64,000 nt of DNA from Nitratireductor indicus C115 (lineage in GTDB: Bacteria > Pseudomonadota > Alphaproteobacteria > Rhizobiales > Rhizobiaceae). The notes below the pieces were generated by a model. That model worked only from the letters and a program-made list of their open reading frames with translations. It did not search any database and was not told where the DNA came from. This document shows positions 1 through 64,000 of the stretch, piece after piece (positions within the stretch are counted from its first letter, which is position 1; each line of letters opens with the position of its first letter). The stretch is from contig NZ_AMSI01000009.1 in NCBI RefSeq assembly GCF_000300515.1, positions 154,626-218,625 of the forward strand. The letters are read 5' to 3'. A program made the translations under genes and the position numbers.

Positions 1-1
1 C

Positions 2-133
2 ATCTGTGCAGTGGGCTTCACCTTCCTGTTCCTGACGCTGCATCTCATGGCCATGCGGGCGGAAATCTGGCGGCGGCGGGTGATTGCCATGCGCCGGTTG
101 TCGGCGCGTGCGGCGGAAAGGGCGGCGCGATGA
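2..133 (+). CDS. ccmC: Heme exporter protein CcmC, C-terminal fragment
   Basis: The frame is open from the window edge and ends with TGA at 131-133, so only the last 43 residues are visible. They form a hydrophobic segment (AVGFTFLFLTLHLMAM) followed by a strongly basic tail, as expected for the last membrane helix and cytoplasmic end of CcmC, the inner-membrane subunit that loads heme onto CcmE. The fragment alone would not identify the family. The call rests on the immediately following ccmD and ccmG genes, the usual order in alphaproteobacterial cytochrome c maturation operons. The stop overlaps the ccmD start as ATGA. Confidence 0.75.
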   Translation: MCAVGFTFLFLTLHLMAMRAEIWRRRVIAMRRLSARAAERAAR

Positions 134-309
134 CCCATGCGGCTTATGTCTTCGCAGCCTACGGCGTTTCAGCGCTGGTAATCGCGGCCCTGGGCATCTG
201 GATCCTCCTGGATCAGGCAGCCCGCCGGCGCGAGCTGAAGGAGCTGGAACAACGCGGCATCCGTCGCCGGTCCGATCGCCAAGGGGCGGGCAAGGAAGCG
301 AACAAGTGA
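130..309 (+). CDS. ccmD: Heme exporter protein CcmD
   Basis: A 59-residue protein too small for routine gene calls. It starts at the ATG at 130, overlapping the ccmC stop, and ends at 307-309. It has the CcmD layout: a short polar N-terminus (THAAYVFAAYG), one membrane helix (about residues 11-27) and a highly charged cytoplasmic tail rich in Arg, Lys and Glu. CcmD is the small helper of the CcmABCD heme-handling complex that releases holo-CcmE. Position between ccmC and ccmG with translational overlap on both sides supports the call. Confidence 0.85.
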   Translation: MTHAAYVFAAYGVSALVIAALGIWILLDQAARRRELKELEQRGIRRRSDRQGAGKEANK

Positions 310-914
310 GCGCTGCCGGCGAAAAATCCACCGAAAAATCCCCAGACAGACCGGCGCGGTCACGACGGATACTTTTCCTTCTCCCGCTTGCGGTGTTCCT
401 GGCGCTGTCGGCGGTCTTTCTGATGCAACTCGTCTCTGGGCGCGACACGTCGCTCGTGCCTTCGGCGCTGATCGGCAAACCTGCTCCCCAGACTGAGCTC
501 GCGGCTCTGGAGGGCAGCGGCCTGCCGGGTCTTTCAACGGCGGATTTCACCGGCAAGGTGACGTTGGTGAATGTGTGGGGATCGTGGTGCGTGCCGTGCC
601 GGCAGGAACACCCGCTTCTGATGCAGCTCGCACAGGATGGACGTTTTGAACTCGCCGGGCTCAATTACAAGGACAAGCCGGAGAATGCGCGGCGCTTCCT
701 CGGCGATCTCGGCAACCCTTTCGACCGGATCGGGGTCGATGCGAGTGGACGTACCGCTATCGATTGGGGCGTTTATGGCGTCCCCGAGACTTTCCTCGTC
801 GGACCGGACGGCACGATCCGCTACAAGCATGTGGGGCCGTTCACGCCGGAAAGTATCCGCGACGATCTGATGCCTGCAGTGGAAAAGGCGCTGTACGGGG
901 TGCCGGCGGGCTGA
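306..914 (+). CDS. ccmG: Periplasmic thiol:disulfide interchange protein CcmG/DsbE
   Basis: I place the start at the GTG at 306, which overlaps the ccmD stop; an in-frame extension upstream would run through ccmD and is not credible. The 202-residue protein has a basic N-terminus, one uncleaved membrane anchor (about residues 21-41) and a thioredoxin-like periplasmic domain with the WCVPC active site (VWGSWCVPCRQEHP) and the cis-proline region GVPETF. CcmG reduces apocytochrome c haem-binding cysteines before CcmFH attaches haem. It is the last ccm gene here; the next gene is unrelated and has its own ribosome-binding site. Confidence 0.95.
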   Translation: MSAAGEKSTEKSPDRPARSRRILFLLPLAVFLALSAVFLMQLVSGRDTSLVPSALIGKPAPQTELAALEGSGLPGLSTADFTGKVTLVNVWGSWCVPCRQEHPLLMQLAQDGRFELAGLNYKDKPENARRFLGDLGNPFDRIGVDASGRTAIDWGVYGVPETFLVGPDGTIRYKHVGPFTPESIRDDLMPAVEKALYGVPAG

Positions 915-998
915 GGCTCAGGCGAAAAATCTTCCTGTCGCAAAATCACGATTTTGCCTGTGCTAGACATAAGCTCACACGGAAGGAGAGATCTTGCC

Positions 999-2036
999 AT
1001 GGCTGTGAGCATTGTTGAGCATTTCGAAAAACAGGCTGAGTCGTGCGACCGTATGGGGTCGCCATTCACGGCGGAACTATGCCGCCTGCTGCCCTCGCTG
1101 ATCGACGAGACAACGCAAACGGGCAGGCGAATCGCGAACTGGCCGGGCGACTTCCACGACGATGCCTTGGCTTTGCGGCTCTGCGGCGGGCTGCATGCGC
1201 TGGTTCTGGCTGGGCGCGACGAGATGCTTGCGGCTGCCTATCCTCCGAACGCGTTATCTGTATCCAAGCTTGCGGATGCCGTCAGGGGGGCTCTCGCGCG
1301 CCACGATGCGGCTCTGGCCGCCACGCTCGACAGCGCCCCGCAAACAAACGAGATTGCCCGTTCGGCAATGCTTCTGCCCGGGTTTTTGACGATTGCACGG
1401 GAAACTGGCCTGCCGCTCGATCTTCATGAGATCGGGTCGAGCGCGGGTTTGAACCTGCTCTTCGACCATTTCCATTATCGTTATGGAGATGCCGAATGGG
1501 GTGATGCCGCTTGCCCCGTGCGGCTTTCACCTGAAGTGCGGGGCGATGCGCCGCCGCTTGACGGAGCGCTTTCGGTCGTCGCGCGCCGGGGGAGCGACAT
1601 TGCACCCATCGATGTTGCCCAGACCGATGAGCGGTTACGGCTCACCTCCTATGTTTGGGCCGATCAAACGGCCCGCCTTGAGCGGCTCGCTGCCGCCATC
1701 GAGCTTGCGGGACGCTATCCCTTCCAGCTGGAAAAGGCAGATGCGGCGCCTTTTGTGGAAGCGGCAATCGCCAAACGCAGGCCTGACAGCGTGTTCGTGC
1801 TCTTCCATTCGGTCATGTGGCAATATTTGCCGCTGGTCACGCGGGCGCGCATCGAGAGGGCGCTGGCTGCGGCAGGCCAGAACAACAAGGCGCCGCTCGC
1901 ATGGTTGCGCATGGAGCAGGCGAGCGCCAGGGAGCCCTATGCGCAGGTCCAGCTTACCATGTGGCCCGGCGGAGAGACGCGGCAGATCGCGCGCTGCGAT
2001 TTTCACGGTCGCTGGATCGAATGGGTGGGCGAATAG
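999..2036 (+). CDS. DUF2332 family protein
   Basis: The start is the ATG at 999, preceded by a strong GGAAGGAGAG site at 981-990; an earlier in-frame start at 954 lacks one. The 345-residue protein matches the pattern I know as DUF2332: an N-terminal helical part (FEKQAESCDRMGSPFTAELC), then GLHALVLAGRD, a central LHEIGSSAGLNLLFDHF segment resembling a SAM- or nucleotide-binding loop, and the C-terminal VLFHSVMWQYLP motif. The family is common in Rhizobiales and uncharacterised. No signal peptide or membrane segment is visible. It appears to be monocistronic. Confidence 0.8.
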   Translation: MAVSIVEHFEKQAESCDRMGSPFTAELCRLLPSLIDETTQTGRRIANWPGDFHDDALALRLCGGLHALVLAGRDEMLAAAYPPNALSVSKLADAVRGALARHDAALAATLDSAPQTNEIARSAMLLPGFLTIARETGLPLDLHEIGSSAGLNLLFDHFHYRYGDAEWGDAACPVRLSPEVRGDAPPLDGALSVVARRGSDIAPIDVAQTDERLRLTSYVWADQTARLERLAAAIELAGRYPFQLEKADAAPFVEAAIAKRRPDSVFVLFHSVMWQYLPLVTRARIERALAAAGQNNKAPLAWLRMEQASAREPYAQVQLTMWPGGETRQIARCDFHGRWIEWVGE

Positions 2037-2120
2037 CGCACCTCACTCCGCATCAGGGTTTGGAAAACAGAAGGAGAGGGCGTCTTTTGTGCGTCCAAAA
2101 GGACGCACGGGACCCGAGAG

Positions 2121-2732
2121 TCAGCGTGTGGCGATCGCTGCCGCCGCGCCTGCCATCATGGAGGCGCTGGTGCGGTTGGCGATGCGCATGGCCCGGCTGC
2201 TTTTCAGGAGGCGGCGAGCCTGTGTGGCAGCGACCATCCAGGCAGCGTCGACCGCGATCAGAACCAGCACCATTGTGACGGTGAGTTCGGCCCAGCCAAG
2301 CAGGGTGACGGACGTCAAGTCAATGAGGGTGGGCAGAAGCGCCAGATAGAACATCATGATCTTGGGGTTGCCAAGGGTGACGGCCATGCCGGCGAGAAAC
2401 AGGCGCAGGCGTGAATCCGCTGCGGGCATTTCTCCGGTTCCGGTTTCCACAGGTGCTGTCCACATTCTCCAGGCGAGATAGAGCAGATAAGCGACGCCCG
2501 CATATTTGATGGCGACGAAAAGGTGATGGAAGGTCTCGGCCACATAGGCCAGCCCGAAGATCGCGAAGGACAGCCAGATTGCCTCGCCGATCCACATTGC
2601 CAGCAGGAATGGCAGAACATCCCGCCAGCCGCGGGTGATCACACGGGCAACGAGTGCTGCAATGCTGGGTCCGGGGGAACCGGCCGCGACCAGCAGCGTG
2701 ACCCCGAAAATGAGAAGGGCGGAAAAATCCAT
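2121..2732 (-). CDS. LysE/RhtB family amino-acid exporter
   Basis: A 203-residue integral membrane protein with about six hydrophobic helices. The N-terminal AAGSPGPSIAALVARVITRG matches the LysE/RhtB signature (a PGP turn after helix 1), and GNPKIMMFYLALLP is the second conserved family motif. Members export amino acids such as threonine, homoserine or lysine; the substrate cannot be read from sequence. It lies 10 bases downstream of another LysE-type gene on the same strand, so the two are probably co-transcribed. Confidence 0.9.
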   Translation of the reverse strand: MDFSALLIFGVTLLVAAGSPGPSIAALVARVITRGWRDVLPFLLAMWIGEAIWLSFAIFGLAYVAETFHHLFVAIKYAGVAYLLYLAWRMWTAPVETGTGEMPAADSRLRLFLAGMAVTLGNPKIMMFYLALLPTLIDLTSVTLLGWAELTVTMVLVLIAVDAAWMVAATQARRLLKSSRAMRIANRTSASMMAGAAAAIATR

Positions 2733-2742
2733 CGGTCTGCGT

Positions 2743-3354
2743 CTATCGTGCCGAGAAGGCGAGCTTCAGGCCGAGCGCGGCGAAAGCGGCGGCAAAGGAA
2801 CGGCGCAGCCACTTCATGATGACCGGGCTCGAAAGCACCTTGCCCCGCACGAGCGCGGCCATTTGGCCGTAAATCACGAAGACGACGAATGTCATCGCCA
2901 TGAAGATGAAGCCGAGCCAGGCCATATGAACGGCAGGCACGGTCGCATCCACCGGCACGAATTGCGGCAGGAAAGCGAGAAAGAAGATGGAAAGCTTCGG
3001 GTTGAGGATGTTGAGCAGGAGACCGCGAAGCACAATGCGCCAATGGGGCTGTTCGGCACGATCCGGCTCCGCCTCGATGAGGCCCTTGTCTCCGAGGGCG
3101 CTCCAGGCCATCCACAGGAGATAGACCACGCCGACGATCTTCACGACCTGGAAGAGCAGCGCGCTGGCATGCAGCAGGGCCGCCAGACCGAGGATCGCTG
3201 CCATGATGTGCGGAAGGATGCCGAGGGTGCAGCCGAAGGCGGCCGAGACCGAGGCCATTCCGCCGCGCCCGAGCGCTACGGCGAGCGTGTAGATCACGCC
3301 CGTGCCCGGTATGAGCACCACCACGAGGGCTGTCAGTAGAAATGCCGGATCCAT
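2743..3354 (-). CDS. LysE/RhtB family amino-acid exporter (second copy)
   Basis: Also 203 residues, with the family motifs in diverged form: VVVLIPGTGVIYTLAVALGRG near the N-terminus and LNPKLSIFFLAFLPQF in the middle. The resemblance to the adjacent copy is clear but limited, so this looks like an old tandem duplication or two distinct subfamilies brought together rather than a recent copy. It is the first gene of the pair. The substrate is unknown. Confidence 0.9.
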   Translation of the reverse strand: MDPAFLLTALVVVLIPGTGVIYTLAVALGRGGMASVSAAFGCTLGILPHIMAAILGLAALLHASALLFQVVKIVGVVYLLWMAWSALGDKGLIEAEPDRAEQPHWRIVLRGLLLNILNPKLSIFFLAFLPQFVPVDATVPAVHMAWLGFIFMAMTFVVFVIYGQMAALVRGKVLSSPVIMKWLRRSFAAAFAALGLKLAFSAR

Positions 3355-3436
3355 GATGACCTGCCTTCAGCCTGGGAAAGCCGGGAGTTTGCATTGGCCC
3401 CACTGCTTGTCAAGCAAACGAAGATGCATGGCGGGT

Positions 3437-4693
3437 TCAAAGCGGGCCGGGTGGATTGGGCCGCATGGCGGTGGCCAGGTCCGGTTCGGGCAGGCGATGC
3501 CAGATCACCCATGACACGATCGCTATCAGGCCGAAGCAGGGAACGACGATGGTCATGCCACGCACGGGGTCGCCGATGGCTGCTGTCAGCGCTCCACCGA
3601 TCATGCCGGCGCTCATCTGCAGGAAGCCCATCATGGAGGAAGCGGAGCCGGCCATGCGGGGGAAGGGAGCGAGCGATGCGGTCATCATCGCCGGCATGAC
3701 GAAGGCGACGCCGAAGGCATAGAGGCCGACCGGACCCATGACGCTGATGAAGCCGGGCTCCACGAAATGGAGCGACACGGCCACCGCCACGCTTCCAATG
3801 CCGATGAACACGAGGCCGAAGGGAACCAGCGCGGCTGCATTGAAACGCTGCATCAGGAACCGTGCCGCGACCGAGCCCGAAAAATACATGCCGCTCTGGG
3901 CGAGCATGCCGAGGCCGAATTGCGAGGGCGTCAATCCAGCGCGGTTCATCAGGATGAAGGGGAGGACGGTCGCCAGCGTGTAGAGCGTACCGACCGATCC
4001 CGCCACCACGAGGCTCGACAGCATGAAATAGGCGCTGCGGGTAAGCGTGACGTAGGAGTGGATCAACGCTGCCGGCTTGATGCGGGAAATGTCGCGTTCC
4101 ACGGTTTCACGCATGCAGAAATGCACGACGATGATGATCGCTATGCCCGCAATCAGCATCAGCATGAAGATCGCATGCCATCCGGCGACCTCCATCGTGA
4201 GGCCGCCCAGCGTTGGGGCTATCGCCGGTCCGAGCGCCAGAATGATGCCCATCAGATTCATGATGCGCGCGGACCGTTCATGGGTGAAAAGGTCACGCAC
4301 GATGGCGCGTGAAACAGCAACGCCCACGGCTGCGCCGACACCCTGGAGGAAACGGGCGAAGATCAGGATCTCGATGTTCGGCGACAGAAGCGCGATCAGG
4401 CTCGCCAGAACATAGATGCTCATGAACACGAAGGTGACCGGTTTGCGCCCCAACCCGTCGGACAGGGGGCCGCAGACAAGCTGCGTGAATGCAAATCCCG
4501 CGAAATAAAAGGAGAGCGTCATCTTCACCGCCGCTTCCGTGGTGCCGAAAGCATCCACGATTTGCGGCATGGCAGGGGTGAAGGAGGCGAGCGAGACGGG
4601 ACCGATGGCTACGAGCATGGCGCCGATAATGCTCGTGCGCCTTTCGCTCATTAAGGGGGCGTCGGGAGCAGGCGATTTGGGCTCGACGTTCAT
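3437..4693 (-). CDS. Bcr/CflA family multidrug efflux MFS transporter
   Basis: A 418-residue major facilitator with 12 predicted helices. The start is the ATG at 4693, which overlaps the upstream marR stop as ATGA. Motif A appears as CGPLSDGLGRKPV after helix 2, and RFLQGVGAAVGVAVSRAIVRD is typical of the drug:H+ antiporter-1 Bcr/CflA group. The translational overlap with marR suggests self-regulated efflux induced by the same compound that releases the repressor. The exported compound is unknown. Confidence 0.92.
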   Translation of the reverse strand: MNVEPKSPAPDAPLMSERRTSIIGAMLVAIGPVSLASFTPAMPQIVDAFGTTEAAVKMTLSFYFAGFAFTQLVCGPLSDGLGRKPVTFVFMSIYVLASLIALLSPNIEILIFARFLQGVGAAVGVAVSRAIVRDLFTHERSARIMNLMGIILALGPAIAPTLGGLTMEVAGWHAIFMLMLIAGIAIIIVVHFCMRETVERDISRIKPAALIHSYVTLTRSAYFMLSSLVVAGSVGTLYTLATVLPFILMNRAGLTPSQFGLGMLAQSGMYFSGSVAARFLMQRFNAAALVPFGLVFIGIGSVAVAVSLHFVEPGFISVMGPVGLYAFGVAFVMPAMMTASLAPFPRMAGSASSMMGFLQMSAGMIGGALTAAIGDPVRGMTIVVPCFGLIAIVSWVIWHRLPEPDLATAMRPNPPGPL

Positions 4694-5151
4694 GTGCGCG
4701 CCTCCGGTTCCGGCGCTGCGGAAAGATTGTCGCGTACGAGCTTGAGCTTTTCCAGGAAGCGTTCCCATTCAGGCAGGGGCATGTCGCCGGCTGCCTTGCG
4801 CCGCACCCGGGCGGCGACTTCCGCAACGGTGTTCAGAACCTCATCGGCCGCATCGGTCAGCTCCACCAGCTTGGCGCGGCGATCCGTCGGGTCGTTCAGG
4901 CGGGCAACGAGGCCGCGGGCTTCCAGCCTGTCGAGATAGCCGCTCAGCGTCATCGCTTCCACGCCCATGCGTTCTGCAAGCACGTTCTGGCGCACGGTTC
5001 CGGCGCGGGCGGCGTGGGAAAGCGTTCGCGCCTCGCCTGCTGTCACGCCAATGCCCGCTTCTGCGATGGCACGGTCCATTTCAGCGCGGATCAGGCGGTA
5101 GAGATCGGTAAGCAGGAACCCGAAAGATTCGGGATTGACGTTGCGGGGCAT
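4690..5151 (-). CDS. MarR family transcriptional regulator
   Basis: A 153-residue winged-helix protein. The recognition region reads RQNVLAERMGVEAMTLSGYLDRLEARGLVARLNDPTDRR, including the MarR wing motif DPTDRRAKLVELT. It is the first gene of a two-gene unit with the Bcr/CflA transporter and is divergent from the Dcp-type peptidase gene. An AT-rich inverted repeat 26-36 bases upstream of its start is a plausible operator, so it probably represses its own operon. The ligand is unknown. Confidence 0.93.
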   Translation of the reverse strand: MPRNVNPESFGFLLTDLYRLIRAEMDRAIAEAGIGVTAGEARTLSHAARAGTVRQNVLAERMGVEAMTLSGYLDRLEARGLVARLNDPTDRRAKLVELTDAADEVLNTVAEVAARVRRKAAGDMPLPEWERFLEKLKLVRDNLSAAPEPEART

Positions 5152-5176
5152 GGTTGCACGCTGGTACTAAGGGATA

Positions 5177-5187
5177 CTTATTATAAG
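5177..5187. promoter_or_regulatory. Candidate MarR operator
   Basis: CTTAT-T-ATAAG is a perfect inverted repeat in an otherwise conspicuously AT-rich island (about 5165-5203) between marR and the divergent peptidase gene. Its position just upstream of the marR start suits an autorepressor site. The arms are only 5 bases, so chance cannot be excluded. Confidence 0.4.
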
Positions 5188-5331
5188 CTATACATATATT
5201 TTCATGCCGCTTCCGTCAATGCGCTCCCGGCGGTGGCTTCGTTCGGGAAAGCGGCGAGGTGTAGCCATTGCGCGCTTCGGTTCGCGCGCCTACATCGACA
5301 GGGAACCTCTTTCTCCGATCCGGAACCCGTC

Positions 5332-7383
5332 ATGCAGAACATAAAAGTCGACCTTTCCACCCATCCGCTCGTGAACTGGAACGGACCGCTCGGGCTGCCC
5401 GATTTCCGCGCCTTCGGCGATGCGGATTTCGCCCCGGTCTTCGATGCCGCGCTCGCCGCGCATGAGGCAGAGGTGGAGGCGATAGCGGAAAGCCTGGAAC
5501 CGGCGACGGTGGAGAACACACTGGCGGCGCTGGAACTTGCCGGGGATGCGCTCTCGAAAGTATCCGCCATCTTCTGGTGCCGTGCAGGCGCTCATACCAA
5601 CGACACGATCCGGGCGCTGGAGCGGGATATTTCGCCGCGCATGGCCCGCCATGTTTCGGCGATCTTCATGAATGCGGAGCTGTTTGCACGGATCGACGCG
5701 CTCTATGAGAAGCGTGCTTCTCTGGGTCTCGATGCCGAGAGTGACAGGGTTCTGGAGAAGACCTGGAAGCGCTTCGTGCGCGGCGGTGCGAAACTCGGCC
5801 CCGATGCCAAGGAAAGGCTGGCGAAGATCAACGAGGAACTGGCAGGTCTTGGCGCGACGTTCGGCCAGAATGTGCTGGCTGATGAAAGCAGCTGGGCGCT
5901 CTTCCTTGACGAGGCAGACCTTGCGGGCCTTTCCGACGCCCTCAAAAGCGCCATGGCGGAGGCCGCGGAAGGGCGCGGCGAGGCAGGGCGTTATGCCGCC
6001 ACGCTTTCGCGTTCCATCGTTGAACCGTTCCTTTCGTCATCGGAGCGGCGTGATCTCCGTGAGAAGGTGTTCGAAGCCTTCACGCGCCGGGGCGAGAATG
6101 GCGGCGAGACAGACAATGGAGATGTGGTGCGCCGCACGCTCGAACTGCGCACCGAGAAGGCCAGACTTCTGGGCTATGACACCTTCGCCGCGCTCAAGCT
6201 CGACGATACCATGGCCAAGACCCCGCAGGCCGTGCAGGAACTTCTCCAGCCGGTCTGGCGCAAGGCGCGCGAGAAAGCCGCCGAGGACGAGAAGGAGCTT
6301 GCCCGTCTTGCTGCCGCAGAGGGCCATAACCATGCCATCGCGCCATGGGATTGGCGTTATTATGCCGAAAAGCGCCGCGCCGAGCGCTTTGCCTTCGATG
6401 AAAGTGCGCTGAAACCTTATCTGGCGCTCGAGAACGTCGTTGCTGCCTGCTTCGATGTGGCGAACCGCCTGTTCGGCCTCACCTTCGAGGAACAGGTGGG
6501 TATTGCGGCCTGGCATGAGGATGTTCGCACCTTTCTGGTGCGCAATGCCGAGGGGTCGTCGCGGGGTGTTTTCCTGGCCGATTATTTCAACCGTCCTTCC
6601 AAACGGTCGGGCGCCTGGATGAGCGCCCTGCAGTCGGGCTACAAGCTTGGCGCCGGCAAGTCGCCGATCATCTACAATGTGATGAACTTCGCCAAGCCGC
6701 CGAAGGGTCGACCGGCGCTTCTGTCCATGGACGAGGCGCGTACGCTGTTTCATGAATTCGGCCATGCGCTGCATGGGCTTCTGAGCGATGTGACATGGCC
6801 TTCCATCGCCGGAACGGCGGTGTCGCGCGATTTCGTTGAGTTGCCATCGCAGCTTTATGAGCATTGGTTCACCGTGCCGCAGGTTCTGGAGAAATTCGCG
6901 GTGCATGTGGATACCGGAGAACCGATGCCGAAGGAGCTGCTGGAGAAGATGCTCGCCGCTCGCACCTTCGATGCCGGTTTCGCAACGGTCGAGTTCACGG
7001 CTTCCGCCCTTGTGGACATGGCGTTTCACAGCCAGAGCGAAGCCCCCGAGGATCCGCTCGGCTTCGAGGCCCAGACACTTGCCGAACTGGAGATGCCGGA
7101 CGCTATCGCGATGCGTCACCGCACACCGCAATTCCTGCATGTCTTTGCGGGAGACGGATATTCAGCCGGCTACTATTCATACATGTGGTCGGAGGTGCTC
7201 GACGCGGATGCCTTCCGCGCTTTCGAGGAAGCGGGCGATCCGTTCGATCCCGAGACTGCGGAAAAGCTGCGCCGGCACATCTATTCGGCGGGCGGGTCGG
7301 CCGATCCGGAAGAACTCTACACGGCTTTTCGCGGCAGGCTGCCCACGCCGGAAGCGATGATGGAGAAGAAGGGCCTGGCTTGA
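5332..7383 (+). CDS. dcp: M3 family metallopeptidase, peptidyl-dipeptidase Dcp-like
   Basis: The start is the ATG at 5332 (MQNIKVDL); longer in-frame extensions run into the divergent marR gene. The product is 683 residues, close to the E. coli Dcp length as I remember it. The zinc site HEFGHALHG is intact, with the downstream VSRDFVELPSQLYEHW motif contributing the third ligand region. IAPWDWRYYAEKRR and LKPYLALENVV resemble Dcp more than oligopeptidase A. It would be a cytoplasmic peptidase removing C-terminal dipeptides from small peptides. It has no signal peptide and no operon partner. Confidence 0.88.
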   Translation: MQNIKVDLSTHPLVNWNGPLGLPDFRAFGDADFAPVFDAALAAHEAEVEAIAESLEPATVENTLAALELAGDALSKVSAIFWCRAGAHTNDTIRALERDISPRMARHVSAIFMNAELFARIDALYEKRASLGLDAESDRVLEKTWKRFVRGGAKLGPDAKERLAKINEELAGLGATFGQNVLADESSWALFLDEADLAGLSDALKSAMAEAAEGRGEAGRYAATLSRSIVEPFLSSSERRDLREKVFEAFTRRGENGGETDNGDVVRRTLELRTEKARLLGYDTFAALKLDDTMAKTPQAVQELLQPVWRKAREKAAEDEKELARLAAAEGHNHAIAPWDWRYYAEKRRAERFAFDESALKPYLALENVVAACFDVANRLFGLTFEEQVGIAAWHEDVRTFLVRNAEGSSRGVFLADYFNRPSKRSGAWMSALQSGYKLGAGKSPIIYNVMNFAKPPKGRPALLSMDEARTLFHEFGHALHGLLSDVTWPSIAGTAVSRDFVELPSQLYEHWFTVPQVLEKFAVHVDTGEPMPKELLEKMLAARTFDAGFATVEFTASALVDMAFHSQSEAPEDPLGFEAQTLAELEMPDAIAMRHRTPQFLHVFAGDGYSAGYYSYMWSEVLDADAFRAFEEAGDPFDPETAEKLRRHIYSAGGSADPEELYTAFRGRLPTPEAMMEKKGLA

Positions 7384-7565
7384 TGCTCGAAACATCGGGC
7401 ATGAAGCTGCGGCTCCAGTGTTTGCTCCTGTGTTTGCAGGGGACAGCAAGGTCTTCAGCCGGCTGTCTTCGAAACTTCAGATAGCTGTCATCCAGCCGAT
7501 AAGCGGCTGCAACATTCGGCGACGAGAGTGCCTCCCACGAATCAACCGTTTCGAGGGAGACTGGC

Positions 7566-9134
7566 ATGACGTCCTTTACAGTGAGTACCCGCCGCAAATT
7601 TCTGATCGGCACCGGGGTGACGGCTCTGGCATCGGCCTTTGGCGGGCTTGCGATGCCCGCCATTTCGCGTGCCGGGGCGCGCCCGCTCTTTACGCATGGC
7701 GTGCAGTCGGGCGATGTTGACACCACCACCGGCATGATCTGGACGCGCACCGACCGTCCGGCACGGGTCCAGTTCGAGATTTCGAACACCGAAAGCTTCA
7801 AGGACGCGACGCGCCTCACCAGCATGGACGTGCTGCCGGACAGCGATTTCACGGTGAAGCGTCTTCTGGAAAACCTCACACCTGATCAGGACATCTTCTA
7901 CCGCATGACGGCGGTGGACCTCGACGATGTTTCGGCCTCTTCCGAGCCGATCGTCGGCCGCTTCCGCACTGCGCCTTCCGCGCGCCGGAACATCCGTTTC
8001 GCCTGGTCCGGCGATACGGCCGGCCAGGGCTGGGGTATCGACGAGGTCGGCATGAAGACCTATGCCACCATGGGTCGCCACGAGCCTGACTTCTTCCTGC
8101 ACTCGGGCGATACGATCTATGCGGACGGCGCGATCCAGAAGGAAGTCGACCTGAAGGACGGTACCAAATGGGTCAACAAGGTCGTTACGGAAGAAAAGAG
8201 CAAGGTCGCGGAGACGCTCGATGAGTTCCGCGGTCAGTGGAAGTACAACATGATGGACGAGCATGTGCGCGCGCTGAACGCGGTTTGCCCGACCTTCTTC
8301 CAGTGGGACGATCACGAGGTCATCAACAACTGGTCGGCCTCCAAGGACCTGACCGCCGACGATCGCTACAAGGTGAAGTCCGTGCCGCTTCTCCAAGCGC
8401 GTGCTGCCCGCGCTTTCCATGAGATGACGCCTATCCGCTATACGCCGGCCGAGCCCGGTCGGGTCTATCGCAAGATCGCCTATGGACCGATGCTCGATGT
8501 GTTCTTCCTCGACATGCGTTCCTACCGCGGCCCCAACAGCGATTCCATGCAGGAAACGCTGACGGATGAGGCCCGCATCCTGGGCGATCAGCAGGTGCAG
8601 TGGCTGAAGCGCGAGCTTGCCAATTCCCGCGCTACCTGGAAGGTGATTGCCGCCGACATGCCGATCGGACTCGTCGTGCCCGATGGCGAGAAAATCGAGG
8701 CGGTTGCCAATGGCGACAATGGCGCTGCGCGTGGCCGCGAACTGGAAATCGCCGATCTCCTGCGCTTCATCAAGAATGCAGGCATCGAAAACACCGTGTG
8801 GCTGACGGCGGACGTTCATTACACTGCCGCGCACTACTACAATCCCGACAAGGCGCAGTTTCAGGACTTCAAGCCCTTCTGGGAATTCGTTTCCGGCCCA
8901 TTGCACGCCGGCACGTTCGGTCCGAACGATCTCGACCAGACCTTCGGGCCGGAGCTGAAATATGTGAAGGCCCCGAGTGCGGAGCAGGGCGCCAACCTGC
9001 CGCCTTCGGCCGGGTTCCAGTTCTTCGGTCTCGTGGATATCGATGCGGCTACCGAGCAGATGACGGTGCGCCTCATGGATCGCGACGACGTGGAACTCTA
9101 CAAGGTGACGCTCGACCCGGTTCGCTCGGCTTGA
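7566..9134 (+). CDS. PhoD-like alkaline phosphatase, Tat-exported
   Basis: 522 residues. The N-terminus has a twin-arginine signal (TRRKFLIGTG followed by a hydrophobic stretch and an Ala-rich cleavage region around residue 37). The mature part begins with FTHGVQSGDVDTTTGMIWTRTD, the N-terminal PhoD module, and continues with the metallophosphatase motifs HSGDTIYADG, WDDHEVINNW and WLTADVHYTAAH. PhoD enzymes are Ca/Fe-dependent phosphodiesterase/monoesterases active in the periplasm. A GAGGGAGA site lies 8 to 15 bases before the ATG. It stands alone; no Pho box was identified with confidence. Confidence 0.92.
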   Translation: MTSFTVSTRRKFLIGTGVTALASAFGGLAMPAISRAGARPLFTHGVQSGDVDTTTGMIWTRTDRPARVQFEISNTESFKDATRLTSMDVLPDSDFTVKRLLENLTPDQDIFYRMTAVDLDDVSASSEPIVGRFRTAPSARRNIRFAWSGDTAGQGWGIDEVGMKTYATMGRHEPDFFLHSGDTIYADGAIQKEVDLKDGTKWVNKVVTEEKSKVAETLDEFRGQWKYNMMDEHVRALNAVCPTFFQWDDHEVINNWSASKDLTADDRYKVKSVPLLQARAARAFHEMTPIRYTPAEPGRVYRKIAYGPMLDVFFLDMRSYRGPNSDSMQETLTDEARILGDQQVQWLKRELANSRATWKVIAADMPIGLVVPDGEKIEAVANGDNGAARGRELEIADLLRFIKNAGIENTVWLTADVHYTAAHYYNPDKAQFQDFKPFWEFVSGPLHAGTFGPNDLDQTFGPELKYVKAPSAEQGANLPPSAGFQFFGLVDIDAATEQMTVRLMDRDDVELYKVTLDPVRSA

Positions 9135-9303
9135 GACCGGAAACAGGAGGCGGATGCATTCGCATCTGCCTCCCTTTACGCCGGAATGTCGGCTTCAAAA
9201 ACGCTGCGCTCTTTCGCATTTGCAAAAAAAGCTGTATGAGCGCGGCGATAGAAACTGGCTGCGCCTGCCTTCTGCGCGCCCGCCGACCCCAAAAAGAGCA
9301 CAC

Positions 9304-11127
9304 ATGAAACTGCGCAACATTGCGATCATCGCCCATGTCGACCATGGGAAAACGACTCTTGTCGATCAGCTTCTGAAGCAGTCCGGCGCTTTCCGTGAAA
9401 ACCAGCGCATTGCCGAACGCGCCATGGATTCGAACGACATCGAAAAGGAACGCGGCATCACGATCCTTGCCAAGGCCACCTCGGTGGAATGGAAGGACAC
9501 CCGCATCAACATCGTCGACACACCCGGCCACGCCGATTTCGGCGGCGAGGTGGAGCGTATCCTGTCGATGGTGGATGGCGCCGTGCTTCTCGTGGATGCA
9601 GCCGAAGGCCCGATGCCCCAGACGAAGTTCGTCGTCGGCAAGGCGCTGAAGGTCGGCCTGAAGCCGATCGTCGCCATCAACAAGATCGATCGCCCGGACG
9701 CCCGCGCCGATGAGGTCATCAATGAGGTGTTCGATCTGTTTGCGGCTCTCGATGCGACGGACGAGCAGCTCGACTTCCCGATCCTTTACGGCTCGGGCCG
9801 CGATGGCTGGATGAACCATAACCCCGAGGGGCCGAAGGATCAGGAGCTCGCTCCGCTTTTCGATCTGGTTCTGGAACACGTGCCGGAGCCGGCCACGGAA
9901 GCCGGCCCGTTCCGCATGATCGGGACGATCCTTGAGGCAAACCCCTTCCTGGGCCGCATCATCACTGGCCGCGTCGCGGCCGGTTCGGTGAAGCCGAACC
10001 AGGCGGTGAAGGTGTTGCATCACGACGGTTCGCTTCTGGAAAGCGGCCGTGTGTCGAAGATTCTCGCTTTCCGCGGTCTTGAGCGCCAGCCCATCGAGGA
10101 AGCGCAGGCGGGCGATATCGTCGCCATTGCGGGCCTTTCCAAGGGTACTGTCGCCGATACGTTCTGCGATCCGTCCATCGACGCACCGATGGCTGCACAG
10201 CCCATCGATCCGCCGACCGTGACCATGAGCTTCATCGTCAACGATTCCCCGCTTGCCGGTACCGAGGGTGACAAGGTGACGAGCCGTGTCATCCGCGACC
10301 GCCTCCTGAAGGAGGCCGAGGGCAATGTGGCGCTGAAGATCGAGGAAGCGGAGGACAAGGATTCCTTCTACGTCTCCGGTCGTGGCGAACTGCAGCTCGC
10401 AGTGCTTATCGAGACCATGCGCCGCGAAGGCTTCGAACTTGCCGTGTCGCGTCCACGCGTCGTCATGCAGAAGGACGAGAGCGGCCAGCTTCTGGAGCCC
10501 ATCGAAGAGGTGGTCATCGACGTGGACGAGGAGCACTCGGGCATCGTCGTGCAGAAGATGTCGGAGCGCAAGGCCGAGATGGTCGAGCTGCGCCCCTCGG
10601 GCGGCGACCGTCAGCGCCTCGTCTTCCACGCGCCGACGCGCGGCCTGATCGGCTATCAGTCGGAGCTGCTTACGGACACGCGCGGCACGGCCATCATGAA
10701 CCGGCTGTTCCACGAATATCAGCCTTATAAGGGTGAGATCGCCGGCCGTATCAACGGCGTGCTTATCTCGAACGACAATGGCGAGGCGGCAGCCTACGCC
10801 CTGTTCAACCTGGAAGATCGCGGCCCGATGGTCATCGACGCGGGCACCAAGGTCTATCAGGGCATGATCATCGGCATTCACAGCCGCGACAACGACCTCG
10901 AAGTCAATGTGCTGAAGGGCAAGAAGCTCACCAACATCCGCGCCGCCGGCAAGGATGAGGCGGTGAAGCTTACACCGCCGATCCGCATGACGCTGGAGCG
11001 TGCTCTGTCGTGGATCCAGGACGATGAGCTGGTCGAGGTGACGCCGAAGTCGATACGCCTGCGCAAGCTCTATCTCGATCCGCATGAGCGCAAGCGGTTC
11101 GAAAAGCAGAAGGCCGGCGCGGCCTGA
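9304..11127 (+). CDS. typA: Translational GTPase TypA/BipA
   Basis: 607 residues, starting at the ATG at 9304 ([19 protein letters not shown]). G1 (AHVDHGKT), G2 (ERGITI), G3 (DTPGHADF) and G4 (NKIDRPDAR) are all present, followed by EF-G-like domains III and V and the BipA-specific C-terminus ([24 protein letters not shown] region). TypA binds ribosomes and acts in late 50S assembly and stress or cold adaptation. An upstream in-frame extension lacks family similarity. A strong intrinsic terminator follows directly. Confidence 0.98.
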
Positions 11128-11149
11128 CGGCAGAACCGTTCAAATCAGA

Positions 11150-11180
11150 CAGCCGGATCTTTTGATCCGGCTGTTTTTTT
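11150..11180 (+). terminator. Rho-independent terminator of typA
   Basis: A perfect 10-base-pair stem (CAGCCGGATC / GATCCGGCTG) with a TTTT loop is followed by seven T residues. It begins about 20 bases after the typA stop codon and is a textbook intrinsic terminator for the plus strand. Confidence 0.95.
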
Positions 11181-11279
11181 GTGCGAAAGGATGAGGATGG
11201 GGCAGCGTGGATGCCTTTGCTGGAGCATCCAGTCTTGCGCATTTCCGCCTGACGCGAAACGCTGCTCGCCAGCACTGCC

Positions 11280-11924
11280 TCAGTCGAGGATGGGGCGCTC
11301 GAAATCGCCGGTCTTGGGGTCCATGACCCACAATTCTCCGCTGGAGATGTCGAACCAGGCGCCATGCAGGGTCAGGCGGCCTTTCTCCTCGAGAATCTTG
11401 ACGCAGGGAAAGCTGCGCAGATTGTTGACCTGGTAACGGATGGAGATGCGCTCCAGCGCCGTCTGGCGTTCCGCGGGCGTCATCATCGCGTTGCCGGAAA
11501 TCGCCTCGGCGGCGGGCGCCACAAGGTTCATCCACTTGCCGATGAAATCGCCCGGCGACAGCGGTTCTGCCGATGGGTTCAGTGCCGCGCCGATGCCGCC
11601 GCAACGGCCATGGCCCATCACGATGATATGCTGCACCTTGAGGCTCTGCACGGCGAATTCCAGAGCGGCGGATGTGCCGTGATGCTGGTCATCGGGTGCA
11701 TAAGGCGGCACGAGATTGGCAACATTGCGCACGACAAAAAGCTCGCCGGGGCCACAATCGAAGATCGTCTCCGGTGCGGCGCGGGAATCGCAGCAGGCAA
11801 TGACCATTGTTTTCGGGGATTGGCCTTGCTTGGCCAATGAACGGTAACGATCGCTTTCGGCGGCATAGCGCCCGGCCATGAAGTTGCGATAGCCGGCGAG
11901 CAGCCTTTCTGGCAGATGGGTCAT
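11280..11924 (-). CDS. Beta-class carbonic anhydrase
   Basis: I use the ATG at 11924 (MTHLPERLL, 214 residues); a TTG 36 bases further upstream would add 12 residues without family support. Zinc ligands and catalytic dyad are visible: ACCDSR (Cys44, Asp46, Arg48) and MGHGRCGG (His and Cys). FVVRNVANLVPPY is also a beta-CA hallmark. It interconverts CO2 and bicarbonate in the cytoplasm. It lies 54 bases downstream of pdxY on the same strand and may be the last gene of that transcript. Confidence 0.95.
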   Translation of the reverse strand: MTHLPERLLAGYRNFMAGRYAAESDRYRSLAKQGQSPKTMVIACCDSRAAPETIFDCGPGELFVVRNVANLVPPYAPDDQHHGTSAALEFAVQSLKVQHIIVMGHGRCGGIGAALNPSAEPLSPGDFIGKWMNLVAPAAEAISGNAMMTPAERQTALERISIRYQVNNLRSFPCVKILEEKGRLTLHGAWFDISSGELWVMDPKTGDFERPILD

Positions 11925-11978
11925 GGGAAGCCGAATAGCCGGAAACGCGTCGTCAGGCAATGCGATTTTGCATGCCGG

Positions 11979-12863
11979 TCACGCCGCATGCGAGGCGCCG
12001 TCATCAACCGCGCTTGCATTTATCGGGACAAGCGGCTGGGTCAGGCTCGAACGATCCGTTTCAAGCATTAGTTCGTCTGCGCCCCGGGCGGCCGCCTTGC
12101 CGAGAAGCTCGATCACAGACCCGGTGGCAAGAGCCAGCGCCTCGGCCGGTTTTTCCCCAGAGAGAAGGCGGGCCAGATAAAGCGCCGCGGTAAGATCGCC
12201 GGTGCCGTTCGGCGCATTGGCGACCGTTTCATGCTCCGCGCGCAACGCGTCTTTTCCGGTAACGAGCAGGTTGGCCTGCCTCGCTTCGTTCTCGGTGGGC
12301 GCGGAGGTGACCAGCACGCAATCGGGACCCGCCACGCGTGCTGCCGCGATTGCCGCCTGCGTCGTGCCTGCGTTCCTTCCCGTCAGCCACTCGAGCTCGA
12401 AACGATTGGGGGTGGCGATATCGGCGAGCGGCATCAGCCGGTCGCGCATGGCGGCGGCCGTTGCCTCCGGCACGTAGAGGCCCTGCCTGTCGCCCAGTAC
12501 CGGATCGCAGACATACAAAGCATCGGGATTGCGCTGGCGCAGCTCGTTCACGAGGCTTGCCACCGCATCGGCCTGGCTCGCATGGCCGAGATAGCCGCTC
12601 AGAACAGCCTGGACCTCACCCAGCCATGGCGCGTTTTCCAGATCGTGCATGAAGCTGGCAAATGTTTCCGCTTCCGGAACGATGCGGGTGGCAGGTCCGT
12701 GACCGGGGTGCCATGGAAGCAGGATCGTGGGGACGGCCCATACGGGAAACCCAAGCGATTCCAATGCAAAAACGGCGGCGCGATTGCCTACGGTGCCGCG
12801 CGCCACATGGCTTGAAACAACGATCACGGCGCGCTTGGCGCCCTTCAATTCCTGATCCTGCAT
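11979..12863 (-). CDS. pdxY: Pyridoxal kinase PdxY
   Basis: 294 residues of the ribokinase-like fold. SSHVARGTVGNRAAVFALE is the PdxY/PdxK N-terminus, VCDPVLGD and IATPNRFELEWLTG are family motifs, and NGTGDLTAALYLARLL contains the GTGD anion-hole/catalytic Asp motif. It phosphorylates pyridoxal in the PLP salvage pathway. The gene begins 6 bases after the stop of a small membrane-protein gene on the same strand, so both are probably one transcript. Confidence 0.93.
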   Translation of the reverse strand: MQDQELKGAKRAVIVVSSHVARGTVGNRAAVFALESLGFPVWAVPTILLPWHPGHGPATRIVPEAETFASFMHDLENAPWLGEVQAVLSGYLGHASQADAVASLVNELRQRNPDALYVCDPVLGDRQGLYVPEATAAAMRDRLMPLADIATPNRFELEWLTGRNAGTTQAAIAAARVAGPDCVLVTSAPTENEARQANLLVTGKDALRAEHETVANAPNGTGDLTAALYLARLLSGEKPAEALALATGSVIELLGKAAARGADELMLETDRSSLTQPLVPINASAVDDGASHAA

Positions 12864-12869
12864 ATGCTG

Positions 12870-13166
12870 CTATCCGCCCAGAACGTAGAACAAAAGCCAG
12901 AGAATGAAGATGACGAGAACACTCACAGCAATGAAGCGACCGATGCGGGTTCCCCAAAGTTCGACCGGGTCCTTGTCATCCACGTCGCGTGCGGCGACGT
13001 GATCGCGCACACGGGTCATCACGGAAGCATCGCTCTCGCGCCCGATGCGGGCGAGGATGCGGCGGGATTCCGACATCGCCTCGTCCCGGCCGCCGCTTCC
13101 GGCTTTATCGGGGGCACTGTTGCGGGCTTCATTCCGAGCCGCGTCGTTTTCCGGTCGTGGAGCCAT
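12870..13166 (-). CDS. Small membrane-anchored protein of unknown function
   Basis: 98 residues: a charged, probably disordered N-terminal half (MAPRPENDAARNEARNS), a mixed helical section (RILARIGRESDASVMTRVRDHVAARD) and a single C-terminal membrane helix (FIAVSVLVIFILWLLFYVL). This makes it a candidate tail-anchored protein. I do not recognise a named family. It is 6 bases upstream of pdxY and divergent from lemA, which supports a real gene. Confidence 0.75.
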   Translation of the reverse strand: MAPRPENDAARNEARNSAPDKAGSGGRDEAMSESRRILARIGRESDASVMTRVRDHVAARDVDDKDPVELWGTRIGRFIAVSVLVIFILWLLFYVLGG

Positions 13167-13290
13167 GCGACAATACCTGGTGAAAAGCTTCCATTGAACC
13201 TATAGCATGGGGTCGACATTCGGAATTGGTTTCCTATCACTGGACCAAATCCTATCGTTACGAGACTTAATGCAGATGAAGGAATGCTCC

Positions 13291-13929
13291 ATGTCTGTCG
13301 CAAAGCCGCTGGGCGCGGGTGTTCCGCGCGGAATTCTTGCCATTGTCGCTCTCTTTCTCATGTTGCCGCTTCTATCCGCATGCGGGTTCAACACGATCCC
13401 GACGCGGGAAGAGCAGGCGAAAGCCGCCTGGAGCGAAGTCCTCAACCAATACCAGCGCCGGGCCGACCTGATCCCCAATCTTGTGGAGACGGTCAAAGGC
13501 TATGCGGCGCAGGAGCGTGAGGTTCTGCAGGGTGTCGTGGAAGCGCGCGCCAAGGCAACGCAGGTGCAGGTGTCGCCCGAGATGCTCACCAATCCCGATG
13601 CCTTCAAGGCGTTTCAGGAAGGGCAGTCGGGCCTGACGGGCGCCTTGTCGCGCCTTCTGGCGGTTGTCGAAAACTATCCTGACCTGAAGTCCAACCAGAA
13701 TTTCCTGGCGCTGCAAGCCCAGCTTGAGGGCACGGAAAACCGCATTGCGGTGGCACGGCGTGACTATATCGAGGCGGTGCGCCTTTACAACACGTCGCTT
13801 CGCACGCTGCCGAGCATGCTGTGGGCGAAATTCTGGTTCACCGACGCCAAGCCTTTCGAAACCTTCACCATTGCGGAAGACAAGATGGAAGTGCCGTCGG
13901 TGAATTTCGGCACGCAGAACGGCGGGTAA
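13291..13929 (+). CDS. lemA: LemA family lipoprotein
   Basis: The start at 13291 has an AAGGA site 7 bases upstream; a frame extending back to 13207 has no such site. The 212-residue product has a lipoprotein signal ending LLSAC, then the LemA helical-bundle signature NTIPTREEQAKAAWSEVLNQYQRR and RADLIPNLVETVKGYA. LemA proteins are membrane-tethered helical bundles of uncertain function. The two downstream TPM-domain genes form the conserved lemA-TPM arrangement seen in many bacteria. Confidence 0.93.
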   Translation: MSVAKPLGAGVPRGILAIVALFLMLPLLSACGFNTIPTREEQAKAAWSEVLNQYQRRADLIPNLVETVKGYAAQEREVLQGVVEARAKATQVQVSPEMLTNPDAFKAFQEGQSGLTGALSRLLAVVENYPDLKSNQNFLALQAQLEGTENRIAVARRDYIEAVRLYNTSLRTLPSMLWAKFWFTDAKPFETFTIAEDKMEVPSVNFGTQNGG

Positions 13930-13945
13930 GCGGGGCCATCCGGTG

Positions 13946-14782
13946 ATGTTCCATGCGTTCTGGCGCGGCTTGCCGCGCCGCATGTGGATCGGGCGAGGGC
14001 TGCTCCGCCTGTCTTTCCTTGCTTCGATGCTGCTTGCCCTCTTCGCGCTGCCGGTCATGGCGGCCGAAATACCGGCGCTTACGGGCCGGGTGGTCGACAA
14101 TGCCGGGATTATCGACGAAGCGAGCGAAGGCTCGCTTACGGATCGGCTCGCGGCCTTCGAGCAGAAATCCTCCGATCAGATCGTGGTCGCCACCATCAAG
14201 AGCCTCGATGGCGAAGCACTGGAACCTTACGCGAACCGAATGTTTCGCACCTGGGGCTTGGGGCAGGCGGGCGAGAACAACGGCGTGCTTCTTCTGGTGG
14301 CGCTCGACGACCGCAAGATGCGGATCGAAGTGGGGTATGGGCTCGAAGGTACGCTGACGGACCTGCATTCCAAGCTGATCATCGAGAACACCATGGTGCC
14401 GGCGTTTCGCGCAGGCGATTTCTCCGGCGGCATCAGCCGCGCAGTGGATGACATCATCGCTGTTCTGGAGGGCAATGGCGCCGAACTTGAAGCGCGCGCC
14501 AAGCGCAACGAGACGAGCATTTCCGGCGAGGACATTGTCGGCGGCATTTTCGTCGTGATCTGGGCAACGATCTTCTTCGGCACGTTCGGCGTGATGTTTT
14601 TCGCACGCATTTTCGGAAAGAAGGTGGGGCGCGGGCGTTACCGCTGGCTTGGCATGACGGTGGACTACAACAGCTCGTCGGGTGGCGGGCGTTCTTCCGG
14701 CGGCGGCTTTTCGAGCGGAGGCGGCGGCTTCTCCGGCGGGGGCGGTTCGTCGGGCGGCGGCGGCGCTTCGGGGAGCTGGTGA
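13946..14782 (+). CDS. TPM domain protein with glycine/serine-rich tail (YgcG-like)
   Basis: 278 residues from the ATG at 13946 (a GTG at 13943 is also possible). A signal peptide ends near LPVMAAEIPA, followed by a TPM domain (ALTGRVVDNAGIIDEASEGSL, GQAGENNGVLLLVALDDRKMRIEVGYGLEG), a membrane helix (GGIFVVIWATIFFGTFGVMF) and a low-complexity tail with repeated SSGGG units, typical of this family. TPM domains have been described as phosphatase-like or thylakoid photosystem-maintenance folds; the bacterial role is unclear. It sits 16 bases after lemA and one base before a second TPM gene. Confidence 0.9.
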   Translation: MFHAFWRGLPRRMWIGRGLLRLSFLASMLLALFALPVMAAEIPALTGRVVDNAGIIDEASEGSLTDRLAAFEQKSSDQIVVATIKSLDGEALEPYANRMFRTWGLGQAGENNGVLLLVALDDRKMRIEVGYGLEGTLTDLHSKLIIENTMVPAFRAGDFSGGISRAVDDIIAVLEGNGAELEARAKRNETSISGEDIVGGIFVVIWATIFFGTFGVMFFARIFGKKVGRGRYRWLGMTVDYNSSSGGGRSSGGGFSSGGGGFSGGGGSSGGGGASGSW

Positions 14783-14783
14783 G

Positions 14784-15428
14784 ATGAAGAGAGTGAAGCA
14801 TATGCTTTCCGCCGCCGATCATGATCGGGTCGCGAAGGCCATCGGCGCTGCCGAAAAGCGGACCAGCGGTGAGATCTATTGCGTGCTCGCGCATCGGAGC
14901 GATGCCTATTTCTATCCCGCGGCCCTGATGGCGGCGGCGATTGTCCTTGTGCTCGGGTTCCTTGCCGCAGTTGTTTTGAAGGCGCTCTGGATTACGGTCG
15001 ACCCGCTGACCATTCCGGCAGCCCAGATCATGACCTTCCTACTTATTGCGGTGCTCTTTGCCTGCTATCCGGCGCTGCGGGTTTCCCTGATGCCGTGGCC
15101 GCTGCGCTACCGGCGGGCGCACGACAATGCGCAAAAGCAGTTTCTTGCCCACAACATCCACATGACGCAGAACCGCACGGGCGTTCTCATCTTCGTTTCG
15201 CTTGCCGAGCGTTATGTGGAGGTGGTGGCAGACAACGAGATCAACGCGAAGGTCGAGCAGGCCGTCTGGGACAAGACGGTCGATATCCTGCTCGATCATG
15301 CCGGGCGCGGGGCGCTTGCAGAGGGCTTCGTATGTGCGGTGGAGCAGGTTGGCGAAGTTCTCACAAAGCATTTTCCGGCGGGCAGCAGCAACCCCAATGA
15401 GATCGAAGATCGCCTGACGGAAATCTGA
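14784..15428 (+). CDS. TPM domain membrane protein
   Basis: 214 residues from the ATG at 14784, one base after the previous stop. An N-terminal portion of the TPM fold (DHDRVAKAIGAAEKRTSGEIYCVLAHRSDAY) is interrupted by two membrane helices (about residues 42-65 and 78-98), then the domain resumes (NRTGVLIFVSLAERYVEVVADNEI and LTKHFP). It completes the lemA-TPM-TPM unit, whose products are probably a membrane complex facing the periplasm. Confidence 0.88.
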   Translation: MKRVKHMLSAADHDRVAKAIGAAEKRTSGEIYCVLAHRSDAYFYPAALMAAAIVLVLGFLAAVVLKALWITVDPLTIPAAQIMTFLLIAVLFACYPALRVSLMPWPLRYRRAHDNAQKQFLAHNIHMTQNRTGVLIFVSLAERYVEVVADNEINAKVEQAVWDKTVDILLDHAGRGALAEGFVCAVEQVGEVLTKHFPAGSSNPNEIEDRLTEI

Positions 15429-15513
15429 TTTTCCACCGGGCGAGAAACAATTCAAAAGCGGAGGTGCATCGCGCTTGCGCATCGCCCGCCGACGCAGCTA
15501 TGGTTAAGAAACC

Positions 15514-16020
15514 ATGAACACGCTGACGATCGACATCAGACGGGCAGAACCTGCGGACGCGGAAGCGGTCGCCGAGGTGCATGATACCGCATGGCGGGGA
15601 GCCTATACGGGCATTATTCCCTACAGCGCCCTCAACCGCATGGTCGGGCGGCGCGGGCCGCGCTGGTGGGCGAATGCGATCCGCCGTTCGGCCACGGTGC
15701 TGGTGCTGGAGATTGGCGGAGAAATAGCCGGCTACGCCACCCTGGGCCGGAATCGGGCCCGGGAATTGCCGCAGGAAGGCGAAATCTACGAGCTTTACCT
15801 GCGCCCCGAATATCAGGGCGTCGGACTCGGCAAACGTCTTTTCACGGCGGCTCGGGAAATGCTCGTTGCGCATGGGCTGGACGGGCTCGTGGTCTGGGCG
15901 CTGGAGGACAACGATCCGGCACTTTCCTTCTATGCCGGTGCGGGCGGCCGCGATGTCGCCGAGGGTGTCGAGGTTTTCGACAACAAGGCCCTGCGCAAGC
16001 TTGCCTTCGTCTGGGACTGA
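15514..16020 (+). CDS. GNAT family N-acetyltransferase
   Basis: 168 residues. Motif A is clear: EIYELYLRPEYQGVGLGKRLFTAARE contains the Q-x-x-G-x-G acetyl-CoA pyrophosphate loop, followed by LDGLVVWALEDNDPALSFYAGAGG. The N-terminus (IRRAEPADAEAVAEVHDTAWRGAYTGIIP) is typical of the RimI-like GNATs. The acceptor substrate is unknown. Monocistronic by spacing. Confidence 0.93.
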   Translation: MNTLTIDIRRAEPADAEAVAEVHDTAWRGAYTGIIPYSALNRMVGRRGPRWWANAIRRSATVLVLEIGGEIAGYATLGRNRARELPQEGEIYELYLRPEYQGVGLGKRLFTAAREMLVAHGLDGLVVWALEDNDPALSFYAGAGGRDVAEGVEVFDNKALRKLAFVWD

Positions 16021-16206
16021 AAGACAGGCCGATTTCCTTTTCTGTCGCCTGAAATTGCCGCAGCGCAACATGAGTTGCATTGCCTTGGCGCGCGTGACGC
16101 GATAAAGCCCTTCCCATTCCTCCCAGGCTGTGTGTCCGGCAGGCCTCATGACGGTCGCGCCGGTCCTTCGCAGCCCTTACCAGCAGTATGAAGGACTTCA
16201 CCGCCC

Positions 16207-16746
16207 ATGCGCATCGACGCCATCAGCACCGGCGACAATCCCCCGGAAGACGTCAACGTCATCATCGAAGTTCCGGTCGGCGGCCAGCCGATCAAGTATG
16301 AGATGGACAAGAAATCCGGCACGCTGGTCGTAGACCGCTTCCTCTATACGCCGATGACCTATCCCGGCAATTACGGCTTCGTGCCGCATACGCTGTCCGA
16401 CGATGGCGACCCCATCGACGTGCTCGTGTGCAATACGCGCCAGCTCATTCCCGGTTGCGTCATCAATGTGCGCCCCATCGGCGTTCTGGTGATGGAAGAC
16501 AATTCCGGCCAGGACGAGAAGATCATCGCCGTACCTTCTCCGCATCTCACTCGCCGCTATGAGAATGTGAAGGACTACAAGGATCTGCCGGAAATCACCC
16601 TGCAGCAGATTCAGCATTTCTTCGAGCACTACAAGGATCTGGAGCCCGGCAAGTGGGTCAAGATCGGCGACTGGATGGATGCTTCGGCGGCACGCCGCCT
16701 CATCGTCGAAGCCATCGATCGCGCCAAGGCGAACCCGACCGACTGA
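16207..16746 (+). CDS. ppa: Inorganic pyrophosphatase
   Basis: 179 residues, the standard length of the soluble family I enzyme. Visible motifs are [16 protein letters not shown], the signature DGDPIDVLV with the metal-binding aspartates, and [17 protein letters not shown]. It hydrolyses pyrophosphate and drives biosynthetic reactions. It is followed by a long hairpin that separates it from the convergent gene. Confidence 0.97.
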
Positions 16747-16784
16747 GGTTCGACCTGCGGGTTCTGCACCCGCGAGACTTGAAA

Positions 16785-16830
16785 ACAGGCGGTGCATGCA
16801 GGGAGCTTTGTCCCGGCATGCACCACCTGT
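16785..16830 (-). terminator. Long hairpin between convergent ppa and secreted-protein genes
   Basis: A 15-base stem at 16785-16799 pairs with 16816-16830 with one G-T-type mismatch, and the loop contains an inner GGGA/TCCC pair. On the minus strand the stem is followed by TTTT, so it best fits a terminator for the minus-strand gene ending at 16875; it could also slow transcripts from ppa. Confidence 0.7.
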
Positions 16831-16874
16831 TCGCGTTTGTACGGAAGCCTGGCGGGGTTTTACCTGGCCAACTT

Positions 16875-17486
16875 CTATTCGCTGCCGTCCCCTGTCGCTG
16901 GTGCGGGGAGAGGCACGGTCCCGGCATCGATCACCGGCTGATCGGCGCCGCAGGCAAAATCGAAAACCTGCTCATCGGCGATATGGCGGGCCTTTTCATT
17001 GGCGTTCTCGTTTCCGGTCGCCACTACATAGCCCAGAACGCAGCCGTCGCGCTCGGTGAGCTGGCCAACCTTCTCCACCACCAGAACTTCTATGTCCTTG
17101 TCACCTTCCTCGCCCTGGCTGACAAACCAGCGATGAATGGTCGTGAGCGGAACCTGTCGGGTTTCTTCCTTCAGAATGCGCCATTCCACAGTTGGCCCGG
17201 TCCTGTTGAAGGCTGAGAAGGATTCCCATGCGGGCGCGAGATCGCCGGTCGGGGGGAAGCCGTAAAAAAGCGATTCCCGAAGATCGCCGTAATAGACGAG
17301 CACGGGATAGCCGCGCCATCCCGGGCAAACGAAATTGGCCCAATCGGCGGGCTCGTCGGCGGGTGGTCCGGAAAACCGGGCGCAGTCCTTCTCAATGTCG
17401 AATTCGGTGTAGGCGCTTTCGATCTCGGCCGCCTGGGCAAGGCCCATCAAGCCGGCGAGAAAGAGAATCGAGAGTGGCAGCCGCAT
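16875..17486 (-). CDS. Secreted protein of unknown function
   Basis: 203 residues with a clear Sec signal peptide (MRLPLSILFLAGLMGLAQA, cleavage near AQA-AE). The mature part is acidic, with paired cysteines (DCARF, FVCPGW, DGCVLGY, FACGAD) suggesting periplasmic disulfides, and a FDIEKDC...W..CPGWRGYPVLV pattern I have seen in uncharacterised alphaproteobacterial proteins. The function is unknown. It is convergent with ppa. Confidence 0.78.
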   Translation of the reverse strand: MRLPLSILFLAGLMGLAQAAEIESAYTEFDIEKDCARFSGPPADEPADWANFVCPGWRGYPVLVYYGDLRESLFYGFPPTGDLAPAWESFSAFNRTGPTVEWRILKEETRQVPLTTIHRWFVSQGEEGDKDIEVLVVEKVGQLTERDGCVLGYVVATGNENANEKARHIADEQVFDFACGADQPVIDAGTVPLPAPATGDGSE

Positions 17487-17561
17487 CTTCGTCGCTCCGG
17501 TGCATTCGGTTCGGCGGAGCTTAACCCAAGGGTGCCGGGACCGAAATCGCTTTTCGGGCTC

Positions 17562-17882
17562 TCAGGCGAGGAGCCGTTTCAGGGCTTCGTGCAGCGCTGT
17601 CGGATCGCCCTTCAGCTCGACCGTTTTCAGACGCGCCGTCGCGCCGGAGACTACGGAGACGGCGCTTGCGGGAATGCCGAACCCTTTCGCGACCAGTTTC
17701 TCCAGCGCGGTATTGGCCTTGCCGTTTTCAGGAACGGCCCGCACCCGCGCCTTCATGTGGCTGCGGCCGTCATCGGTTTCACCCAGACCCTCCAGCGCAT
17801 CGCGTGACGCCTTCGGGGTGAGCCGTACGAACAGCACCAACCCCGCATCGGTCAGGCGGAAGCAGGCGGGCGTTTCCGCCAT
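17562..17882 (-). CDS. DUF167 (YggU) family protein
   Basis: 106 residues from the ATG at 17882. The conserved DUF167 core is visible: RLTPKASRDAL near the N-terminus and KARVRAVPENGKANTALEKLVAKGFGIPASAVSVVSGATARLKTVEL, including the P-x-x-G-x-A-N motif. The function is unknown although structures exist. It begins 2 bases after the yggT stop, matching the widespread yggT-yggU pairing. An upstream in-frame extension lies inside yggT and is rejected. Confidence 0.93.
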   Translation of the reverse strand: MAETPACFRLTDAGLVLFVRLTPKASRDALEGLGETDDGRSHMKARVRAVPENGKANTALEKLVAKGFGIPASAVSVVSGATARLKTVELKGDPTALHEALKRLLA

Positions 17883-17884
17883 GT

Positions 17885-18178
17885 TTATGAAAGAAGCGCG
17901 GGGGCGATGGTCGTCAGCAGGAACTGACGCAGGAAAAACAGGATCAGGAGCAAAATGATGGGCGAAATATCGATGCCGCCCAGATCCGGCAGCAGGTTGC
18001 GAATGGGACGCAGGGCGGGCTCGGTCACACGGAAAAGGAAATTGCCGATACTGCCCACGAACTGGTTGCGTGGGTTGACCACGTTGAATGCGTACAGCCA
18101 GGAAAAGACGGCCGATGCGATGATGAGCCACCAATAAATGTCGAGCGCCATGACGAGGGTCTGGATAAGCGCGAGCAT
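17885..18178 (-). CDS. YggT family membrane protein
   Basis: 97 residues with two hydrophobic segments and the family motif [42 protein letters not shown]. YggT proteins are small inner-membrane proteins implicated in osmotic or K+ homeostasis and cell shape, with no fixed function. It is the first gene of a two-gene unit with the DUF167 gene. Confidence 0.94.
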
Positions 18179-18364
18179 GCCGGTCTCCTGGGCCGTGTTG
18201 ACTGTGGCGCGGGCTGCCGTTTCCGACCGTGCCGCAATGTTTGCGACATGTAGCCATTGCAGCCCGAAGCGGCAAGCCTACGCGGTGTTTTTACGGTTTC
18301 GGCACTGGTCCGCGTGTCGCCTCAGAAAACGATCTCGGGGACGCTCCAGACGGTAACTCGCTTC

Positions 18365-18393
18365 TTGACAGGCTGGCGTGCGCAGACCTAAAT
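18365..18393 (+). promoter_or_regulatory. Candidate sigma-70 promoter of tRNA-Ala
   Basis: A consensus TTGACA at 18365-18370 is followed after 17 bases by CTAAAT (18388-18393), and the tRNA 5' end is 19 bases further on. The -35 is perfect and the -10 weak, as is common in alphaproteobacteria. Confidence 0.6.
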
Positions 18394-18411
18394 GCGGCCC
18401 ATCGGTGGAAC

Positions 18412-18487
<76 letters not shown>

Positions 18488-18516
18488 AACCCGGCCTGAC
18501 CGCTGACAGGGTTTTG

Positions 18517-20622
18517 TCATTCCTCGAGAATCATGACGCAGTCGACCACGCTGGGGCCTGCTTCGCCTACCAGAACGGGGTTGAGATCAAGCTCCGACAG
18601 GCGGGGTTCCATCGCCGCCGCCCAATGCGACAGGCGGAACAGCAACAGGGATATCGCTTCGCGGTCGACGGCGGGTTTGCCACGAACGCCGTCGAGAATC
18701 CTGCTCATGCGCAGGTCGTCCAGCATGGAGTACGCCTCGCTCCGATCGAACGGTGCGCGGCGGAAGGTGACATCCTTGAGAACCTCCACCAGTATGCCTC
18801 CAAAGCCCACCATGACGATCATGCCGAAGACCGGATCGCGCTGCACACCGATCACGAGCTCGACATGCCCCTCCGCCATTTCCTGGACGAGCACACCCGA
18901 CAATCGGGCATCGGGCATCGCAGTGCGGGCCCGTTCGATCAAAGCGCGATATCCGGATCGGATGCCTGCCTCGTCATCGATGTTCAAAATGACGCCATCG
19001 ATCTCGGTCTTGTGAGGAATATCCGGGGACTCGATCTTCAAGGCCACGGGGCGAGCGCTGTCGCGCCACAGGGCAACTGCGTGGTCCTCGCTCTCGGCGA
19101 GCCTGGCATGTGCCATGGGAATGCCTGCTTCGCGCAGCCAGGACGATGCCTCCACGGTGGGCTGCATGCCGGAGCCAGTGGTACCGGGACAGGCAGGGGA
19201 CCCTGATGGGCTGACGGCATCTTCGCTGGTCTTGCGTTGCATTCCGTAACGCGCAAGCGCGGCTGCGGCTTCGACGGCGCGTTCCCCCGCCGTATAGACG
19301 GGGATGTCTGCGGCGCGCAGCCCCTTTATGGCGGCGTCGGGAGCTGCGACCCAGCAAACAAGAAAGGGTTTGACGGTGCGTTGCTGGATTTCGCGGAAAA
19401 TACCGAGCAAGGGTTCGACATGGGCCGTCATCAGCTGCAGCCAGACGATCGCGACGTCGATGTCCGGATCATCGAGAAGGCTAACGACGGATTCTGTCAG
19501 CAGCTCGGGCCGGGCGACGAACTGACCGGTGACATCCACCGGATTGCCGGCTGCGCCGAAGGCAGGCATGACAGCGGCAAGTCTTGCCTGCGTTGCCGCG
19601 CCCAGTTCAGGTACTGTGAGGCCGACTTCCTCGGCGCGGTCCGCCATCATGACGCCCGCACCGCCAGACTGGGTTGCGATGCCAAGCCCGCTTCCGCAGG
19701 CGCGGCGCGGCTGGCAAAAGACTTCCAGCATGTCGAGCATCTGTTCTTCGTTGCGAGCGCGCAGGACGCCATATTGCCTTACCACAGCGTCGAACACCGC
19801 GTCGGACACGGCGAGCGCGCCGGTGTGCGACGCAGCGGCACGGGCACCTGAGGACATGCGGCCGACCTTTGTCAGAATCAGCGGCTTTCCGAGTTCCTGG
19901 CATTTGCGCGCAAGACGAACGAGAGCATCCCCATCGGTAATACCTTCGAGATAACCGGCTGCGACCTTGATGCGCGGGTCTTCGACAATTGCCATCATCA
20001 GCTCGGCAAAACTCAAATCCGCCTGATTGCCGGTGTTCAGGAAGTATCCGAGACCCAATCCCCTCTGGCGCACGAGGGCCGCTATCGCCGTGCCGAAGGC
20101 GCCTGACTGCGTGACGAAAGCGATCGGGCCGGCGCCGGTTTCGCCATCGGCATACTGGCTGAAGGTCGCGTAGACATTGTCGAATGCATTGACGAAACCG
20201 AGACAGTTGGGCCCGAGGAGAATGACCCGCGCCGCCTTTGCCGTTTCCGCCAGCCGTTTCTCCAGCACCTTGCCTTCATCACCCATCTCACCAAAGCCTG
20301 AGGAGAAGATGACGGCGGTGCGGATACCCTTCCTGCCGAGTTTCTCGACGCAATCGCACACATGGGCGGCGGGCAGGGCGATGATCGCCAGGTCGGCGGC
20401 TTCGGGAAGCGCCTCGATGCTCGGATAGCAGACAAGGCCCGCTATCTCCTCGTATTTGGGATTAACCGGCAGGATGCGCCCGGCATAACCTTTTTCGATC
20501 AGATGCTTCAGGGGGCGTCCGTTGACCTTGCCGAAGTCTGAGGAGGCGCCGATGACGGCTATCGATTTCGGATTTAAAAGCCGGCTAATAGTCTCGCGGC
20601 GGTCGGGGTTTGCATAGGTCAT
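18517..20622 (-). CDS. ADP-forming acyl-CoA synthetase (acetate-CoA ligase family)
   Basis: 701 residues, a fused alpha-beta type NDP-forming acyl-CoA synthetase. The CoA-binding Rossmann domain comes first (NPKSIAVIGASSDFGKVNG), followed by the succinyl-CoA-ligase-like part with the phospho-His motif SHTGALAVSD. A C-terminal ATP-grasp follows, containing ALKIESPDIPHKTEIDGV with the second conserved His. It would activate a carboxylic acid with CoA and ATP. It is the last gene of the minus-strand set ech-gcdH-acs, 10 bases after gcdH, so it probably activates the substrate used by those enzymes. I propose a sulfonated carboxylate (inference). Confidence 0.9.
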   Translation of the reverse strand: MTYANPDRRETISRLLNPKSIAVIGASSDFGKVNGRPLKHLIEKGYAGRILPVNPKYEEIAGLVCYPSIEALPEAADLAIIALPAAHVCDCVEKLGRKGIRTAVIFSSGFGEMGDEGKVLEKRLAETAKAARVILLGPNCLGFVNAFDNVYATFSQYADGETGAGPIAFVTQSGAFGTAIAALVRQRGLGLGYFLNTGNQADLSFAELMMAIVEDPRIKVAAGYLEGITDGDALVRLARKCQELGKPLILTKVGRMSSGARAAASHTGALAVSDAVFDAVVRQYGVLRARNEEQMLDMLEVFCQPRRACGSGLGIATQSGGAGVMMADRAEEVGLTVPELGAATQARLAAVMPAFGAAGNPVDVTGQFVARPELLTESVVSLLDDPDIDVAIVWLQLMTAHVEPLLGIFREIQQRTVKPFLVCWVAAPDAAIKGLRAADIPVYTAGERAVEAAAALARYGMQRKTSEDAVSPSGSPACPGTTGSGMQPTVEASSWLREAGIPMAHARLAESEDHAVALWRDSARPVALKIESPDIPHKTEIDGVILNIDDEAGIRSGYRALIERARTAMPDARLSGVLVQEMAEGHVELVIGVQRDPVFGMIVMVGFGGILVEVLKDVTFRRAPFDRSEAYSMLDDLRMSRILDGVRGKPAVDREAISLLLFRLSHWAAAMEPRLSELDLNPVLVGEAGPSVVDCVMILEE

Positions 20623-20632
20623 TGGCGCGGCC

Positions 20633-21850
20633 CTAGAATGACGAGATATTGGTCTGGGCGCGCCCGAGAACGAGCGCGTGGATGTCGTGCGTGCCTTCGA
20701 GCGTGTTGACGGTTTCCATGTTCATCAGGTGGCGGATGACGTGGTATTCGTCGGAAATGCCGTTGCCGCCATGAATGTCGCGCGCCATGCGCGTTATCTC
20801 CAGAGCCTTTCCGGCATTGTTTCTCTTCAACAGGGAAACCATCTCGGGGCTTGCCTTTCCCTCATCGCGCAGGCGGCTCAGATGGATACATGACAACAGG
20901 GCGAGCGTGATTTCGGTCTGCATGTCTGCGAGCTTTTTCTGGACCAACTGGTTCGCTGCCAGCGGTTTTCCAAACTGCTTTCGATCCATCGCGTATTGCC
21001 GCGAGGTCTGCCAACAGAATTCCGCCGCACCGACAGCTCCCCAGCAAATGCCGAAACGGGCATTGTTTAGACAGCCGAATGGTGCCCCGATGCCTTTTGC
21101 ACCGGGCAACAAATTCTCATCGGGAACGAAGACATTGTCCATGTGGATCTGTCCCGTGGGAGAAGCGCGGACGGAAAACTTGCCTTCGATCTTGCTTGTG
21201 CCGAGACCTTCCATGCCGCGCTCAAGAATGAAGCCGCGGACGGTTCCTTCGTCGTCTTTCGCCCAGACAATCATGATGTCGGCTATGGGTGCATGGGTGA
21301 TCCATGTCTTGTTTCCGGTAAGGCGATAACCCCCGTCGACCTTGCGGGCGCGGGAATGCATGCCTCCGGGGTCGGAACCGTGATCGGGTTCCGTCAGACC
21401 GAAGCATCCCAGCATTTCCGCACGCGCCATGGCGGGCAGAAATCTCTCGCGTTGCTCTTGCGAGCCGTAGAGATAAATCGGCAGCATGCTGAGTGTGCTC
21501 TGCACGCCTAGCGCCGAGCGGAAGCTCGTGTCCACCCGTTCGAACTCGCGAGCGATCAATCCATAGGCGACATAGCTGATGCCTGCGCAACCGAAGCCTT
21601 CAATCGTTGCCCCGAGGAAACCAAGGTCGGCTATTTCCCGCATGACCTCGATGTCGAAGGTCTCATTGCGGTTCGATTCCAGAATACGCGGCATCAGCTT
21701 GTCCTGCGCGTAGCTGCGCGCAGTGTCGCGGATCATGATTTCTTCCTGCGTCAGCAGGTCTTCGATGCGAAAGGGATCCTCCCAGGAGAACTGGGCCCCC
21801 TTCATCCGTGCCCGGTCGAGGATATGCTGCGCCGGTTCAGGATTTTCCAT
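20633..21850 (-). CDS. Glutaryl-CoA dehydrogenase-like acyl-CoA dehydrogenase
   Basis: The start is the ATG at 21850, preceded by GGGAGGAG; 405 residues. It follows glutaryl-CoA dehydrogenase almost throughout: [59 protein letters not shown]. The catalytic base aligns to Glu385. Arg111-Ser112 (FRSALGVQ) align with the Arg-Ser pair that, in the human enzyme as I recall it, binds the distal carboxylate. It may be a true gcdH or a homologue for an analogue with another anionic end group. It is preceded by an enoyl-CoA hydratase gene and followed by an acyl-CoA synthetase gene; no glutarate-specific neighbour is present. FAD-dependent, cytoplasmic. Confidence 0.9.
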
Positions 21851-21872
21851 GGGTTCTCCTCCCGAGATGCAA

Positions 21873-22673
21873 TCAGAAACGATCTCTATTGTCCGCCCTG
21901 CCGAAATCCGGCGTGCGCTTCTGGAGAAAGGCGTCGACGCCTTCCTGCTTGTCGGCTGAGCCGAGGCAGATCTGGAACCAGCGATGTTCGTAGTCGATAG
22001 CGTGGTCAATCGTCATGTCCGCGCTGCGCGAGACGGTGTCGATGATCGCCCGTGCGGAAACCGGCGCGAGCTTTGCGAGCCTGTGCGCGATGCTGGAAAC
22101 CTCCTCGTCAAATATCTCTGGCGCTACGACCCAGTCGACGATGCCCAGCTGTTCCGCCTGCATCGCATCGACATGCTCGGCGAGGAGGATCATCCGCAGG
22201 GCGCGTCCCCGGCCGACCAGCCGGGTCAGGCGCGCGGTTCCGCCATTGGCGGGCAGGATGCCGATTCGCGTTTCGGGCAGACCGACCTTCGCGGTGGCGC
22301 TTGCGATTCTCAGATGGCAGGCAAGCGCGAGTTCCAGCCCGCCGCCAAGCGCATATCCATTGATTGCCGCAAGGGTCGGAAAGGGCGCTGTCTCGAGCCT
22401 GCGGGCGAGTTCGCGCCGGGCGCCGAAGTCGATCTCGTTCCAGGGGGTGCGTCGCTGCATCTCCTCCAGATCGGCTCCTGCGGCAAAGGCCTTGTCGCCC
22501 GTGCCGCGCACCACCAGCACGCGCGTGCCGGAGGGAAGATTGCGGACGGCATCGAGAGCCTCCGCGATCATCTGATTGTTCAGCGCGTTCAGCACGTCGG
22601 GCCTGTCGAAGGTCAGAAATGCCTTGGCCCCTTCCTGGTGAAACCTGATCGTCTGATAGTCGGACATAGTCAT
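21873..22673 (-). CDS. Enoyl-CoA hydratase/isomerase family protein
   Basis: About 266 residues; the start is uncertain between ATG at 22673 and 22667. The crotonase fold is clear: [13 protein letters not shown] (CoA/oxyanion loop), [24 protein letters not shown], the catalytic region [28 protein letters not shown] and the usual C-terminal helices. The Glu in GLPETRIG corresponds to one catalytic Glu of hydratases; the other position is occupied by an Asn-Gly segment, so assignment as hydratase versus isomerase is not certain. It is the first enzyme gene of the minus-strand unit, downstream of a strong palindrome at 22745-22763. Confidence 0.88.
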
Positions 22674-22744
22674 CAAAATCCCGGTGAGGCCCACCTAGCT
22701 AGTAAGACGAGCTTTTCTGGTCCAATTTATTTTGATGACAATGA

Positions 22745-22763
22745 TTATTCAGAACCTGAATAA
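22745..22763. promoter_or_regulatory. Palindromic operator upstream of the ech-gcdH-acs unit
   Basis: TTATTCAG-AAC-CTGAATAA is a perfect inverted repeat with 8-base arms and a 3-base spacer. It lies 72-90 bases before the enoyl-CoA hydratase start, downstream of the LysR gene. It contains T-N11-A spacing expected of LysR sites and is too AT-rich to be a terminator. The adjacent LysR protein is the likely binder (inference). Confidence 0.65.
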
Positions 22764-22821
22764 AACATGCGGTGGCGATGTACCGCTTTGTCCAAAGCAG
22801 GACCTGACTTTCGCGCACAGG

Positions 22822-23727
22822 CTAGAGATTTTCGCACAGGGCGATGAGGTGATTGCGCAGCCAGCGGTGGGCAGGATCGGCATCGTGCGTGTCATGCCAG
22901 ATGAGAAACACCGGAAACTCGGGCGTGCGCACAGGAACCGTATAGGTCTTCAGGCGGAAATGATCCGCGTAGATGAAGGCCATTCTGCGCGGCAGCGTTG
23001 CAAGGAGGTTGGAGCGCTGAACCACTGCCGGCATGGAGAGGAAATGCGGAACGGTGAGCGCGATGTCCCGCTTCAATCCCCGCTTGTTGAGCGCGAGATC
23101 GATCATGGGTCGGGATTTTCGTCGTGGGGTTATGACAACGTGCTGGAGATCGAGATAGCTGTCGAGGGTGAGTTGCTCCCCGAGCTTCGGATGATCGATG
23201 CGGGAAAGCGTCACCAGACCTTCGGTGAGAACGCATTTGCTGACGAAGCCCTCGCCCTGCAGGGCGAAATAATCCAGTGCGAGGTCAACTGTTCCTTCGC
23301 GAAGTTCGCGCGTCAACAATGAACTCGGCTCAGGCCGGATCTGGATGTGGATGCCGGGCGCGGCCTCCGCCAGCCAGTCGATGAAGCGTGGAATCAGTAC
23401 GGTTTCGCCATAATCCTCGACGGCTATGACGAATTCGCGGTTGGATTTGGAATAGTCGAACTCCTCATCGCCACGGAAACCCCGCTCCAGGAGTTCCAGA
23501 GCCTGGCGAATGGGATCGCGCAGTGACTTGGCGCGCGGCGTCGGCACCATGCCACTCCCTTCGCGCTTGAATAGCGGGTCGTCGACGGTGTGGCGCAGAC
23601 GCGCCAATGCATTCGACACTGCCGGCTGGGAAAGGTTGAGGCGTAACGCCGCCCTTGAGATGCTGCGCTCGGAATAGACCGCGTCGAAAACCAATAACAG
23701 GTTGAGGTCCATCGATCTGAGATTCAT
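22822..23727 (-). CDS. LysR family transcriptional regulator
   Basis: 301 residues from the ATG at 23727, which has GAGGAG about 6 bases upstream. The N-terminal helix-turn-helix reads MDLNLLLVFDAVYSERSISRAALRLNLSQPAVSNALARLRHTVDDPLFKREG, and a LysR effector domain follows (FVIAVEDYGETVLIPRFIDWL, VDLALDYFALQGEG). It resembles the NodD/SyrM-like branch. It lies between the divergent sulfonate-type operon (23881 onward) and the ech-gcdH-acs unit and could control both. Confidence 0.93.
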   Translation of the reverse strand: MNLRSMDLNLLLVFDAVYSERSISRAALRLNLSQPAVSNALARLRHTVDDPLFKREGSGMVPTPRAKSLRDPIRQALELLERGFRGDEEFDYSKSNREFVIAVEDYGETVLIPRFIDWLAEAAPGIHIQIRPEPSSLLTRELREGTVDLALDYFALQGEGFVSKCVLTEGLVTLSRIDHPKLGEQLTLDSYLDLQHVVITPRRKSRPMIDLALNKRGLKRDIALTVPHFLSMPAVVQRSNLLATLPRRMAFIYADHFRLKTYTVPVRTPEFPVFLIWHDTHDADPAHRWLRNHLIALCENL

Positions 23728-23776
23728 GAAAGCTCCTCCTCGTGGCACGATCACAATATTTAGCCTGTCAATAAAA

Positions 23777-23791
23777 TCTATTCCCTATAGA
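23777..23791. promoter_or_regulatory. Candidate LysR site in the divergent promoter region
   Basis: TCTAT-TCCCT-ATAGA is a perfect 5-base-arm inverted repeat, containing T-N11-A spacing, in the AT-rich gap between the lysR gene and the thiolase-like gene. Its half-site differs from the palindrome at 22745-22763, so whether both bind the same protein is open. Confidence 0.5.
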
Positions 23792-23880
23792 AATTAGACA
23801 AATAATCCTCTCCTGCACATCCTTGGCTCGGATAATGAAGGGCCGGCATGCATTCGTTGCCCGCCCAGGGAGGAGAATTC

Positions 23881-25089
23881 ATGCGAGGAAAGGTAGCCAT
23901 TGTCGGCTATGGCCGGACGCCCTATAGCCGGCTGAAGCCGGGCGAGCCCGTGCTTACGGTGGATGAGTACATCGCCTGGGCGGCTGAACTGGCGCTTGAA
24001 CGGGCGGGTATGTCGAAATCCGATTTCGATGGTCAAGGGCTTGGCGTTTCGCATGCCGAAGTGGCTCATACCGTCAACTGGTCGGCGGCGACGGCGGAAA
24101 ATCTGGGCATCAGTCCGAACGCCCTGATCCGTGGCGATCAGGGAGGGTGTTCGGCCACATCGATGCTCATCCGCGCTGCGACATTGATCGAGGCCGGCGT
24201 GATTGACAGGGCCCTGATCGTGGGAGCGGACACGCCCCTCAGCATGCCTTCTCTTGCACCGGGTCTGCCATTGTCGCCAGAGCGGACGCGCGGCGTCTTC
24301 TGGGATTTCCAGGGGCCATTCGGGGTCATGGGAGCGACGGCCCAGTTCGCGCTGATATTGCGCCGCTACATGCATGAACATCAGGTGACGCCCGAGCAGC
24401 TCGGCAAGGTGGCGGTCACCAACCGGTATCATGCGTCGTTGAATCCCGGTGCAATCTACCGGAAGCCGTTCACGCTGCAGGAATATCTGGATTCGCGGAT
24501 GCTATCGGATCCGATCCGGCTCTTCGATTGCGTGCCGATCGTGAATGGCGGGCTGGCCTATATCGTGACCTCGGCCGAATCCGCCAAGGCCATCACGGAC
24601 AGGCCTGTCTATGTGCTCGGCTTCGGCGAAACCAACAATTTCTATTCCGGGTCGCGGGTCTTTCCCGATGTGACCGTTACCGGTTTTTCGGAGTCGGCGC
24701 CGCGTGCCATGGAAATGGCGGGCGTCGGGCACGACGATATCGATTTCCTTCAGCCCTATGACGACTACCCCTTCATTTCCATGAAAACCATCGAGGATTG
24801 GGGGTTCTGCAAGAAAGGCGAGGGCGGCAAATTCCTTGAGGAACACGACCTGCGGTTCGACGGCGATTTTCCGATGTCCACCGACGGCGGGCAACTCTCC
24901 GGCGGGCAGCCCGGCGGTGCCAATGGCGGTTTCATGCCGCTCGTGGAAGGCGTGACGCAATTGCGGGGTGAGGCCGAGGGGCGGCAGGTCCCGAATGCCG
25001 GCATCGGTGCCGTCTGCGGTTTTGGCGGCATCCCCTATGGGCGTCCGGGGCGGAGCTGCATTTCAGTCATTCTCGGATCGGAGGCGTGA
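23881..25089 (+). CDS. Thiolase-like protein, candidate retro-aldolase (SCP2-thiolase/Ltp2-like)
   Basis: 402 residues from the ATG at 23881, directly after GGGAGGAG. The thiolase fold is recognisable: Cys90 (GGCSATSM) sits at the nucleophile position and Cys379 (AVCGFGG) at the second Cys position. The catalytic His of the GHP motif is replaced by Gln343 (GGQPGG). It overlaps or adjoins a DUF35 Zn-ribbon gene. Thiolase-like/DUF35 pairs form complexes in archaeal acetoacetyl-CoA chemistry, in BbsAB, and in the steroid retro-aldolases Ltp2/ChsH2. With the altered His and no 3-hydroxyacyl-CoA dehydrogenase nearby, I infer carbon-carbon cleavage of a 3-hydroxyacyl-CoA to an aldehyde and acetyl-CoA rather than thiolysis. 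The family call is firm; the reaction is inference. Confidence 0.85.
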   Translation: MRGKVAIVGYGRTPYSRLKPGEPVLTVDEYIAWAAELALERAGMSKSDFDGQGLGVSHAEVAHTVNWSAATAENLGISPNALIRGDQGGCSATSMLIRAATLIEAGVIDRALIVGADTPLSMPSLAPGLPLSPERTRGVFWDFQGPFGVMGATAQFALILRRYMHEHQVTPEQLGKVAVTNRYHASLNPGAIYRKPFTLQEYLDSRMLSDPIRLFDCVPIVNGGLAYIVTSAESAKAITDRPVYVLGFGETNNFYSGSRVFPDVTVTGFSESAPRAMEMAGVGHDDIDFLQPYDDYPFISMKTIEDWGFCKKGEGGKFLEEHDLRFDGDFPMSTDGGQLSGGQPGGANGGFMPLVEGVTQLRGEAEGRQVPNAGIGAVCGFGGIPYGRPGRSCISVILGSEA

Positions 25090-25091
25090 AG

Positions 25092-25508
25092 ATGGAAAGC
25101 ATAGCGGCCAAACCCCTGCCGGACATTACCGACCTGACGCGCCCGTTCTGGACTGCGGCGCGCGAAGGGCGGCTCGTGATGCAAAAGTGCCCCAGCTGCG
25201 GCACGGTGAATTTCCATCCGAAGCCCTGGTGCATCGAATGCGGGGATCGTGGGCTGGAATGGACCGAAATGCAGACTGGCGGAACGGTCTATTCCTACAC
25301 GGTCTCCCACTCCGTTGCGATGAATCATCTGGGCTGGCAGGCGGAGCTGCCCGTCATCATGTGCCTGATCGATATCGATGGCGGCGCAAGGATGTATGCG
25401 CAGGTCACCGACGTGGCCGCGGAGGATATGCAAATCGGCATGAGGGTGAAGGCCTATTTCGAGCCGATCAGTGAAGAAGCGGGCATCCCGAAATTCCGGC
25501 CTGCATGA
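25092..25508 (+). CDS. DUF35 Zn-ribbon/OB-fold partner of the thiolase-like protein
   Basis: 138 residues. The ATG at 25092 is preferred over a GTG at 25086 because GGAGG at 25079-25083 is then 8 bases upstream. The protein has the rubredoxin-like zinc ribbon CPSCGTVNFHPKPWCIECG (C-x2-C-x12-C-x2-C) followed by an OB-fold (VYSYTVSHSV, PVIMCLIDIDGGARMYAQV, IGMRVKAYFEP). Such proteins bind thiolase-fold partners and channel or position acyl-CoA. The gene follows the thiolase gene by 2 bases, so the two are surely co-translated. Confidence 0.92.
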   Translation: MESIAAKPLPDITDLTRPFWTAAREGRLVMQKCPSCGTVNFHPKPWCIECGDRGLEWTEMQTGGTVYSYTVSHSVAMNHLGWQAELPVIMCLIDIDGGARMYAQVTDVAAEDMQIGMRVKAYFEPISEEAGIPKFRPA

Positions 25509-25586
25509 GCTTTCCGAAGGGGGGCGCCAAGAGCGGCTCCACCCTTTGGACTGGAGAAGCACGCATTTTCTGGGAGGAGAATTGCT

Positions 25587-26609
25587 ATGAAAATCGCATC
25601 GAACTCGATAAAACGCGGCCTCGCCATCGGCGCGATTGCACTGGCCGCAGCATCCCTGTCGCAGGGCAGTGCCCTGTCGCAGGAAACGACACAGATCAAT
25701 CTTATCAGCGCTCCGTTCGGCACCGGCTCCTATGTAATGGGATCGGCGCTTGAGGAGATTTCCAAGAAGAGCGATATCGGTGTCACGATCACGCATTCGG
25801 AAAGCCCCGGCTTCGTATTCAACATCAAGAAGCTGGACAATGAGCCGGAGTTGAAAACCAACACGATCGTGGGGTCGGGCGGTGGCGTGCAGGGTCTTGC
25901 GAAAGCAGGCGTCGAACCCTTCGACAAGAAGTATCCGGGCTTCAAGCTCATCGCCAACTACAATCTGAATTCCAGCTGGCTGGCGACGCTCGACAAGAAC
26001 ATCAAGACGATCGAGGACCTGAAGGGAAAGAAGGTCGCGGTCGGACGGCGGGCGCAGATCAACTGGGCCATTCAGCCGGTCGCAATCCTGAGGGATGGCT
26101 GGGGTCTCAGCGACAAGGACGTCAATATTCAATATGTCGGAACGAAGGAATCGGTGGACGCGCTGCTCGACGGCACGGCCGACGCAGCGATCGTCGGCGG
26201 CTACATCGATCCGGTCAGCGACAGGATGATGCTGAGCCCGCAAACCATCGAGTTTCTGGCATCGGGGCGCAATCCGCATCATCTCGACTGGGGTGCGGAC
26301 ATGGTCACGAAGGCGCGTGAGGCCGGTGTAAGCATGGCCAATGTGACGATACCGGCCGGTGTCGATCCCACCATCACCGAGCCCATGGCGGGCTTCGCCG
26401 ACAGCGTTGCCTGGATGGTCGCACCGGAGTTTCCCGAAGAGGTCGCCTACAAGGTGACCAAGCTGATTCTCGATAACATTGAGAAGTTCGGCGAATACCA
26501 GGCGACAGGCAAGCTGATGTCTCCCAAGGGCATGATCTACGGATGGGATCCAGAGGACATTCATCCGGGAGCGCTGCGCGCCTATCGGGAAGCCGGCCTC
26601 ATCGATTAG
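25587..26609 (+). CDS. TAXI family TRAP transporter substrate-binding protein
   Basis: 340 residues with a Sec signal (MKIASNSIKRGLAIGAIALAAASLSQGSALSQE). The mature N-terminus (TQINLISAPFGTGSYVMGSALEEISKKS) is typical of TAXI binding proteins, and the body has VGSGGGVQGLAKAG and the GRRAQINW segment. It has a GGGAGGAGAATT leader before the ATG. It lies in the operon thiolase-DUF35-TAXI-permease-xsc-pta, so its ligand is presumably the compound degraded by these enzymes, possibly a sulfonate (inference). Confidence 0.92.
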   Translation: MKIASNSIKRGLAIGAIALAAASLSQGSALSQETTQINLISAPFGTGSYVMGSALEEISKKSDIGVTITHSESPGFVFNIKKLDNEPELKTNTIVGSGGGVQGLAKAGVEPFDKKYPGFKLIANYNLNSSWLATLDKNIKTIEDLKGKKVAVGRRAQINWAIQPVAILRDGWGLSDKDVNIQYVGTKESVDALLDGTADAAIVGGYIDPVSDRMMLSPQTIEFLASGRNPHHLDWGADMVTKAREAGVSMANVTIPAGVDPTITEPMAGFADSVAWMVAPEFPEEVAYKVTKLILDNIEKFGEYQATGKLMSPKGMIYGWDPEDIHPGALRAYREAGLID

Positions 26610-26627
26610 CCGGCATCAGCATATTGG

Positions 26628-26658
26628 GGAGCCGCTCGAATGTACTCGAAGCGGCTCC
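26628..26658 (+). other. Intercistronic hairpin between TAXI and permease genes
   Basis: GGAGCCGCT at 26628-26636 pairs perfectly with AGCGGCTCC at 26650-26658, with an inner CGA/TCGA pair. A short T run (GTTTTC) follows 7 bases later. It may be a leaky terminator or an mRNA-stabilising element that makes binding protein more abundant than permease. A comparable hairpin lies at the same place in the second TAXI operon. Confidence 0.65.
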
Positions 26659-26719
26659 TCCCGAGTTTTCAAGAAACAACTCACTGCGCTTTGCCCGCGC
26701 CTAACGGAGCATCGAAGCC

Positions 26720-28621
26720 ATGCAGATCAGATTGTTGGACGGCGCCATTCTTGCGGTCGGGCTGATGATGGTCGCATATCAGATGGTATCGACCCAGTAC
26801 CTGTTTCTCGGTTCCTACGAACACCAAGCCGTGCATCTCGGCTTCATCTTCGTCTTGCTGTTCCTGAACCAGGCGCGCAATGCGCGGGGCGCGTTCGGAA
26901 CCATATGCAATATCGGGCTGGCCGTGCTTGGCGTAGTTGCGGCCGGTTATGTGTTTGTGAACATCGTCCATCTGGAAGAAGTCTTCGGCTATCCCGAAGG
27001 GATAGACGTGGTGGTGGGCGTTCTCCTGATTGCGCTCGTGGTGATTGCCACCCGGGCCACATGGGGATGGACGCTGCCCATCGTGTCGGCGATCTTCGTC
27101 GGTTACTTTCTGTGGGGCCACCTCATTCCGGGGCACCTGCATCACCGTCCGTTCAATTTCGACTATGTCGTCTCTTATCTGAGCATCGGGCTGTCGGGCA
27201 TTTTCGGCACCTTTCTCGGCATTTCCGCCAATCAGGTTTTCCTGTTCGTGGTATTCGGTTCGCTGCTCGGCATCATCAAGGTAAATGACTTTTTCCTCGA
27301 GGCAGGCAAGATCGCCGGTAAGGCCTTCCGCGGCGGCCCCGGCCAGACTGCAGTGGTTTCAAGCGGCTTCATCGGCATGATTTCGGGCGCGGCCGTCGCC
27401 AATGTCGCGGTCACCGGCGCCTTCACGATCCCTTACATGAAACAGGTCGGCTACAAACCCGAGCATGCGGGAGCCATCGAGGCAACGGCATCGACGGGCG
27501 GGCAATTGATGCCCCCGGTCATGGGGGCAGCCGCCTTCCTCATGGCATCCTTTCTCGGCGTTTCCTACGATGCGGTGATGCTGGCGGGCATACTGCCTGC
27601 CATCCTGTATTTCTGGGGCGTCATGCTGGGCGTGCAGTTCCTGGCCGTGCGTTGCGACATCCGCCCACCGCTCGAGCGGATCAACTACCGCGTTCTGCTG
27701 CGGCGCCTGCCCCTGTTCGCGCTTCCGCTGGCGGTGCTCGTCACCATGCTGATCCTGCAATACAGCCCGGCGAACGCGGCATTCTGGGCGATCATCCTTG
27801 CCGTGGCCCTGTCCTATGTCGATCCGCAGACGCGGCCGAAATACCCGCATCTTTGCCGCAGCCTCACCAGTGGGGCGATCATCGGGGCGCAGATCGGCAT
27901 TTCCCTGGCTATCGTCGGACTGGTGGCCCAGACGCTGATCACGACCGGCCTTGGCAACAAGATCGCAAGCCTTGTCGAGCTTCTGAGCGGAGGCAATCTT
28001 CTGATCGGGCTCCTGCTGACGATGGTCGTCTCGATCATTCTGGGGTGCGGCGTGCCGACCAGCGCAGCCTATACGCTGGTTGCCATCGTGGTCATTCCCT
28101 CGGTGATCAAGATGGGGGTCGATCCGATGGCCGCGCATTTCTTCTCATTCTACTTCGCCGTCATCTCGTCCCTCACGCCGCCGGTGGCGCTTGCGGCCCT
28201 GGCGGGTGCGGGGCTTGCCGGGGCGCCCTATTTCAAGACTTCGCTTTCGGCTGCAAAACTGGCCATTTCCGGCTTCATCATTCCGTTCCTGATCATCTTC
28301 AACCCGCTGCTGACCTTTAATCCGGTCAGTTGGGCCTGGGGTATCGGGACCATTGTCGCCGTCCCTCTCGGCATGACTGCGCTTACCGCAGCGATCTACG
28401 GGTGCGGGTTGACGATGTTCACGGCCCGGGAACGGCTCCTTGCCGCCGTGTCGGCGTTCTGCCTGCTTGGATATTCGGTGTTCCGACACGTCGATGAACT
28501 ACCGATCGAATATCCGATGCTGGTGATTGGCTGTGTCGTGTTCGCCTGGGTGCTGATTTCCCAGATCAGGGCCAATCAGGAAAGCGGCAAGGCGATGCGT
28601 CCGGAATTTCAGAACACATAG
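26720..28621 (+). CDS. TRAP transporter permease, fused small and large subunits (TAXI type)
   Basis: 633 residues, about 16 hydrophobic segments. The N-terminal four-helix DctQ-like part is fused to a DctM-like part with the motifs GGPGQTAVVSSGFIGMISGAAVANVAVTGAFTIP, STGGQLMPPVMGAAAF and LGCGVPTSAAYTLVAIVV. Length and fusion are normal for partners of TAXI binding proteins. It uses an ion gradient for uptake. The xsc gene follows after 71 bases. Confidence 0.94.
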   Translation: MQIRLLDGAILAVGLMMVAYQMVSTQYLFLGSYEHQAVHLGFIFVLLFLNQARNARGAFGTICNIGLAVLGVVAAGYVFVNIVHLEEVFGYPEGIDVVVGVLLIALVVIATRATWGWTLPIVSAIFVGYFLWGHLIPGHLHHRPFNFDYVVSYLSIGLSGIFGTFLGISANQVFLFVVFGSLLGIIKVNDFFLEAGKIAGKAFRGGPGQTAVVSSGFIGMISGAAVANVAVTGAFTIPYMKQVGYKPEHAGAIEATASTGGQLMPPVMGAAAFLMASFLGVSYDAVMLAGILPAILYFWGVMLGVQFLAVRCDIRPPLERINYRVLLRRLPLFALPLAVLVTMLILQYSPANAAFWAIILAVALSYVDPQTRPKYPHLCRSLTSGAIIGAQIGISLAIVGLVAQTLITTGLGNKIASLVELLSGGNLLIGLLLTMVVSIILGCGVPTSAAYTLVAIVVIPSVIKMGVDPMAAHFFSFYFAVISSLTPPVALAALAGAGLAGAPYFKTSLSAAKLAISGFIIPFLIIFNPLLTFNPVSWAWGIGTIVAVPLGMTALTAAIYGCGLTMFTARERLLAAVSAFCLLGYSVFRHVDELPIEYPMLVIGCVVFAWVLISQIRANQESGKAMRPEFQNT

Positions 28622-28642
28622 CGCTTTTATCAAATCGCCTTG

Positions 28643-28661
28643 CCCGCGGTCGCACCGCGGG
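28643..28661 (+). other. Intercistronic hairpin before xsc
   Basis: CCCGCGGT-CGC-ACCGCGGG is a perfect 8-base-pair stem with a 3-base loop, extendable outward by GCC/GGC pairs. No T run follows, so it is not a standard terminator; it may set differential stability between transporter and xsc-pta segments. Confidence 0.6.
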
Positions 28662-28692
28662 GGCGAGGCCTCGACCCAGGAGAATTGTTGCC

Positions 28693-30477
28693 ATGACCAA
28701 GATGACGACAGAGGAAGCCTTCGTAAAAGTCCTTCAGATGCATGGTATCGAGCATGCGTTCGGGATCATCGGCTCGGCCATGATGCCGGTTTCCGACCTG
28801 TTTCCGCAGGCGGGGATCACCTTCTGGGATTGTGCGCATGAAACCAATGCGGGGATGATGTGCGACGGTTTCATCCGTTCCACCGGCAAGATGGCGATGG
28901 CCATCGCGCAGAACGGGCCCGGTGTTACCGGCTTTGTGACCGCGGTGAAGACGGCCTACTGGAATCACTCGCCGATGTTGCTTGTGACGCCGCAGGCCGC
29001 CAACAAGACAATTGGTCAGGGCGGCTTTCAGGAGATGGAGCAGCTCCGGCTATTTGCCGACTGCGTATGCTATCAGGAGGAGGTTCGCGATCCCTCAAGG
29101 GTTGCGGAAGTTCTCAACCGTGTGATCCAGAAGGCCTGGCGGGCCTCCGCGCCGGTGCAGATCAACATCCCCCGGGATATCTGGACGAGCGTCATCGATG
29201 TCGAACTTCCGCAGATCGTGCAGTTCGAGCGGCCCTCGGGCGGCGAAGAGGCCGTGGCGAAAGCCGCGCGTCTTTTGTCCGAGGCCAGGTTTCCCGTCAT
29301 TCTATCGGGTGCGGGGGTCGTGCTTTCGGGTGCAATTTCCGATCTCGTTCGACTGGCGGAGCGCCTCGATGCGCCCGTCTGTTCGAACTATCAGCACAAT
29401 GACAGCTTTCCCGGTTCGCACCCGCTTGCAATGGGGCCGCTCGGCTACAACGGATCGAAGGCCGCGATGGAGACCATCGCGAAGGCGGATGTCGTGCTCG
29501 CGCTTGGCACCAGGCTCAATCCGTTTTCGACATTGCCGGGGTATGGCATCGATTACTGGCCGGCCGGTGCAAAGGTCATTCAGGTCGATATCAACGCCGA
29601 CAGGATTGGCCTGACCAAGAAGGTCTCCATCGGGATCGAGGGTGATGCGGGCAAGGTTGCGCGCGGAATTCTCTCGCAGCTTTCTCCGGAGGCTGGCGAC
29701 GAGGGGCGAATCGAGCGGCGTGATCTCGTCGCCCTGACCAAGTCGCGCTGGGCGCAGGAGCTTTCATCGCTCGATCATGAACTCGATGATCCGGGCACCG
29801 TGTGGAACGAGGAAGCCCGCCAGCGGGATTCCGATCTGATGAGCCCGCGGCAGGCCTGGCGCGCCATTCAGGTCGGGCTGCCGAGAGATGCGGTCATCTC
29901 GTCGGATATCGGCAACAATTGCGCCATCGGCAATGCCTATCCAATGTTCGACGAAGGGCGCAAATATCTCGCGCCCGGCCTTTTCGGGCCATGCGGATAC
30001 GGCTTTCCGTCGATCCTTGGCGCCAAGATCGGCAACCCGGATACACCCGTCGTGGGCTTTGCCGGGGATGGCGCGTTCGGCATTTCCATGAACGAGATGA
30101 CAGCGTGCGGCCGCAAGGGGTGGCCGGCCATCACAATGGTCATCTTCCGCAATTATCAATGGGGCGCGGAAAAGCGGAACACCACGCTCTGGTACGACAA
30201 TAATTTCGTCGGAACTGAACTGGATCGGGGTACCTCCTATGCCGGCATTGCAAAAGCATGTGGCGCGCATGGTGTGACGGTTCGCTCGACCGAGCAGCTT
30301 ACCGAAGCGTTGGCAGATGCTGTCGAACGGCAAATGAAGAAGGGTGAGACCACCTTTATCGAGGTGCTTCTCAACCAGGAGCTCGGTGAACCCTTCCGGC
30401 GCGATGCAATGAAGAAGCCGGTGGTTGTCGCAGGCATCGACCGGTCCGACATGCAGCCGCAGAAGATGGCGGTCTGA
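28693..30477 (+). CDS. xsc: Sulfoacetaldehyde acetyltransferase Xsc
   Basis: 594 residues, the normal Xsc length. It keeps the Xsc-specific stretches that distinguish it from acetolactate synthase: MTTEEAFVKVLQMHGIEHAF, GSAMMPVSDLFPQAGITFWD, KTAYWNHSPMLLVTPQAANK, QGGFQEMEQLRLFADCV, and the cofactor motif GDGAFGISMNEMTACGRKGW. Xsc uses TPP and phosphate to split sulfoacetaldehyde into sulfite and acetyl phosphate. An AGGAGA site lies about 10 bases upstream. The pta gene follows after 38 bases, the classic pairing in sulfonate catabolism. None of the known suppliers of sulfoacetaldehyde lies in this window. Confidence 0.96.
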   Translation: MTKMTTEEAFVKVLQMHGIEHAFGIIGSAMMPVSDLFPQAGITFWDCAHETNAGMMCDGFIRSTGKMAMAIAQNGPGVTGFVTAVKTAYWNHSPMLLVTPQAANKTIGQGGFQEMEQLRLFADCVCYQEEVRDPSRVAEVLNRVIQKAWRASAPVQINIPRDIWTSVIDVELPQIVQFERPSGGEEAVAKAARLLSEARFPVILSGAGVVLSGAISDLVRLAERLDAPVCSNYQHNDSFPGSHPLAMGPLGYNGSKAAMETIAKADVVLALGTRLNPFSTLPGYGIDYWPAGAKVIQVDINADRIGLTKKVSIGIEGDAGKVARGILSQLSPEAGDEGRIERRDLVALTKSRWAQELSSLDHELDDPGTVWNEEARQRDSDLMSPRQAWRAIQVGLPRDAVISSDIGNNCAIGNAYPMFDEGRKYLAPGLFGPCGYGFPSILGAKIGNPDTPVVGFAGDGAFGISMNEMTACGRKGWPAITMVIFRNYQWGAEKRNTTLWYDNNFVGTELDRGTSYAGIAKACGAHGVTVRSTEQLTEALADAVERQMKKGETTFIEVLLNQELGEPFRRDAMKKPVVVAGIDRSDMQPQKMAV

Positions 30478-30515
30478 GCCGCGCGAAACCGGAAGCTTCA
30501 AGGGCGATATGATCG

Positions 30516-31550
30516 ATGAAGCCGCTTCTTCGAATCTACGATATCGCCCGCACGGCTCAACGGTATATTCTTTTGCCGGAGGGGGACGACCCGCGTATTC
30601 AGCGGGCCGCGGTCCGCGCCGTGCGGGAGGGACTGGCGCGCGTGACGTTGCTCGGGGACCCGTCCGTCCTGAGGCCGGCGCTGGAAGAGCTGGGTGCGGG
30701 CGGTCTCGTCGGGATCATCGATCCCGATCGTGCAGACGATATCGATGAGCTCGTACGGGAATATCACCGCCTGAGGGCGCACAAGGGGGTGTCCTTGCAG
30801 CAGGCGCGGGCCGGCGTTGCTGATCCGATGATACAGGCGGCATTGCGGGTTCGTCTTGGGCAGGCCGACGGCACGGTTGGTGGAGCAAGCCATACCACCT
30901 CGCAGACCCTGCGTGCTGCGTTGCAGCTCATAGGGCCTGCGAGCGGCGTGTCGGTGGTTTCGAGTTTCTTTCTGATGCTCTCCTGCGAAACCCGGGCGGC
31001 GGTGAAGGGCGGCATGATCTTTGCCGATTGCGGGTTGAACGTTCTGCCAGATGCGGGGGAGCTTGCTTCGATAGCGAGAGCTTCCGCCGTCACGTGCCGC
31101 CAGCTCCTGAACGAGGAACCGCGCGTGGCGATGCTCTCGTTTTCAACAGCGGGTTCGGCGGAGCATGCAAGCCTCGGCAGGATACGCCAGGCGGTGTCGA
31201 TGATCCGTGAAGCGGAGCCGGACCTCGAGATCGATGGGGAATTGCAATTCGATGCGGCCATCGACGATGCGGTGCGCAAGCACAAGGCGCCCATGAGCCG
31301 GCTTTCGGCGCGTCCCAATGTCTTCATCTTCCCGGACCTGGCTTCCGGTAATATCGGTTACAAGATCGCCCAGCGTCTTGGCGGGCTGGACGCCATTGGG
31401 CCGATCCTCCAGGGGCTGGCGCTTCCTGCGAACGACCTGTCGCGGGGATGCAGTGTCGATGACGTGCTGGCCGCCATCGCGATCACCGCAGTGCAGGCGG
31501 CAAGTGCCGGAACGGTTCAGGCCAGAAGGTCCATTTCGAGCCGGATGTAA
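30516..31550 (+). CDS. pta: Phosphate acetyltransferase
   Basis: 344 residues, the short Pta form without an N-terminal DRTGG domain. PTA/PTB motifs are present: ILLPEGDDPRIQRAA, DGTVGGASHTTSQTLRAALQLIG, MIFADCGLNVLPDAGELA, and NVFIFPDLASGNIGYKIAQRLGG near the C-terminus. It converts the acetyl phosphate from Xsc to acetyl-CoA. The last 34 bases overlap the convergent GntR gene. Confidence 0.95.
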   Translation: MKPLLRIYDIARTAQRYILLPEGDDPRIQRAAVRAVREGLARVTLLGDPSVLRPALEELGAGGLVGIIDPDRADDIDELVREYHRLRAHKGVSLQQARAGVADPMIQAALRVRLGQADGTVGGASHTTSQTLRAALQLIGPASGVSVVSSFFLMLSCETRAAVKGGMIFADCGLNVLPDAGELASIARASAVTCRQLLNEEPRVAMLSFSTAGSAEHASLGRIRQAVSMIREAEPDLEIDGELQFDAAIDDAVRKHKAPMSRLSARPNVFIFPDLASGNIGYKIAQRLGGLDAIGPILQGLALPANDLSRGCSVDDVLAAIAITAVQAASAGTVQARRSISSRM

Positions 31551-32251
31551 TCGCCGCGATAGATCACGTCTGCCAGGTAGAGAATCTGTCCGCTGGCATC
31601 GCACAGGATGCGCCGCACATTGGCGACCGGGTCGCCGATGGCGAGGCCGAGCAGGCTGGCGGTCTCGTCATCGCTCTTTCCGATCACAAGCGTCTGGTGC
31701 GCCTTGCGGATGTCGATGTCGGGCGAGCGCAAAAGAACCGGCAGGGCCAATTCCTCACGCAACCGTGCGGCATGGCGCTCGAACACCGGCACCGCGCAAT
31801 AGATCGCGATGATGCAATAGTGCTGCCCCTCGCGCGAATGCATGCGGCGCAAGAGGTGATAGCCCTCCGGTGCAGGAGTTCCGATTTCGGGGGAGCCGGG
31901 AAGTTCCGCCCGCCGGTCTTCCAGACCGACGAGATCCGGCGTGTCGCCCGAATAGACTTCAAGGAGATCGGCGAGGCGCGTCTCCACCTTGAGCGGTCTT
32001 TGGGCGGGAGCCTGCGGCAGCACCGTCGTGCCGCGCCCCCGGCGTGGTGCCAGAAGACCTTCCTGCTCAAGCAGCTTGACCGCCTGACGGACCGTGATTT
32101 TGGCGACGGAGAACTCATTGGCAAGATCGCTCAGCGTGGGCAATAGATCACCTTCGCGCCATGTCCCGCGCGCAATCCTCTGGCGCAGGATTTCCGCGAC
32201 CTGGAGATAGAGAGGCGCGCGGCTCTGGCGGAGAACATTTTGCGGTGTCAT
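31517..32251 (-). CDS. GntR family transcriptional regulator (HutC/UTRA type)
   Basis: 244 residues. An N-terminal winged helix (LYLQVAEILRQRIARGTWREGDLLPTLSDLANEFSVAKITVRQAVKLLEQEGLLAPRRGRGT) is followed by a UTRA ligand domain (YHLLRRMHSREGQHYCIIAIY, GDPVANVRRILCDASGQILYLADVIYRGDYIRLEMDL). It is divergent from the GMC oxidoreductase gene, with paired CTAAATATAGA sites in the gap, so it likely represses the GMC-ALDH unit. It overlaps pta tail to tail. Confidence 0.92.
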   Translation of the reverse strand: MTPQNVLRQSRAPLYLQVAEILRQRIARGTWREGDLLPTLSDLANEFSVAKITVRQAVKLLEQEGLLAPRRGRGTTVLPQAPAQRPLKVETRLADLLEVYSGDTPDLVGLEDRRAELPGSPEIGTPAPEGYHLLRRMHSREGQHYCIIAIYCAVPVFERHAARLREELALPVLLRSPDIDIRKAHQTLVIGKSDDETASLLGLAIGDPVANVRRILCDASGQILYLADVIYRGDYIRLEMDLLA

Positions 32252-32310
32252 GTGTCTCGTCGTCTCCTTGCGCGGCGTCCGGACAAGGGACGGCAGGGCG
32301 CCTCAAGCCT

Positions 32311-32376
32311 TAAATATCTATATTTAGACATTTCGGGTTGCGCGCAAGCCGTGCGGAGATTATGCCTAAATATAGA
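32311..32376. promoter_or_regulatory. Paired GntR operator candidates
   Basis: TAAATAT-CT-ATATTTA is a perfect inverted repeat at 32311-32326. The 11-base word TCTATATTTAG at 32317-32327 recurs as its exact reverse complement CTAAATATAGA at 32366-32376. Both lie in the gap between the divergent gntR and GMC oxidoreductase genes, 49 bases apart centre to centre. This AT-rich pair stands out in GC-rich surroundings and suits cooperative repressor binding. Confidence 0.65.
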
Positions 32377-32422
32377 ACTTTTCCCTAACCCCTGCGGACC
32401 GACGCCTGCGGGAAGGAGCAAT

Positions 32423-34051
32423 ATGTCCGGCTACGACTATATAATCGTCGGCTCGGGAACGGCGGGCTCGACCCTTGCCAACCGGCTTACTGCAGATGGA
32501 CAAACACGGGTGCTGCTATTGGAGATGGGGGGCCATGACCGGCGCTTCTGGCTCAAGCTGCCGGTGGGTTATTTCAAGTCGATCTACAACAGCCGCGTTT
32601 CTCATCTTTACCGTGGCGAACCGGATGAAGGCATTGCCGGACGGCGGATGGATTGCCCGCGCGGCCGTGTGGTGGGCGGGTCGAGTTCCATCAATGGATT
32701 GATCTTCATCCGTGGGCAGCATCAGGATTTCGACGATTGGGAGGCCATGGGGGCGACCGGTTGGGGGTATCGCGATGTGCTGCAGAGCTTTCGCAGCATC
32801 GAGCGCTACGATGGCCCGCCTTCACAATATCGCGGCGCGCATGGGCCGCTCGGGGTGTCCGACCTGCGCAACGACAATCCGGCCTGCCGGGACTGGCTCG
32901 ATGCGGCGCGCGGCTACGGTCTGCCCGACAATCCCGATTTCAACGGCGAATCCACCTACGGCATCGGAAGCTATCAGCTGACGCTTAACGGACGCTGGCG
33001 CGACAGCGCGGCTACCGCTTTTCTTCACCCGGTGCGCGATCGCCAGAACCTCACCGTGGCACTGCGGGCAGGGGTGACGGGCCTTGTCTTCGAGGGCAAG
33101 CGGGCGGTCGGCGTCACCTACCTTCAGAACGGCGAACAGAAGAGCGTGCGCGCCGAGCGCGAGGTGATCCTGTGTGCGGGCTCCGTGCAGACACCGCAGC
33201 TTCTCCAGCTCGCCGGCATCGGTCCGGCGGCGCTGTTACGCCAGCACGGCATCAAGGTGCGCCATGACGCGCCGGAGGTGGGGGCGAACCTGCAGGACCA
33301 TCTCCAGATGCGCACCATTGTCGAACTCACCGACAAGCGCGATTCCCTCAACGATCACGTCCGCAATCCGTTGAAGCTCGCGCAGATGGGTCTTGAATGG
33401 CTTTTCGGCGCGCGGGGGCCGCTGACGGTCGGCGCGGGACAGGTGGGTGGTGCGATGTGCACCAAATATGCCGATGCCGGCCGGCCCGACCTGCAGCTCT
33501 TCGTGATGCCGCTCTCCGTGGACAAGCCAGGCACGCCTCTGCATCGCTATTCAGGGTTCACCACCTCGTTCTGGCAATGCCATCCCGAAAGCCGGGGCGA
33601 TATCCGCATTCGCGATACTGATCCCTTCTCCGATCCGGAAATCCGGCTCAATTATCTGTCGCGCCAGCGCGATTGCGACACGATGGTCGAAGGCATGCGT
33701 ATCGTTCGCGAGCTCTATCGCCAACCGGCATTCCGTGACCGCTGGCGGCGCGAGGTGATTCCGGGAGAGGAGTATCAGACCGACGAGGAAGTGCTCGGCG
33801 CGATCCGACGCATGTCCGGCACGGTCTATCATCTGGTCGGCACCTGCCGCATGGGCTCGGACGAGCATGCGGTTGTCGACCCGCAATTGCGTGTCAACGG
33901 CGTCGAAGGGCTGCGTGTGGTCGACGCGTCGGTCATGCCCAGGATCACGTCCGCAAACACAAACGCGCCCACCTACATGATTGCCGAGAAGGCGGCCGGG
34001 ATCATTCTTGGCACAAACGATGCCGCCCGCGGCGAGCGTCCGGCCGCGTGA
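32423..34051 (+). CDS. GMC family FAD-dependent oxidoreductase (choline dehydrogenase-like)
   Basis: 542 residues from the ATG at 32423, after GGAAGGAG. The FAD-binding motif YDYIIVGSGTAGSTLANRL opens the protein, GMC signature 1 is RGRVVGGSSSINGLIFIRG and signature 2 is CAGSVQTPQLLQLAGIGP. The C-terminal VYHLVGTCRMGSDEHAVVD contains the catalytic His, and GLRVVDASVMPRITSANTNAPTYMIAEKAA closes the family pattern. It oxidises an alcohol to an aldehyde. The aldehyde dehydrogenase gene 37 bases downstream would take the product on. Confidence 0.93.
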   Translation: MSGYDYIIVGSGTAGSTLANRLTADGQTRVLLLEMGGHDRRFWLKLPVGYFKSIYNSRVSHLYRGEPDEGIAGRRMDCPRGRVVGGSSSINGLIFIRGQHQDFDDWEAMGATGWGYRDVLQSFRSIERYDGPPSQYRGAHGPLGVSDLRNDNPACRDWLDAARGYGLPDNPDFNGESTYGIGSYQLTLNGRWRDSAATAFLHPVRDRQNLTVALRAGVTGLVFEGKRAVGVTYLQNGEQKSVRAEREVILCAGSVQTPQLLQLAGIGPAALLRQHGIKVRHDAPEVGANLQDHLQMRTIVELTDKRDSLNDHVRNPLKLAQMGLEWLFGARGPLTVGAGQVGGAMCTKYADAGRPDLQLFVMPLSVDKPGTPLHRYSGFTTSFWQCHPESRGDIRIRDTDPFSDPEIRLNYLSRQRDCDTMVEGMRIVRELYRQPAFRDRWRREVIPGEEYQTDEEVLGAIRRMSGTVYHLVGTCRMGSDEHAVVDPQLRVNGVEGLRVVDASVMPRITSANTNAPTYMIAEKAAGIILGTNDAARGERPAA

Positions 34052-34088
34052 GCGTTCCCTCCTGCACGAACTTGAGAAAGCACCAGAA

Positions 34089-35477
34089 ATGACGATTGAA
34101 ATCCGCAATCCCGCTGCTCCGCAAACCATTGTCGCGACCTATGAGGAAATTGGGGATAGGGCGCTCGATGCAATCATCGAACGGGCTCGCGCAGCCCAGG
34201 CGGGCTGGAAGGCTGTGCCCCAGCCCGAGCGCGGGAAGCGTGTCGCTGCCTTTCTCGATGCGCTCGAGGCGGCAACGGAGGAAATAGCGGCTTCGATCAC
34301 GAGGGAGATGGGAAAACCGCTCGCGGAGGCGCGCGGCGAGATCGGCAAAGCCATCGGCGAGGGCCGCATGACCGTCGCACGGGCAGGGGCTCCCATCGGC
34401 GAGGTCTTTCCCTCGCAGGTGCCGGGAACGGTGGCCTATACGACGCGCAGGCCGCGGGGTGTGGTGCTTGGCATCAATCCCTGGAATTTCCCGTTCAGCA
34501 CCCCGGTGCGCAAGGCAATCCCTGCGCTGGTCTATGGCAATGCGATCATTCTAAAGCCCGCGAGCCTGACGCCGGGTGCATTGGTCATCATGGAACGGAT
34601 CGCTGCCGAGACGCTGCCTGAAGGGTTGTTGCAGGTCGTCATCGGCTCGGGCGCGCTGGCGCAGACACTGTGCGAGCATTCGGGTATCGACGCCATCAGC
34701 TTCACCGGCTCGGTCGGGGTCGGCAAGCGCGTGGCGATCGCAGCGGCGAGCCATCTGGCGGAGGTGTCGCTGGAGCTCGGCGGTAAGAACCCGGCAATCC
34801 TCAACGATGCGAACGATCTCGACAAGGTGCTCGACCAGATCATGGCCGCCGCATTCGCGGTGTGCGGACAGCGCTGTACTGCGGTCAGCCGGGTCATCGT
34901 CAACGAGAAGATCGCCGAGGCCGTCACGGCGGGCCTAGCAGCGCGTGCCCGGGCCATCGCGCCAGGCGACCCCTCGTTGGAAGGGGTCAGAATGGGGCCG
35001 CTCTCGAGCCGCAAGCAGCTGGAGGATGTCGCCGGTTTTGTCGCGCGGGCGCGTGCGGCGGGGGCGACCGTGGCGGCGGGCGGTGAGAAGATCGATACGC
35101 CCGAGGGCGGCTTCTTCTACGCGCCGACCATTCTTTCCTCAGTGACGCGGGACATGGAAGTGGCGCGCGAAGAGGTGTTCGGGCCCGTGCTTTCGGTGAT
35201 CTCCTACGCGGATATCGACGAGGCGCTGTCCATCGCCAATGAGGTTTCCTATGGCCTGGCATCCTGCCTGTATTCCGAGCAGGCACCGGTGATCGAGCGT
35301 TTCGCGGCTGAAAGCGAAAGCGGCATGCTGCATATCAATGCCGGCAGCTTTCCGGAAAACCATCTGCCGTTCGTCGGCGTGAAAGACAGTGCGCTCGGTG
35401 TCGGCGGATCGAACGGCCCCTCGACCATCCAGTTCTACACGTCGGAACATACGGTCTATCGCCGCGCCATGGCTTGA
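34089..35477 (+). CDS. Aldehyde dehydrogenase (succinate-semialdehyde dehydrogenase-like)
   Basis: 462 residues from the ATG at 34089. Motifs: INPWNFPFSTPVRK (Asn of the oxyanion hole), SFTGSVGVGKRV (NAD loop), LELGGKNPAIL (general-base Glu), FAVCGQRCTAV (catalytic Cys), EEVFGPVLSV. Similarity is to the GabD/ALDH5-type, but the exact substrate cannot be assigned. It is paired with the upstream GMC oxidoreductase, giving an alcohol-to-acid module. Confidence 0.93.
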   Translation: MTIEIRNPAAPQTIVATYEEIGDRALDAIIERARAAQAGWKAVPQPERGKRVAAFLDALEAATEEIAASITREMGKPLAEARGEIGKAIGEGRMTVARAGAPIGEVFPSQVPGTVAYTTRRPRGVVLGINPWNFPFSTPVRKAIPALVYGNAIILKPASLTPGALVIMERIAAETLPEGLLQVVIGSGALAQTLCEHSGIDAISFTGSVGVGKRVAIAAASHLAEVSLELGGKNPAILNDANDLDKVLDQIMAAAFAVCGQRCTAVSRVIVNEKIAEAVTAGLAARARAIAPGDPSLEGVRMGPLSSRKQLEDVAGFVARARAAGATVAAGGEKIDTPEGGFFYAPTILSSVTRDMEVAREEVFGPVLSVISYADIDEALSIANEVSYGLASCLYSEQAPVIERFAAESESGMLHINAGSFPENHLPFVGVKDSALGVGGSNGPSTIQFYTSEHTVYRRAMA

Positions 35478-35579
35478 AACGCCTGACGGAACGGCCGCGT
35501 GACCCGGGGGACGCATCCGGCGTCTCCCGCCTGTCGTGTTCAGATTGCCCGCATACCCGGTCTGGGCTAGCTTGCGCGC

Positions 35580-36500
35580 ATGTTGAACGACATCAATCTC
35601 AACCTGTTGCGATCCTTCTTCATGATCGCGGAGGAGCGCAGCCTCACACGGGCGGCGGCGCGACTCAACATGAGCCAGCCTTCCGTGAGCCAGGCATTGC
35701 AAAGGCTCGAAGAGCAGCTTGCGTGCCAGCTTGTTCTGCGCGGCAGCCGCAAGTTCGAACTGACGGCGCGCGGGCAACGCGTCTATCAGGAATGCAGCGA
35801 GATTTTCCGCTCGGTGGAGCGGATCGGCCAGCTCACCCAGGAGAGATATGTCGAGGAGTTCGGCGAGCTTCGTCTGCAGATCATCTCCAACCTGGAATCA
35901 TCGCTGATCGACGAGGCGCTGCGCCTTTATCATCAGCGGCATCCCTCGGTTACCTGGGTAATCGAAGTGCAGAACAGCCAGGAGACGGTGAGGCGCATTC
36001 AGACGGAGAAATGCGGCATCGGCCTTTGCCTTCTCGCGCGCCCGGTCTTCAGCCTGAATTGCGAGCTTCTGTTCCGTGAGGATTTCAGCGTCTATTGCGG
36101 CGCGGAACACCCGTTCTTCGGACGCAAGGAGGTGGAGAAACGGGAGCTGCGGCAGGAATCCTTCGTCTCCTTCACCTGCGCCACCAAGGGCATGGGGCTC
36201 GAACCCATGACGGTGCTGAGCGAGAGCCTGGGGCTGGGCGAACGCATCAGCGGCGAAAGCCCCAATCTGGAGGAAGTGCGCCGCATGATCGTGGCCGGGC
36301 TGGGGATCGGCATCCTGCCGGTCACCGCAGCCCAGGACGAGGTCGCAAAGGGGCTCTTGTGGCCGCTCGAAATCAAGGACTTTCCGCTTGGGGCGGACGT
36401 GTTTCTCGTCACGCATCCCGAGTGCGAATATTCGCCCGCAGAACAACGCTTCCTTGAATTGGTCTGCGAGTTGCGCGGGCTGTATCCGGACATGCACTGA
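35580..36500 (+). CDS. LysR family transcriptional regulator
   Basis: 306 residues. The N-terminal HTH is DINLNLLRSFFMIAEERSLTRAAARLNMSQPSVSQALQRLEEQL, followed by the substrate-binding domain (ELRLQIISNLESSLIDEALRLYHQRHP, MIVAGLGIGILPV). It lies 102 bases after the aldehyde dehydrogenase and is convergent with the amidohydrolase gene. Which unit it controls is unclear. Confidence 0.93.
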   Translation: MLNDINLNLLRSFFMIAEERSLTRAAARLNMSQPSVSQALQRLEEQLACQLVLRGSRKFELTARGQRVYQECSEIFRSVERIGQLTQERYVEEFGELRLQIISNLESSLIDEALRLYHQRHPSVTWVIEVQNSQETVRRIQTEKCGIGLCLLARPVFSLNCELLFREDFSVYCGAEHPFFGRKEVEKRELRQESFVSFTCATKGMGLEPMTVLSESLGLGERISGESPNLEEVRRMIVAGLGIGILPVTAAQDEVAKGLLWPLEIKDFPLGADVFLVTHPECEYSPAEQRFLELVCELRGLYPDMH

Positions 36501-36531
36501 AGGCGCATGACCCCTGCCTGTCCGGCCGCTT

Positions 36532-37776
36532 TCACCGGTCGGCGCGCGCCACCACGGCATGCAGCAGAACGTTCACGCCCGGCTCGAGATCGGCGCGGTC
36601 GCAATTCTCCTCGTTGTTGTGGGTGATGCCGCCCTTGCAGGGCGTGAAGATCATCGCTGTCGGGCAATGGCGGGCCAGGAAATAGGCGTCGTGACCGGCC
36701 TGGGACTGGATGTCGCGCCAGTCATAGCCCATGCGGACCGCTTCTTCCCGGATACCGTCGACCATTGCGCGGTCGAAAATGTCTCCGCCCCAGAACCATT
36801 CGTCCTCGATGACGGCCTCGCAGCCGGCGCGCGCAGCGCTTTCGAAGACGGCGCGGCGCATCTTTTCTCCCATCACCCGTGCGGTGGCGGGGTCGGGATG
36901 GCGCACGTCGCAGATCGCCTGGGCCGTGTCGGAAAGGATGCCGGGTTTGTTCGGCCAGGCAGCGAGCCGCGCGCCGGTGGCCTTACCGTCACCGATGGCG
37001 AAATCCCAGCCGATATCGTCGACGGCGGTCAGCCAGCGGGCGCCGGCGATCAGGGCATTGCGGCGCAGGTCCATCGGGGTTGGACCGGTATGTGCCGTCT
37101 TGCCTGAAAAACGCACGCGCATGCCGTAGCTCGGGTAGCCGCCCGTCACTACACCCACATCGCGCCTTTCCAGATCGAGGATGGGTCCCTGCTCGATGTG
37201 CAACTCGTAATAGGCGTCGATCTCGCCGGCCTCGCAGGGCTTGTTGCCATTGTAGCCGATGCGTTCGAGTTCGGAGCCGAAACGCGCGCCATCGTCTGAG
37301 ATCAGATCCTTGACCCACTCGACGTCATAAGCACCCACAAAGCAGCCCGAGGCGACCATGGGGGGCGAAAAACGCGCGCCTTCCTCGTTCGTCCAGTCGA
37401 CGACCACGATGGGGCGCTTGGTAACGTGCCCGACATCGTTGAGTGTGCGGACCACTTCCAGCCCTGCCAGAACCCCCGCAATGCCATCGAACCTGCCACC
37501 ATTGATCTGGGTGTCGAGATGGCTGCCGATCAGGATGGGAGGCAGCGAGGGATCCGTGCCTTCACGCCTTGCGAAGATATTGCCCAGCTCATCGATCTCG
37601 ACGGAGAGTCCTGCGTCGCGGCACCAGTTCACGAAGAGATCGCGCATCGTGCGGTCGTCGTCGGTCAAGGTAAGCCGGGCCAACCCTCCCTCGCGTCCGC
37701 GTCCGATTTCGGCGGAACTCTCGATCGTCGACCAGTAGCGGTCGATGTTGATGCGTGTGTTCGATGCGAACGACAT
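36532..37776 (-). CDS. Zn-dependent amidohydrolase of the hydantoinase/carbamoylase family (M20)
   Basis: 414 residues. The metal motifs of the amidase/carbamoylase group are present: LIGSHLDTQINGGRFDGIAGVLAG, VVDWTNEEGARFSPPMVASG, YYELHIEQGPILD and the C-terminal SQAGHDAYFLARHCPTAMIFTPCKGGITHNNEE. Members hydrolyse N-carbamoyl amino acids, allantoate, ureidoglycolate or ureidopropionate. The gene is downstream of a DctPQM TRAP system on the same strand, suggesting uptake and hydrolysis of a carbamoyl or amide compound. Confidence 0.92.
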   Translation of the reverse strand: MSFASNTRINIDRYWSTIESSAEIGRGREGGLARLTLTDDDRTMRDLFVNWCRDAGLSVEIDELGNIFARREGTDPSLPPILIGSHLDTQINGGRFDGIAGVLAGLEVVRTLNDVGHVTKRPIVVVDWTNEEGARFSPPMVASGCFVGAYDVEWVKDLISDDGARFGSELERIGYNGNKPCEAGEIDAYYELHIEQGPILDLERRDVGVVTGGYPSYGMRVRFSGKTAHTGPTPMDLRRNALIAGARWLTAVDDIGWDFAIGDGKATGARLAAWPNKPGILSDTAQAICDVRHPDPATARVMGEKMRRAVFESAARAGCEAVIEDEWFWGGDIFDRAMVDGIREEAVRMGYDWRDIQSQAGHDAYFLARHCPTAMIFTPCKGGITHNNEENCDRADLEPGVNVLLHAVVARADR

Positions 37777-37809
37777 GGTTCACCTTTCAAAGCGATTACA
37801 GGGATAGCG

Positions 37810-39090
37810 TCACATACCGAAGGTCATGAGGGACATGAGGCCGGGGAAGAGAACCAGAAGAACCATGATGAATATCATGACGCCGAGGAAGGGCAGGAGA
37901 TAGCGGAAAGACGCGGCCATCGGTATGCCGCCGGTGCGGCATGCCGCCATGAGGTCGATGCCGAGTGGCGGCGTGTTGGCGCCGATTGCCAGATTGATGG
38001 TCAGAAGCACACCGAAATAGACGGGGTCGATCTCGTAGGCGCGCATCACGGGCATGAATACGGGGGCCAGAATGAGAATGATGGCGATGGATTCCATGAA
38101 GGTTCCCAGAACCAGAACGGCAAGCATCATCAAAAGCAGGGCCAGCGTGGCGCTGCCGGTAGCGCCGGTTATCGCGTTGACCACCAGTTGCGGTACCTGC
38201 TCGACGGTCAGGATCCATCCGAAAACGGAGGCTGCGGCGATGACGATGAGTATGGAGCCGGTCATCTCCGTGGTTTCGCGCAAAAGGTCGAAAATCTTCG
38301 CGAAAGTCAGCTTGCGGTAGACGAAAGCACCGACCAGGAAAGCATAGGCGACGCCGATGCCGGCAGCCTCGGTCGGTGTAAAGACACCGAAACGAATGCC
38401 GCCGACGATGATAATCGGGGCAAGCAGGGCGAAGATGGATTCGCGCAGCGCCGTCAAAAACCGCGCCCACGAAAATGGCTCGCCGCCCTTCCAGCCATTC
38501 CTGCGCGAAATCCACCAGGCAACCACCATCAGGCCGAGGCCCAAGAGGATGCCCGGACCGATCGAGTGAACGAAGAGCTGGCCGATCGACGTGCCCGTGG
38601 CGGTTCCATAGACGATCAGCACGATGGATGGCGGTATGACGGTGCCCAGCGAGCCGGCGCATCCAAGGCCGGCTGCCGAAAAGCCCGGATGATAGCCGCG
38701 CTCCTTCATGGCGGGCAGCAGCATGGAGCCGATGGCCACCACATCGGCGACGCCGGAACCCGAAAGAGAGCCGAACATCATGCAGGCGGCGATCATCACG
38801 ATAGCGAGGCCGCCCGTACGCTGGCCGACCGCAGCCGCGCACAGATTGACGATGCGCGGGGCCAGTCCTCCATGCACCATCAGGAGGCCGGCAAGAAGAA
38901 AGAGAGGGATTGCCAAAAGCGTGAAACTGTCGATGCCGGCCACCATGCGCTGGGCGACAACCATGACCGGAAGGGCGTTGCCGACCAGGAGATAGGCAAC
39001 CGAGGAGAGAGCCAGCGCGATGACGATGGGCGCATCGATCAAAAGCAGGAGAATGAAGACGACAAACAGAACGATCAGGGCGAGGCTCAT
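37810..39090 (-). CDS. dctM: TRAP transporter large permease DctM
   Basis: 426 residues, about 12 helices. DctM motifs: RMVAGIDSFTLLAIPLFLLAGLLMVHGG, SGSGVADVVAIGSMLLPAMKERGY, GTVIPPSIVLIVYG and GANTPPLGIDLMAACRTGGIPM. The start overlaps the dctQ stop as ATGA. It forms the substrate channel with DctQ and receives ligand from DctP. Confidence 0.96.
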   Translation of the reverse strand: MSLALIVLFVVFILLLLIDAPIVIALALSSVAYLLVGNALPVMVVAQRMVAGIDSFTLLAIPLFLLAGLLMVHGGLAPRIVNLCAAAVGQRTGGLAIVMIAACMMFGSLSGSGVADVVAIGSMLLPAMKERGYHPGFSAAGLGCAGSLGTVIPPSIVLIVYGTATGTSIGQLFVHSIGPGILLGLGLMVVAWWISRRNGWKGGEPFSWARFLTALRESIFALLAPIIIVGGIRFGVFTPTEAAGIGVAYAFLVGAFVYRKLTFAKIFDLLRETTEMTGSILIVIAAASVFGWILTVEQVPQLVVNAITGATGSATLALLLMMLAVLVLGTFMESIAIILILAPVFMPVMRAYEIDPVYFGVLLTINLAIGANTPPLGIDLMAACRTGGIPMAASFRYLLPFLGVMIFIMVLLVLFPGLMSLMTFGM

Positions 39091-39563
39091 TTGCGCAGCT
39101 CCGCAAAGGCAAGGGCGACGAACGCGAAGACGGCGGTTACCGGAAGCGCGAGATAGACAAGACCGGCTGGCCAGCTCATCACGGTGGTTTCATGCGACCA
39201 GGTCAGCACGGTGATCTTCCATCCCGACCAGAAAACGACGACCAGGAAGAGGAAGGTCGCCAGATGCGCGAGCGCGGACAGGACCCTGCGAAAGCGGCCG
39301 GGTGCAACCATGAGATCGGTCAGTCCGGCGCACAGATGCGTGCCGCGAATGAAGGCGGAAACGGCGCCGACGAACGTCACCCAGATCAGGAGCAGGCGGG
39401 GGATTTCCTCCGACCAGCGCGGTGTGAAGGAGAAGACGTAACGGCAGATGACGACATAGACGATCATGCAGGCGAAGACGGCGATGCCCGCAGCCCCGAC
39501 AGCCCGCGCCAGCCTGTCGATGGCATTTGCAACCCGCGACTGCGGAACCGATGTATCCGACAT
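39087..39563 (-). CDS. dctQ: TRAP transporter small permease DctQ
   Basis: 158 residues from the ATG at 39563 (MSDTSVPQ). Four hydrophobic helices and the family pattern VICRYVFSFTPRWSEEIPRLLLIWVTFVGAVSAFIRGTHL are present. An upstream in-frame extension would cross a short direct repeat and has no family support. Confidence 0.93.
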   Translation of the reverse strand: MSDTSVPQSRVANAIDRLARAVGAAGIAVFACMIVYVVICRYVFSFTPRWSEEIPRLLLIWVTFVGAVSAFIRGTHLCAGLTDLMVAPGRFRRVLSALAHLATFLFLVVVFWSGWKITVLTWSHETTVMSWPAGLVYLALPVTAVFAFVALAFAELRK

Positions 39564-39591
39564 GTCAACCTCGCTGACTTGGTAGTGCCCT

Positions 39592-39619
39592 GGACTGGGC
39601 AGTACCCCGGACTGGGCAG
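39592..39619. repeat. Two-copy direct repeat between dctP and dctQ
   Basis: GGACTGGGCAG occurs at 39592-39602 and again at 39609-39619, a 17-base unit repeated twice with small differences in the spacer. It lies in the 182-base gap between the binding-protein and small-permease genes. The function is unknown. Confidence 0.6.
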
Positions 39620-39745
39620 CGCCCTGTCTTTGCGTTTCCTCATCGAGGCGGAGACCGGGTGGTTTCATCCGGTCGCGAAACGCTCTGGAGCACTTGTCCT
39701 GAACGGCGGAAGGGCCGGCCCGGCGTGGCGAACCGGCCTTCGGGA

Positions 39746-40744
39746 TTACTTGCGGTAGCGATCCATCACAGCAAGGAGTTCAGGGCCGAAGACATCCTTC
39801 TGGCTTTCCCAGATGGGTTGCAGAGCCTCGATGAAGGCAGCCTTGTCAACATCGTTGAACTGCATGCCCTTCGACTTCAGTTTCTCCATGAGTGCGGTCT
39901 CGCTGTCAGCGATCATCTGTCGCTGGGCATTACCCCATTTGACGGCAGCTTCTTTCACCACGGCCTGGTCCTCGGGCGAAATCTGCGCCCAGGTGACGCT
40001 CGATACGGTGAGGCAGGCGGCGCCCCAGATGTGGCCCGTCATGGAGACGTATTTCTGCACTTCGAAGAAGGAGGCGGAATCGATGATGGAAAGCGGGTTT
40101 TCCTGCGCATCGAACACGCCCTGCTGGAGCGCGGAATAGAGTTCGCCGAAAGACAGCGGTGCCGGCTGCGCGCCGAGCAGTTCGAACGTGGCGAGGCGCA
40201 CCTTGTCGGGTGTCACCCGGATTTTGAGACCTTCGAGATCGGCGGGCTTTTCGATCGGGCGGACATTGTTGGTGATGTTGCGGAAGCCGTTCTCCCACCA
40301 GCCCAAAACCTCTATGCCCTTGGGACGCAAGAGGTCGGAAAGGGCCGTGCCGAGGTCGCCATCGAGCGCGGCGAATGCCTGTTCGCGGCTGGTCCATGCA
40401 TAGGGCATCTCGATGATGCCGAATTTCGGCTCGACGAACTGGAACGAGCCGCTTCCGATGAGGCCTGCCTGGATCGTGCCGATCTGCATGCCCTCGATGA
40501 CTTCCTTCTCCGTGCCCAGCTGGCCGGAAGGGAAGACCTCGATCTTGACGCGGCCCTCGGTCTTTTCGGCAACGTCCTTGGCGAACCCGGTCGCGGCCTC
40601 ATGCCAGCTATGGGTATCGGCAAGCACATGGCCGAGGCGAATGGTGGTTTCGGCAGATGCCGGAGACTGAGTGGACAGGCCAAGGAAGCCTGCCAGAACG
40701 GCGGCCGAAACACTGCGGATAATGGTTGAAGTTCCCAATTTCAT
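39746..40744 (-). CDS. dctP: TRAP transporter substrate-binding protein DctP
   Basis: 332 residues from the ATG at 40744, after GAGGGTG. A signal peptide (SVSAAVLAGFLGLSTQSPASA) precedes the DctP domain: TTIRLGHVLADTHSWHEAATGFAKDVAEKTEGRVKIEVFPSGQLG, then EGLKIRVTPDKVRLATFELLGAQPAPLSFGELYSALQQGVFDAQENP with the conserved carboxylate-binding Arg. The ligand is an organic acid, not identifiable here. The unit dctP-dctQ-dctM-amidohydrolase reads as one minus-strand operon. Confidence 0.95.
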   Translation of the reverse strand: MKLGTSTIIRSVSAAVLAGFLGLSTQSPASAETTIRLGHVLADTHSWHEAATGFAKDVAEKTEGRVKIEVFPSGQLGTEKEVIEGMQIGTIQAGLIGSGSFQFVEPKFGIIEMPYAWTSREQAFAALDGDLGTALSDLLRPKGIEVLGWWENGFRNITNNVRPIEKPADLEGLKIRVTPDKVRLATFELLGAQPAPLSFGELYSALQQGVFDAQENPLSIIDSASFFEVQKYVSMTGHIWGAACLTVSSVTWAQISPEDQAVVKEAAVKWGNAQRQMIADSETALMEKLKSKGMQFNDVDKAAFIEALQPIWESQKDVFGPELLAVMDRYRK

Positions 40745-40890
40745 GTCACCCTCTTGTTGTTGTGTTTGTTCCAGCAAACATTAATCGGAGAGGGTGTCGG
40801 CAAGCGCAAATAGACGGGCGCAATGGCAAACATTGCATCCGCTTATGGAAACGACATGTCTTTTCGACCGTTTTCCGGGCAGCGGTTGCC

Positions 40891-41283
40891 TCAGTCGACA
40901 GTCGCAATGCATTCGATCTCGATGTCGAAATGCGTCCATGGCCTGATGGTCACGCAGCTTCTTGCCGGGAAGCCATTGGGGAAATACTCGCGGTAAACCG
41001 CATTCATGGGGCCTGCGAAATCATTGTCCGTGATGAATACGAGTGACTTGAAAACGCGCTCGAAGGAAGAGTCGGCATGACGCAGCGTGACACCGAGGGC
41101 CTCCATGCAAGCCCTTGTCTGCGTTGTGATATCGCCTTTGACGATTTCGCCCGACTTCAGGTCTATCGGCGGCATGCCGCAGGTGTAGAGAAGCCCGTCG
41201 ACGCGCGTCAGAGCGGAAGTGGGGGCGCCGAGCCTGCGAATGGCGTCGGAAATGACAGGGATTTCGATGATCTCGTGTTTCAT
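40891..41283 (-). CDS. RidA family enamine/imine deaminase
   Basis: 130 residues with the YjgF/YER057c/UK114 fold pattern: YTCGMPPIDLKSGEIVKGDITTQTRACMEALGVTLRHADSSFERVFKSLVFITD and GFPARSCVTIRP, with the conserved Arg that contacts the substrate carboxylate. It probably hydrolyses reactive 2-aminoacrylate-like imines. It is 147 bases upstream of dctP on the same strand and may belong to that catabolic unit. Confidence 0.9.
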   Translation of the reverse strand: MKHEIIEIPVISDAIRRLGAPTSALTRVDGLLYTCGMPPIDLKSGEIVKGDITTQTRACMEALGVTLRHADSSFERVFKSLVFITDNDFAGPMNAVYREYFPNGFPARSCVTIRPWTHFDIEIECIATVD

Positions 41284-41487
41284 GGCCAGGGGTCCCGTTG
41301 GGTTGCCTCGTCTCCTATCGGGTGAGGGCGAAGCGATCTATCTCCATCCTTATGCGTATTTATGCAACGTCAGGCTGGTCTGCCCGGAGGAGAGGCGCAA
41401 CCAGGCTGCCGCAGGCTGCGTCGGTATGAAAGAGCGAACCCGTTGCTTTCTTGTTTAGAGAAGTGAATCCGCGGCCATCCGGTTAAC

Positions 41488-41539
41488 CTGCTCTTTAGAG
41501 CAGTCGGCTAAACAATGCTTTCAAACAACATTTGAAAGC
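41488..41539. promoter_or_regulatory. Two perfect inverted repeats before the GGDEF/EAL gene
   Basis: CTGCTC-TTTA-GAGCAG (41488-41503) and GCTTTCAAA-CAACA-TTTGAAAGC (41517-41539) are both perfect, with arms of 6 and 9 bases. The second ends 14 bases before the start codon and would overlie the ribosome-binding region. Neither is followed by T-rich sequence. They look like operator or translational control sites. Confidence 0.55.
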
Positions 41540-41553
41540 CGAGCTGATCTAAC

Positions 41554-43464
41554 ATGGCAAACAGAGCGGGCAATGGACTTGAGTTCCGGGTGCGCGCCGA
41601 TCAGCTGGAAGATCTCAAGGCCGGTTTATATTTCTCACTCCCCATCAGCACTGCGCTTTCGGCGCTCATTCTGGCGGTGGAACTGAACGCGGGCGACGGG
41701 GCAAATGTCCTTGTCTGGTTCGCGGTCGTCAATATCATCAATGTTGCGCGCATCATCATTGCCCGTTTCTGCCCCGCCAGCCCTGCCAGGGATGCATCCG
41801 ACTGGTTGCGGATTTACGGCATCCTTGCGTTCTTCTCGGGCGTGGCCTGGTCTTTCATCGCCTATCTGACGGCGGGCTTCACGGCTCCGGAATCGACGGT
41901 GCATCTGCTCATTCTCGCCGGCATCTCGGCTGGAGCCGTGGTCTACGGCGTCTCCTACGCGGTTTCGCCGATCAGTTTCATCACCCCGCCGCTTCTGATC
42001 ACAGCGGCGTGCCTCGCAACGAAGGGAACCGTTGGCGACAGCGTTCTCGCCTTTGCGGTGCTTCTGTTTCTTGCCGGCCTGTTCCGGGGTGTTTTTCTCG
42101 GGCAGGCGCGGTTTCTCGAGACCAGCCGGTTGCGGCACGAGGCGGAGCGCGGCGCGGCTGAGATGGAGCGGATTTCGCGAGAAGACCCTCTGACCGGCAT
42201 GCTCAACAGGCGAGGGCTGGAACATGCCATCGAATCCTTCAACGGCGTCAAAGGACCCTTCATCGCCATCCTGATGGACCTCGACGGGTTCAAATCGGTC
42301 AACGATACCTACGGTCATAAGATCGGCGATCAGCTTCTTACCGAAATCTCCCTCCGGATCAGGGAGGAAGCCGGACCGGAAACGACCATTGCGCGGATTG
42401 GCGGCGACGAATTCGTTCTTCTGCTTCAAAGCCGTGCGGATGCGCCGGACCCGGCGGAACTGGTTACCCGGCTTATCTCAAGGGTCGCGAGCCCCTATCC
42501 CGGCATTGCATCGATCAGGATCGGTGCTTCGGCGGGCATCTATCGTGCCGAACGTCTGCGGCTGACGGAGATTTTGCTGCGTGCCGATATTGCGCTTTAC
42601 ACCGCAAAGCATCGCGGCCGAAATGAGTTCCGCGTCTTTGACGAGGAGCTGGAAGAGGAGTTGAAGCGGCGCCAGTGCATCGAACGTGATCTGCGCGCGG
42701 CAATCGAGACCGGCATGCTGGGCACGTGGTTCCAGCCCATTGTGCAGCTCGATACGGGCGCGGTGGTCGGCTTTGAGGCGCTTTTACGCTGGTGGCATCC
42801 CAGACTCGGCGCGATCGCACCGCCCGAAATCGTCGCGGCGGCTCGCCAGACGGGCATGCTCCAGCTTCTGACCGAGGCGGTGTTCAACAATTGCTGCGGC
42901 ATGATGTGCAACCTGGCTGAAGCCAAATTTCACGGCATTCGGGTGGCCATGAATGTCTCCCCGCGTGAGCTCGAAGCCGGCAATATCGATGATCTCGTCC
43001 TCGATGGCCTGATGGCGCGAGGGTTGCCGCCTTCCATGTTCGAGATAGAGATCACCGAGGAAGCGCCGGTCGATCCCGACCGGGTGGACGAGAAGCTCGG
43101 TCGCCTGGCACATGCCGGCATCTCCATTGCGCTCGACGATTTCGGCACCGGCTTTTCAACCCTGGCCTCACTCAAGGACCGGCGCATCAGCAAGGTGAAG
43201 ATCGACAAGGCGTTCGTGCGGGACCTGCCGAAATCCTCGGAGGACCAGCTGCTCGTGAAGGCGGTGATCGATATCGGCCGGGCGCTGGATATCGATGTCA
43301 TGGCCGAGGGGGTCGAGACCGAGGCCATGCGCTCCGCGCTGCAGTCGCTCGGCTGCCGAATGGCGCAGGGCTATCTCTTTTCCAAGGCTCTTCCTGCAGC
43401 GCAGGCGCTCGATCTCCTGCAAGAAGAGCGTACCCGGCGGCGCAACAGCTCGCAATTGTGCTGA
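41554..43464 (+). CDS. Membrane-bound GGDEF/EAL bifunctional c-di-GMP protein
   Basis: 636 residues. The N-terminal 180 residues hold about five or six membrane helices. GGDEF follows (REDPLTGMLNRRGLEHAI, DLDGFKSVNDTYGHKIGDQLL, ARIGGDEFVLLL with an intact GGDEF signature), then EAL (VGFEALLRWWHP with EAL intact, MNVSPRELEAG, EITEEAPV, ALDDFGTGFSTLASLKDRRISKVKIDKAFV, AEGVETEAM). Both active sites look complete, so it may synthesise or hydrolyse c-di-GMP. Two inverted repeats precede it. Confidence 0.93.
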   Translation: MANRAGNGLEFRVRADQLEDLKAGLYFSLPISTALSALILAVELNAGDGANVLVWFAVVNIINVARIIIARFCPASPARDASDWLRIYGILAFFSGVAWSFIAYLTAGFTAPESTVHLLILAGISAGAVVYGVSYAVSPISFITPPLLITAACLATKGTVGDSVLAFAVLLFLAGLFRGVFLGQARFLETSRLRHEAERGAAEMERISREDPLTGMLNRRGLEHAIESFNGVKGPFIAILMDLDGFKSVNDTYGHKIGDQLLTEISLRIREEAGPETTIARIGGDEFVLLLQSRADAPDPAELVTRLISRVASPYPGIASIRIGASAGIYRAERLRLTEILLRADIALYTAKHRGRNEFRVFDEELEEELKRRQCIERDLRAAIETGMLGTWFQPIVQLDTGAVVGFEALLRWWHPRLGAIAPPEIVAAARQTGMLQLLTEAVFNNCCGMMCNLAEAKFHGIRVAMNVSPRELEAGNIDDLVLDGLMARGLPPSMFEIEITEEAPVDPDRVDEKLGRLAHAGISIALDDFGTGFSTLASLKDRRISKVKIDKAFVRDLPKSSEDQLLVKAVIDIGRALDIDVMAEGVETEAMRSALQSLGCRMAQGYLFSKALPAAQALDLLQEERTRRRNSSQLC

Positions 43465-43518
43465 ACGCCGCTTCGCGTTCTGGCGTATGCCAAGTGAGCT
43501 TGGTGGACGGAGGTGCGT

Positions 43519-43935
43519 TTATTGCTCGGGCTTATTGCCGGCACGCGCCGCGTGATAGGCAAGATCTATGCTGCCTTCCTCGGCCTTGTGGAAGTATTGC
43601 GAGCAAACCAGCCAGCCTTTCAGCGGTCTCAGCAATGCAAGACAGCTCAGGATCGTCAGGGGAACAGTCGTGAAAACGTGAACCCAAAGGGGAAGAGCGA
43701 AGCGCGTCTGAAACCATACGCCGAAAGCCAATGCCGGAACGGCGGCGATGGTCATCGCGAAAAAAGCCGGGCCGTCGGCAGGGTCTGCGAAAGAATAATC
43801 GAGACCGCAAACCTCGCATTTCGGAGCCAGTTTGAGATAACCCTTGAAAAGATGCCCTTCCTGGCAGTTGGGGCAGCGGCCGAGGATGCCGGTTTTCATC
43901 GGATTGTCGGTCGGGACGTAGATTTGTTCGGACAT
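43519..43935 (-). CDS. DUF983 family membrane protein
   Basis: 138 residues from the ATG at 43935 (MSEQIYVP), with GGAGTTC upstream. It has an N-terminal zinc-ribbon-like part (RCPNCQEGHLFKGYLKLAPKCEVCGLDYSFADPADGPAFFAM) and two membrane helices. DUF983 is widespread in alphaproteobacteria and uncharacterised. It is convergent with the GGDEF/EAL gene. Confidence 0.9.
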   Translation of the reverse strand: MSEQIYVPTDNPMKTGILGRCPNCQEGHLFKGYLKLAPKCEVCGLDYSFADPADGPAFFAMTIAAVPALAFGVWFQTRFALPLWVHVFTTVPLTILSCLALLRPLKGWLVCSQYFHKAEEGSIDLAYHAARAGNKPEQ

Positions 43936-43997
43936 GGCTGAACTCCTTCCCGTCTGAAATGAACAAGCCACACCCGGATTCCAATGTGTCATTTGAT

Positions 43998-44037
43998 CAC
44001 GCGGCCAAAAGTCTTGGTCTCGTGCGCAGGCCGCGTG
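43998..44037. repeat. Inverted repeat in the gap before the enolase-superfamily gene
   Basis: CACGCGGCC at 43998-44006 and GGCCGCGTG at 44029-44037 are perfect complements with a 22-base loop. They lie between the divergent DUF983 gene and the catabolic operon. No T run is present. The function is unknown. Confidence 0.45.
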
Positions 44038-44145
44038 AAATCGCGTGTTCCAGCAAATAACGGAAGGTCGAAGAGCTTACCGGCCCTTGGAGTCTGGACG
44101 AACAATCGGGCTTATGTGGCCTTGCAAGGTTGTTTGAATTCAGTA

Positions 44146-44155
44146 TTGTATACAA
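44146..44155. promoter_or_regulatory. GntR-FCD type operator upstream of the enolase-superfamily gene
   Basis: TTGTATACAA is a perfect palindrome matching the T-G-T-x-x-A-C-A type consensus of FadR/FCD GntR regulators. It lies 53 bases before the start at 44208. A close relative occurs at 45409-45418 before the next gene, and a GntR-FCD gene lies in the same cluster at 51764. Confidence 0.65.
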
Positions 44156-44207
44156 ATATGTATGAAGAAGCCGTGGCTGATCGGCGTATCTGGGGGCGCT
44201 GCAATTC

Positions 44208-45329
44208 ATGAGCGAGCACAAGATCGAAACCGTGCGCGTGCATCTGGTGACCGTTCCGACGAGAACCGTTCATTCCCATGGGTCGGGGGATGTTGGGGCG
44301 ATCCGCTCCGTTCTTCTGGAACTGGTGACCGATACCGGGCTTACCGGTTGGGGCGAAGCCTCCCCCTGGCCGGTTTTCACCGGTACGGTGGAGGCCAATG
44401 CGGCGGCCATGCACGGGTATTTCGCACCTTATCTGCGCGGCCGCGACCCGGTTCAGGTGGAAGTTTTGATGAACGCGGTCGAGAAGATTCTTGTCGGCCA
44501 TCACGAGGCAAAGGCCGCACTGGAATGTGCGCTCCTCGATCTGACAGGCCAGATCTGCGGGCTGTCGATTGCCGAACTGGTCGGCGGCCGTCACAGGGAG
44601 GCTATTCCTCTGAGCTTTTCGGTGGCAAATCCCGATTTCGGCAAGGACCTCGAAGACATTGCAGCCATGTGGGCGGATGGAGTGCGCCTGTTCAAGCTGA
44701 AGACCGGTTTTGCGGGTCACAGCTTCGATTTGATGCGGCTTGAGAAGTTGCGGGCGGTCTATGGCGACGAGATCGATCTGCGGATCGATTACAATCAGGG
44801 GCTGCCGGCGTTCGATGCGATCCGCCATGTGCGCGATCTGGAGCCTTTCCGGCCAACCTTCGTCGAGCAGCCCGTCAAGCGACATGAACGCGAGGCGCTG
44901 GCGGCGATCACGCGTAGCGTGGACGTGCCGATCATGGCCGATGAATCGGTGTTCGACCCCAAAGAGGCTCTTCTTGGCGCGCAGATGCGGCTCAGCGACG
45001 TGTTTTCACTGAAGATCATGAAGTCGGCCGGAATTCGCCGGGCGCTGGAGGTTGCGGCCATAGCGCGAGCAGCGGGCATCGAAGTCTATGGCGGTTGCAT
45101 GTTCGAGACATCGATTGCCCATGCGGCGGGCGCACAACTGATGGCGGCGGTCCCCGACCTGCGGCTCGGCTGCGAGTTCTATATGTCGACCTACTACGCC
45201 GCCGATGACATCGCGCAGGACCCCTTCCCGGTGAAGGGAGGCTTGGTGCATGTGCCCAAAGGCCCAGGTCTCGGGGTTCGGCCCGACGCCGAGAAACTTG
45301 CCCGCTACCGTTCGGATCTTTTGATCTGA
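44208..45329 (+). CDS. Mandelate racemase/muconate lactonizing enzyme family protein
   Basis: 373 residues. The enolase-superfamily barrel is complete: FKLKTGF with the KxK catalytic motif, metal ligands in LRIDYNQG (Asp), FVEQPV (Glu) and IMADES (Asp/Glu), and a second-half Lys in FSLKIMKSAG. This two-Lys arrangement is that of the MLE subgroup (cycloisomerases, amino-acid/dipeptide epimerases, cis-3-hydroxyproline dehydratase and betaine epimerases). The following genes act on amino, imino and 2-hydroxy acids, so epimerisation or dehydration of an amino-acid-like substrate is more likely than muconate chemistry (inference). Confidence 0.9.
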   Translation: MSEHKIETVRVHLVTVPTRTVHSHGSGDVGAIRSVLLELVTDTGLTGWGEASPWPVFTGTVEANAAAMHGYFAPYLRGRDPVQVEVLMNAVEKILVGHHEAKAALECALLDLTGQICGLSIAELVGGRHREAIPLSFSVANPDFGKDLEDIAAMWADGVRLFKLKTGFAGHSFDLMRLEKLRAVYGDEIDLRIDYNQGLPAFDAIRHVRDLEPFRPTFVEQPVKRHEREALAAITRSVDVPIMADESVFDPKEALLGAQMRLSDVFSLKIMKSAGIRRALEVAAIARAAGIEVYGGCMFETSIAHAAGAQLMAAVPDLRLGCEFYMSTYYAADDIAQDPFPVKGGLVHVPKGPGLGVRPDAEKLARYRSDLLI

Positions 45330-45408
45330 GGCTGAAAGTCGAACTTTTTCAATGCCTTTCCTGAAAATACAGGCAGGCGCTGGAAGAGGGCTTTTCATGA
45401 GTTCATAA

Positions 45409-45435
45409 TTGTGTACAAATAAGAATACAAATAAG
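45409..45435. promoter_or_regulatory. Operator and TACAAATAAG direct repeat before the D-2-hydroxyacid dehydrogenase gene
   Basis: TTGTGTACAA at 45409-45418 differs by one base from the palindrome at 44146. TACAAATAAG then occurs twice, at 45414-45423 and 45426-45435, with a 12-base period, running into the AAGGAG ribosome-binding site. Repressor binding here would block both transcription and leader access. Confidence 0.6.
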
Positions 45436-45446
45436 GAGAAGTGCCC

Positions 45447-46373
45447 ATGCAGATCGTGTTCGTCGACGCCAATGAAACGCTTGGTGGGATCGCGACGCGA
45501 TTGCGCGACGAAAGCTGGCCCTTGAAGATCAACCTGCAGCCAGACATAACGCCGGACCAGCTTCCAGCGGTGATCGGCGATGCGGAAGCGATCATCATCG
45601 ATCACACGCATCTGCCGCTGGACATCGCCAGGGCGTGCCCGAAGCTCAAGCATGTCATCTTTCTTGGCACCGGCCCGCGCAGCTATATGGACCCCGATGC
45701 GCTGAAGGCGGAGCTCGGCATAGAGGTTCATATCATCAAGGGGTACGGCGACACGGCGGTGGCCGAGTTCGCCATCTCGCTCATGTGGACCGCTGCAAAG
45801 GGCATCGCGCTTATGGATCGCGGCATGCGTGAGGGCCAATGGCTGCGCACCGACGGCATGCAGCTTACCGGAAAGACCCTCGGGCTTATCGGCTTCGGGT
45901 CGATCGCCGCCGAGGTGGCGCGCATAGCCGGCGGCTCGGGCATGAAGGTCGTTGCCTGGAACCGGAGTCCGAAGAGCCATCCCGGCGTCGATTTCCTGTC
46001 GCTGGAGGAGGTGCTGGGCCAATCCGACGTCCTGTCGATCCATCTTCTTCTCACGGACGAAACGCGCGGCTTCCTGTCGGCGGAGCGCCTGGCGCAGATG
46101 AAGCCCGGTTCCATCCTGGTCAACACGGCGCGTGGGGCCATCGTCGATGAAGCCGCGATGATCGCCCGGCTCAAGTCGGGCGAGCTCAGGGCTGCTGGTC
46201 TCGACGTCTACAATATCGAGCCGATGCCCGCCGGACACGTGCTGACGACGCTGCCCAACGCGGTGCTCAGTGCGCACTCCGCTTTCCGCACGGCGGAGGC
46301 AAACGACAACCTGATCCTGATGGCTTTCGATCACTACAAGCGGGTTTCCGGCCTTGCAACGGTGCCCGCCTGA
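45447..46373 (+). CDS. D-isomer-specific 2-hydroxyacid dehydrogenase family protein
   Basis: 308 residues from the ATG at 45447 (AAGGAG 8 bases upstream; a GTG at 45441 is too close). The NAD loop is GLIGFGSIAAEVARIA. Catalytic residues appear as Arg in VNTARGAIVDE, Glu in LDVYNIEPMP and His in LSAHSAFRT. It interconverts a 2-oxo acid and a D-2-hydroxy acid. It stands first in the run of genes continuing to 56198. Confidence 0.93.
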   Translation: MQIVFVDANETLGGIATRLRDESWPLKINLQPDITPDQLPAVIGDAEAIIIDHTHLPLDIARACPKLKHVIFLGTGPRSYMDPDALKAELGIEVHIIKGYGDTAVAEFAISLMWTAAKGIALMDRGMREGQWLRTDGMQLTGKTLGLIGFGSIAAEVARIAGGSGMKVVAWNRSPKSHPGVDFLSLEEVLGQSDVLSIHLLLTDETRGFLSAERLAQMKPGSILVNTARGAIVDEAAMIARLKSGELRAAGLDVYNIEPMPAGHVLTTLPNAVLSAHSAFRTAEANDNLILMAFDHYKRVSGLATVPA

Positions 46374-46404
46374 ACCTGGAACCTCTTCGGGAAAGCATAG
46401 AACG

Positions 46405-46773
46405 ATGACCATTGTTGCCGAAAGAACAGCCATCCGCAGGATCGACCAGAACCATCGGCGTTCGCGCGTGGTGGTGCATGGCGACACGATCTATCTCGCC
46501 GGCCAGTGCGGCGATGACATGACGGGGGATGCGGGGCAGCAGACCCGCGAGGCCCTTGCGCGGATCGACCGGCTGCTGGCCGAGGCGGGCAGCGACAATT
46601 CACGGCTGCTCTCCGTGCAGATCTGGCTGAGCGACATGGCCGATTTCGATGCGGTCAATGCGGTTTACGATGCTTGGGTGGTTTCAGGGGAGACGCCGGC
46701 GCGTTGCTGCGGCGAGGTCAAGCTGGCTGTCCCGGGCGCCCGTGTTGAAATCATCGCGGTCGCGGCGGCTTGA
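46405..46773 (+). CDS. RidA family protein
   Basis: 122 residues from the ATG at 46405. RidA-like motifs: HGDTIYLAGQCGDDMTGDAGQQTREALARIDRLLAEAGSDNSRLLSVQIWLSDM and ETPARCCGEVKLAVPGARVEIIAVA, with the substrate Arg retained. This is the YjgH/RutC-like branch with a degenerate N-terminus. In this cluster it probably hydrolyses an imine released by the oxidase or aminotransferase. Confidence 0.9.
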   Translation: MTIVAERTAIRRIDQNHRRSRVVVHGDTIYLAGQCGDDMTGDAGQQTREALARIDRLLAEAGSDNSRLLSVQIWLSDMADFDAVNAVYDAWVVSGETPARCCGEVKLAVPGARVEIIAVAAA

Positions 46774-46783
46774 GGAGGTGGGC

Positions 46784-48019
46784 ATGACGGGTGAAACATC
46801 GTTCCGCCGCGCGGCGCGCATTCAGGCCATCGCGGTTTCCGAGATTTTGCGCATCGGCGAAACGGCCCGGCGCATGAAAAGCGAAGGGCGCCCGGTCATC
46901 GTGCTCGGGGCCGGCGAGCCGGATTTCGATACGCCTTCATGGGTGAAGGAGGCGGCCAAGGCGGCAATCGACGCGGGCCAGACGAAATACACCGCGCTCG
47001 ACGGTACGCCGGCAATGAAAGATGCCGTCATCGGGAAGTTCGAGCGCGAGAACGGATTGCGGTTCCGGCGCGACGAAGTGACCGTCGGCGCCGGCGCCAA
47101 GCAGATTCTCTACAATGCCTTCATGGCGACGCTCGATCCGGGCGATGAGGTCATTCTGGCCGCACCCTACTGGACGAGCTATGCGGACATCGTTGCGATT
47201 TCGGGCGGAGCAGTGGTTCCGGTCCGCGGCCGCCCGGAAACGGGACTGCGTCTCGATCCGGCGGACCTTGAAGCCGCAATAACGCCGCGGACGCGCTGGC
47301 TGCTTCTCAACAGCCCGTCCAATCCTTCCGGCAGTGCATATGATGCGGAGAGCCTCGGCGCCATACTGGACGTGATCGCCCGTCATCCGCAGGTCTGGCT
47401 GATGATGGACGACATCTATGAGCACCTGCTTTATGACGACCGCGCCTTTGTGACGGCGGCAGCACTTCGACCTGACCTTGCCAACCGCATCCTGACCATC
47501 AACGGCGTTTCCAAAGCCTATGCCATGACCGGCTGGAGGCTGGGTTACGGGGCGGGGCCGGCGGAGCTTATCGCGGCCATGGCCGTGGTGCAGTCTCAAT
47601 CGACGTCCAATCCGAGCTCGATAAGCCAGGCGGCGGCCATTGCCGCTCTCGAGGGGCCTCAAGAGATACTGGCCGAGCGGCGGGCGGCCTTCCAGGCGCG
47701 CCGTGACCGTATCAGCGAGCGGCTCGACAATTGTCCCGGGATCACCTGCCGCAAACCCGAAGGCGCGTTCTATGTGTTTCCGGATTGCACGGGGCTGATC
47801 GGTGGCCGCACGGCCTCCGGGCGTGTGCTTGAGAACGATAGCACGGTCGCCCGCTGGCTGCTCGAGGAGCACGACGTTGCCGTGGTTCCGGGAAGCTGTT
47901 TCGGCCAGCCAGGCCATTTCCGTATCTCATATGCCGCCGCGCAGTCGGAACTCGATATGGCTTGCGACCGCATCGCCGCTGCCGTGGCGGATGTCGCGCC
48001 GGCAAGGGAACTCGCCTGA
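46784..48019 (+). CDS. Class I pyridoxal-phosphate aminotransferase (aspartate aminotransferase-like)
   Basis: 411 residues from the ATG at 46784, after GAGGAGGTGGG. PLP fold-type I motifs: ISEILRIGETARRM region, LGAGEPDFDTP, YTALDGTPAMKDAV, NSPSNPSG, MDDIYEHLLY and the Schiff-base Lys in NGVSKAYAMTGWRLGYG. It transfers an amino group between an amino acid and a 2-oxo acid; the specificity is unknown. The stop overlaps the next start by one base. Confidence 0.93.
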   Translation: MTGETSFRRAARIQAIAVSEILRIGETARRMKSEGRPVIVLGAGEPDFDTPSWVKEAAKAAIDAGQTKYTALDGTPAMKDAVIGKFERENGLRFRRDEVTVGAGAKQILYNAFMATLDPGDEVILAAPYWTSYADIVAISGGAVVPVRGRPETGLRLDPADLEAAITPRTRWLLLNSPSNPSGSAYDAESLGAILDVIARHPQVWLMMDDIYEHLLYDDRAFVTAAALRPDLANRILTINGVSKAYAMTGWRLGYGAGPAELIAAMAVVQSQSTSNPSSISQAAAIAALEGPQEILAERRAAFQARRDRISERLDNCPGITCRKPEGAFYVFPDCTGLIGGRTASGRVLENDSTVARWLLEEHDVAVVPGSCFGQPGHFRISYAAAQSELDMACDRIAAAVADVAPARELA

Positions 48020-49689
48020 TGAATGTATCCTTTCCTACTCTCACCCGCACGGCTGCCGAGGCGCTGGTCGACCAGCTGGTTCTGCAGGGCGTCGAGCGTG
48101 TGACCTGTGTTCCGGGGGAGAGCTATCTCGCCGTGCTTGATGCGCTGGTCGATACGGATATCGATGTCCTTACCTGCCGCAATGAGGGCGGTGCGGCGAT
48201 GATGGCCGAAGCCGAAGGCAAGCTCACCGGACGGCCGGGCATCTGCATGGTGACCCGCGGACCGGGCGCCACCAATGCGGCTGCCGGCGTTCATATCGCG
48301 GCGCAGGATTCCACGCCGATGATCCTGTTCGTGGGGCAGATAGACAATCGCATGCGGGGCCGCGAAGCCTTTCAGGAACTGGATTATCGGGCGGTGTTCG
48401 GCTCGGTCGCCAAATGGGTTGCCGAGATCGATCATCCCGAGCGGATGAGCGAGATGGTGGCGCGCGCGTTCCGCGTCGCCATGCAGGGGCGGCCAGGACC
48501 GGTGGTGCTGGCCCTGCCGGAGAACATTCTGAGCGAACCCTGCCCCTCGATTGGCATTCCGCGCATCGAGCCGGTGCGAGCGGCTCCCGATCCGCAAGCC
48601 ATGGTTCAGCTGGGAGCGATGCTTGGTCAGGCCAAAGCACCGATTGCCATTGTCGGCGGTTCGGGCTGGACGCCGGAGGCGCGTCAGGATCTCGTCGATT
48701 TCGCCGAGCGGTTCGATCTTCCTGTGGCGACCTCCTTCCGCCGGGCGGATCGCTTTCCGCCACTGCACCGCTGTTACGCCGGCGACCTCGGCATTGGACC
48801 CGATCCAGCATTGAAGGCGCGGGTCGATGCCGCCGATCTCATCCTTCTCGTCGGCGGGCGCCTGTCGGAAATGCCATCGCTTTCCTACACGCTGCTCGGC
48901 GTGCCGAAAACGCAGCAGAAGCTCGTCCATGTTCATGCCGGAGCGGAGGAACTGGGCCGCGTCTATCAACCCGATCTCGCGATCCAGGCGTCGCCCGTAA
49001 GCTTTGCCGCTGTTCTGGAAGAGCTCGATCCTCCCGCGCATCGCCCCTGGGCCGGCGGGACGGAGCAAGCGCATGTGGCCTATCTGCGCTGGTCGGGGGA
49101 GCCGCGGGTGCTTCCGGGAGATTTCCAGTATGGCGAGGTGCTTGCCTGGATGGCGCGCGAACTGCCTGAGGACACGATCCTGTGCAATGGCGCGGGCAAC
49201 TATGCGGGTTGGCTCGGGCGGCATTATCGCTACCGCGCGTTCGGTACGCAGCTTGCGCCCACTTCGGGTTCCATGGGGTACGGCGTTCCCGTCGCGGTCA
49301 TGGCGAAGCGCATGTTCCCCGAGCGCCTCGTTGTCGCGGTTGCCGGCGACGGCTGTTTCCAGATGAACGGGCAGGAGTTCGCCACCGCCGTCCAATATGG
49401 CATCGCGCCGATCGTCGTCGTGATCGACAATTCCCAGCTCGGCACGATCCGCATGCACCAGGAACGCGAGTATCCCGGCCGGCGCAGCGCGACCGAACTC
49501 GTTAATCCCGATTTTGCGGCGCTGGCACGGGCATGCGGCGGACATGGCGAAACCGTGCGAAACACCGCCGAGTTCGCGCCGGCCTTCGAGCGGGCGCGCG
49601 CTTCCGGCAAGGCTGCTATCCTGCATTGCTTCCTGGATCGGCGCGCGCAGTCCCATGCGCGCGATCATCTCGCCGAGGCCGCTTCATGA
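48019..49689 (+). CDS. Thiamine-pyrophosphate enzyme, acetolactate synthase-like
   Basis: 556 residues. The N-terminal Pyr domain has the activating Glu (TCRNEGGAAMMAEAEG) and RGPGATNAAAGVHIAAQDSTPMI. The C-terminal TPP site is GDGCFQMNGQEFATAVQYG ending VVVIDNSQLGTIR. The central FAD/nucleotide-like domain is short. Such enzymes include 2-oxoacid decarboxylases, carboligases and lyases. Following an aminotransferase and preceding an amine oxidase, it could decarboxylate the 2-oxo acid they produce. It is not Xsc: the Xsc-specific N-terminal and QGGFQE blocks are missing. Confidence 0.9.
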   Translation: MNVSFPTLTRTAAEALVDQLVLQGVERVTCVPGESYLAVLDALVDTDIDVLTCRNEGGAAMMAEAEGKLTGRPGICMVTRGPGATNAAAGVHIAAQDSTPMILFVGQIDNRMRGREAFQELDYRAVFGSVAKWVAEIDHPERMSEMVARAFRVAMQGRPGPVVLALPENILSEPCPSIGIPRIEPVRAAPDPQAMVQLGAMLGQAKAPIAIVGGSGWTPEARQDLVDFAERFDLPVATSFRRADRFPPLHRCYAGDLGIGPDPALKARVDAADLILLVGGRLSEMPSLSYTLLGVPKTQQKLVHVHAGAEELGRVYQPDLAIQASPVSFAAVLEELDPPAHRPWAGGTEQAHVAYLRWSGEPRVLPGDFQYGEVLAWMARELPEDTILCNGAGNYAGWLGRHYRYRAFGTQLAPTSGSMGYGVPVAVMAKRMFPERLVVAVAGDGCFQMNGQEFATAVQYGIAPIVVVIDNSQLGTIRMHQEREYPGRRSATELVNPDFAALARACGGHGETVRNTAEFAPAFERARASGKAAILHCFLDRRAQSHARDHLAEAAS

Positions 49690-50939
49690 GGTCCGACGCG
49701 GTCATCATCGGCGCCGGGGTGATCGGCGCGCAAACGGCGCTCCAGCTGCTGGACCGGGGCCTGACCGTCACGCTGGTGGATCCGGGTCCGCCCGGAGGCG
49801 AGCAGGCGGCCAGCTATGGCAATGCCGCCTGGCTGTCCTCCCATTCGGTCATTCCGCCGTCTTCGCCCGGCGTTTGGCGTCAGGTTCCACGCTGGCTGCG
49901 CGATCCGCTCGGGCCGCTGGCGGTGCGTCCTTCCTATTTGCCTCGCGCATTGCCGTGGTTGTGGCGCTATCTGCGTTCGGCTTCCACGCCCGCTAAGGTC
50001 GAGGCGATCGCGCGGGCGTTGCGCACCCTTTTGGTCGATGCGCCTGCCCTGCATGCCGAAGTCGCGGCGAAGGCGGGCCTCGCGCATCTGATCGATGCGA
50101 AAAGCGGCCTGATGCATGTCTATACCGACCGCGCGGGCTTCGAGGCCGAGGCGCTGGGCTGGCGTATCCGCCGCGACCTGGGCATCGTGTTCGAAGAGAT
50201 CGAGAGCGAGGCGCTAGCGGAACGGCAGCCGGACCTGTCTCGCGAATACCGCTTCGGCGTCTTCGTTCCCGAGGCCGGGCATTGCCGTAACCCCGGCGCC
50301 TATGTCGCCGGGCTGGTCGCACACGCGGAATCCAGAGGCGCGCGGCGGATTGCCGCCAGGGCACTGGACTTTCGACATTCGGGCGGACGGCTTGGTGCAG
50401 TTGTCACAACCCAGGGCGAGATCGACTGCGGAACGGCCATCATCGCGGCGGGCGTGCGGTCGGGGCCGCTCGCGGCCAAGGCAGGCGACCGGGTTCCGCT
50501 CGACAGCGAGCGCGGTTACCACGCCATCGCCGAGGGCGACGGACCGGGGCCGACGACGCCAATCATGGTGGGCGACCGCAAGGTCGTGATCACAAGGCTG
50601 GAGCAGGGGGTGCGCTGCGCAGGCCAGGTGGAAATCGGCGGTATCGAGGCGCTGCCCGATTGGCGCCGCGCTGAAATTCTCAAAAGCCACCTCGTCGCCA
50701 TGTTCCCCGGCATCGACACGAGCCGGATCCGGTTCTGGATGGGACATCGCCCGAGCACGCCGGACGGCATTCCCTGCATTGGCGCCGCTTCGGGCGTCGC
50801 TGGTGTGGTGCATGCCTTCGGGCATGGCCATATCGGCCTCGTCAGCTCGGCCCGCACCGGGCGGCTTGCGGCACAGCTGGCCACCGGCGAGGCGCCGGAA
50901 ATCGATCTCACTCCCTTCAGCGCGCAAAGGTTTTCCTGA
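49686..50939 (+). CDS. FAD-dependent amine/D-amino-acid oxidoreductase (DadA-like)
   Basis: 417 residues, starting at the ATG at 49686 that overlaps the upstream stop. The dinucleotide fold is SDAVIIGAGVIGAQTALQLLDRG; later blocks include GEQAASYGNAAWLSSHSVIPPSSPG (DadA-like), VPLDSERGYHAIAEG, and the C-terminal FWMGHRPSTPDGIPCIGAASGVAGVVHAFGHGHIG. It would oxidise a D-amino acid or cyclic amine to the imino acid, matching the nearby RidA and racemase genes. Confidence 0.91.
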   Translation: MRSDAVIIGAGVIGAQTALQLLDRGLTVTLVDPGPPGGEQAASYGNAAWLSSHSVIPPSSPGVWRQVPRWLRDPLGPLAVRPSYLPRALPWLWRYLRSASTPAKVEAIARALRTLLVDAPALHAEVAAKAGLAHLIDAKSGLMHVYTDRAGFEAEALGWRIRRDLGIVFEEIESEALAERQPDLSREYRFGVFVPEAGHCRNPGAYVAGLVAHAESRGARRIAARALDFRHSGGRLGAVVTTQGEIDCGTAIIAAGVRSGPLAAKAGDRVPLDSERGYHAIAEGDGPGPTTPIMVGDRKVVITRLEQGVRCAGQVEIGGIEALPDWRRAEILKSHLVAMFPGIDTSRIRFWMGHRPSTPDGIPCIGAASGVAGVVHAFGHGHIGLVSSARTGRLAAQLATGEAPEIDLTPFSAQRFS

Positions 50940-51706
50940 TGCCAGACCAGACAAAACCGTGCCAGACAAATCCATTCGGTTCGCCGGGGACCAATATCGC
51001 GCGTGGCGGTAAATCGCTCTACGGCGCGCCACTCGGCATCCTGATGCTCGAAGCGCGTTTTCCAAGGGTGCCCGGCGATATGGGCAATGGCCAGACCTGG
51101 CCTTTTCCCGTGCTCTATCGGGTGGTGCGCGGGGCGAGCCCGGATCGCGTCGTGTGCAATGCCGCTGAAGGGCTTCTCGACGCGTTCATCGAAGCGGCCC
51201 GCGATCTCGTTGATCTGGGAGCCGAGGCGCTGACGACAAATTGCGGCTTCCTCTCCATCTACCAGCGGGAACTGGCAGAAGCGGTGAAGGTTCCGGTTGC
51301 CACGTCATCCATGATGCAGGTGCCGTGGGTGCAGGCCACGCTTCCGCCTGGACAGCGGGTCGGTATCGTCACCGTGAACTCCTCAGGTCTGACACCCGCG
51401 CATCTTTCGGCCATCGGTGTACCGGCCGATACGCCGGTGCGCGGGACCGAAAACGGGGTCGAATTCTTCCGCACGCTGATCAAGGCAGAGAAGACCGATC
51501 TCGATCTGGCCCTTGCCTGTCAGGATGTGGTCGGCGCTGCGTGCGAGCTTGTCGCGGCGCATCCCGAAGTGGGAGCCATCGTTCTGGAATGCACCAATAT
51601 GCCGCCCTATGCGGCAGCCGTGCGGGAAGCGACCGGGCGTCCCGTCTACGACATCTATTCGCTGGTGACCTGGTTTCACGCGGGGCTGCGGCCCCAAACC
51701 TTCTGA
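50939..51706 (+). CDS. Aspartate/glutamate racemase family protein
   Basis: 255 residues, starting on the last base of the previous stop. The Asp/Glu racemase fold has two catalytic Cys, visible here as TTNCGFLS and LECTNMPPYAA. GILMLEARFPRVPGDMGNGQTWPFPVLYRVVRG is the N-terminal domain. The superfamily includes amino-acid and hydantoin racemases, maleate isomerase and arylmalonate decarboxylase. With a DadA-like oxidase next to it, racemisation of an amino acid is the simplest reading. Confidence 0.88.
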   Translation: MPDQTKPCQTNPFGSPGTNIARGGKSLYGAPLGILMLEARFPRVPGDMGNGQTWPFPVLYRVVRGASPDRVVCNAAEGLLDAFIEAARDLVDLGAEALTTNCGFLSIYQRELAEAVKVPVATSSMMQVPWVQATLPPGQRVGIVTVNSSGLTPAHLSAIGVPADTPVRGTENGVEFFRTLIKAEKTDLDLALACQDVVGAACELVAAHPEVGAIVLECTNMPPYAAAVREATGRPVYDIYSLVTWFHAGLRPQTF

Positions 51707-51763
51707 TCTCGGATGTGTGCCGATGTGGTAATGACCGCAGACATCCAACCGAGGAAGGATCGC

Positions 51764-52441
51764 ATGGAAACACAAACAACATCCGCATTGGCCTATGAGG
51801 CCCTGCGCAAAAGAGTTCTGACCTTCGACCTGGTTCCGGACCAGAAGCTCAACGAAGTCGAGCTTGCGGACCAGATGTCCATCAGCCGCACGCCCCTGCG
51901 CGAGGCGCTGAACAGGCTCACCGCCGAAGGCATATTGCGCCGCGCCGGGCGCAGTTTTCAGGTGCCAGGGCTCAACCCGGCCGATGTCCGCGCGTTGTTC
52001 GAAGCACGGATAGAGGTCGAGGCCTCGATTGTACGGCTCGCTTGCCAGAGGGCCAGCGACGACGAGCTGGAAGCGATGGCCGTGTTTCTCGACGGGTCGG
52101 TGCGTGAATCTCCCGATGCTTCCATCGACCGGCTCGTGGAACTCGACTGCCGGTTTCACGAAGGTATCGCGCTTTTGGCCAAGAACACCGAATTGCTGCG
52201 CATTCTCAAGAATCTAAACGACCGTATCCATCTGATCCGATGGATCGCGATGGAAGGCAAACGCGACAATACCCAAAGCGAGCATCGCAGCATTCTCGAC
52301 CGGCTTCGCGCACGCGATGCAGCGTCGGCGGAAAGATTGATGCGGGAACACATCCTGCATCGCAACGATGAGATCCTCACGGCGATCAGGCAGGCCTATG
52401 CTCACGTGCATACGAAGCATTTCGCGGAAGAGGGCGGATAG
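51764..52441 (+). CDS. GntR family regulator with FCD domain
   Basis: 225 residues from the ATG at 51764, after GAGGAAGGA. The winged helix ALAYEALRKRVLTFDLVPDQKLNEVELADQMSISRTPLREALNRLTAEGILRR is followed by an FCD helical domain (FEARIEVEASIVRLACQRAS, DCRFHEGIALLAKN, SEHRSILDRLRARDAASAERLMREHI with metal-ligand His). It probably represses the cluster by binding TTGTATACAA-like sites at 44146 and 45409. Confidence 0.93.
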   Translation: METQTTSALAYEALRKRVLTFDLVPDQKLNEVELADQMSISRTPLREALNRLTAEGILRRAGRSFQVPGLNPADVRALFEARIEVEASIVRLACQRASDDELEAMAVFLDGSVRESPDASIDRLVELDCRFHEGIALLAKNTELLRILKNLNDRIHLIRWIAMEGKRDNTQSEHRSILDRLRARDAASAERLMREHILHRNDEILTAIRQAYAHVHTKHFAEEGG

Positions 52442-52452
52442 CCAAACCCCCG

Positions 52453-52470
52453 GGACCGGAGGCCCGGTCC
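52453..52470 (+). other. Hairpin between gntR and TAXI genes
   Basis: GGACCGG at 52453-52459 pairs perfectly with CCGGTCC at 52464-52470 around a 4-base loop. No T run follows. It may trim or protect transcripts between the enzyme/regulator part and the transporter part. Confidence 0.5.
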
Positions 52471-52491
52471 ACAACCTTCAGAGAGGCAATC

Positions 52492-53454
52492 ATGATAAGA
52501 ACGACCTTCCTCGGACTCTTCTTAGGCTTCGGCCTCACCGCAACGGCGGGCGCCCAGACCATCGAATGGACTGCCGGCCAGGTTGGCGGCGGCTGGTTCG
52601 GCCAGGCATCCGGCATGGCCGCGATGGTGCATGAAAGCGATCCCAACGTCACCATTCGCGTGGTGCCCGGCGGCGGCACGGCCAACCCCACGAAGGTGCA
52701 GAACGGTACAAGCCAGATCGGCACCGGCCTCGATATCTTTCTGAAGGCTGCCTATGACGGCACCGGCATCTATGAGGGCAAGCCGCACGACAAATTGCGC
52801 CTTATCGGCATGTCCTTCTCCGACATCTACCTGCATATGGTTGTGGCCAAGAATGCGCCGATCCAGGACATGGACACGCTGTTCAAGGAAGGCAAGGACA
52901 TCTCCATCGCTGTGACGAAGGTGGGTTCCTCCGACGAGCAGACCTTCCGCTATCTGATGGAACATTACGGCACGTCCTATGACGACCTGAAAAGCCGCGG
53001 CTGGAAGCTGAATCTCGTCGAATACTCGACCGCTGCAAGCCAGTTCGGCGACGGTATTGTCGATTACGTGTTCAATGCGCTGGGTATTCCCGGTGCAGCC
53101 ATCGTGGAAGGCATGCAGGCACGTCCGGCGACGATCATGCCCTTCCCGGAGGCGACACTTACGGCAATGGGCGAGAAATTCGGCTATGGGCACAAGACGC
53201 TGGCAGCCGGGACCTATCCCGGACAGGACAGCGATGTGCCGACACTGATCATGGCAACGGCGCTGATGGCAAGCTCCGATCTTTCGGAGGACGTGGCTTA
53301 TCAGATGATCAAGACCTTCTGCGAAAAGCCGGAAGGGCTTGCGGCCATTCATGCCTCCATTGCCGTGTTCGATTGTGCGACGGCTGCCGGCACGAAGCCT
53401 GCACCGCTTCATCCCGGTGTTGAAAAATACCTGAAGGAGCGGGGCTTCATGTAA
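52492..53454 (+). CDS. TAXI family TRAP transporter substrate-binding protein (second)
   Basis: 320 residues with a short Sec signal (TTFLGLFLGFGLTATAGAQT). The mature part TIEWTAGQVGGGWFGQASGMAAMVHE, VVPGGGTANPTKVQNGTSQIGTGLDIFL and GTYPGQDSDVPTLIMAT is typical of TAXI proteins. It belongs to the 44208-56198 unit and should bind the compound processed by those enzymes. It is distinct from the binding protein at 25587. Confidence 0.92.
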   Translation: MIRTTFLGLFLGFGLTATAGAQTIEWTAGQVGGGWFGQASGMAAMVHESDPNVTIRVVPGGGTANPTKVQNGTSQIGTGLDIFLKAAYDGTGIYEGKPHDKLRLIGMSFSDIYLHMVVAKNAPIQDMDTLFKEGKDISIAVTKVGSSDEQTFRYLMEHYGTSYDDLKSRGWKLNLVEYSTAASQFGDGIVDYVFNALGIPGAAIVEGMQARPATIMPFPEATLTAMGEKFGYGHKTLAAGTYPGQDSDVPTLIMATALMASSDLSEDVAYQMIKTFCEKPEGLAAIHASIAVFDCATAAGTKPAPLHPGVEKYLKERGFM

Positions 53455-53465
53455 GCCCTGCGATG

Positions 53466-53530
53466 GCGGGCAGGCCAGTGCCTGCCCGCTCTCTCATTCT
53501 GAAATCATTGGCCTGCCATGGCGGCAGGCC
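53466..53530 (+). other. Twin intercistronic hairpins between TAXI and permease genes
   Basis: GCGGGCAGG-CCAGTG-CCTGCCCGC (53466-53489) and GGCCTGCC-ATGGC-GGCAGGCC (53510-53530) are both perfect stems. The GGCAGGC core recurs in both, so alternative pairing is possible. They lie at the same operon position as the hairpin at 26628-26658 in the other TAXI operon. Confidence 0.65.
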
Positions 53531-53565
53531 TCACCTTCCGGACAACGCCTGGCCAGGAGTGTCAC

Positions 53566-55467
53566 ATGCGCAAGCTGACCAGACACTGGAGCCTTGTCGT
53601 CGCGGTTTGGGCCGCGCTCGGCACGATTTTCCAGCTTTATACGGCGTGGATCGGCTTTCTGCCGCCGCGTGAGCAGCGCTCGCTTCACCTGTTCTTCTTT
53701 CTGTCGCTCGCCTTCCTGCTTTATCCTGCACGGGCATCGGGGCGCGATCGCGATCCCACACTGCTCGACATCGGGATGATGACGATCGCGCTCGTTGCCT
53801 GTTTCAACTCCTATTGGAACGCGTTCGATTTCAACATGCGGCTGGAGGGCGTCTCACCGGTCGAGACCAAGGAACTGATCCTCGGCGGCCTGATGATCGT
53901 GGTCGCACTGGAGGCCATCCGTCGTGCGGTGACGCCCGTCCTGACCTACATGATCCTGCTGGCCTTTCTCTATCTCTTCACCTCGGAATATTGGCCGGGC
54001 ATGATGAACTATCGGAACATGCCGTATTCCGAGATCATCGACATCATGTATCTGGGCAACGACCAGGGCATGTTCGGAACGCTGACGGGAATTTCCACCA
54101 GCATGGTGGCGATTTTCATCGCCTTCGGGGCTGCTGTCGAGCAGCTCGGCCTGGGGCGTCTGTTCAACTCGTTGGGTTCGCGCATTGCGGGCCGGCAGGT
54201 GGGCGGGCCCGGCAAGGTGGCAGTCATCACATCCGCATTGTTCGGATCGATCTCCGGTTCGGCCACGGCAAATGTCTTCTCCACGGGTTCCTTCACCATC
54301 CCCATGATGAAACGGATCGGCTATCGCCCCAATTTCGCTGGCGGCGTCGAGACGGCTGCCAGCGTCGGCGGCCAGCTCATGCCGCCCATCATGGGTGCGG
54401 GCGCCTTCGTGATGGCTGAATTCACAAACATCGCCTATATCGAGATCGTCAAGGCGGCCGCGCTCGGTGCTATCTGCTACTTCCTGATGCTGCTCATCAC
54501 CGTGCATCTGACAGCGAAGCGGCAGGGTCTCAAAGGGCTCGACGAGGCGGATATCCCCACCTGGCGCGATGTGCTTCGCGATGCGCATCTGGTGCTGCCG
54601 ATCATCGTGCTCGTGGTGATGCTCACCATGCGCTTCAGCCCTCATATGAGTGCGCTCGGCTCGATCATCGCCACCGTTCTTGTCGCCTGCCTGCGACGCC
54701 ATACCTTTCCGACGCCAGCCATCATCTGGAACATGCTGGTCAGCGCGGGTTTCAACACCGTCATCGTCGCGCTTGCCTGTCTTGGGGCAGGCATGATCGT
54801 CGCTGCCCTCACGGTGACCGGCCTCGTGATCTCCATCGGCGGCCTGATAACCTCGCTGGCGCACGGATCGCTCGTGATGGCGGGCATCCTGATCATGTTC
54901 ACCACGCTGATGATGGGGATGGGGCTTCCCACCACCGCAGCCTATGTGATCACCGCGTCGATCAGCACCCCCATTTTGACTGCGGAGTTCGGCGTTCCGA
55001 CGCTCTCGGCGCACCTCTTCGTGTTCTACTTCGCCATTCTGGCGGATGCGACGCCACCGGTGTCGATTGCCTCCTATGCTGCGGCATCGATTTCGGGAGG
55101 ATCGCCTCTGGCAACGGGCGTGCATGCGATCCGAATGGCTGTCGCGGGCTTCATCGTCGCCTTTTCCTTCCTCTTCTCACCCGGCCTGCTGATGACCGGG
55201 ACGATCAGCGACACGATCGGACAGGGAATTCTTGTCATCGGATCGCTTATTGCCATTGCTGCCGGCTTTACGGGCTATCTGCGAGACCGGCTCGTCCTCC
55301 CGCTGCGGGTCGTGGCATGCGTGGGGGGTGCTTCGATCGCACTCAGCCACAATCTGGATATGGCGGTACGGATCGGCGGATTGGCGGTGCTTCTTGCCCT
55401 GCTCGTCGCTGTGCCAAGGTTCTGGCAGGCGCCCGTGCCTGGAAAACCGGAGGAGGCAAGCCGTTGA
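53566..55467 (+). CDS. TRAP transporter permease, fused subunits (TAXI type, second)
   Basis: 633 residues from the ATG at 53566, after CCAGGAG; the same length as the first fused permease. Many helices; motifs GGPGKVAVITSALFGSISGSATANVFSTGSFTIPMMKRIGY, ASVGGQLMPPIMGAGAFVMAEF and MGMGLPTTAAYVITAS. It overlaps the SDR gene start by 4 bases, so the SDR is translationally coupled. Confidence 0.94.
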   Translation: MRKLTRHWSLVVAVWAALGTIFQLYTAWIGFLPPREQRSLHLFFFLSLAFLLYPARASGRDRDPTLLDIGMMTIALVACFNSYWNAFDFNMRLEGVSPVETKELILGGLMIVVALEAIRRAVTPVLTYMILLAFLYLFTSEYWPGMMNYRNMPYSEIIDIMYLGNDQGMFGTLTGISTSMVAIFIAFGAAVEQLGLGRLFNSLGSRIAGRQVGGPGKVAVITSALFGSISGSATANVFSTGSFTIPMMKRIGYRPNFAGGVETAASVGGQLMPPIMGAGAFVMAEFTNIAYIEIVKAAALGAICYFLMLLITVHLTAKRQGLKGLDEADIPTWRDVLRDAHLVLPIIVLVVMLTMRFSPHMSALGSIIATVLVACLRRHTFPTPAIIWNMLVSAGFNTVIVALACLGAGMIVAALTVTGLVISIGGLITSLAHGSLVMAGILIMFTTLMMGMGLPTTAAYVITASISTPILTAEFGVPTLSAHLFVFYFAILADATPPVSIASYAAASISGGSPLATGVHAIRMAVAGFIVAFSFLFSPGLLMTGTISDTIGQGILVIGSLIAIAAGFTGYLRDRLVLPLRVVACVGGASIALSHNLDMAVRIGGLAVLLALLVAVPRFWQAPVPGKPEEASR

Positions 55468-56198
55468 CCCAGGTCGCCATATTGGGAGCCGGGGCTGGCA
55501 TTGGCGCCGCCCTGGCGCGCCGCCTTGCCGGCCCGGGCCAACGCCTGATCCTTCATACGGGAAGCAGGGCTGCCTCGCTCGACGCGGTCTCGCGGGATTG
55601 CGTGGAGGCGGGCGCTGAAACCAGGACTTTCCTCGGCGATCTTGCCGAGGAAGAAACCATGAACGGTCTCAGAAATGCCTTCGAAGGCTCAGCACCGCTC
55701 GATGCGCTCGTGTTTGCCGCCGGATATGCACGACGTTCGACCTATGAGGGGGCTTCAGAAAAGGATTTGTTGGCGGCGCTTCTGGCCATGCCGGTGGCGT
55801 TCCACCGTGCGGCGCGCTGCTGCCTTCCGTATCTCGCGAAGGGGCATGGCCGGATTGTCTGCATCTCCGCTTTCGGGGCGCATCGGACGCGCCAGGTCCG
55901 CTTTCCCGCAACAGCGCCGGCAAAGGCGGCGCTGGAAGCGCAGATCCGAACACTGGCCGCGGAAGCCGCTCCTTACGGGATCACCTGCAATGCGGTGGTG
56001 CCCGGCCTCATCGCGAAGCCGAAAGGCGCACATTCCTCGCTGACCGAAGACGAGTGGGCAGAACTCCGGTCCGCCATTCCAGCCGGTCGCTTCGGCGATG
56101 CGAATGAAGTTGCCGCGGTGATCGCCTTCCTGCTCTCACGGGAGGCGGGCTATATCACCGGGCAAAGCATTCATGTCGATGGCGGGCTTACCCTTTGA
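55464..56198 (+). CDS. Short-chain dehydrogenase/reductase family protein lacking the catalytic Tyr
   Basis: 244 residues from a TTG at 55464, with AGGAGG 7 bases upstream; no other in-frame start fits. The Rossmann loop is QVAILGAGAGIGAALARRLAG, and AAGYAR and the C-terminal GYITGQSIHVDGGLTL are SDR hallmarks. The catalytic region reads CISAFGAHRTRQVRFPATAPAKAALEAQ: the Lys is present, but the Y of YxxxK is replaced by Thr. The protein may therefore be non-catalytic or use different chemistry. Confidence 0.85.
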   Translation: MTQVAILGAGAGIGAALARRLAGPGQRLILHTGSRAASLDAVSRDCVEAGAETRTFLGDLAEEETMNGLRNAFEGSAPLDALVFAAGYARRSTYEGASEKDLLAALLAMPVAFHRAARCCLPYLAKGHGRIVCISAFGAHRTRQVRFPATAPAKAALEAQIRTLAAEAAPYGITCNAVVPGLIAKPKGAHSSLTEDEWAELRSAIPAGRFGDANEVAAVIAFLLSREAGYITGQSIHVDGGLTL

Positions 56199-56207
56199 AG
56201 CGGCCGC

Positions 56208-56744
56208 TCAGTTCGCGCTGCTCAGGCGCGATGGCTTGCCTGCCGCCAGGTCGCGTGCCTGGATCACCCACTCGTCGCGGGTGACGCGGCCCTTGAAGCC
56301 TTCGAGGTTCTCGTCGACCCAGGCGATTTCGGAGGCGGTCCATTCCGCGATCTGATCGAAGTGGAAATAGCCGAGCTTGTGGCACAGTTCCTCAAGCACT
56401 GGCCCGACACCCTTGATGAGCTTCAGATCGTCTGGCTTGCCCGAACGTGGGGCTTTCAGCGATGCCGGACGGGACATTTCGACAGGGGCAGCAAGCGGAG
56501 CGGGCTCCGACATCTCCTTTTCGGCCAGCGCACTTTCCAGTTCGGCGACCCGCTCGGAAAGCTTCTGGCCCTGCTTGCCGCAGGCCTCGAGTTCCGCGCG
56601 GAGCCGTTCGGTTTCCGACTGGTCCGTAATCACCTCGGTGCGTTGCCGCGCCCAGATCAACCAGCCAGCAAACAGGCCGAGCAAGGCAGCCAGAAGCAGA
56701 AGCCCCCAAATCTCCGAAAGCAGAAAACCCCAGTTCTGAAACAT
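56208..56744 (-). CDS. Membrane-anchored coiled-coil protein with helix-hairpin-helix tail
   Basis: 178 residues: one N-terminal membrane helix (IWGLLLLAALLGLFAGWLIWA), a coiled-coil stretch (ETERLRAELEACGKQGQKLSERVAELESALAEKE), a Pro/Ala linker and a C-terminal HHH-like domain (DDLKLIKGVGPVLEELCHKLGYFHFDQIAEWTASEIAWVDENLEGFKGRVTRDEWVIQAR). The tail resembles that appended to some alphaproteobacterial NuoE subunits. The function is unknown. It is convergent with the SDR gene, 9 bases apart. Confidence 0.85.
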   Translation of the reverse strand: MFQNWGFLLSEIWGLLLLAALLGLFAGWLIWARQRTEVITDQSETERLRAELEACGKQGQKLSERVAELESALAEKEMSEPAPLAAPVEMSRPASLKAPRSGKPDDLKLIKGVGPVLEELCHKLGYFHFDQIAEWTASEIAWVDENLEGFKGRVTRDEWVIQARDLAAGKPSRLSSAN

Positions 56745-56856
56745 CCTATCAATCCCTTATTGCGGCTGCGCCATCGGGCCGCCGCGACTGCCTGTGTTCG
56801 GTTTGGCTGCGGGTCGAGAAGCCGCTTCGCCGACCCGCATTCGCATGTGGTTTATC

Positions 56857-58290
56857 TCAATCAGTCCAGGTGACCGTGGTGCGGCGGTTTTTTGCGCGTC
56901 CCTGTTCGGTGCCGTTGTCGGCAATGGGCTTCGACATGCCATAGCCGCGCATGTTCAGTCGATCCGCGGCGACACCGCGCACGATCAATTCCCGGCCCAC
57001 TGCTGTGGCACGCCGCTGGCTCAGATCGAGATTGGCTGCCTCGTCTCCGACATTGTCGGTGTGCCCGCCGATTTCGGCCTTCAATCCAGTTTCTTCCGAA
57101 CATTGCACCATGAAGCGCGCAAGCTCGTTGATTGCTCTTACCGCGCCGGTGTCGAGCTTGTCGGACGCGGTGACGAAGTTGATGGAGATACGGTCGAGCA
57201 CGTCATCGGCTGCAGCCTGGCATCCGGCGCGGTCGGTGCGGATTTCCGGCAGCGCAAGCCAGAAGCCACCCATATAACGCTGGGTCATGCGGCTTGCCGC
57301 GTTGACCCGCGTCGCGCCATTCGAGCCCTCGGGCGTTACGACGGAAACCTCGGTGGCAAGACCGCTTCCGGCGAGCTCCTTCTTCAGCATATCTGCGTCG
57401 ACATCGCCCTGCACCTCAATCCTGGCTTCACGCATTTCCGGAGAGACATCGAGCGTGAGGCGTTCGACGCGGTCGAGCCAGCCGCGGAGCGTTGCAAGGA
57501 AGTTCATGTCTTCCGCTCCGCTCTCGTCTATCTGTGTCGGCGTTCCGGCGATGCCGTCCAGACCCAGCGCCCCGGCGAGCGCCTCGGCGTTCATTCCGGC
57601 TGGCAATGCGCCCGAGACGGTCGCGCCAGTTGCCGCGTCATATTCCAGATGCCAACCGGCGGGTTGTCCTCTGTCCGGCTTCAGGATCATCTGCGTCACC
57701 ATCTCCGCAGGCAATTGCGAAAGTGCTTTTTCCGCCATCGCATAATCTTCAGCGCTTGCTGCTTCGCCGACGATGGTCAGCTTGCCGTCCGCGAGGGTCA
57801 TCTGCCCCTTCCTGAGAAAGCCGAGCACCTCGACCCCGGCACGCGCCAGTTGTTCCCAGTTTTCCGGGGCGCCCGATGCAAGCTGCAGCGAACCGGCGCC
57901 ATTCGCGATGCCCAATGCCGCTCTGGCGCTTTCGCTTGGCACATATCCGCCGAGGGCAAGCGGCGCATCGGGGCTCTCTTTCGTGACCTGTGTCGTGAAG
58001 GGGGAGACCTTCTCAAGAACGCGCAGATTTTCCGTGACCACGCGGCGTCCTTCAACAGCGTCGAGCGCTGCCAGAATATGCTCCTTCTCGCCGGTGTTGT
58101 CGGCGACACCGGAAACATGAATGTCGCGTCCCGATACCCCGATCTCCAGGGGATGCACGGTTTCCCCAACGGCTTGGGCAGCCCCTTCGCCAATCATGGT
58201 CTCCATGCGTACGGCATTGTGGCCTTGCGCCCAATAGCCCAAACCGACGGTGCCGAGAGACAGCACCACAACACCCAGAATTGCCCGCAT
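56857..58290 (-). CDS. OmpA-family protein with BON-like repeats
   Basis: 477 residues from the ATG at 58290. An N-terminal signal/anchor (MRAILGVVVLSLGTVGLGYWAQG) is followed by BON-like segments (DIHVSGVADNTGEKEHILAALDAVEGRRVV) and a C-terminal OmpA peptidoglycan-binding domain (AEIGGHTDNVGDEAANLDLSQRRATAVGRELI, MRGYGMSKPIADNGTEQGRAKNRRTTVTW). It probably links the envelope to peptidoglycan. It may share a transcript with the downstream HHH gene (112-base gap). Confidence 0.88.
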   Translation of the reverse strand: MRAILGVVVLSLGTVGLGYWAQGHNAVRMETMIGEGAAQAVGETVHPLEIGVSGRDIHVSGVADNTGEKEHILAALDAVEGRRVVTENLRVLEKVSPFTTQVTKESPDAPLALGGYVPSESARAALGIANGAGSLQLASGAPENWEQLARAGVEVLGFLRKGQMTLADGKLTIVGEAASAEDYAMAEKALSQLPAEMVTQMILKPDRGQPAGWHLEYDAATGATVSGALPAGMNAEALAGALGLDGIAGTPTQIDESGAEDMNFLATLRGWLDRVERLTLDVSPEMREARIEVQGDVDADMLKKELAGSGLATEVSVVTPEGSNGATRVNAASRMTQRYMGGFWLALPEIRTDRAGCQAAADDVLDRISINFVTASDKLDTGAVRAINELARFMVQCSEETGLKAEIGGHTDNVGDEAANLDLSQRRATAVGRELIVRGVAADRLNMRGYGMSKPIADNGTEQGRAKNRRTTVTWTD

Positions 58291-58631
58291 ATCCTGCCTG
58301 CCTAACCTAGCGAAAACCCTCAATAAACCGGCCCATGCGCGAAGAAAAGAAGCTATCGGGCGCCAGATGCGGCCAAACGATCAAAGACGGAATGCGGCTA
58401 TCGTTGCCAGCTGCATTTGTTGCTTAAAGATCAGGAAGATGCACGTGAAGCGTGTAATCTGGAAGGCTTTTGCTGCCAATCGTTTGTTGTGCAATTAGGT
58501 TGTTGAAAAAGCGAAAACCGGGAGCGATCTGCCGCATCGGCTGGTTGCGCTCGCTGAGCGCACCGTCATTTCTCCGATGTAGCAATTGGCATATGATGCT
58601 CGGATATCGGGGGCGGATATCGAGGGCATAT
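58291..58631. other. Non-coding gap between divergent OmpA-family and transglycosylase genes
   Basis: A 341-base region upstream of both divergent genes. I see no RNA gene, no clear palindrome and no strong promoter match. An open frame extends the transglycosylase upstream to 58470, but that part has no signal peptide logic, so I treat it as non-coding. Confidence 0.5.
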
Positions 58632-59507
58632 ATGATTTTGAAGCGATCGGAATGGCGAAGAAGCATTGCTGCCGTGCTTGCCCTTGCGCTTTTCCCGGCC
58701 GTGGCGTTGTCCGCCGAAGGGGAGGTGGAAAAGATCGAGCCGCAGTCGCTGATCACTTCCATTTGCAGCCTGATCGAAACGCATGCCGGCAAGCAGGGGC
58801 TGGAAGCGCCTTTTTTGGCACGGCTTCTATGGAAGGAAAGCCGTTTCAATCCGAATGCGGTCAGCCCCAAGGGTGCGGAAGGCGTAGCGCAATTCATGCC
58901 GGGCACGGCGTCGCTTCGGGGACTTCAGGACGCCTTCGATATCGAGCAGGCCATTCCGGCCGCTGCCGCCTATCTTTCGGAACTGGAGCGGAAGTTCGGC
59001 AATCTCGGGCTGGCTGCCGCTGCCTATAATGCGGGGGAAAACCGTATCGCACGATGGCTCGGCGCCGGCGGATTTCTGCCCCTCGAAACGGAAAATTACG
59101 TGCTCTCCATCTTCGGGGAGCCGGTCGATAATTTTTCCGACAGGGAGCATCGACCGCGTATTGCGCCGCTCGATGCTGACAAGTCCTTCAAGGAAGCCTG
59201 CCAGCAATTGCCGGTGACAGCGCGGGCCGTGATCGCGATGGCAAGTGTGCCGTCCCAGCCCTGGGGCGTGCAGGTTGCCGGGCATTTTCGGCGCGACGTG
59301 GCCATTCGGCTCTGGCAGCAGGCCAAGCGACGCAACGCGGCTTTGCTTGCCGGCCACGAGCCCGTCGTCAGCCGGGTTCGCTCGCCGCGCGGTTGGCGCG
59401 GCATCTATGCGGTGCGGATCGGGGCGAAGAGCAGGGAAGAGGCGGGCCGTCTTTGCGAGCGGCTCTACAAGGGCGGAGTGCCCTGCATCGTGCAGCGCAA
59501 CCGGTGA
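58632..59507 (+). CDS. Lytic transglycosylase (SLT domain) with SPOR-like tail
   Basis: 291 residues from the ATG at 58632, which places a signal peptide (SIAAVLALALFPAVALSAEG) at the N-terminus. The SLT domain follows: FLARLLWKESRFNPNAVSPKGAEGVAQFMPGTA with the catalytic Glu in KESRF, and AAAAYNAGENRIARWL. The C-terminus (RGIYAVRIGAKSREEAGRLCERLYKGGVPCIVQR) resembles a SPOR domain. It cleaves the peptidoglycan glycan strand to 1,6-anhydro ends. A hairpin at 59531-59553 follows but terminates the opposite strand. Confidence 0.92.
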   Translation: MILKRSEWRRSIAAVLALALFPAVALSAEGEVEKIEPQSLITSICSLIETHAGKQGLEAPFLARLLWKESRFNPNAVSPKGAEGVAQFMPGTASLRGLQDAFDIEQAIPAAAAYLSELERKFGNLGLAAAAYNAGENRIARWLGAGGFLPLETENYVLSIFGEPVDNFSDREHRPRIAPLDADKSFKEACQQLPVTARAVIAMASVPSQPWGVQVAGHFRRDVAIRLWQQAKRRNAALLAGHEPVVSRVRSPRGWRGIYAVRIGAKSREEAGRLCERLYKGGVPCIVQRNR

Positions 59508-59525
59508 CCCTGGCTCCGCGCACTG

Positions 59526-59553
59526 AAAAAGGCCCGGGACCGAGCCCCGGGCC
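59526..59553 (-). terminator. Intrinsic terminator for the minus-strand small secreted protein gene
   Basis: GGCCCGGG (59531-59538) pairs with CCCGGGCC (59546-59553); on the minus strand five T residues follow (59530-59526). The next minus-strand stop upstream is at 59618. Confidence 0.85.
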
Positions 59554-59617
59554 TGATGATAATCCGGTCTGAAAATCCGGTGGCCAGTCTGAAAAAGCGG
59601 CTGGTCGGTTCGTGAAA

Positions 59618-59863
59618 TCAGCTGGCGTTGGAAGCGCTGCGGCTTACCAGCTCCGGCTGGCCGTTCGCACCCACCACATAGAGCTCGAGGTAATCGGTAC
59701 CGTTCGAGGTAAAGCTGTGCTGGATCACGGAACCCACGGGGCTCTTTGCAAGAGCCTGAGCATGCGGAGCATCGTAAGTGATGCTTCCCTTGATGGGCTC
59801 GATGGCGAAAGCAGGGGCAGCAACCAGCGACGAAAGAGCAATCGCATAAATAACAGACTTCAT
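59618..59863 (-). CDS. Small secreted protein of unknown function
   Basis: 81 residues from the ATG at 59863 (two codons upstream there is another possible start). A Sec signal (MKSVIYAIALSSLVAAPAFA, cleavage after AFA) leaves a mature peptide of about 61 residues: IEPIKGSITYDAPHAQALAKSPVGSVIQHSFTSNGTDYLELYVVG. Small periplasmic proteins of this type are frequent in Rhizobiales; I know no function. An intrinsic terminator follows, supporting a real gene. Confidence 0.8.
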   Translation of the reverse strand: MKSVIYAIALSSLVAAPAFAIEPIKGSITYDAPHAQALAKSPVGSVIQHSFTSNGTDYLELYVVGANGQPELVSRSASNAS

Positions 59864-60204
59864 TTCCAATACTCCATATATATTATGCTTGTACTCTCAG
59901 CGAAATATGCCAAGCAGTACATCAAGTTACAGCCTGACACTGAACCTTGGCTGTGTCGGATATCTAGGAGCTGGGGTTCTTCCCGGTTAGATCGGGAATT
60001 TGAAACAGAGCGTTCAAGAATGCTGGAATGTTACGATCTCCCCTGAGCGTGAGGGCAGGTCGCGACATTGCGAATGTCGGGGCAAATGACGCTTGAAATC
60101 CGAGGTGCGTTGAATCGCCCCTTTTTGGACATTCGTATTGACACTGAAACATATGTTCAATAAGCCTCTGATCGAGGAAACGTCCATCTGGGAGAATGGC
60201 GAAA
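59864..60204. other. Divergent intergenic region with a candidate promoter and palindrome
   Basis: A 341-base gap. A consensus TTGACA at 60138-60143 stands 17 bases before TAAGCC, and the spacer holds a perfect palindrome AACATATGTT at 60148-60157, a plausible repressor site for the downstream operon. I see no RNA gene. The rest shows nothing I can support. Confidence 0.45.
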
Positions 60205-61533
60205 ATGCCTACCAATGTTGCACTTACGGGTCTGGCCCGGGATCTCGAAGACCGCGCCAAATCCGGTAAGCCGATTCGCATCGGCCTCGTCGGTTCCGGT
60301 GAAATGGGAACCGATATCGTCACCCGCGTGGCCCATATGCCGGGCATCGAGATCGGCGCCATTTCGGAGCTGAACCTGCCCGCGGCCAGCCGCGCCGTGG
60401 ATATTGCCTATCAGGAAAAAGGCCATGCCAAGGAGGCGGACAGCCAGTCCGCCATGACCGCGGCCATGGAGAGCGGCAAGGTTGCCGTCACCAACGACGC
60501 CGATCTTCTGATCAACAATGAGCTGATCGATGTGGTGATCGATGCGACCGGTGTCCCGGCCGTCGGTGCCGAGATCGGGCTCAGGGCCATGGAACACGGC
60601 AAGCACCTCGTCATGATGAATGTCGAGGCGGACGTGACCATCGGGGCCTATCTGAAGAGCGAAGCCGAGCGCCTGGGCGTTACCTATTCGCTGGGTGCGG
60701 GCGATGAGCCCTCTTCCTGCATGGAGTTGATCGAGTTCGTTTCAGCCATGGGGCATCCGATCGTGGCTGCCGGCAAGGGCAAGAACAACCCGCTCAATAT
60801 CGATGCCATTCCAGACGACTATATGGAAGAAGCCAAGCGTCGGAACATGAATGTCCGGATGCTGGTCGAGTTCGTCGACGGGTCCAAGACCATGGTCGAG
60901 ATGGCGGCAATCGCCAACGCAACCGGTCTCGTTCCCGACAAGCCGGGCATGCACGGTCCGGCAGCGACGCTGGACCAGCTTTCCTCCGTTCTCATTCCCG
61001 AGAAGGATGGCGGTGTCCTGTCGCGTGTCGGCGTTGTCGATTACTCCATCGGCAAGGGCGTGGCGCCGGGCGTGTTCGTCGTGGCCGACATGTCGCATCC
61101 GCGCATCTCGGAGCGCATGGAAGACCTGAAGATGGGCAAGGGTCCGTACTTCACGTTCCATCGCCCCTATCATCTGACCTCGCTCGAGGTTCCGCTGACC
61201 TGCGCCCGCGTGGTGCTTTATGGCAAGGCGGACATGGTGCCGCTCGACAAGCCGGTGGCTGAGGTCTGCGCCGTGGCGAAGAAGGATCTGCAGCCGGGCG
61301 ACAAGCTCGATGCCATCGGTGAATATTGCTACCGCGCCTGGATCATGACCGCGCCGGAAGCGCGGGCGGCGAAGGCTATCCCCTGTGGTCTGCTGCAGGG
61401 CGGCACGGTCAGCAAGCCCGTCAAGAAGGGCGAACTCATCACTTTCGACAACGCAGCACCGCCCGCCGGTTCCAAGATCGCGGAACTCCGCGCCCGGCAG
61501 GACAAGCTCGTTTACGGTACGACAGGAGCATAA
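60205..61533 (+). CDS. Oxidoreductase with homoserine-dehydrogenase-like fold and SAF domain
   Basis: 442 residues from the ATG at 60205, for which GGGAG at 60190 is well spaced; an ATG at 60196 is too close to it. The N-terminal NAD(P)-binding motif IRIGLVGSGEMGTDIVTRVA is followed by a homoserine-dehydrogenase-like catalytic part (VVIDATGVPAVGAEIG, YSLGAGDEPSSCMELIEFV). A C-terminal SAF-like domain follows (KKDLQPGDKLDAIGEYCYRAWIM, GLLQGGTVSKPVKKGELITFDN). The substrate is unknown. It is 2 bases upstream of the E1-alpha gene, so it probably supplies a 2-oxo acid or alpha-hydroxyketone to the dehydrogenase complex. Confidence 0.85.
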   Translation: MPTNVALTGLARDLEDRAKSGKPIRIGLVGSGEMGTDIVTRVAHMPGIEIGAISELNLPAASRAVDIAYQEKGHAKEADSQSAMTAAMESGKVAVTNDADLLINNELIDVVIDATGVPAVGAEIGLRAMEHGKHLVMMNVEADVTIGAYLKSEAERLGVTYSLGAGDEPSSCMELIEFVSAMGHPIVAAGKGKNNPLNIDAIPDDYMEEAKRRNMNVRMLVEFVDGSKTMVEMAAIANATGLVPDKPGMHGPAATLDQLSSVLIPEKDGGVLSRVGVVDYSIGKGVAPGVFVVADMSHPRISERMEDLKMGKGPYFTFHRPYHLTSLEVPLTCARVVLYGKADMVPLDKPVAEVCAVAKKDLQPGDKLDAIGEYCYRAWIMTAPEARAAKAIPCGLLQGGTVSKPVKKGELITFDNAAPPAGSKIAELRARQDKLVYGTTGA

Positions 61534-61535
61534 AG

Positions 61536-62573
61536 ATGGCCGGCAAAGCCAAGACAGGCGCCGCGGCAAAGAAGGACGGCGCCAACCTGCCCTTCTTATA
61601 TCAGCATTACGATCACGAGACGCTGCGCGGCGCGTTGCGCAAGATGTATCTGATCCGCCGGTTCGAAGAGGGCGCCGAGGAAAGCTATATGCGCGGCCTC
61701 ATCCACGGCACGATGCATCTTTCCATCGGTCAGGAAGCATCGGCCATGGGCATCTGCCTCGGGTTGACGGATGACGATCAGATCACCTCCACCCACCGCG
61801 GCCATGGCCATTCCATCGCCAAAGGTGCGGATGTATCGCGCATGTTTGCCGAGTTCTTCGGCAAGACCACGGGCTATTGCCGAGGTCGCGGCGGTTCCAT
61901 GCATATTGCCGATGTGACCAAGGGCAATCTGGGTGCAAACGGCATCGTGGCGGGTGGCATTCCGATTGCGGTCGGTGCGGCGCTGACGGCCAAGAAGATG
62001 AAGAACGGCAAGGTCGTCGTCTCCTTCTTCGGCGACGGGGCCAATAATGAAGGTGCTTTCCACGAAGCGCTCAACATGGCTTCCATCTGGAAGCTGCCGG
62101 TGGTCTTCGTCTGCGAGAACAATGGCTACGGCATGTCGACCTCGGTTGCCCGCGCAACGGCGGTGAAGAACATCGCCGACCGTGCAGCGGCCTATGCTAT
62201 GCCGGGCGAAATCGTCGACGGCAATTCGGTTGCCGACGTGGCTGCCGCAGCGCACCGCGCCATCGAGCGCGCCCGCAACGGTGAAGGTCCGAGCCTGATC
62301 GAGTGCAAGACCTACCGCTATCGCGGCCACTCGAAGAGCGATCGCAACCGCTATCGCACGAAGGAAGAGATCGAGGAGTGGATGACGCAGCGCGACCCGA
62401 TCGAACATTTCGAGGAAGAGCTTCAGGAGTTCGGCGTGATCGATCTCGCCGGTATCGAAGCCATTCGCGAGGATGTCGCCAAGGAGATCGCCGCAGGGAT
62501 CGAGTTCGCCAAGGAGAGCCCGATGCCCGACGTCGCCAATCTTGAGAAATACGTGTACACGGAGCAGGCGTAA
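61536..62573 (+). CDS. 2-oxoacid/acetoin dehydrogenase E1 component, alpha subunit
   Basis: 345 residues. The TPP motif is [33 protein letters not shown], with [26 protein letters not shown] and [15 protein letters not shown]. It is the alpha subunit of a heterotetrameric E1 (pyruvate or acetoin dehydrogenase type). It has an unusual Lys/Ala-rich N-terminus ([14 protein letters not shown]). It overlaps the beta-subunit gene by one base. Confidence 0.92.
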
Positions 62574-63583
62574 TGGATGCGCAGGTCGAGACAGCTTCGC
62601 GCGAACTGAGCTACGCGCAGGCCATCCAGGAGGCGATGGCCATCGCCATGGAGCGCGATGAGCGCGTTTTCCTGATGGGTGAGGACATCGGCGTCTATGG
62701 CGGCGCCTTCCAGGTCACCGGCGATCTGGTCGAGCGCTTTGGCACCGACCGCGTTATGGACACGCCGATCTCCGAGCTTGGCGGTGCGGGCGTTGCCGTC
62801 GGGGCGGCCGTGACGGGAACGCGTCCGATCTTCGAGTTCCAATTCTCCGATTTCGCCACTCTGGCGATGGAGCAGATCGTCAACCAGGCGGCAAAGATGC
62901 GCTACATGCTGGGCGGTGCGGTTTCCGTTCCGGTCGTCATGCGCTTTCCGGCCGGTTCCGGCACGGGCGCGGCGGCACAGCACAGCCAGAGCCTCGAGGC
63001 ATGGCTCGGTCATGTTCCCGGCCTGAAGGTCATCCAGCCGGCAACGCCGCATGACGTCAAGGGCATGCTGCTTGCCGCGGTGGAAGATCCCGATCCCGTG
63101 ATGATCTTCGAGCACAAGCTCCTCTACAAAATGAAGGGCGAGGTTCCCGAAGGCTATTATACGGTGCCCATCGGCAAGGCCGAAGTGCGCCGTCAGGGTG
63201 CCGACCTCACCATCGTCGCCACCTCCATCATGGTGCACAAGGCGCTGGATGCCGCCGAGCAGCTGGCGGCCGAAGGCATCGACGTCGAGGTCGTGGACCT
63301 GCGCACGGTGCGCCCGATGGACCGTGAGACCATTATCGAGAGCGTTCGCAAGACCTCGCGGCTGATGTGCGTCTACGAGGGTGTGAAGACGCTGGGTGTG
63401 GGCGCGGAAATCTCCGCCATGATCGCCGAAAGCGAGGCGTTCGACTATCTCGACGCACCGATCGTGCGGCTGGGCGGCGCGGAGACGCCGATCCCCTATA
63501 ACCCCGAGCTGGAAAAGGCCACGGTTCCGCAGGTGGACGGCATCGTCAAGGCGGCCCGCGACCTGGCCAAGGGAGCGCGCTGA
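62573..63583 (+). CDS. 2-oxoacid/acetoin dehydrogenase E1 component, beta subunit
   Basis: 336 residues, E1-beta motifs: [88 protein letters not shown]. It starts directly with the catalytic part, without the N-terminal lipoyl domain found on the main PdhB of many alphaproteobacteria; this suggests a dedicated complex (for example acetoin-type) rather than the primary pyruvate dehydrogenase. Confidence 0.92.
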
Positions 63584-63584
63584 T

Positions 63585-64000
63585 ATGCCGGTCGAGGTCA
63601 TTCTGCCGAAGGTCGATATGGACATGTCGACCGGCCGCATCTCCTCCTGGGCGGTTGGAGAAGGCGACACCGTGAAAAAGGGCGATCTCCTGTTCGAGAT
63701 CGAGACCGACAAGGCGGCGATGGAGATCGATGCTCCGGCGAGCGGCATCGTGCGCAACATCACCGGCAAGGAAGGCGTCGACATTCCCGTTGGACAGGCT
63801 GTGGCCTGGATCTACGAGGAAGGTGAGGCGGCTTCGGATGCGCCGGCAGCAGCTGCCGCACCCGCCGGGGCCGAGAAGCCTGTCGCGCCGGCAGCCGCTG
63901 CTCCTGCCAAGGTGGAAGCCGAGCCGGCGCCTGCCGCGGCGAAGCCGGCTGCAGTCGTGTCCAGCGATGGCGTGCGGGCCTCTCCGCTTGCGCGTCGCCT
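63585..64000 (+). CDS. Dihydrolipoamide acyltransferase E2, N-terminal fragment
   Basis: The gene starts at the ATG at 63585 and is cut by the window end. The 138 visible residues are a single lipoyl domain (VGEGDTVKKGDLLFEIETDKAAMEI, lipoyl Lys43), an Ala/Pro linker and the start of the peripheral subunit-binding domain (VRASPLARRL). It forms the core of the complex encoded by this operon. Confidence 0.93.
   Translation, partial: MPVEVILPKVDMDMSTGRISSWAVGEGDTVKKGDLLFEIETDKAAMEIDAPASGIVRNITGKEGVDIPVGQAVAWIYEEGEAASDAPAAAAAPAGAEKPVAPAAAAPAKVEAEPAPAAAKPAAVVSSDGVRASPLARR

What the first reader, a model, noticed from the sequence alone, without database searches (positions are those of the whole stretch)
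18517..31550. Candidate undescribed sulfonate pathway: beta-oxidation plus retro-aldol cleavage feeding Xsc
Seen: xsc and pta share an operon with a thiolase-like/DUF35 pair and a TAXI-TRAP transporter; divergent from it are an enoyl-CoA hydratase, a glutaryl-CoA-dehydrogenase-like enzyme and an ADP-forming acyl-CoA synthetase, with one LysR gene between. Known: Xsc acts on sulfoacetaldehyde, and its suppliers (taurine transaminase or dehydrogenase, isethionate, sulfoacetate or sulfopyruvate enzymes) are absent from the window. Inference: 4-sulfobutyrate, the sulfonate analogue of glutarate, would be activated, oxidised to 4-sulfocrotonyl-CoA, hydrated to 3-hydroxy-4-sulfobutyryl-CoA, and split into acetyl-CoA and sulfoacetaldehyde. 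Xsc and Pta finish the route with sulfite and a second acetyl-CoA. The absence of a 3-hydroxyacyl-CoA dehydrogenase fits retro-aldol rather than thiolytic cleavage. Longer even-chain omega-sulfocarboxylates could enter the same way.
Basis: partly seen in the sequence, partly recalled or inferred. Interest (0 to 1): 0.92.

Follow-up and report, generated by a model that had tools for sequence, protein, structure and literature searches.

The report
Probable new route to sulfoacetaldehyde
A widely scattered bacterial gene set that looks built to shorten a sulfonated fatty-acid-like compound occurs almost only in genomes that also carry the enzyme that splits off sulfite, which points to an undescribed sulfonate-degrading pathway whose exact starting compound still has to be shown at the bench.

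Summary
The genes are as described. Orthologues of the thiolase-like protein (68-92% identical) were found in 42 other genomes, mostly with the same acyl-CoA module. Xsc over its curated cut-off is in 40 of those 42 genomes, against 77 of 297 and 29 of 250 background genomes; an unrelated accessory gene is in 8 of 43. Beside the module, xsc occurs in only 3 of 42 stretches besides the window. The dehydrogenase keeps the arginine that holds the omega-anion of glutaryl-CoA (36 of 36) but has lost the tyrosine beside it (Leu, 36 of 36); same-genome glutaryl-CoA dehydrogenases keep it (9 of 9). The thiolase-like protein has the Tyr-Asp motif of steroid retro-aldolases. Best reading: an omega-sulfonated acyl-CoA, most simply 4-sulfobutyryl-CoA, is dehydrogenated, hydrated and split to acetyl-CoA and sulfoacetaldehyde for Xsc. 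Substrate and cleavage chemistry are inferred. Against: acylating sulfoacetaldehyde dehydrogenase (SauS) is also enriched, four stretches carry a hydroxyacyl-CoA dehydrogenase, 18 of 42 show no crotonase, and a possible isethionate dehydrogenase lies downstream of pta.

The parts
18517..20622 (-). ADP-forming acyl-CoA synthetase (single-chain), proposed to activate the sulfonated carboxylate
   Evidence: Pfam Succ_CoA_lig, CoA_binding, ATP-grasp_5; closest solved relatives are 4-hydroxybutyrate- and 3-hydroxypropionate-CoA ligases, ADP-forming; found in 37 of 42 related stretches, 33 of them at 50% identity or more and four at 39%
20633..21850 (-). Glutaryl-CoA-dehydrogenase-like enzyme with Arg94 kept and Tyr369 and Ser98 changed; proposed 4-sulfobutyryl-CoA dehydrogenase
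   Evidence: 1sir 581 bits; found in 35 of 42 related stretches; residue counts against same-genome paralogues
21873..22667 (-). Crotonase-fold enoyl-CoA hydratase with both catalytic glutamates
   Evidence: ECH_1 189 bits; GxELAL and LPE motifs; catalytic role of the two Glu recalled; some crotonase in 24 of 42 related stretches
22822..23727 (-). LysR-type regulator between the two transcription units
   Evidence: LysR domains; relative in 31 of 42 related stretches
23728..23880 (.). Divergent intergenic region with a dyad TCTAT-N5-ATAGA, also in L029-L033; probable LysR site
   Evidence: intergenic sequences printed side by side; read by eye, not scored
23881..25089 (+). Thiolase-like protein with YDDY motif, proposed retro-aldolase
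   Evidence: invariant Met12 and Y304-D305-D306; best solved relative by profile 9myr
25086..25508 (+). DUF35/ChsH2 partner (zinc ribbon plus OB fold)
   Evidence: zf-ChsH2 and OB_ChsH2_C; found beside the thiolase-like gene in 40 of 42 stretches, the other two ending at the contig end
25587..26609 (+). TAXI solute-binding protein
   Evidence: TIGR02122 123 bits over cut-off; relative in 10 of 42 stretches
26720..28621 (+). Fused TRAP permease
   Evidence: TIGR02123 510 bits over cut-off
28693..30477 (+). xsc, sulfoacetaldehyde acetyltransferase
   Evidence: TIGR03457 917 bits, cut-off 676
30516..31550 (+). pta, phosphate acetyltransferase
   Evidence: TIGR00651 337 bits, cut-off 311
32423..34051 (+). 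GMC (choline-dehydrogenase-like) oxidoreductase: possible second supplier of sulfoacetaldehyde, or of the sulfonated aldehyde upstream
   Evidence: PRK02106 539 bits, below its cut-off 605; 38-47% to GMCs in nine xsc stretches
34089..35477 (+). Aldehyde dehydrogenase, substrate unknown
   Evidence: models shown are below their cut-offs, SafD only 233 of 700 bits

Best explanation
The module is a catabolic feeder of Xsc. A TAXI-TRAP transporter (other transporters elsewhere) imports an omega-sulfonated carboxylate, most simply 4-sulfobutyrate, the sulfonate analogue of glutarate. The ADP-forming synthetase makes the CoA ester. The modified glutaryl-CoA dehydrogenase oxidises it without loss of the anionic group to 4-sulfocrotonyl-CoA. 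The crotonase adds water to give 3-hydroxy-4-sulfobutyryl-CoA. The thiolase-like/DUF35 pair splits this by retro-aldol cleavage into acetyl-CoA and sulfoacetaldehyde. Xsc and Pta then give sulfite, acetyl phosphate and a second acetyl-CoA. Shown: gene content, the recurring module, co-occurrence with Xsc, and the residue changes. Inferred: every reaction, the substrate, and the direction of cleavage.
For: Genome-wide: Xsc over cut-off in 40 of 42 genomes with the thiolase-like orthologue against 77 of 297 and 29 of 250; an unrelated accessory gene, phnX, is in 8 of 43 (its own background was not measured). In the 297-genome sample the 5 carriers all have xsc against 72 of 292 others; in the 250-genome sample 3 of 3 against 26 of 247. 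Locally: xsc over cut-off in the window operon and within 10 kb in L058, L059 (with a Pta-family gene) and L060, and those three are a different Xsc subtype, about 47% identical to the window's. TauE/SafE-family (sulfite-exporter) genes lie in 8 of 42 stretches: L029-L033, L039, L063, L066 (three confirmed with Pfam). Dehydrogenase: Arg94 equivalent kept in 36 of 36, Tyr369 equivalent Leu in 36 of 36, Ser98 equivalent Gly 33 or Asn 3; nine of nine same-genome paralogues have Arg, Tyr, Ser. In glutaryl-CoA dehydrogenase that Tyr hydrogen-bonds the Arg and interacts with the carboxylate that leaves as CO2 (PMC3169403, passages). Cleavage: Tyr-Asp motif in 26 of 26, no conserved Cys, nearest solved relative by profile has the Sal-type YDCY motif. 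SauS was not found in the window's genome or in five of six related Rhizobiaceae genomes, all of which have Xsc, so there a direct route to sulfoacetaldehyde is simpler.
Against: xsc is not in the stretch around the module in 39 of 42 loci (some stretches are cut by contig ends). Not every carrier stretch has the full set: no crotonase seen in 18 of 42, no dehydrogenase in 7, no synthetase in 5, and neither of the last two in four; for L043 that is a full 21 kb stretch. SauS is in 30 of 43 genomes and, outside the seven Rhizobiaceae-type genomes, in 29 of 36 against 9 of 26 xsc-positive carrier-free genomes, which could mean a thiolytic product. Four stretches carry a 3-hydroxyacyl-CoA dehydrogenase. 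The YD motif is not special to the module: 19 of 19 distant homologues have YD. Asp stands where Sal has its catalytic Cys. The window protein and two of the other 25 aligned rows have a Cys at position 101, which one pairwise alignment puts opposite a thiolase nucleophile. A single-sequence search ranks 4u4e, a thiolase-named protein with YDSF, before 9myr. No report of 4-sulfobutyrate catabolism was found. The genomes share descent to some degree, so the counts are not independent.
Confidence: 0.5

Rival explanations
1. Thiolytic variant: the same sulfonated acyl-CoA is oxidised at C3 by a 3-hydroxyacyl-CoA dehydrogenase, the thiolase-like protein cleaves with CoA to acetyl-CoA and sulfoacetyl-CoA, SauS reduces that to sulfoacetaldehyde, and Xsc follows.
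For: SauS in 30 of 43 carrier genomes and enriched over xsc-positive carrier-free genomes of one betaproteobacterial family (the comparison set is not matched for taxonomy); SauS next to xsc beside the module in L060, and, by matching contig length, on the module's contig in the genomes of L052 and L053; hydroxyacyl-CoA dehydrogenase in L029-L031 and L069.
Against: No conserved nucleophilic Cys and Tyr in place of the thiolase His; no SauS found in the window's genome or five Rhizobiaceae relatives, three of which carry the hydroxyacyl-CoA dehydrogenase; that dehydrogenase was not found in the other 38 stretches with either of two queries (the rest of the genomes was not searched). SauS enrichment is also expected if sulfoacetaldehyde itself is the product, since SauS-type enzymes interconvert it with sulfoacetyl-CoA (PMC12890257, passages).
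Confidence: 0.17
2. Different omega-sulfonate: the module works as proposed but its natural substrate is another compound that passes through a 3-hydroxy-4-sulfoacyl-CoA (longer even-chain omega-sulfocarboxylates, hydroxylated or branched forms), and 4-sulfobutyrate is only an intermediate or analogue.
For: Transporter type changes among loci (TAXI 10 of 42, Bug/TctC-like 18 of 42 at 46% or more; ABC systems in some others, read by eye); alcohol and aldehyde dehydrogenase genes follow in the window.
Against: The dehydrogenase is of the C5-dicarboxyl-CoA class, whose chain length matches 4-sulfobutyryl-CoA.
Confidence: 0.15
3. Carboxylate reading: the module degrades glutarate or another dicarboxylate by a non-decarboxylating route and co-occurs with Xsc because sulfonate-using generalists carry many catabolic islands; xsc-pta in the window belongs to isethionate use through the downstream GMC enzyme.
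For: Glutaryl-CoA dehydrogenase family membership; xsc not near the module in 39 of 42 stretches; GMC relatives in nine of 39 xsc stretches.
Against: 40 of 42 against 12-26% background, with an unrelated accessory gene at 8 of 43; a canonical glutaryl-CoA dehydrogenase is present as well in nine of ten genomes checked; separate xsc linkage with another Xsc subtype.
Confidence: 0.15

Closest known systems
Xsc pathways (sulfoacetaldehyde acetyltransferase plus Pta) for taurine, isethionate and sulfoacetate (list of suppliers partly recalled)
   Same: Same end: sulfoacetaldehyde to sulfite and acetyl phosphate, then acetyl-CoA
   Different: Supplier would be a beta-oxidation-like module with retro-aldol cleavage, not a transaminase, alcohol dehydrogenase or SauS
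Glutaryl-CoA dehydrogenase
   Same: Sequence family, Arg94, Glu87 and Glu370 equivalents
   Different: Tyr369 to Leu, Ser98 to Gly or Asn; a second, canonical copy found in nine of ten genomes checked
Steroid side-chain aldolases Sal (CtSal) and Ltp2 with DUF35 partners
   Same: Sequence family of thiolase-like proteins, DUF35 partner, Tyr of the YDxx motif
   Different: YDDY instead of YDCY or YDHF; predicted small sulfonated substrate; separate DUF35 protein, no fused MaoC hydratase
Sulfoacetate route SauT/SauS and ADP-forming SauCD or SqwKL
   Same: CoA activation of a sulfonated acid, ADP-forming ligase class in SauCD and SqwKL (PMC12890257, passages)
   Different: Has dehydrogenase, hydratase and aldolase-like genes; SauS not found in the window's genome. 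SauCD and SqwKL sequences were not compared

Membership tests
Xsc (TIGR03457) | Score over the curated cut-off | tested here: met
   917 bits, cut-off 676
Glutaryl-CoA dehydrogenase (decarboxylating) | Arg94 and catalytic Glu370 | tested here: met
   36 of 36 rows each
Glutaryl-CoA dehydrogenase (decarboxylating) | Tyr369 that bonds Arg94 and the leaving carboxylate | tested here: not met
   Leu in 36 of 36; Tyr in nine of nine paralogues; role from PMC3169403 passages
Sal/Ltp2 retro-aldolases | Catalytic Tyr in the YDxx motif and a DUF35 partner | tested here: met
   Y304-D305-D306 in 26 of 26; DUF35 in 40 of 42 stretches; role of Tyr from PMC12329534 passages
Sal/Ltp2 retro-aldolases | Acid: Cys of YDCY (Sal) or second Tyr (Ltp2) | tested here: not met
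   Asp at the Cys place in 26 of 26; the second Tyr position was not mapped
Sal/Ltp2 retro-aldolases | Cleaves a 3-hydroxyacyl-CoA to an aldehyde or ketone and a short acyl-CoA | not testable with these tools
   needs an assay
SCP-2-type thiolase | Conserved nucleophilic Cys and His of the HDxF motif | tested here: not met
   position 100 Gly 26 of 26, position 101 Ala 22, Cys 3 (window among them), Ser 1; Tyr in place of His; register of the Cys differs by one between pairwise alignments
SauS-dependent sulfoacetate route | SauS over the NF047625 cut-off in the genome | tested here: not met
   0 in G000; 30 of 43 carrier genomes
ADP-forming acyl-CoA synthetase | NDP-forming CoA-ligase and ATP-grasp domains and a phosphorylatable His (SHT motif) | tested here: met
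   domains; His in each of the 12 commonest motif variants printed; role of the His recalled
Isethionate dehydrogenase (GMC) | Oxidises isethionate | not testable with these tools
   only 38-47% identity to GMCs of xsc stretches

The most novel reading that the evidence does not exclude
A new, horizontally spread sulfonate pathway: short omega-sulfocarboxylates, 4-sulfobutyrate first, are degraded by a neofunctionalised, non-decarboxylating glutaryl-CoA dehydrogenase and a thiolase/DUF35 retro-aldolase that releases sulfoacetaldehyde. In the window the downstream alcohol and aldehyde dehydrogenases might let it start from 4-hydroxybutane-1-sulfonate (from sulfobutyl compounds) or from products of alkane- and alkenesulfonate surfactants.
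Probability: 0.4. Interest if true: 0.85.

Novelty: new variant of a known kind. Interest (0 to 1): 0.68.

Why it matters
Xsc is a main aerobic gate from C2 sulfonates to inorganic sulfur (recalled). Its described suppliers start from C2 or C3 sulfonates (recalled); a transketolase route also makes sulfoacetaldehyde from the sulfosugar sulfoquinovose in anaerobes (PMC12890257, passages). A beta-oxidation-type supplier would open C4 and longer aliphatic sulfonates, including surfactant and sulfobutyl residues, to the same gate. It would also extend thiolase/DUF35 aldolases from steroids to small molecules, and give a marker gene to look for in genomes. Every step can be tested with purified enzymes.

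Tried and rejected
AlphaFold2 model of the thiolase-like protein from 26 orthologues: mean pLDDT 58, active-site stretch 303-327 below 50; not used, no fold search made. Island test: the 3' end of tRNA-Ala next to the synthetase gene is not repeated in the window at 14 bases or more, so no att-like copy was found there. Physical linkage as the main argument: rejected as too weak (3 of 42 stretches; chance about 0.0007 for three, 0.012 for two, if xsc were placed at random in a 5 Mb genome); replaced by the genome-wide count. Literature: searches on sulfoacetaldehyde with thiolase or DUF35, retro-aldol, beta-oxidation, 4-sulfobutyrate and Xsc with C2 sulfonates gave no such pathway (listings only, open-licence PMC library); one search was swamped by unrelated papers. 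Papers seen: passages of PMC12329534, PMC3169403 and PMC12890257; of the rest only listings. Names such as Bug/TctC, NitT/TauT, IclR, TauR, Soe and SauT for neighbour genes that were not run against a library were read by eye. The TPP enzyme beside the module in L055, L056, L063 and L066 stays unexplained. Rows dropped: of 44 loci, L071 and L072 (33-36% identical, Pseudofrankia) were left out of all module counts, though L071 was still a row in the motif scan. The thiolase alignment used 26 of 43 proteins (window and 25 of 42). Xsc stretches were fetched for the window's genome and 38 of 42 others (not G790, G815, G817, G819); of 40 stretches 39 were analysed (L086 left out), several cut by contig ends, and the xsc cluster was recognised in 35.
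Full report
What is in the window. The ten genes of the finding are present in the stated order. On the minus strand: ADP-forming acyl-CoA synthetase 18517-20622, dehydrogenase 20633-21850, crotonase 21873-22667, LysR 22822-23727. On the plus strand: thiolase-like 23881-25089, DUF35 25086-25508, TAXI 25587-26609, TRAP 26720-28621, xsc 28693-30477, pta 30516-31550. Xsc and Pta pass curated cut-offs. Forty proteins of the window were scanned against NCBIfam; no model of another Xsc supplier was passed over its cut-off in what these outputs show. Other ORFs were not scanned.

The module elsewhere. A scan of one genome per species with the thiolase-like protein gave 44 loci, 42 of them 68-92% identical. 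By record title they come from Rhizobiaceae and other Hyphomicrobiales, Oceaniglobus, many Burkholderiales, and gammaproteobacterial bins. In the stretches held, the DUF35 gene was found in 40 of 42, the synthetase in 37 (four of them only 39% identical), the dehydrogenase in 35, a LysR relative in 31, and a crotonase in 24: 11 of the window's type at 66-84%, 11 of a second type, two weaker. Eighteen show no crotonase, and four show neither dehydrogenase nor synthetase; several stretches end at contig ends, but L043 is a full 21 kb. The transporter changes: TAXI in 10 of 42 (L029-L034, L051-L054), a tctC/Bug-like protein in 18, ABC systems in some others. So the window's acyl-CoA genes and thiolase-like pair belong to one recurring module. 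xsc-pta looks like a late addition to it in the window: the close relatives L029-L034 have no xsc in their stretches.

Link to Xsc. Xsc over the TIGR03457 cut-off was found in 40 of the 42 carrier genomes; one more is just below the cut-off, and the last is a 2.4 Mb bin without a match at the threshold used. In the window genome's family 77 of 297 genomes have it; in the family of one betaproteobacterial carrier 29 of 250. Binomial tails for 40 of 42 at these rates are about 2e-21 and 3e-35, but shared descent makes them too small. Two samples drawn by taxonomy point the same way: 5 of 5 carriers against 72 of 292 others in the first family (Fisher 0.001; one of the five is the window's own genome, and by their places the others are among the 42), and 3 of 3 against 26 of 247 in the second (0.0014; one of the three is the centre of the sample and all three are among the 42). 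An unrelated accessory gene, phosphonoacetaldehyde hydrolase, is in 8 of 43 (its background was not measured). Near the module, xsc over cut-off lies within 10 kb in L058, L059 and L060; these are a different Xsc subtype from the window's, so at least two linkages arose apart. By matching contig lengths, xsc also sits on the module's contig in the genomes of L036, L045, L052 and L053, roughly 25 to 100 kb away. TauE/SafE-family genes lie in eight stretches; L029, L039 and L066 were confirmed with Pfam.

The dehydrogenase. It is 59-61% identical to nine same-genome paralogues and scores 581 bits against human glutaryl-CoA dehydrogenase. By that alignment, window Arg111 is Arg94, Gly115 is Ser98 and Leu384 is Tyr369. 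Arg is kept in 36 of 36 module rows (window and 35 loci). Tyr is Leu in 36 of 36, Ser is Gly in 33 and Asn in 3. In the nine paralogues, from nine of ten genomes searched, all three are the canonical residues. [quoted passage not shown] An enzyme that still holds an omega-anion but has lost this Tyr fits an anion that cannot leave as CO2. 4-Sulfobutyryl-CoA is the sulfonate isostere of glutaryl-CoA. That Ser98 touches the carboxylate is recalled. A non-decarboxylating dehydrogenase of a dicarboxylate would also fit this part.

The cleavage enzyme. PMC12329534 (passages) gives Tyr of the YDxx motif as the catalytic base of Sal and Ltp2, with Cys (Sal) or another Tyr (Ltp2) as acid, and says that Sal has Gly in place of the thiolase nucleophile. 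The module protein has Tyr-Asp-Asp in 26 of 26 aligned rows. A profile of these rows hits 9myr best (2.2e-63), then 4u4e, ahead of 7yvy and the benzoylsuccinyl-CoA thiolase 7pxp, which show HDAF at this place; with the window protein alone 4u4e (named thiolase, YDSF) comes first and 9myr second. 9myr shows YDCY; that it is the CtSal structure is my inference. The nucleophile place is Gly in 26 of 26 in one register; in the neighbouring register it is Ala 22, Cys 3, Ser 1, the window being one of the three with Cys. So thiolysis is unlikely for the family but not excluded for the window protein. The YD motif is also in 19 of 19 distant homologues, so it marks a wider group. The structure model was too poor to use.

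Results that do not fit neatly. SauS over its cut-off is in 30 of 43 genomes (a protein search gives the same number). Outside the seven Rhizobiaceae-type genomes it is in 29 of 36, against 9 of 26 xsc-positive and 0 of 34 xsc-negative carrier-free genomes of the sampled betaproteobacterial family (Fisher 0.0005 for 29 of 36 against 9 of 26; the sets are not matched for taxonomy). Either these are sulfonate specialists, or SauS works on the module's product. Four stretches have a hydroxyacyl-CoA dehydrogenase. But in the window's genome and five of six related Rhizobiaceae no SauS was found while Xsc was, so Xsc, not SauS, is the common partner. The missing crotonase in 18 stretches means that, if the scheme is right, hydration must there be done by an enzyme encoded elsewhere or of another family.

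Conclusion. The pathway would be a new combination of known enzyme kinds. No description of it was found in the searches named, which cover only an open-licence library.

Noticed in passing
L108:1306-12014 (window genome C1, second xsc): The genome's other xsc and pta follow a short-chain dehydrogenase, a fused pyruvate-dehydrogenase-like E1 alpha-beta protein, a sulfolactaldehyde-reductase-like protein (269 bits, cut-off 348), a protein that looks DctP-like by eye, and a dihydrolipoamide acyltransferase. This could be another undescribed supplier using lipoate-linked cleavage.
   Followed up: partly
18412-18487: tRNA-Ala (CGC) ends about 30 bases from the 3' end of the synthetase gene; none of the seven same-genus genomes searched has the thiolase-like protein at the threshold used, so the locus may be a recent island, though no repeat of the tRNA end was found in the window.
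   Followed up: partly
47962-55467: A second TAXI-TRAP pair with a PRK08199-type TPP enzyme (841 bits, cut-off 539), a D-amino-acid-dehydrogenase-like protein and a PRK07475 protein: another catabolic cluster of unknown substrate.
   Followed up: no
L055, L056, L063, L066 (for example L066:16200-17837): A TPP-dependent enzyme, about 27% identical to Xsc in L055, L063 and L066, sits beside the module in four stretches.
   Followed up: no
23728-23880: The divergent promoter region keeps a TCTAT-N5-ATAGA dyad followed by TAGACAAATA in the window and in L029-L033; L034 has a variant (by eye).
   Followed up: partly
32423-35477: GMC oxidoreductase plus aldehyde dehydrogenase pair behind pta; GMC relatives lie near the module in L037, L038 and L058 and in nine xsc stretches.
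   Followed up: partly
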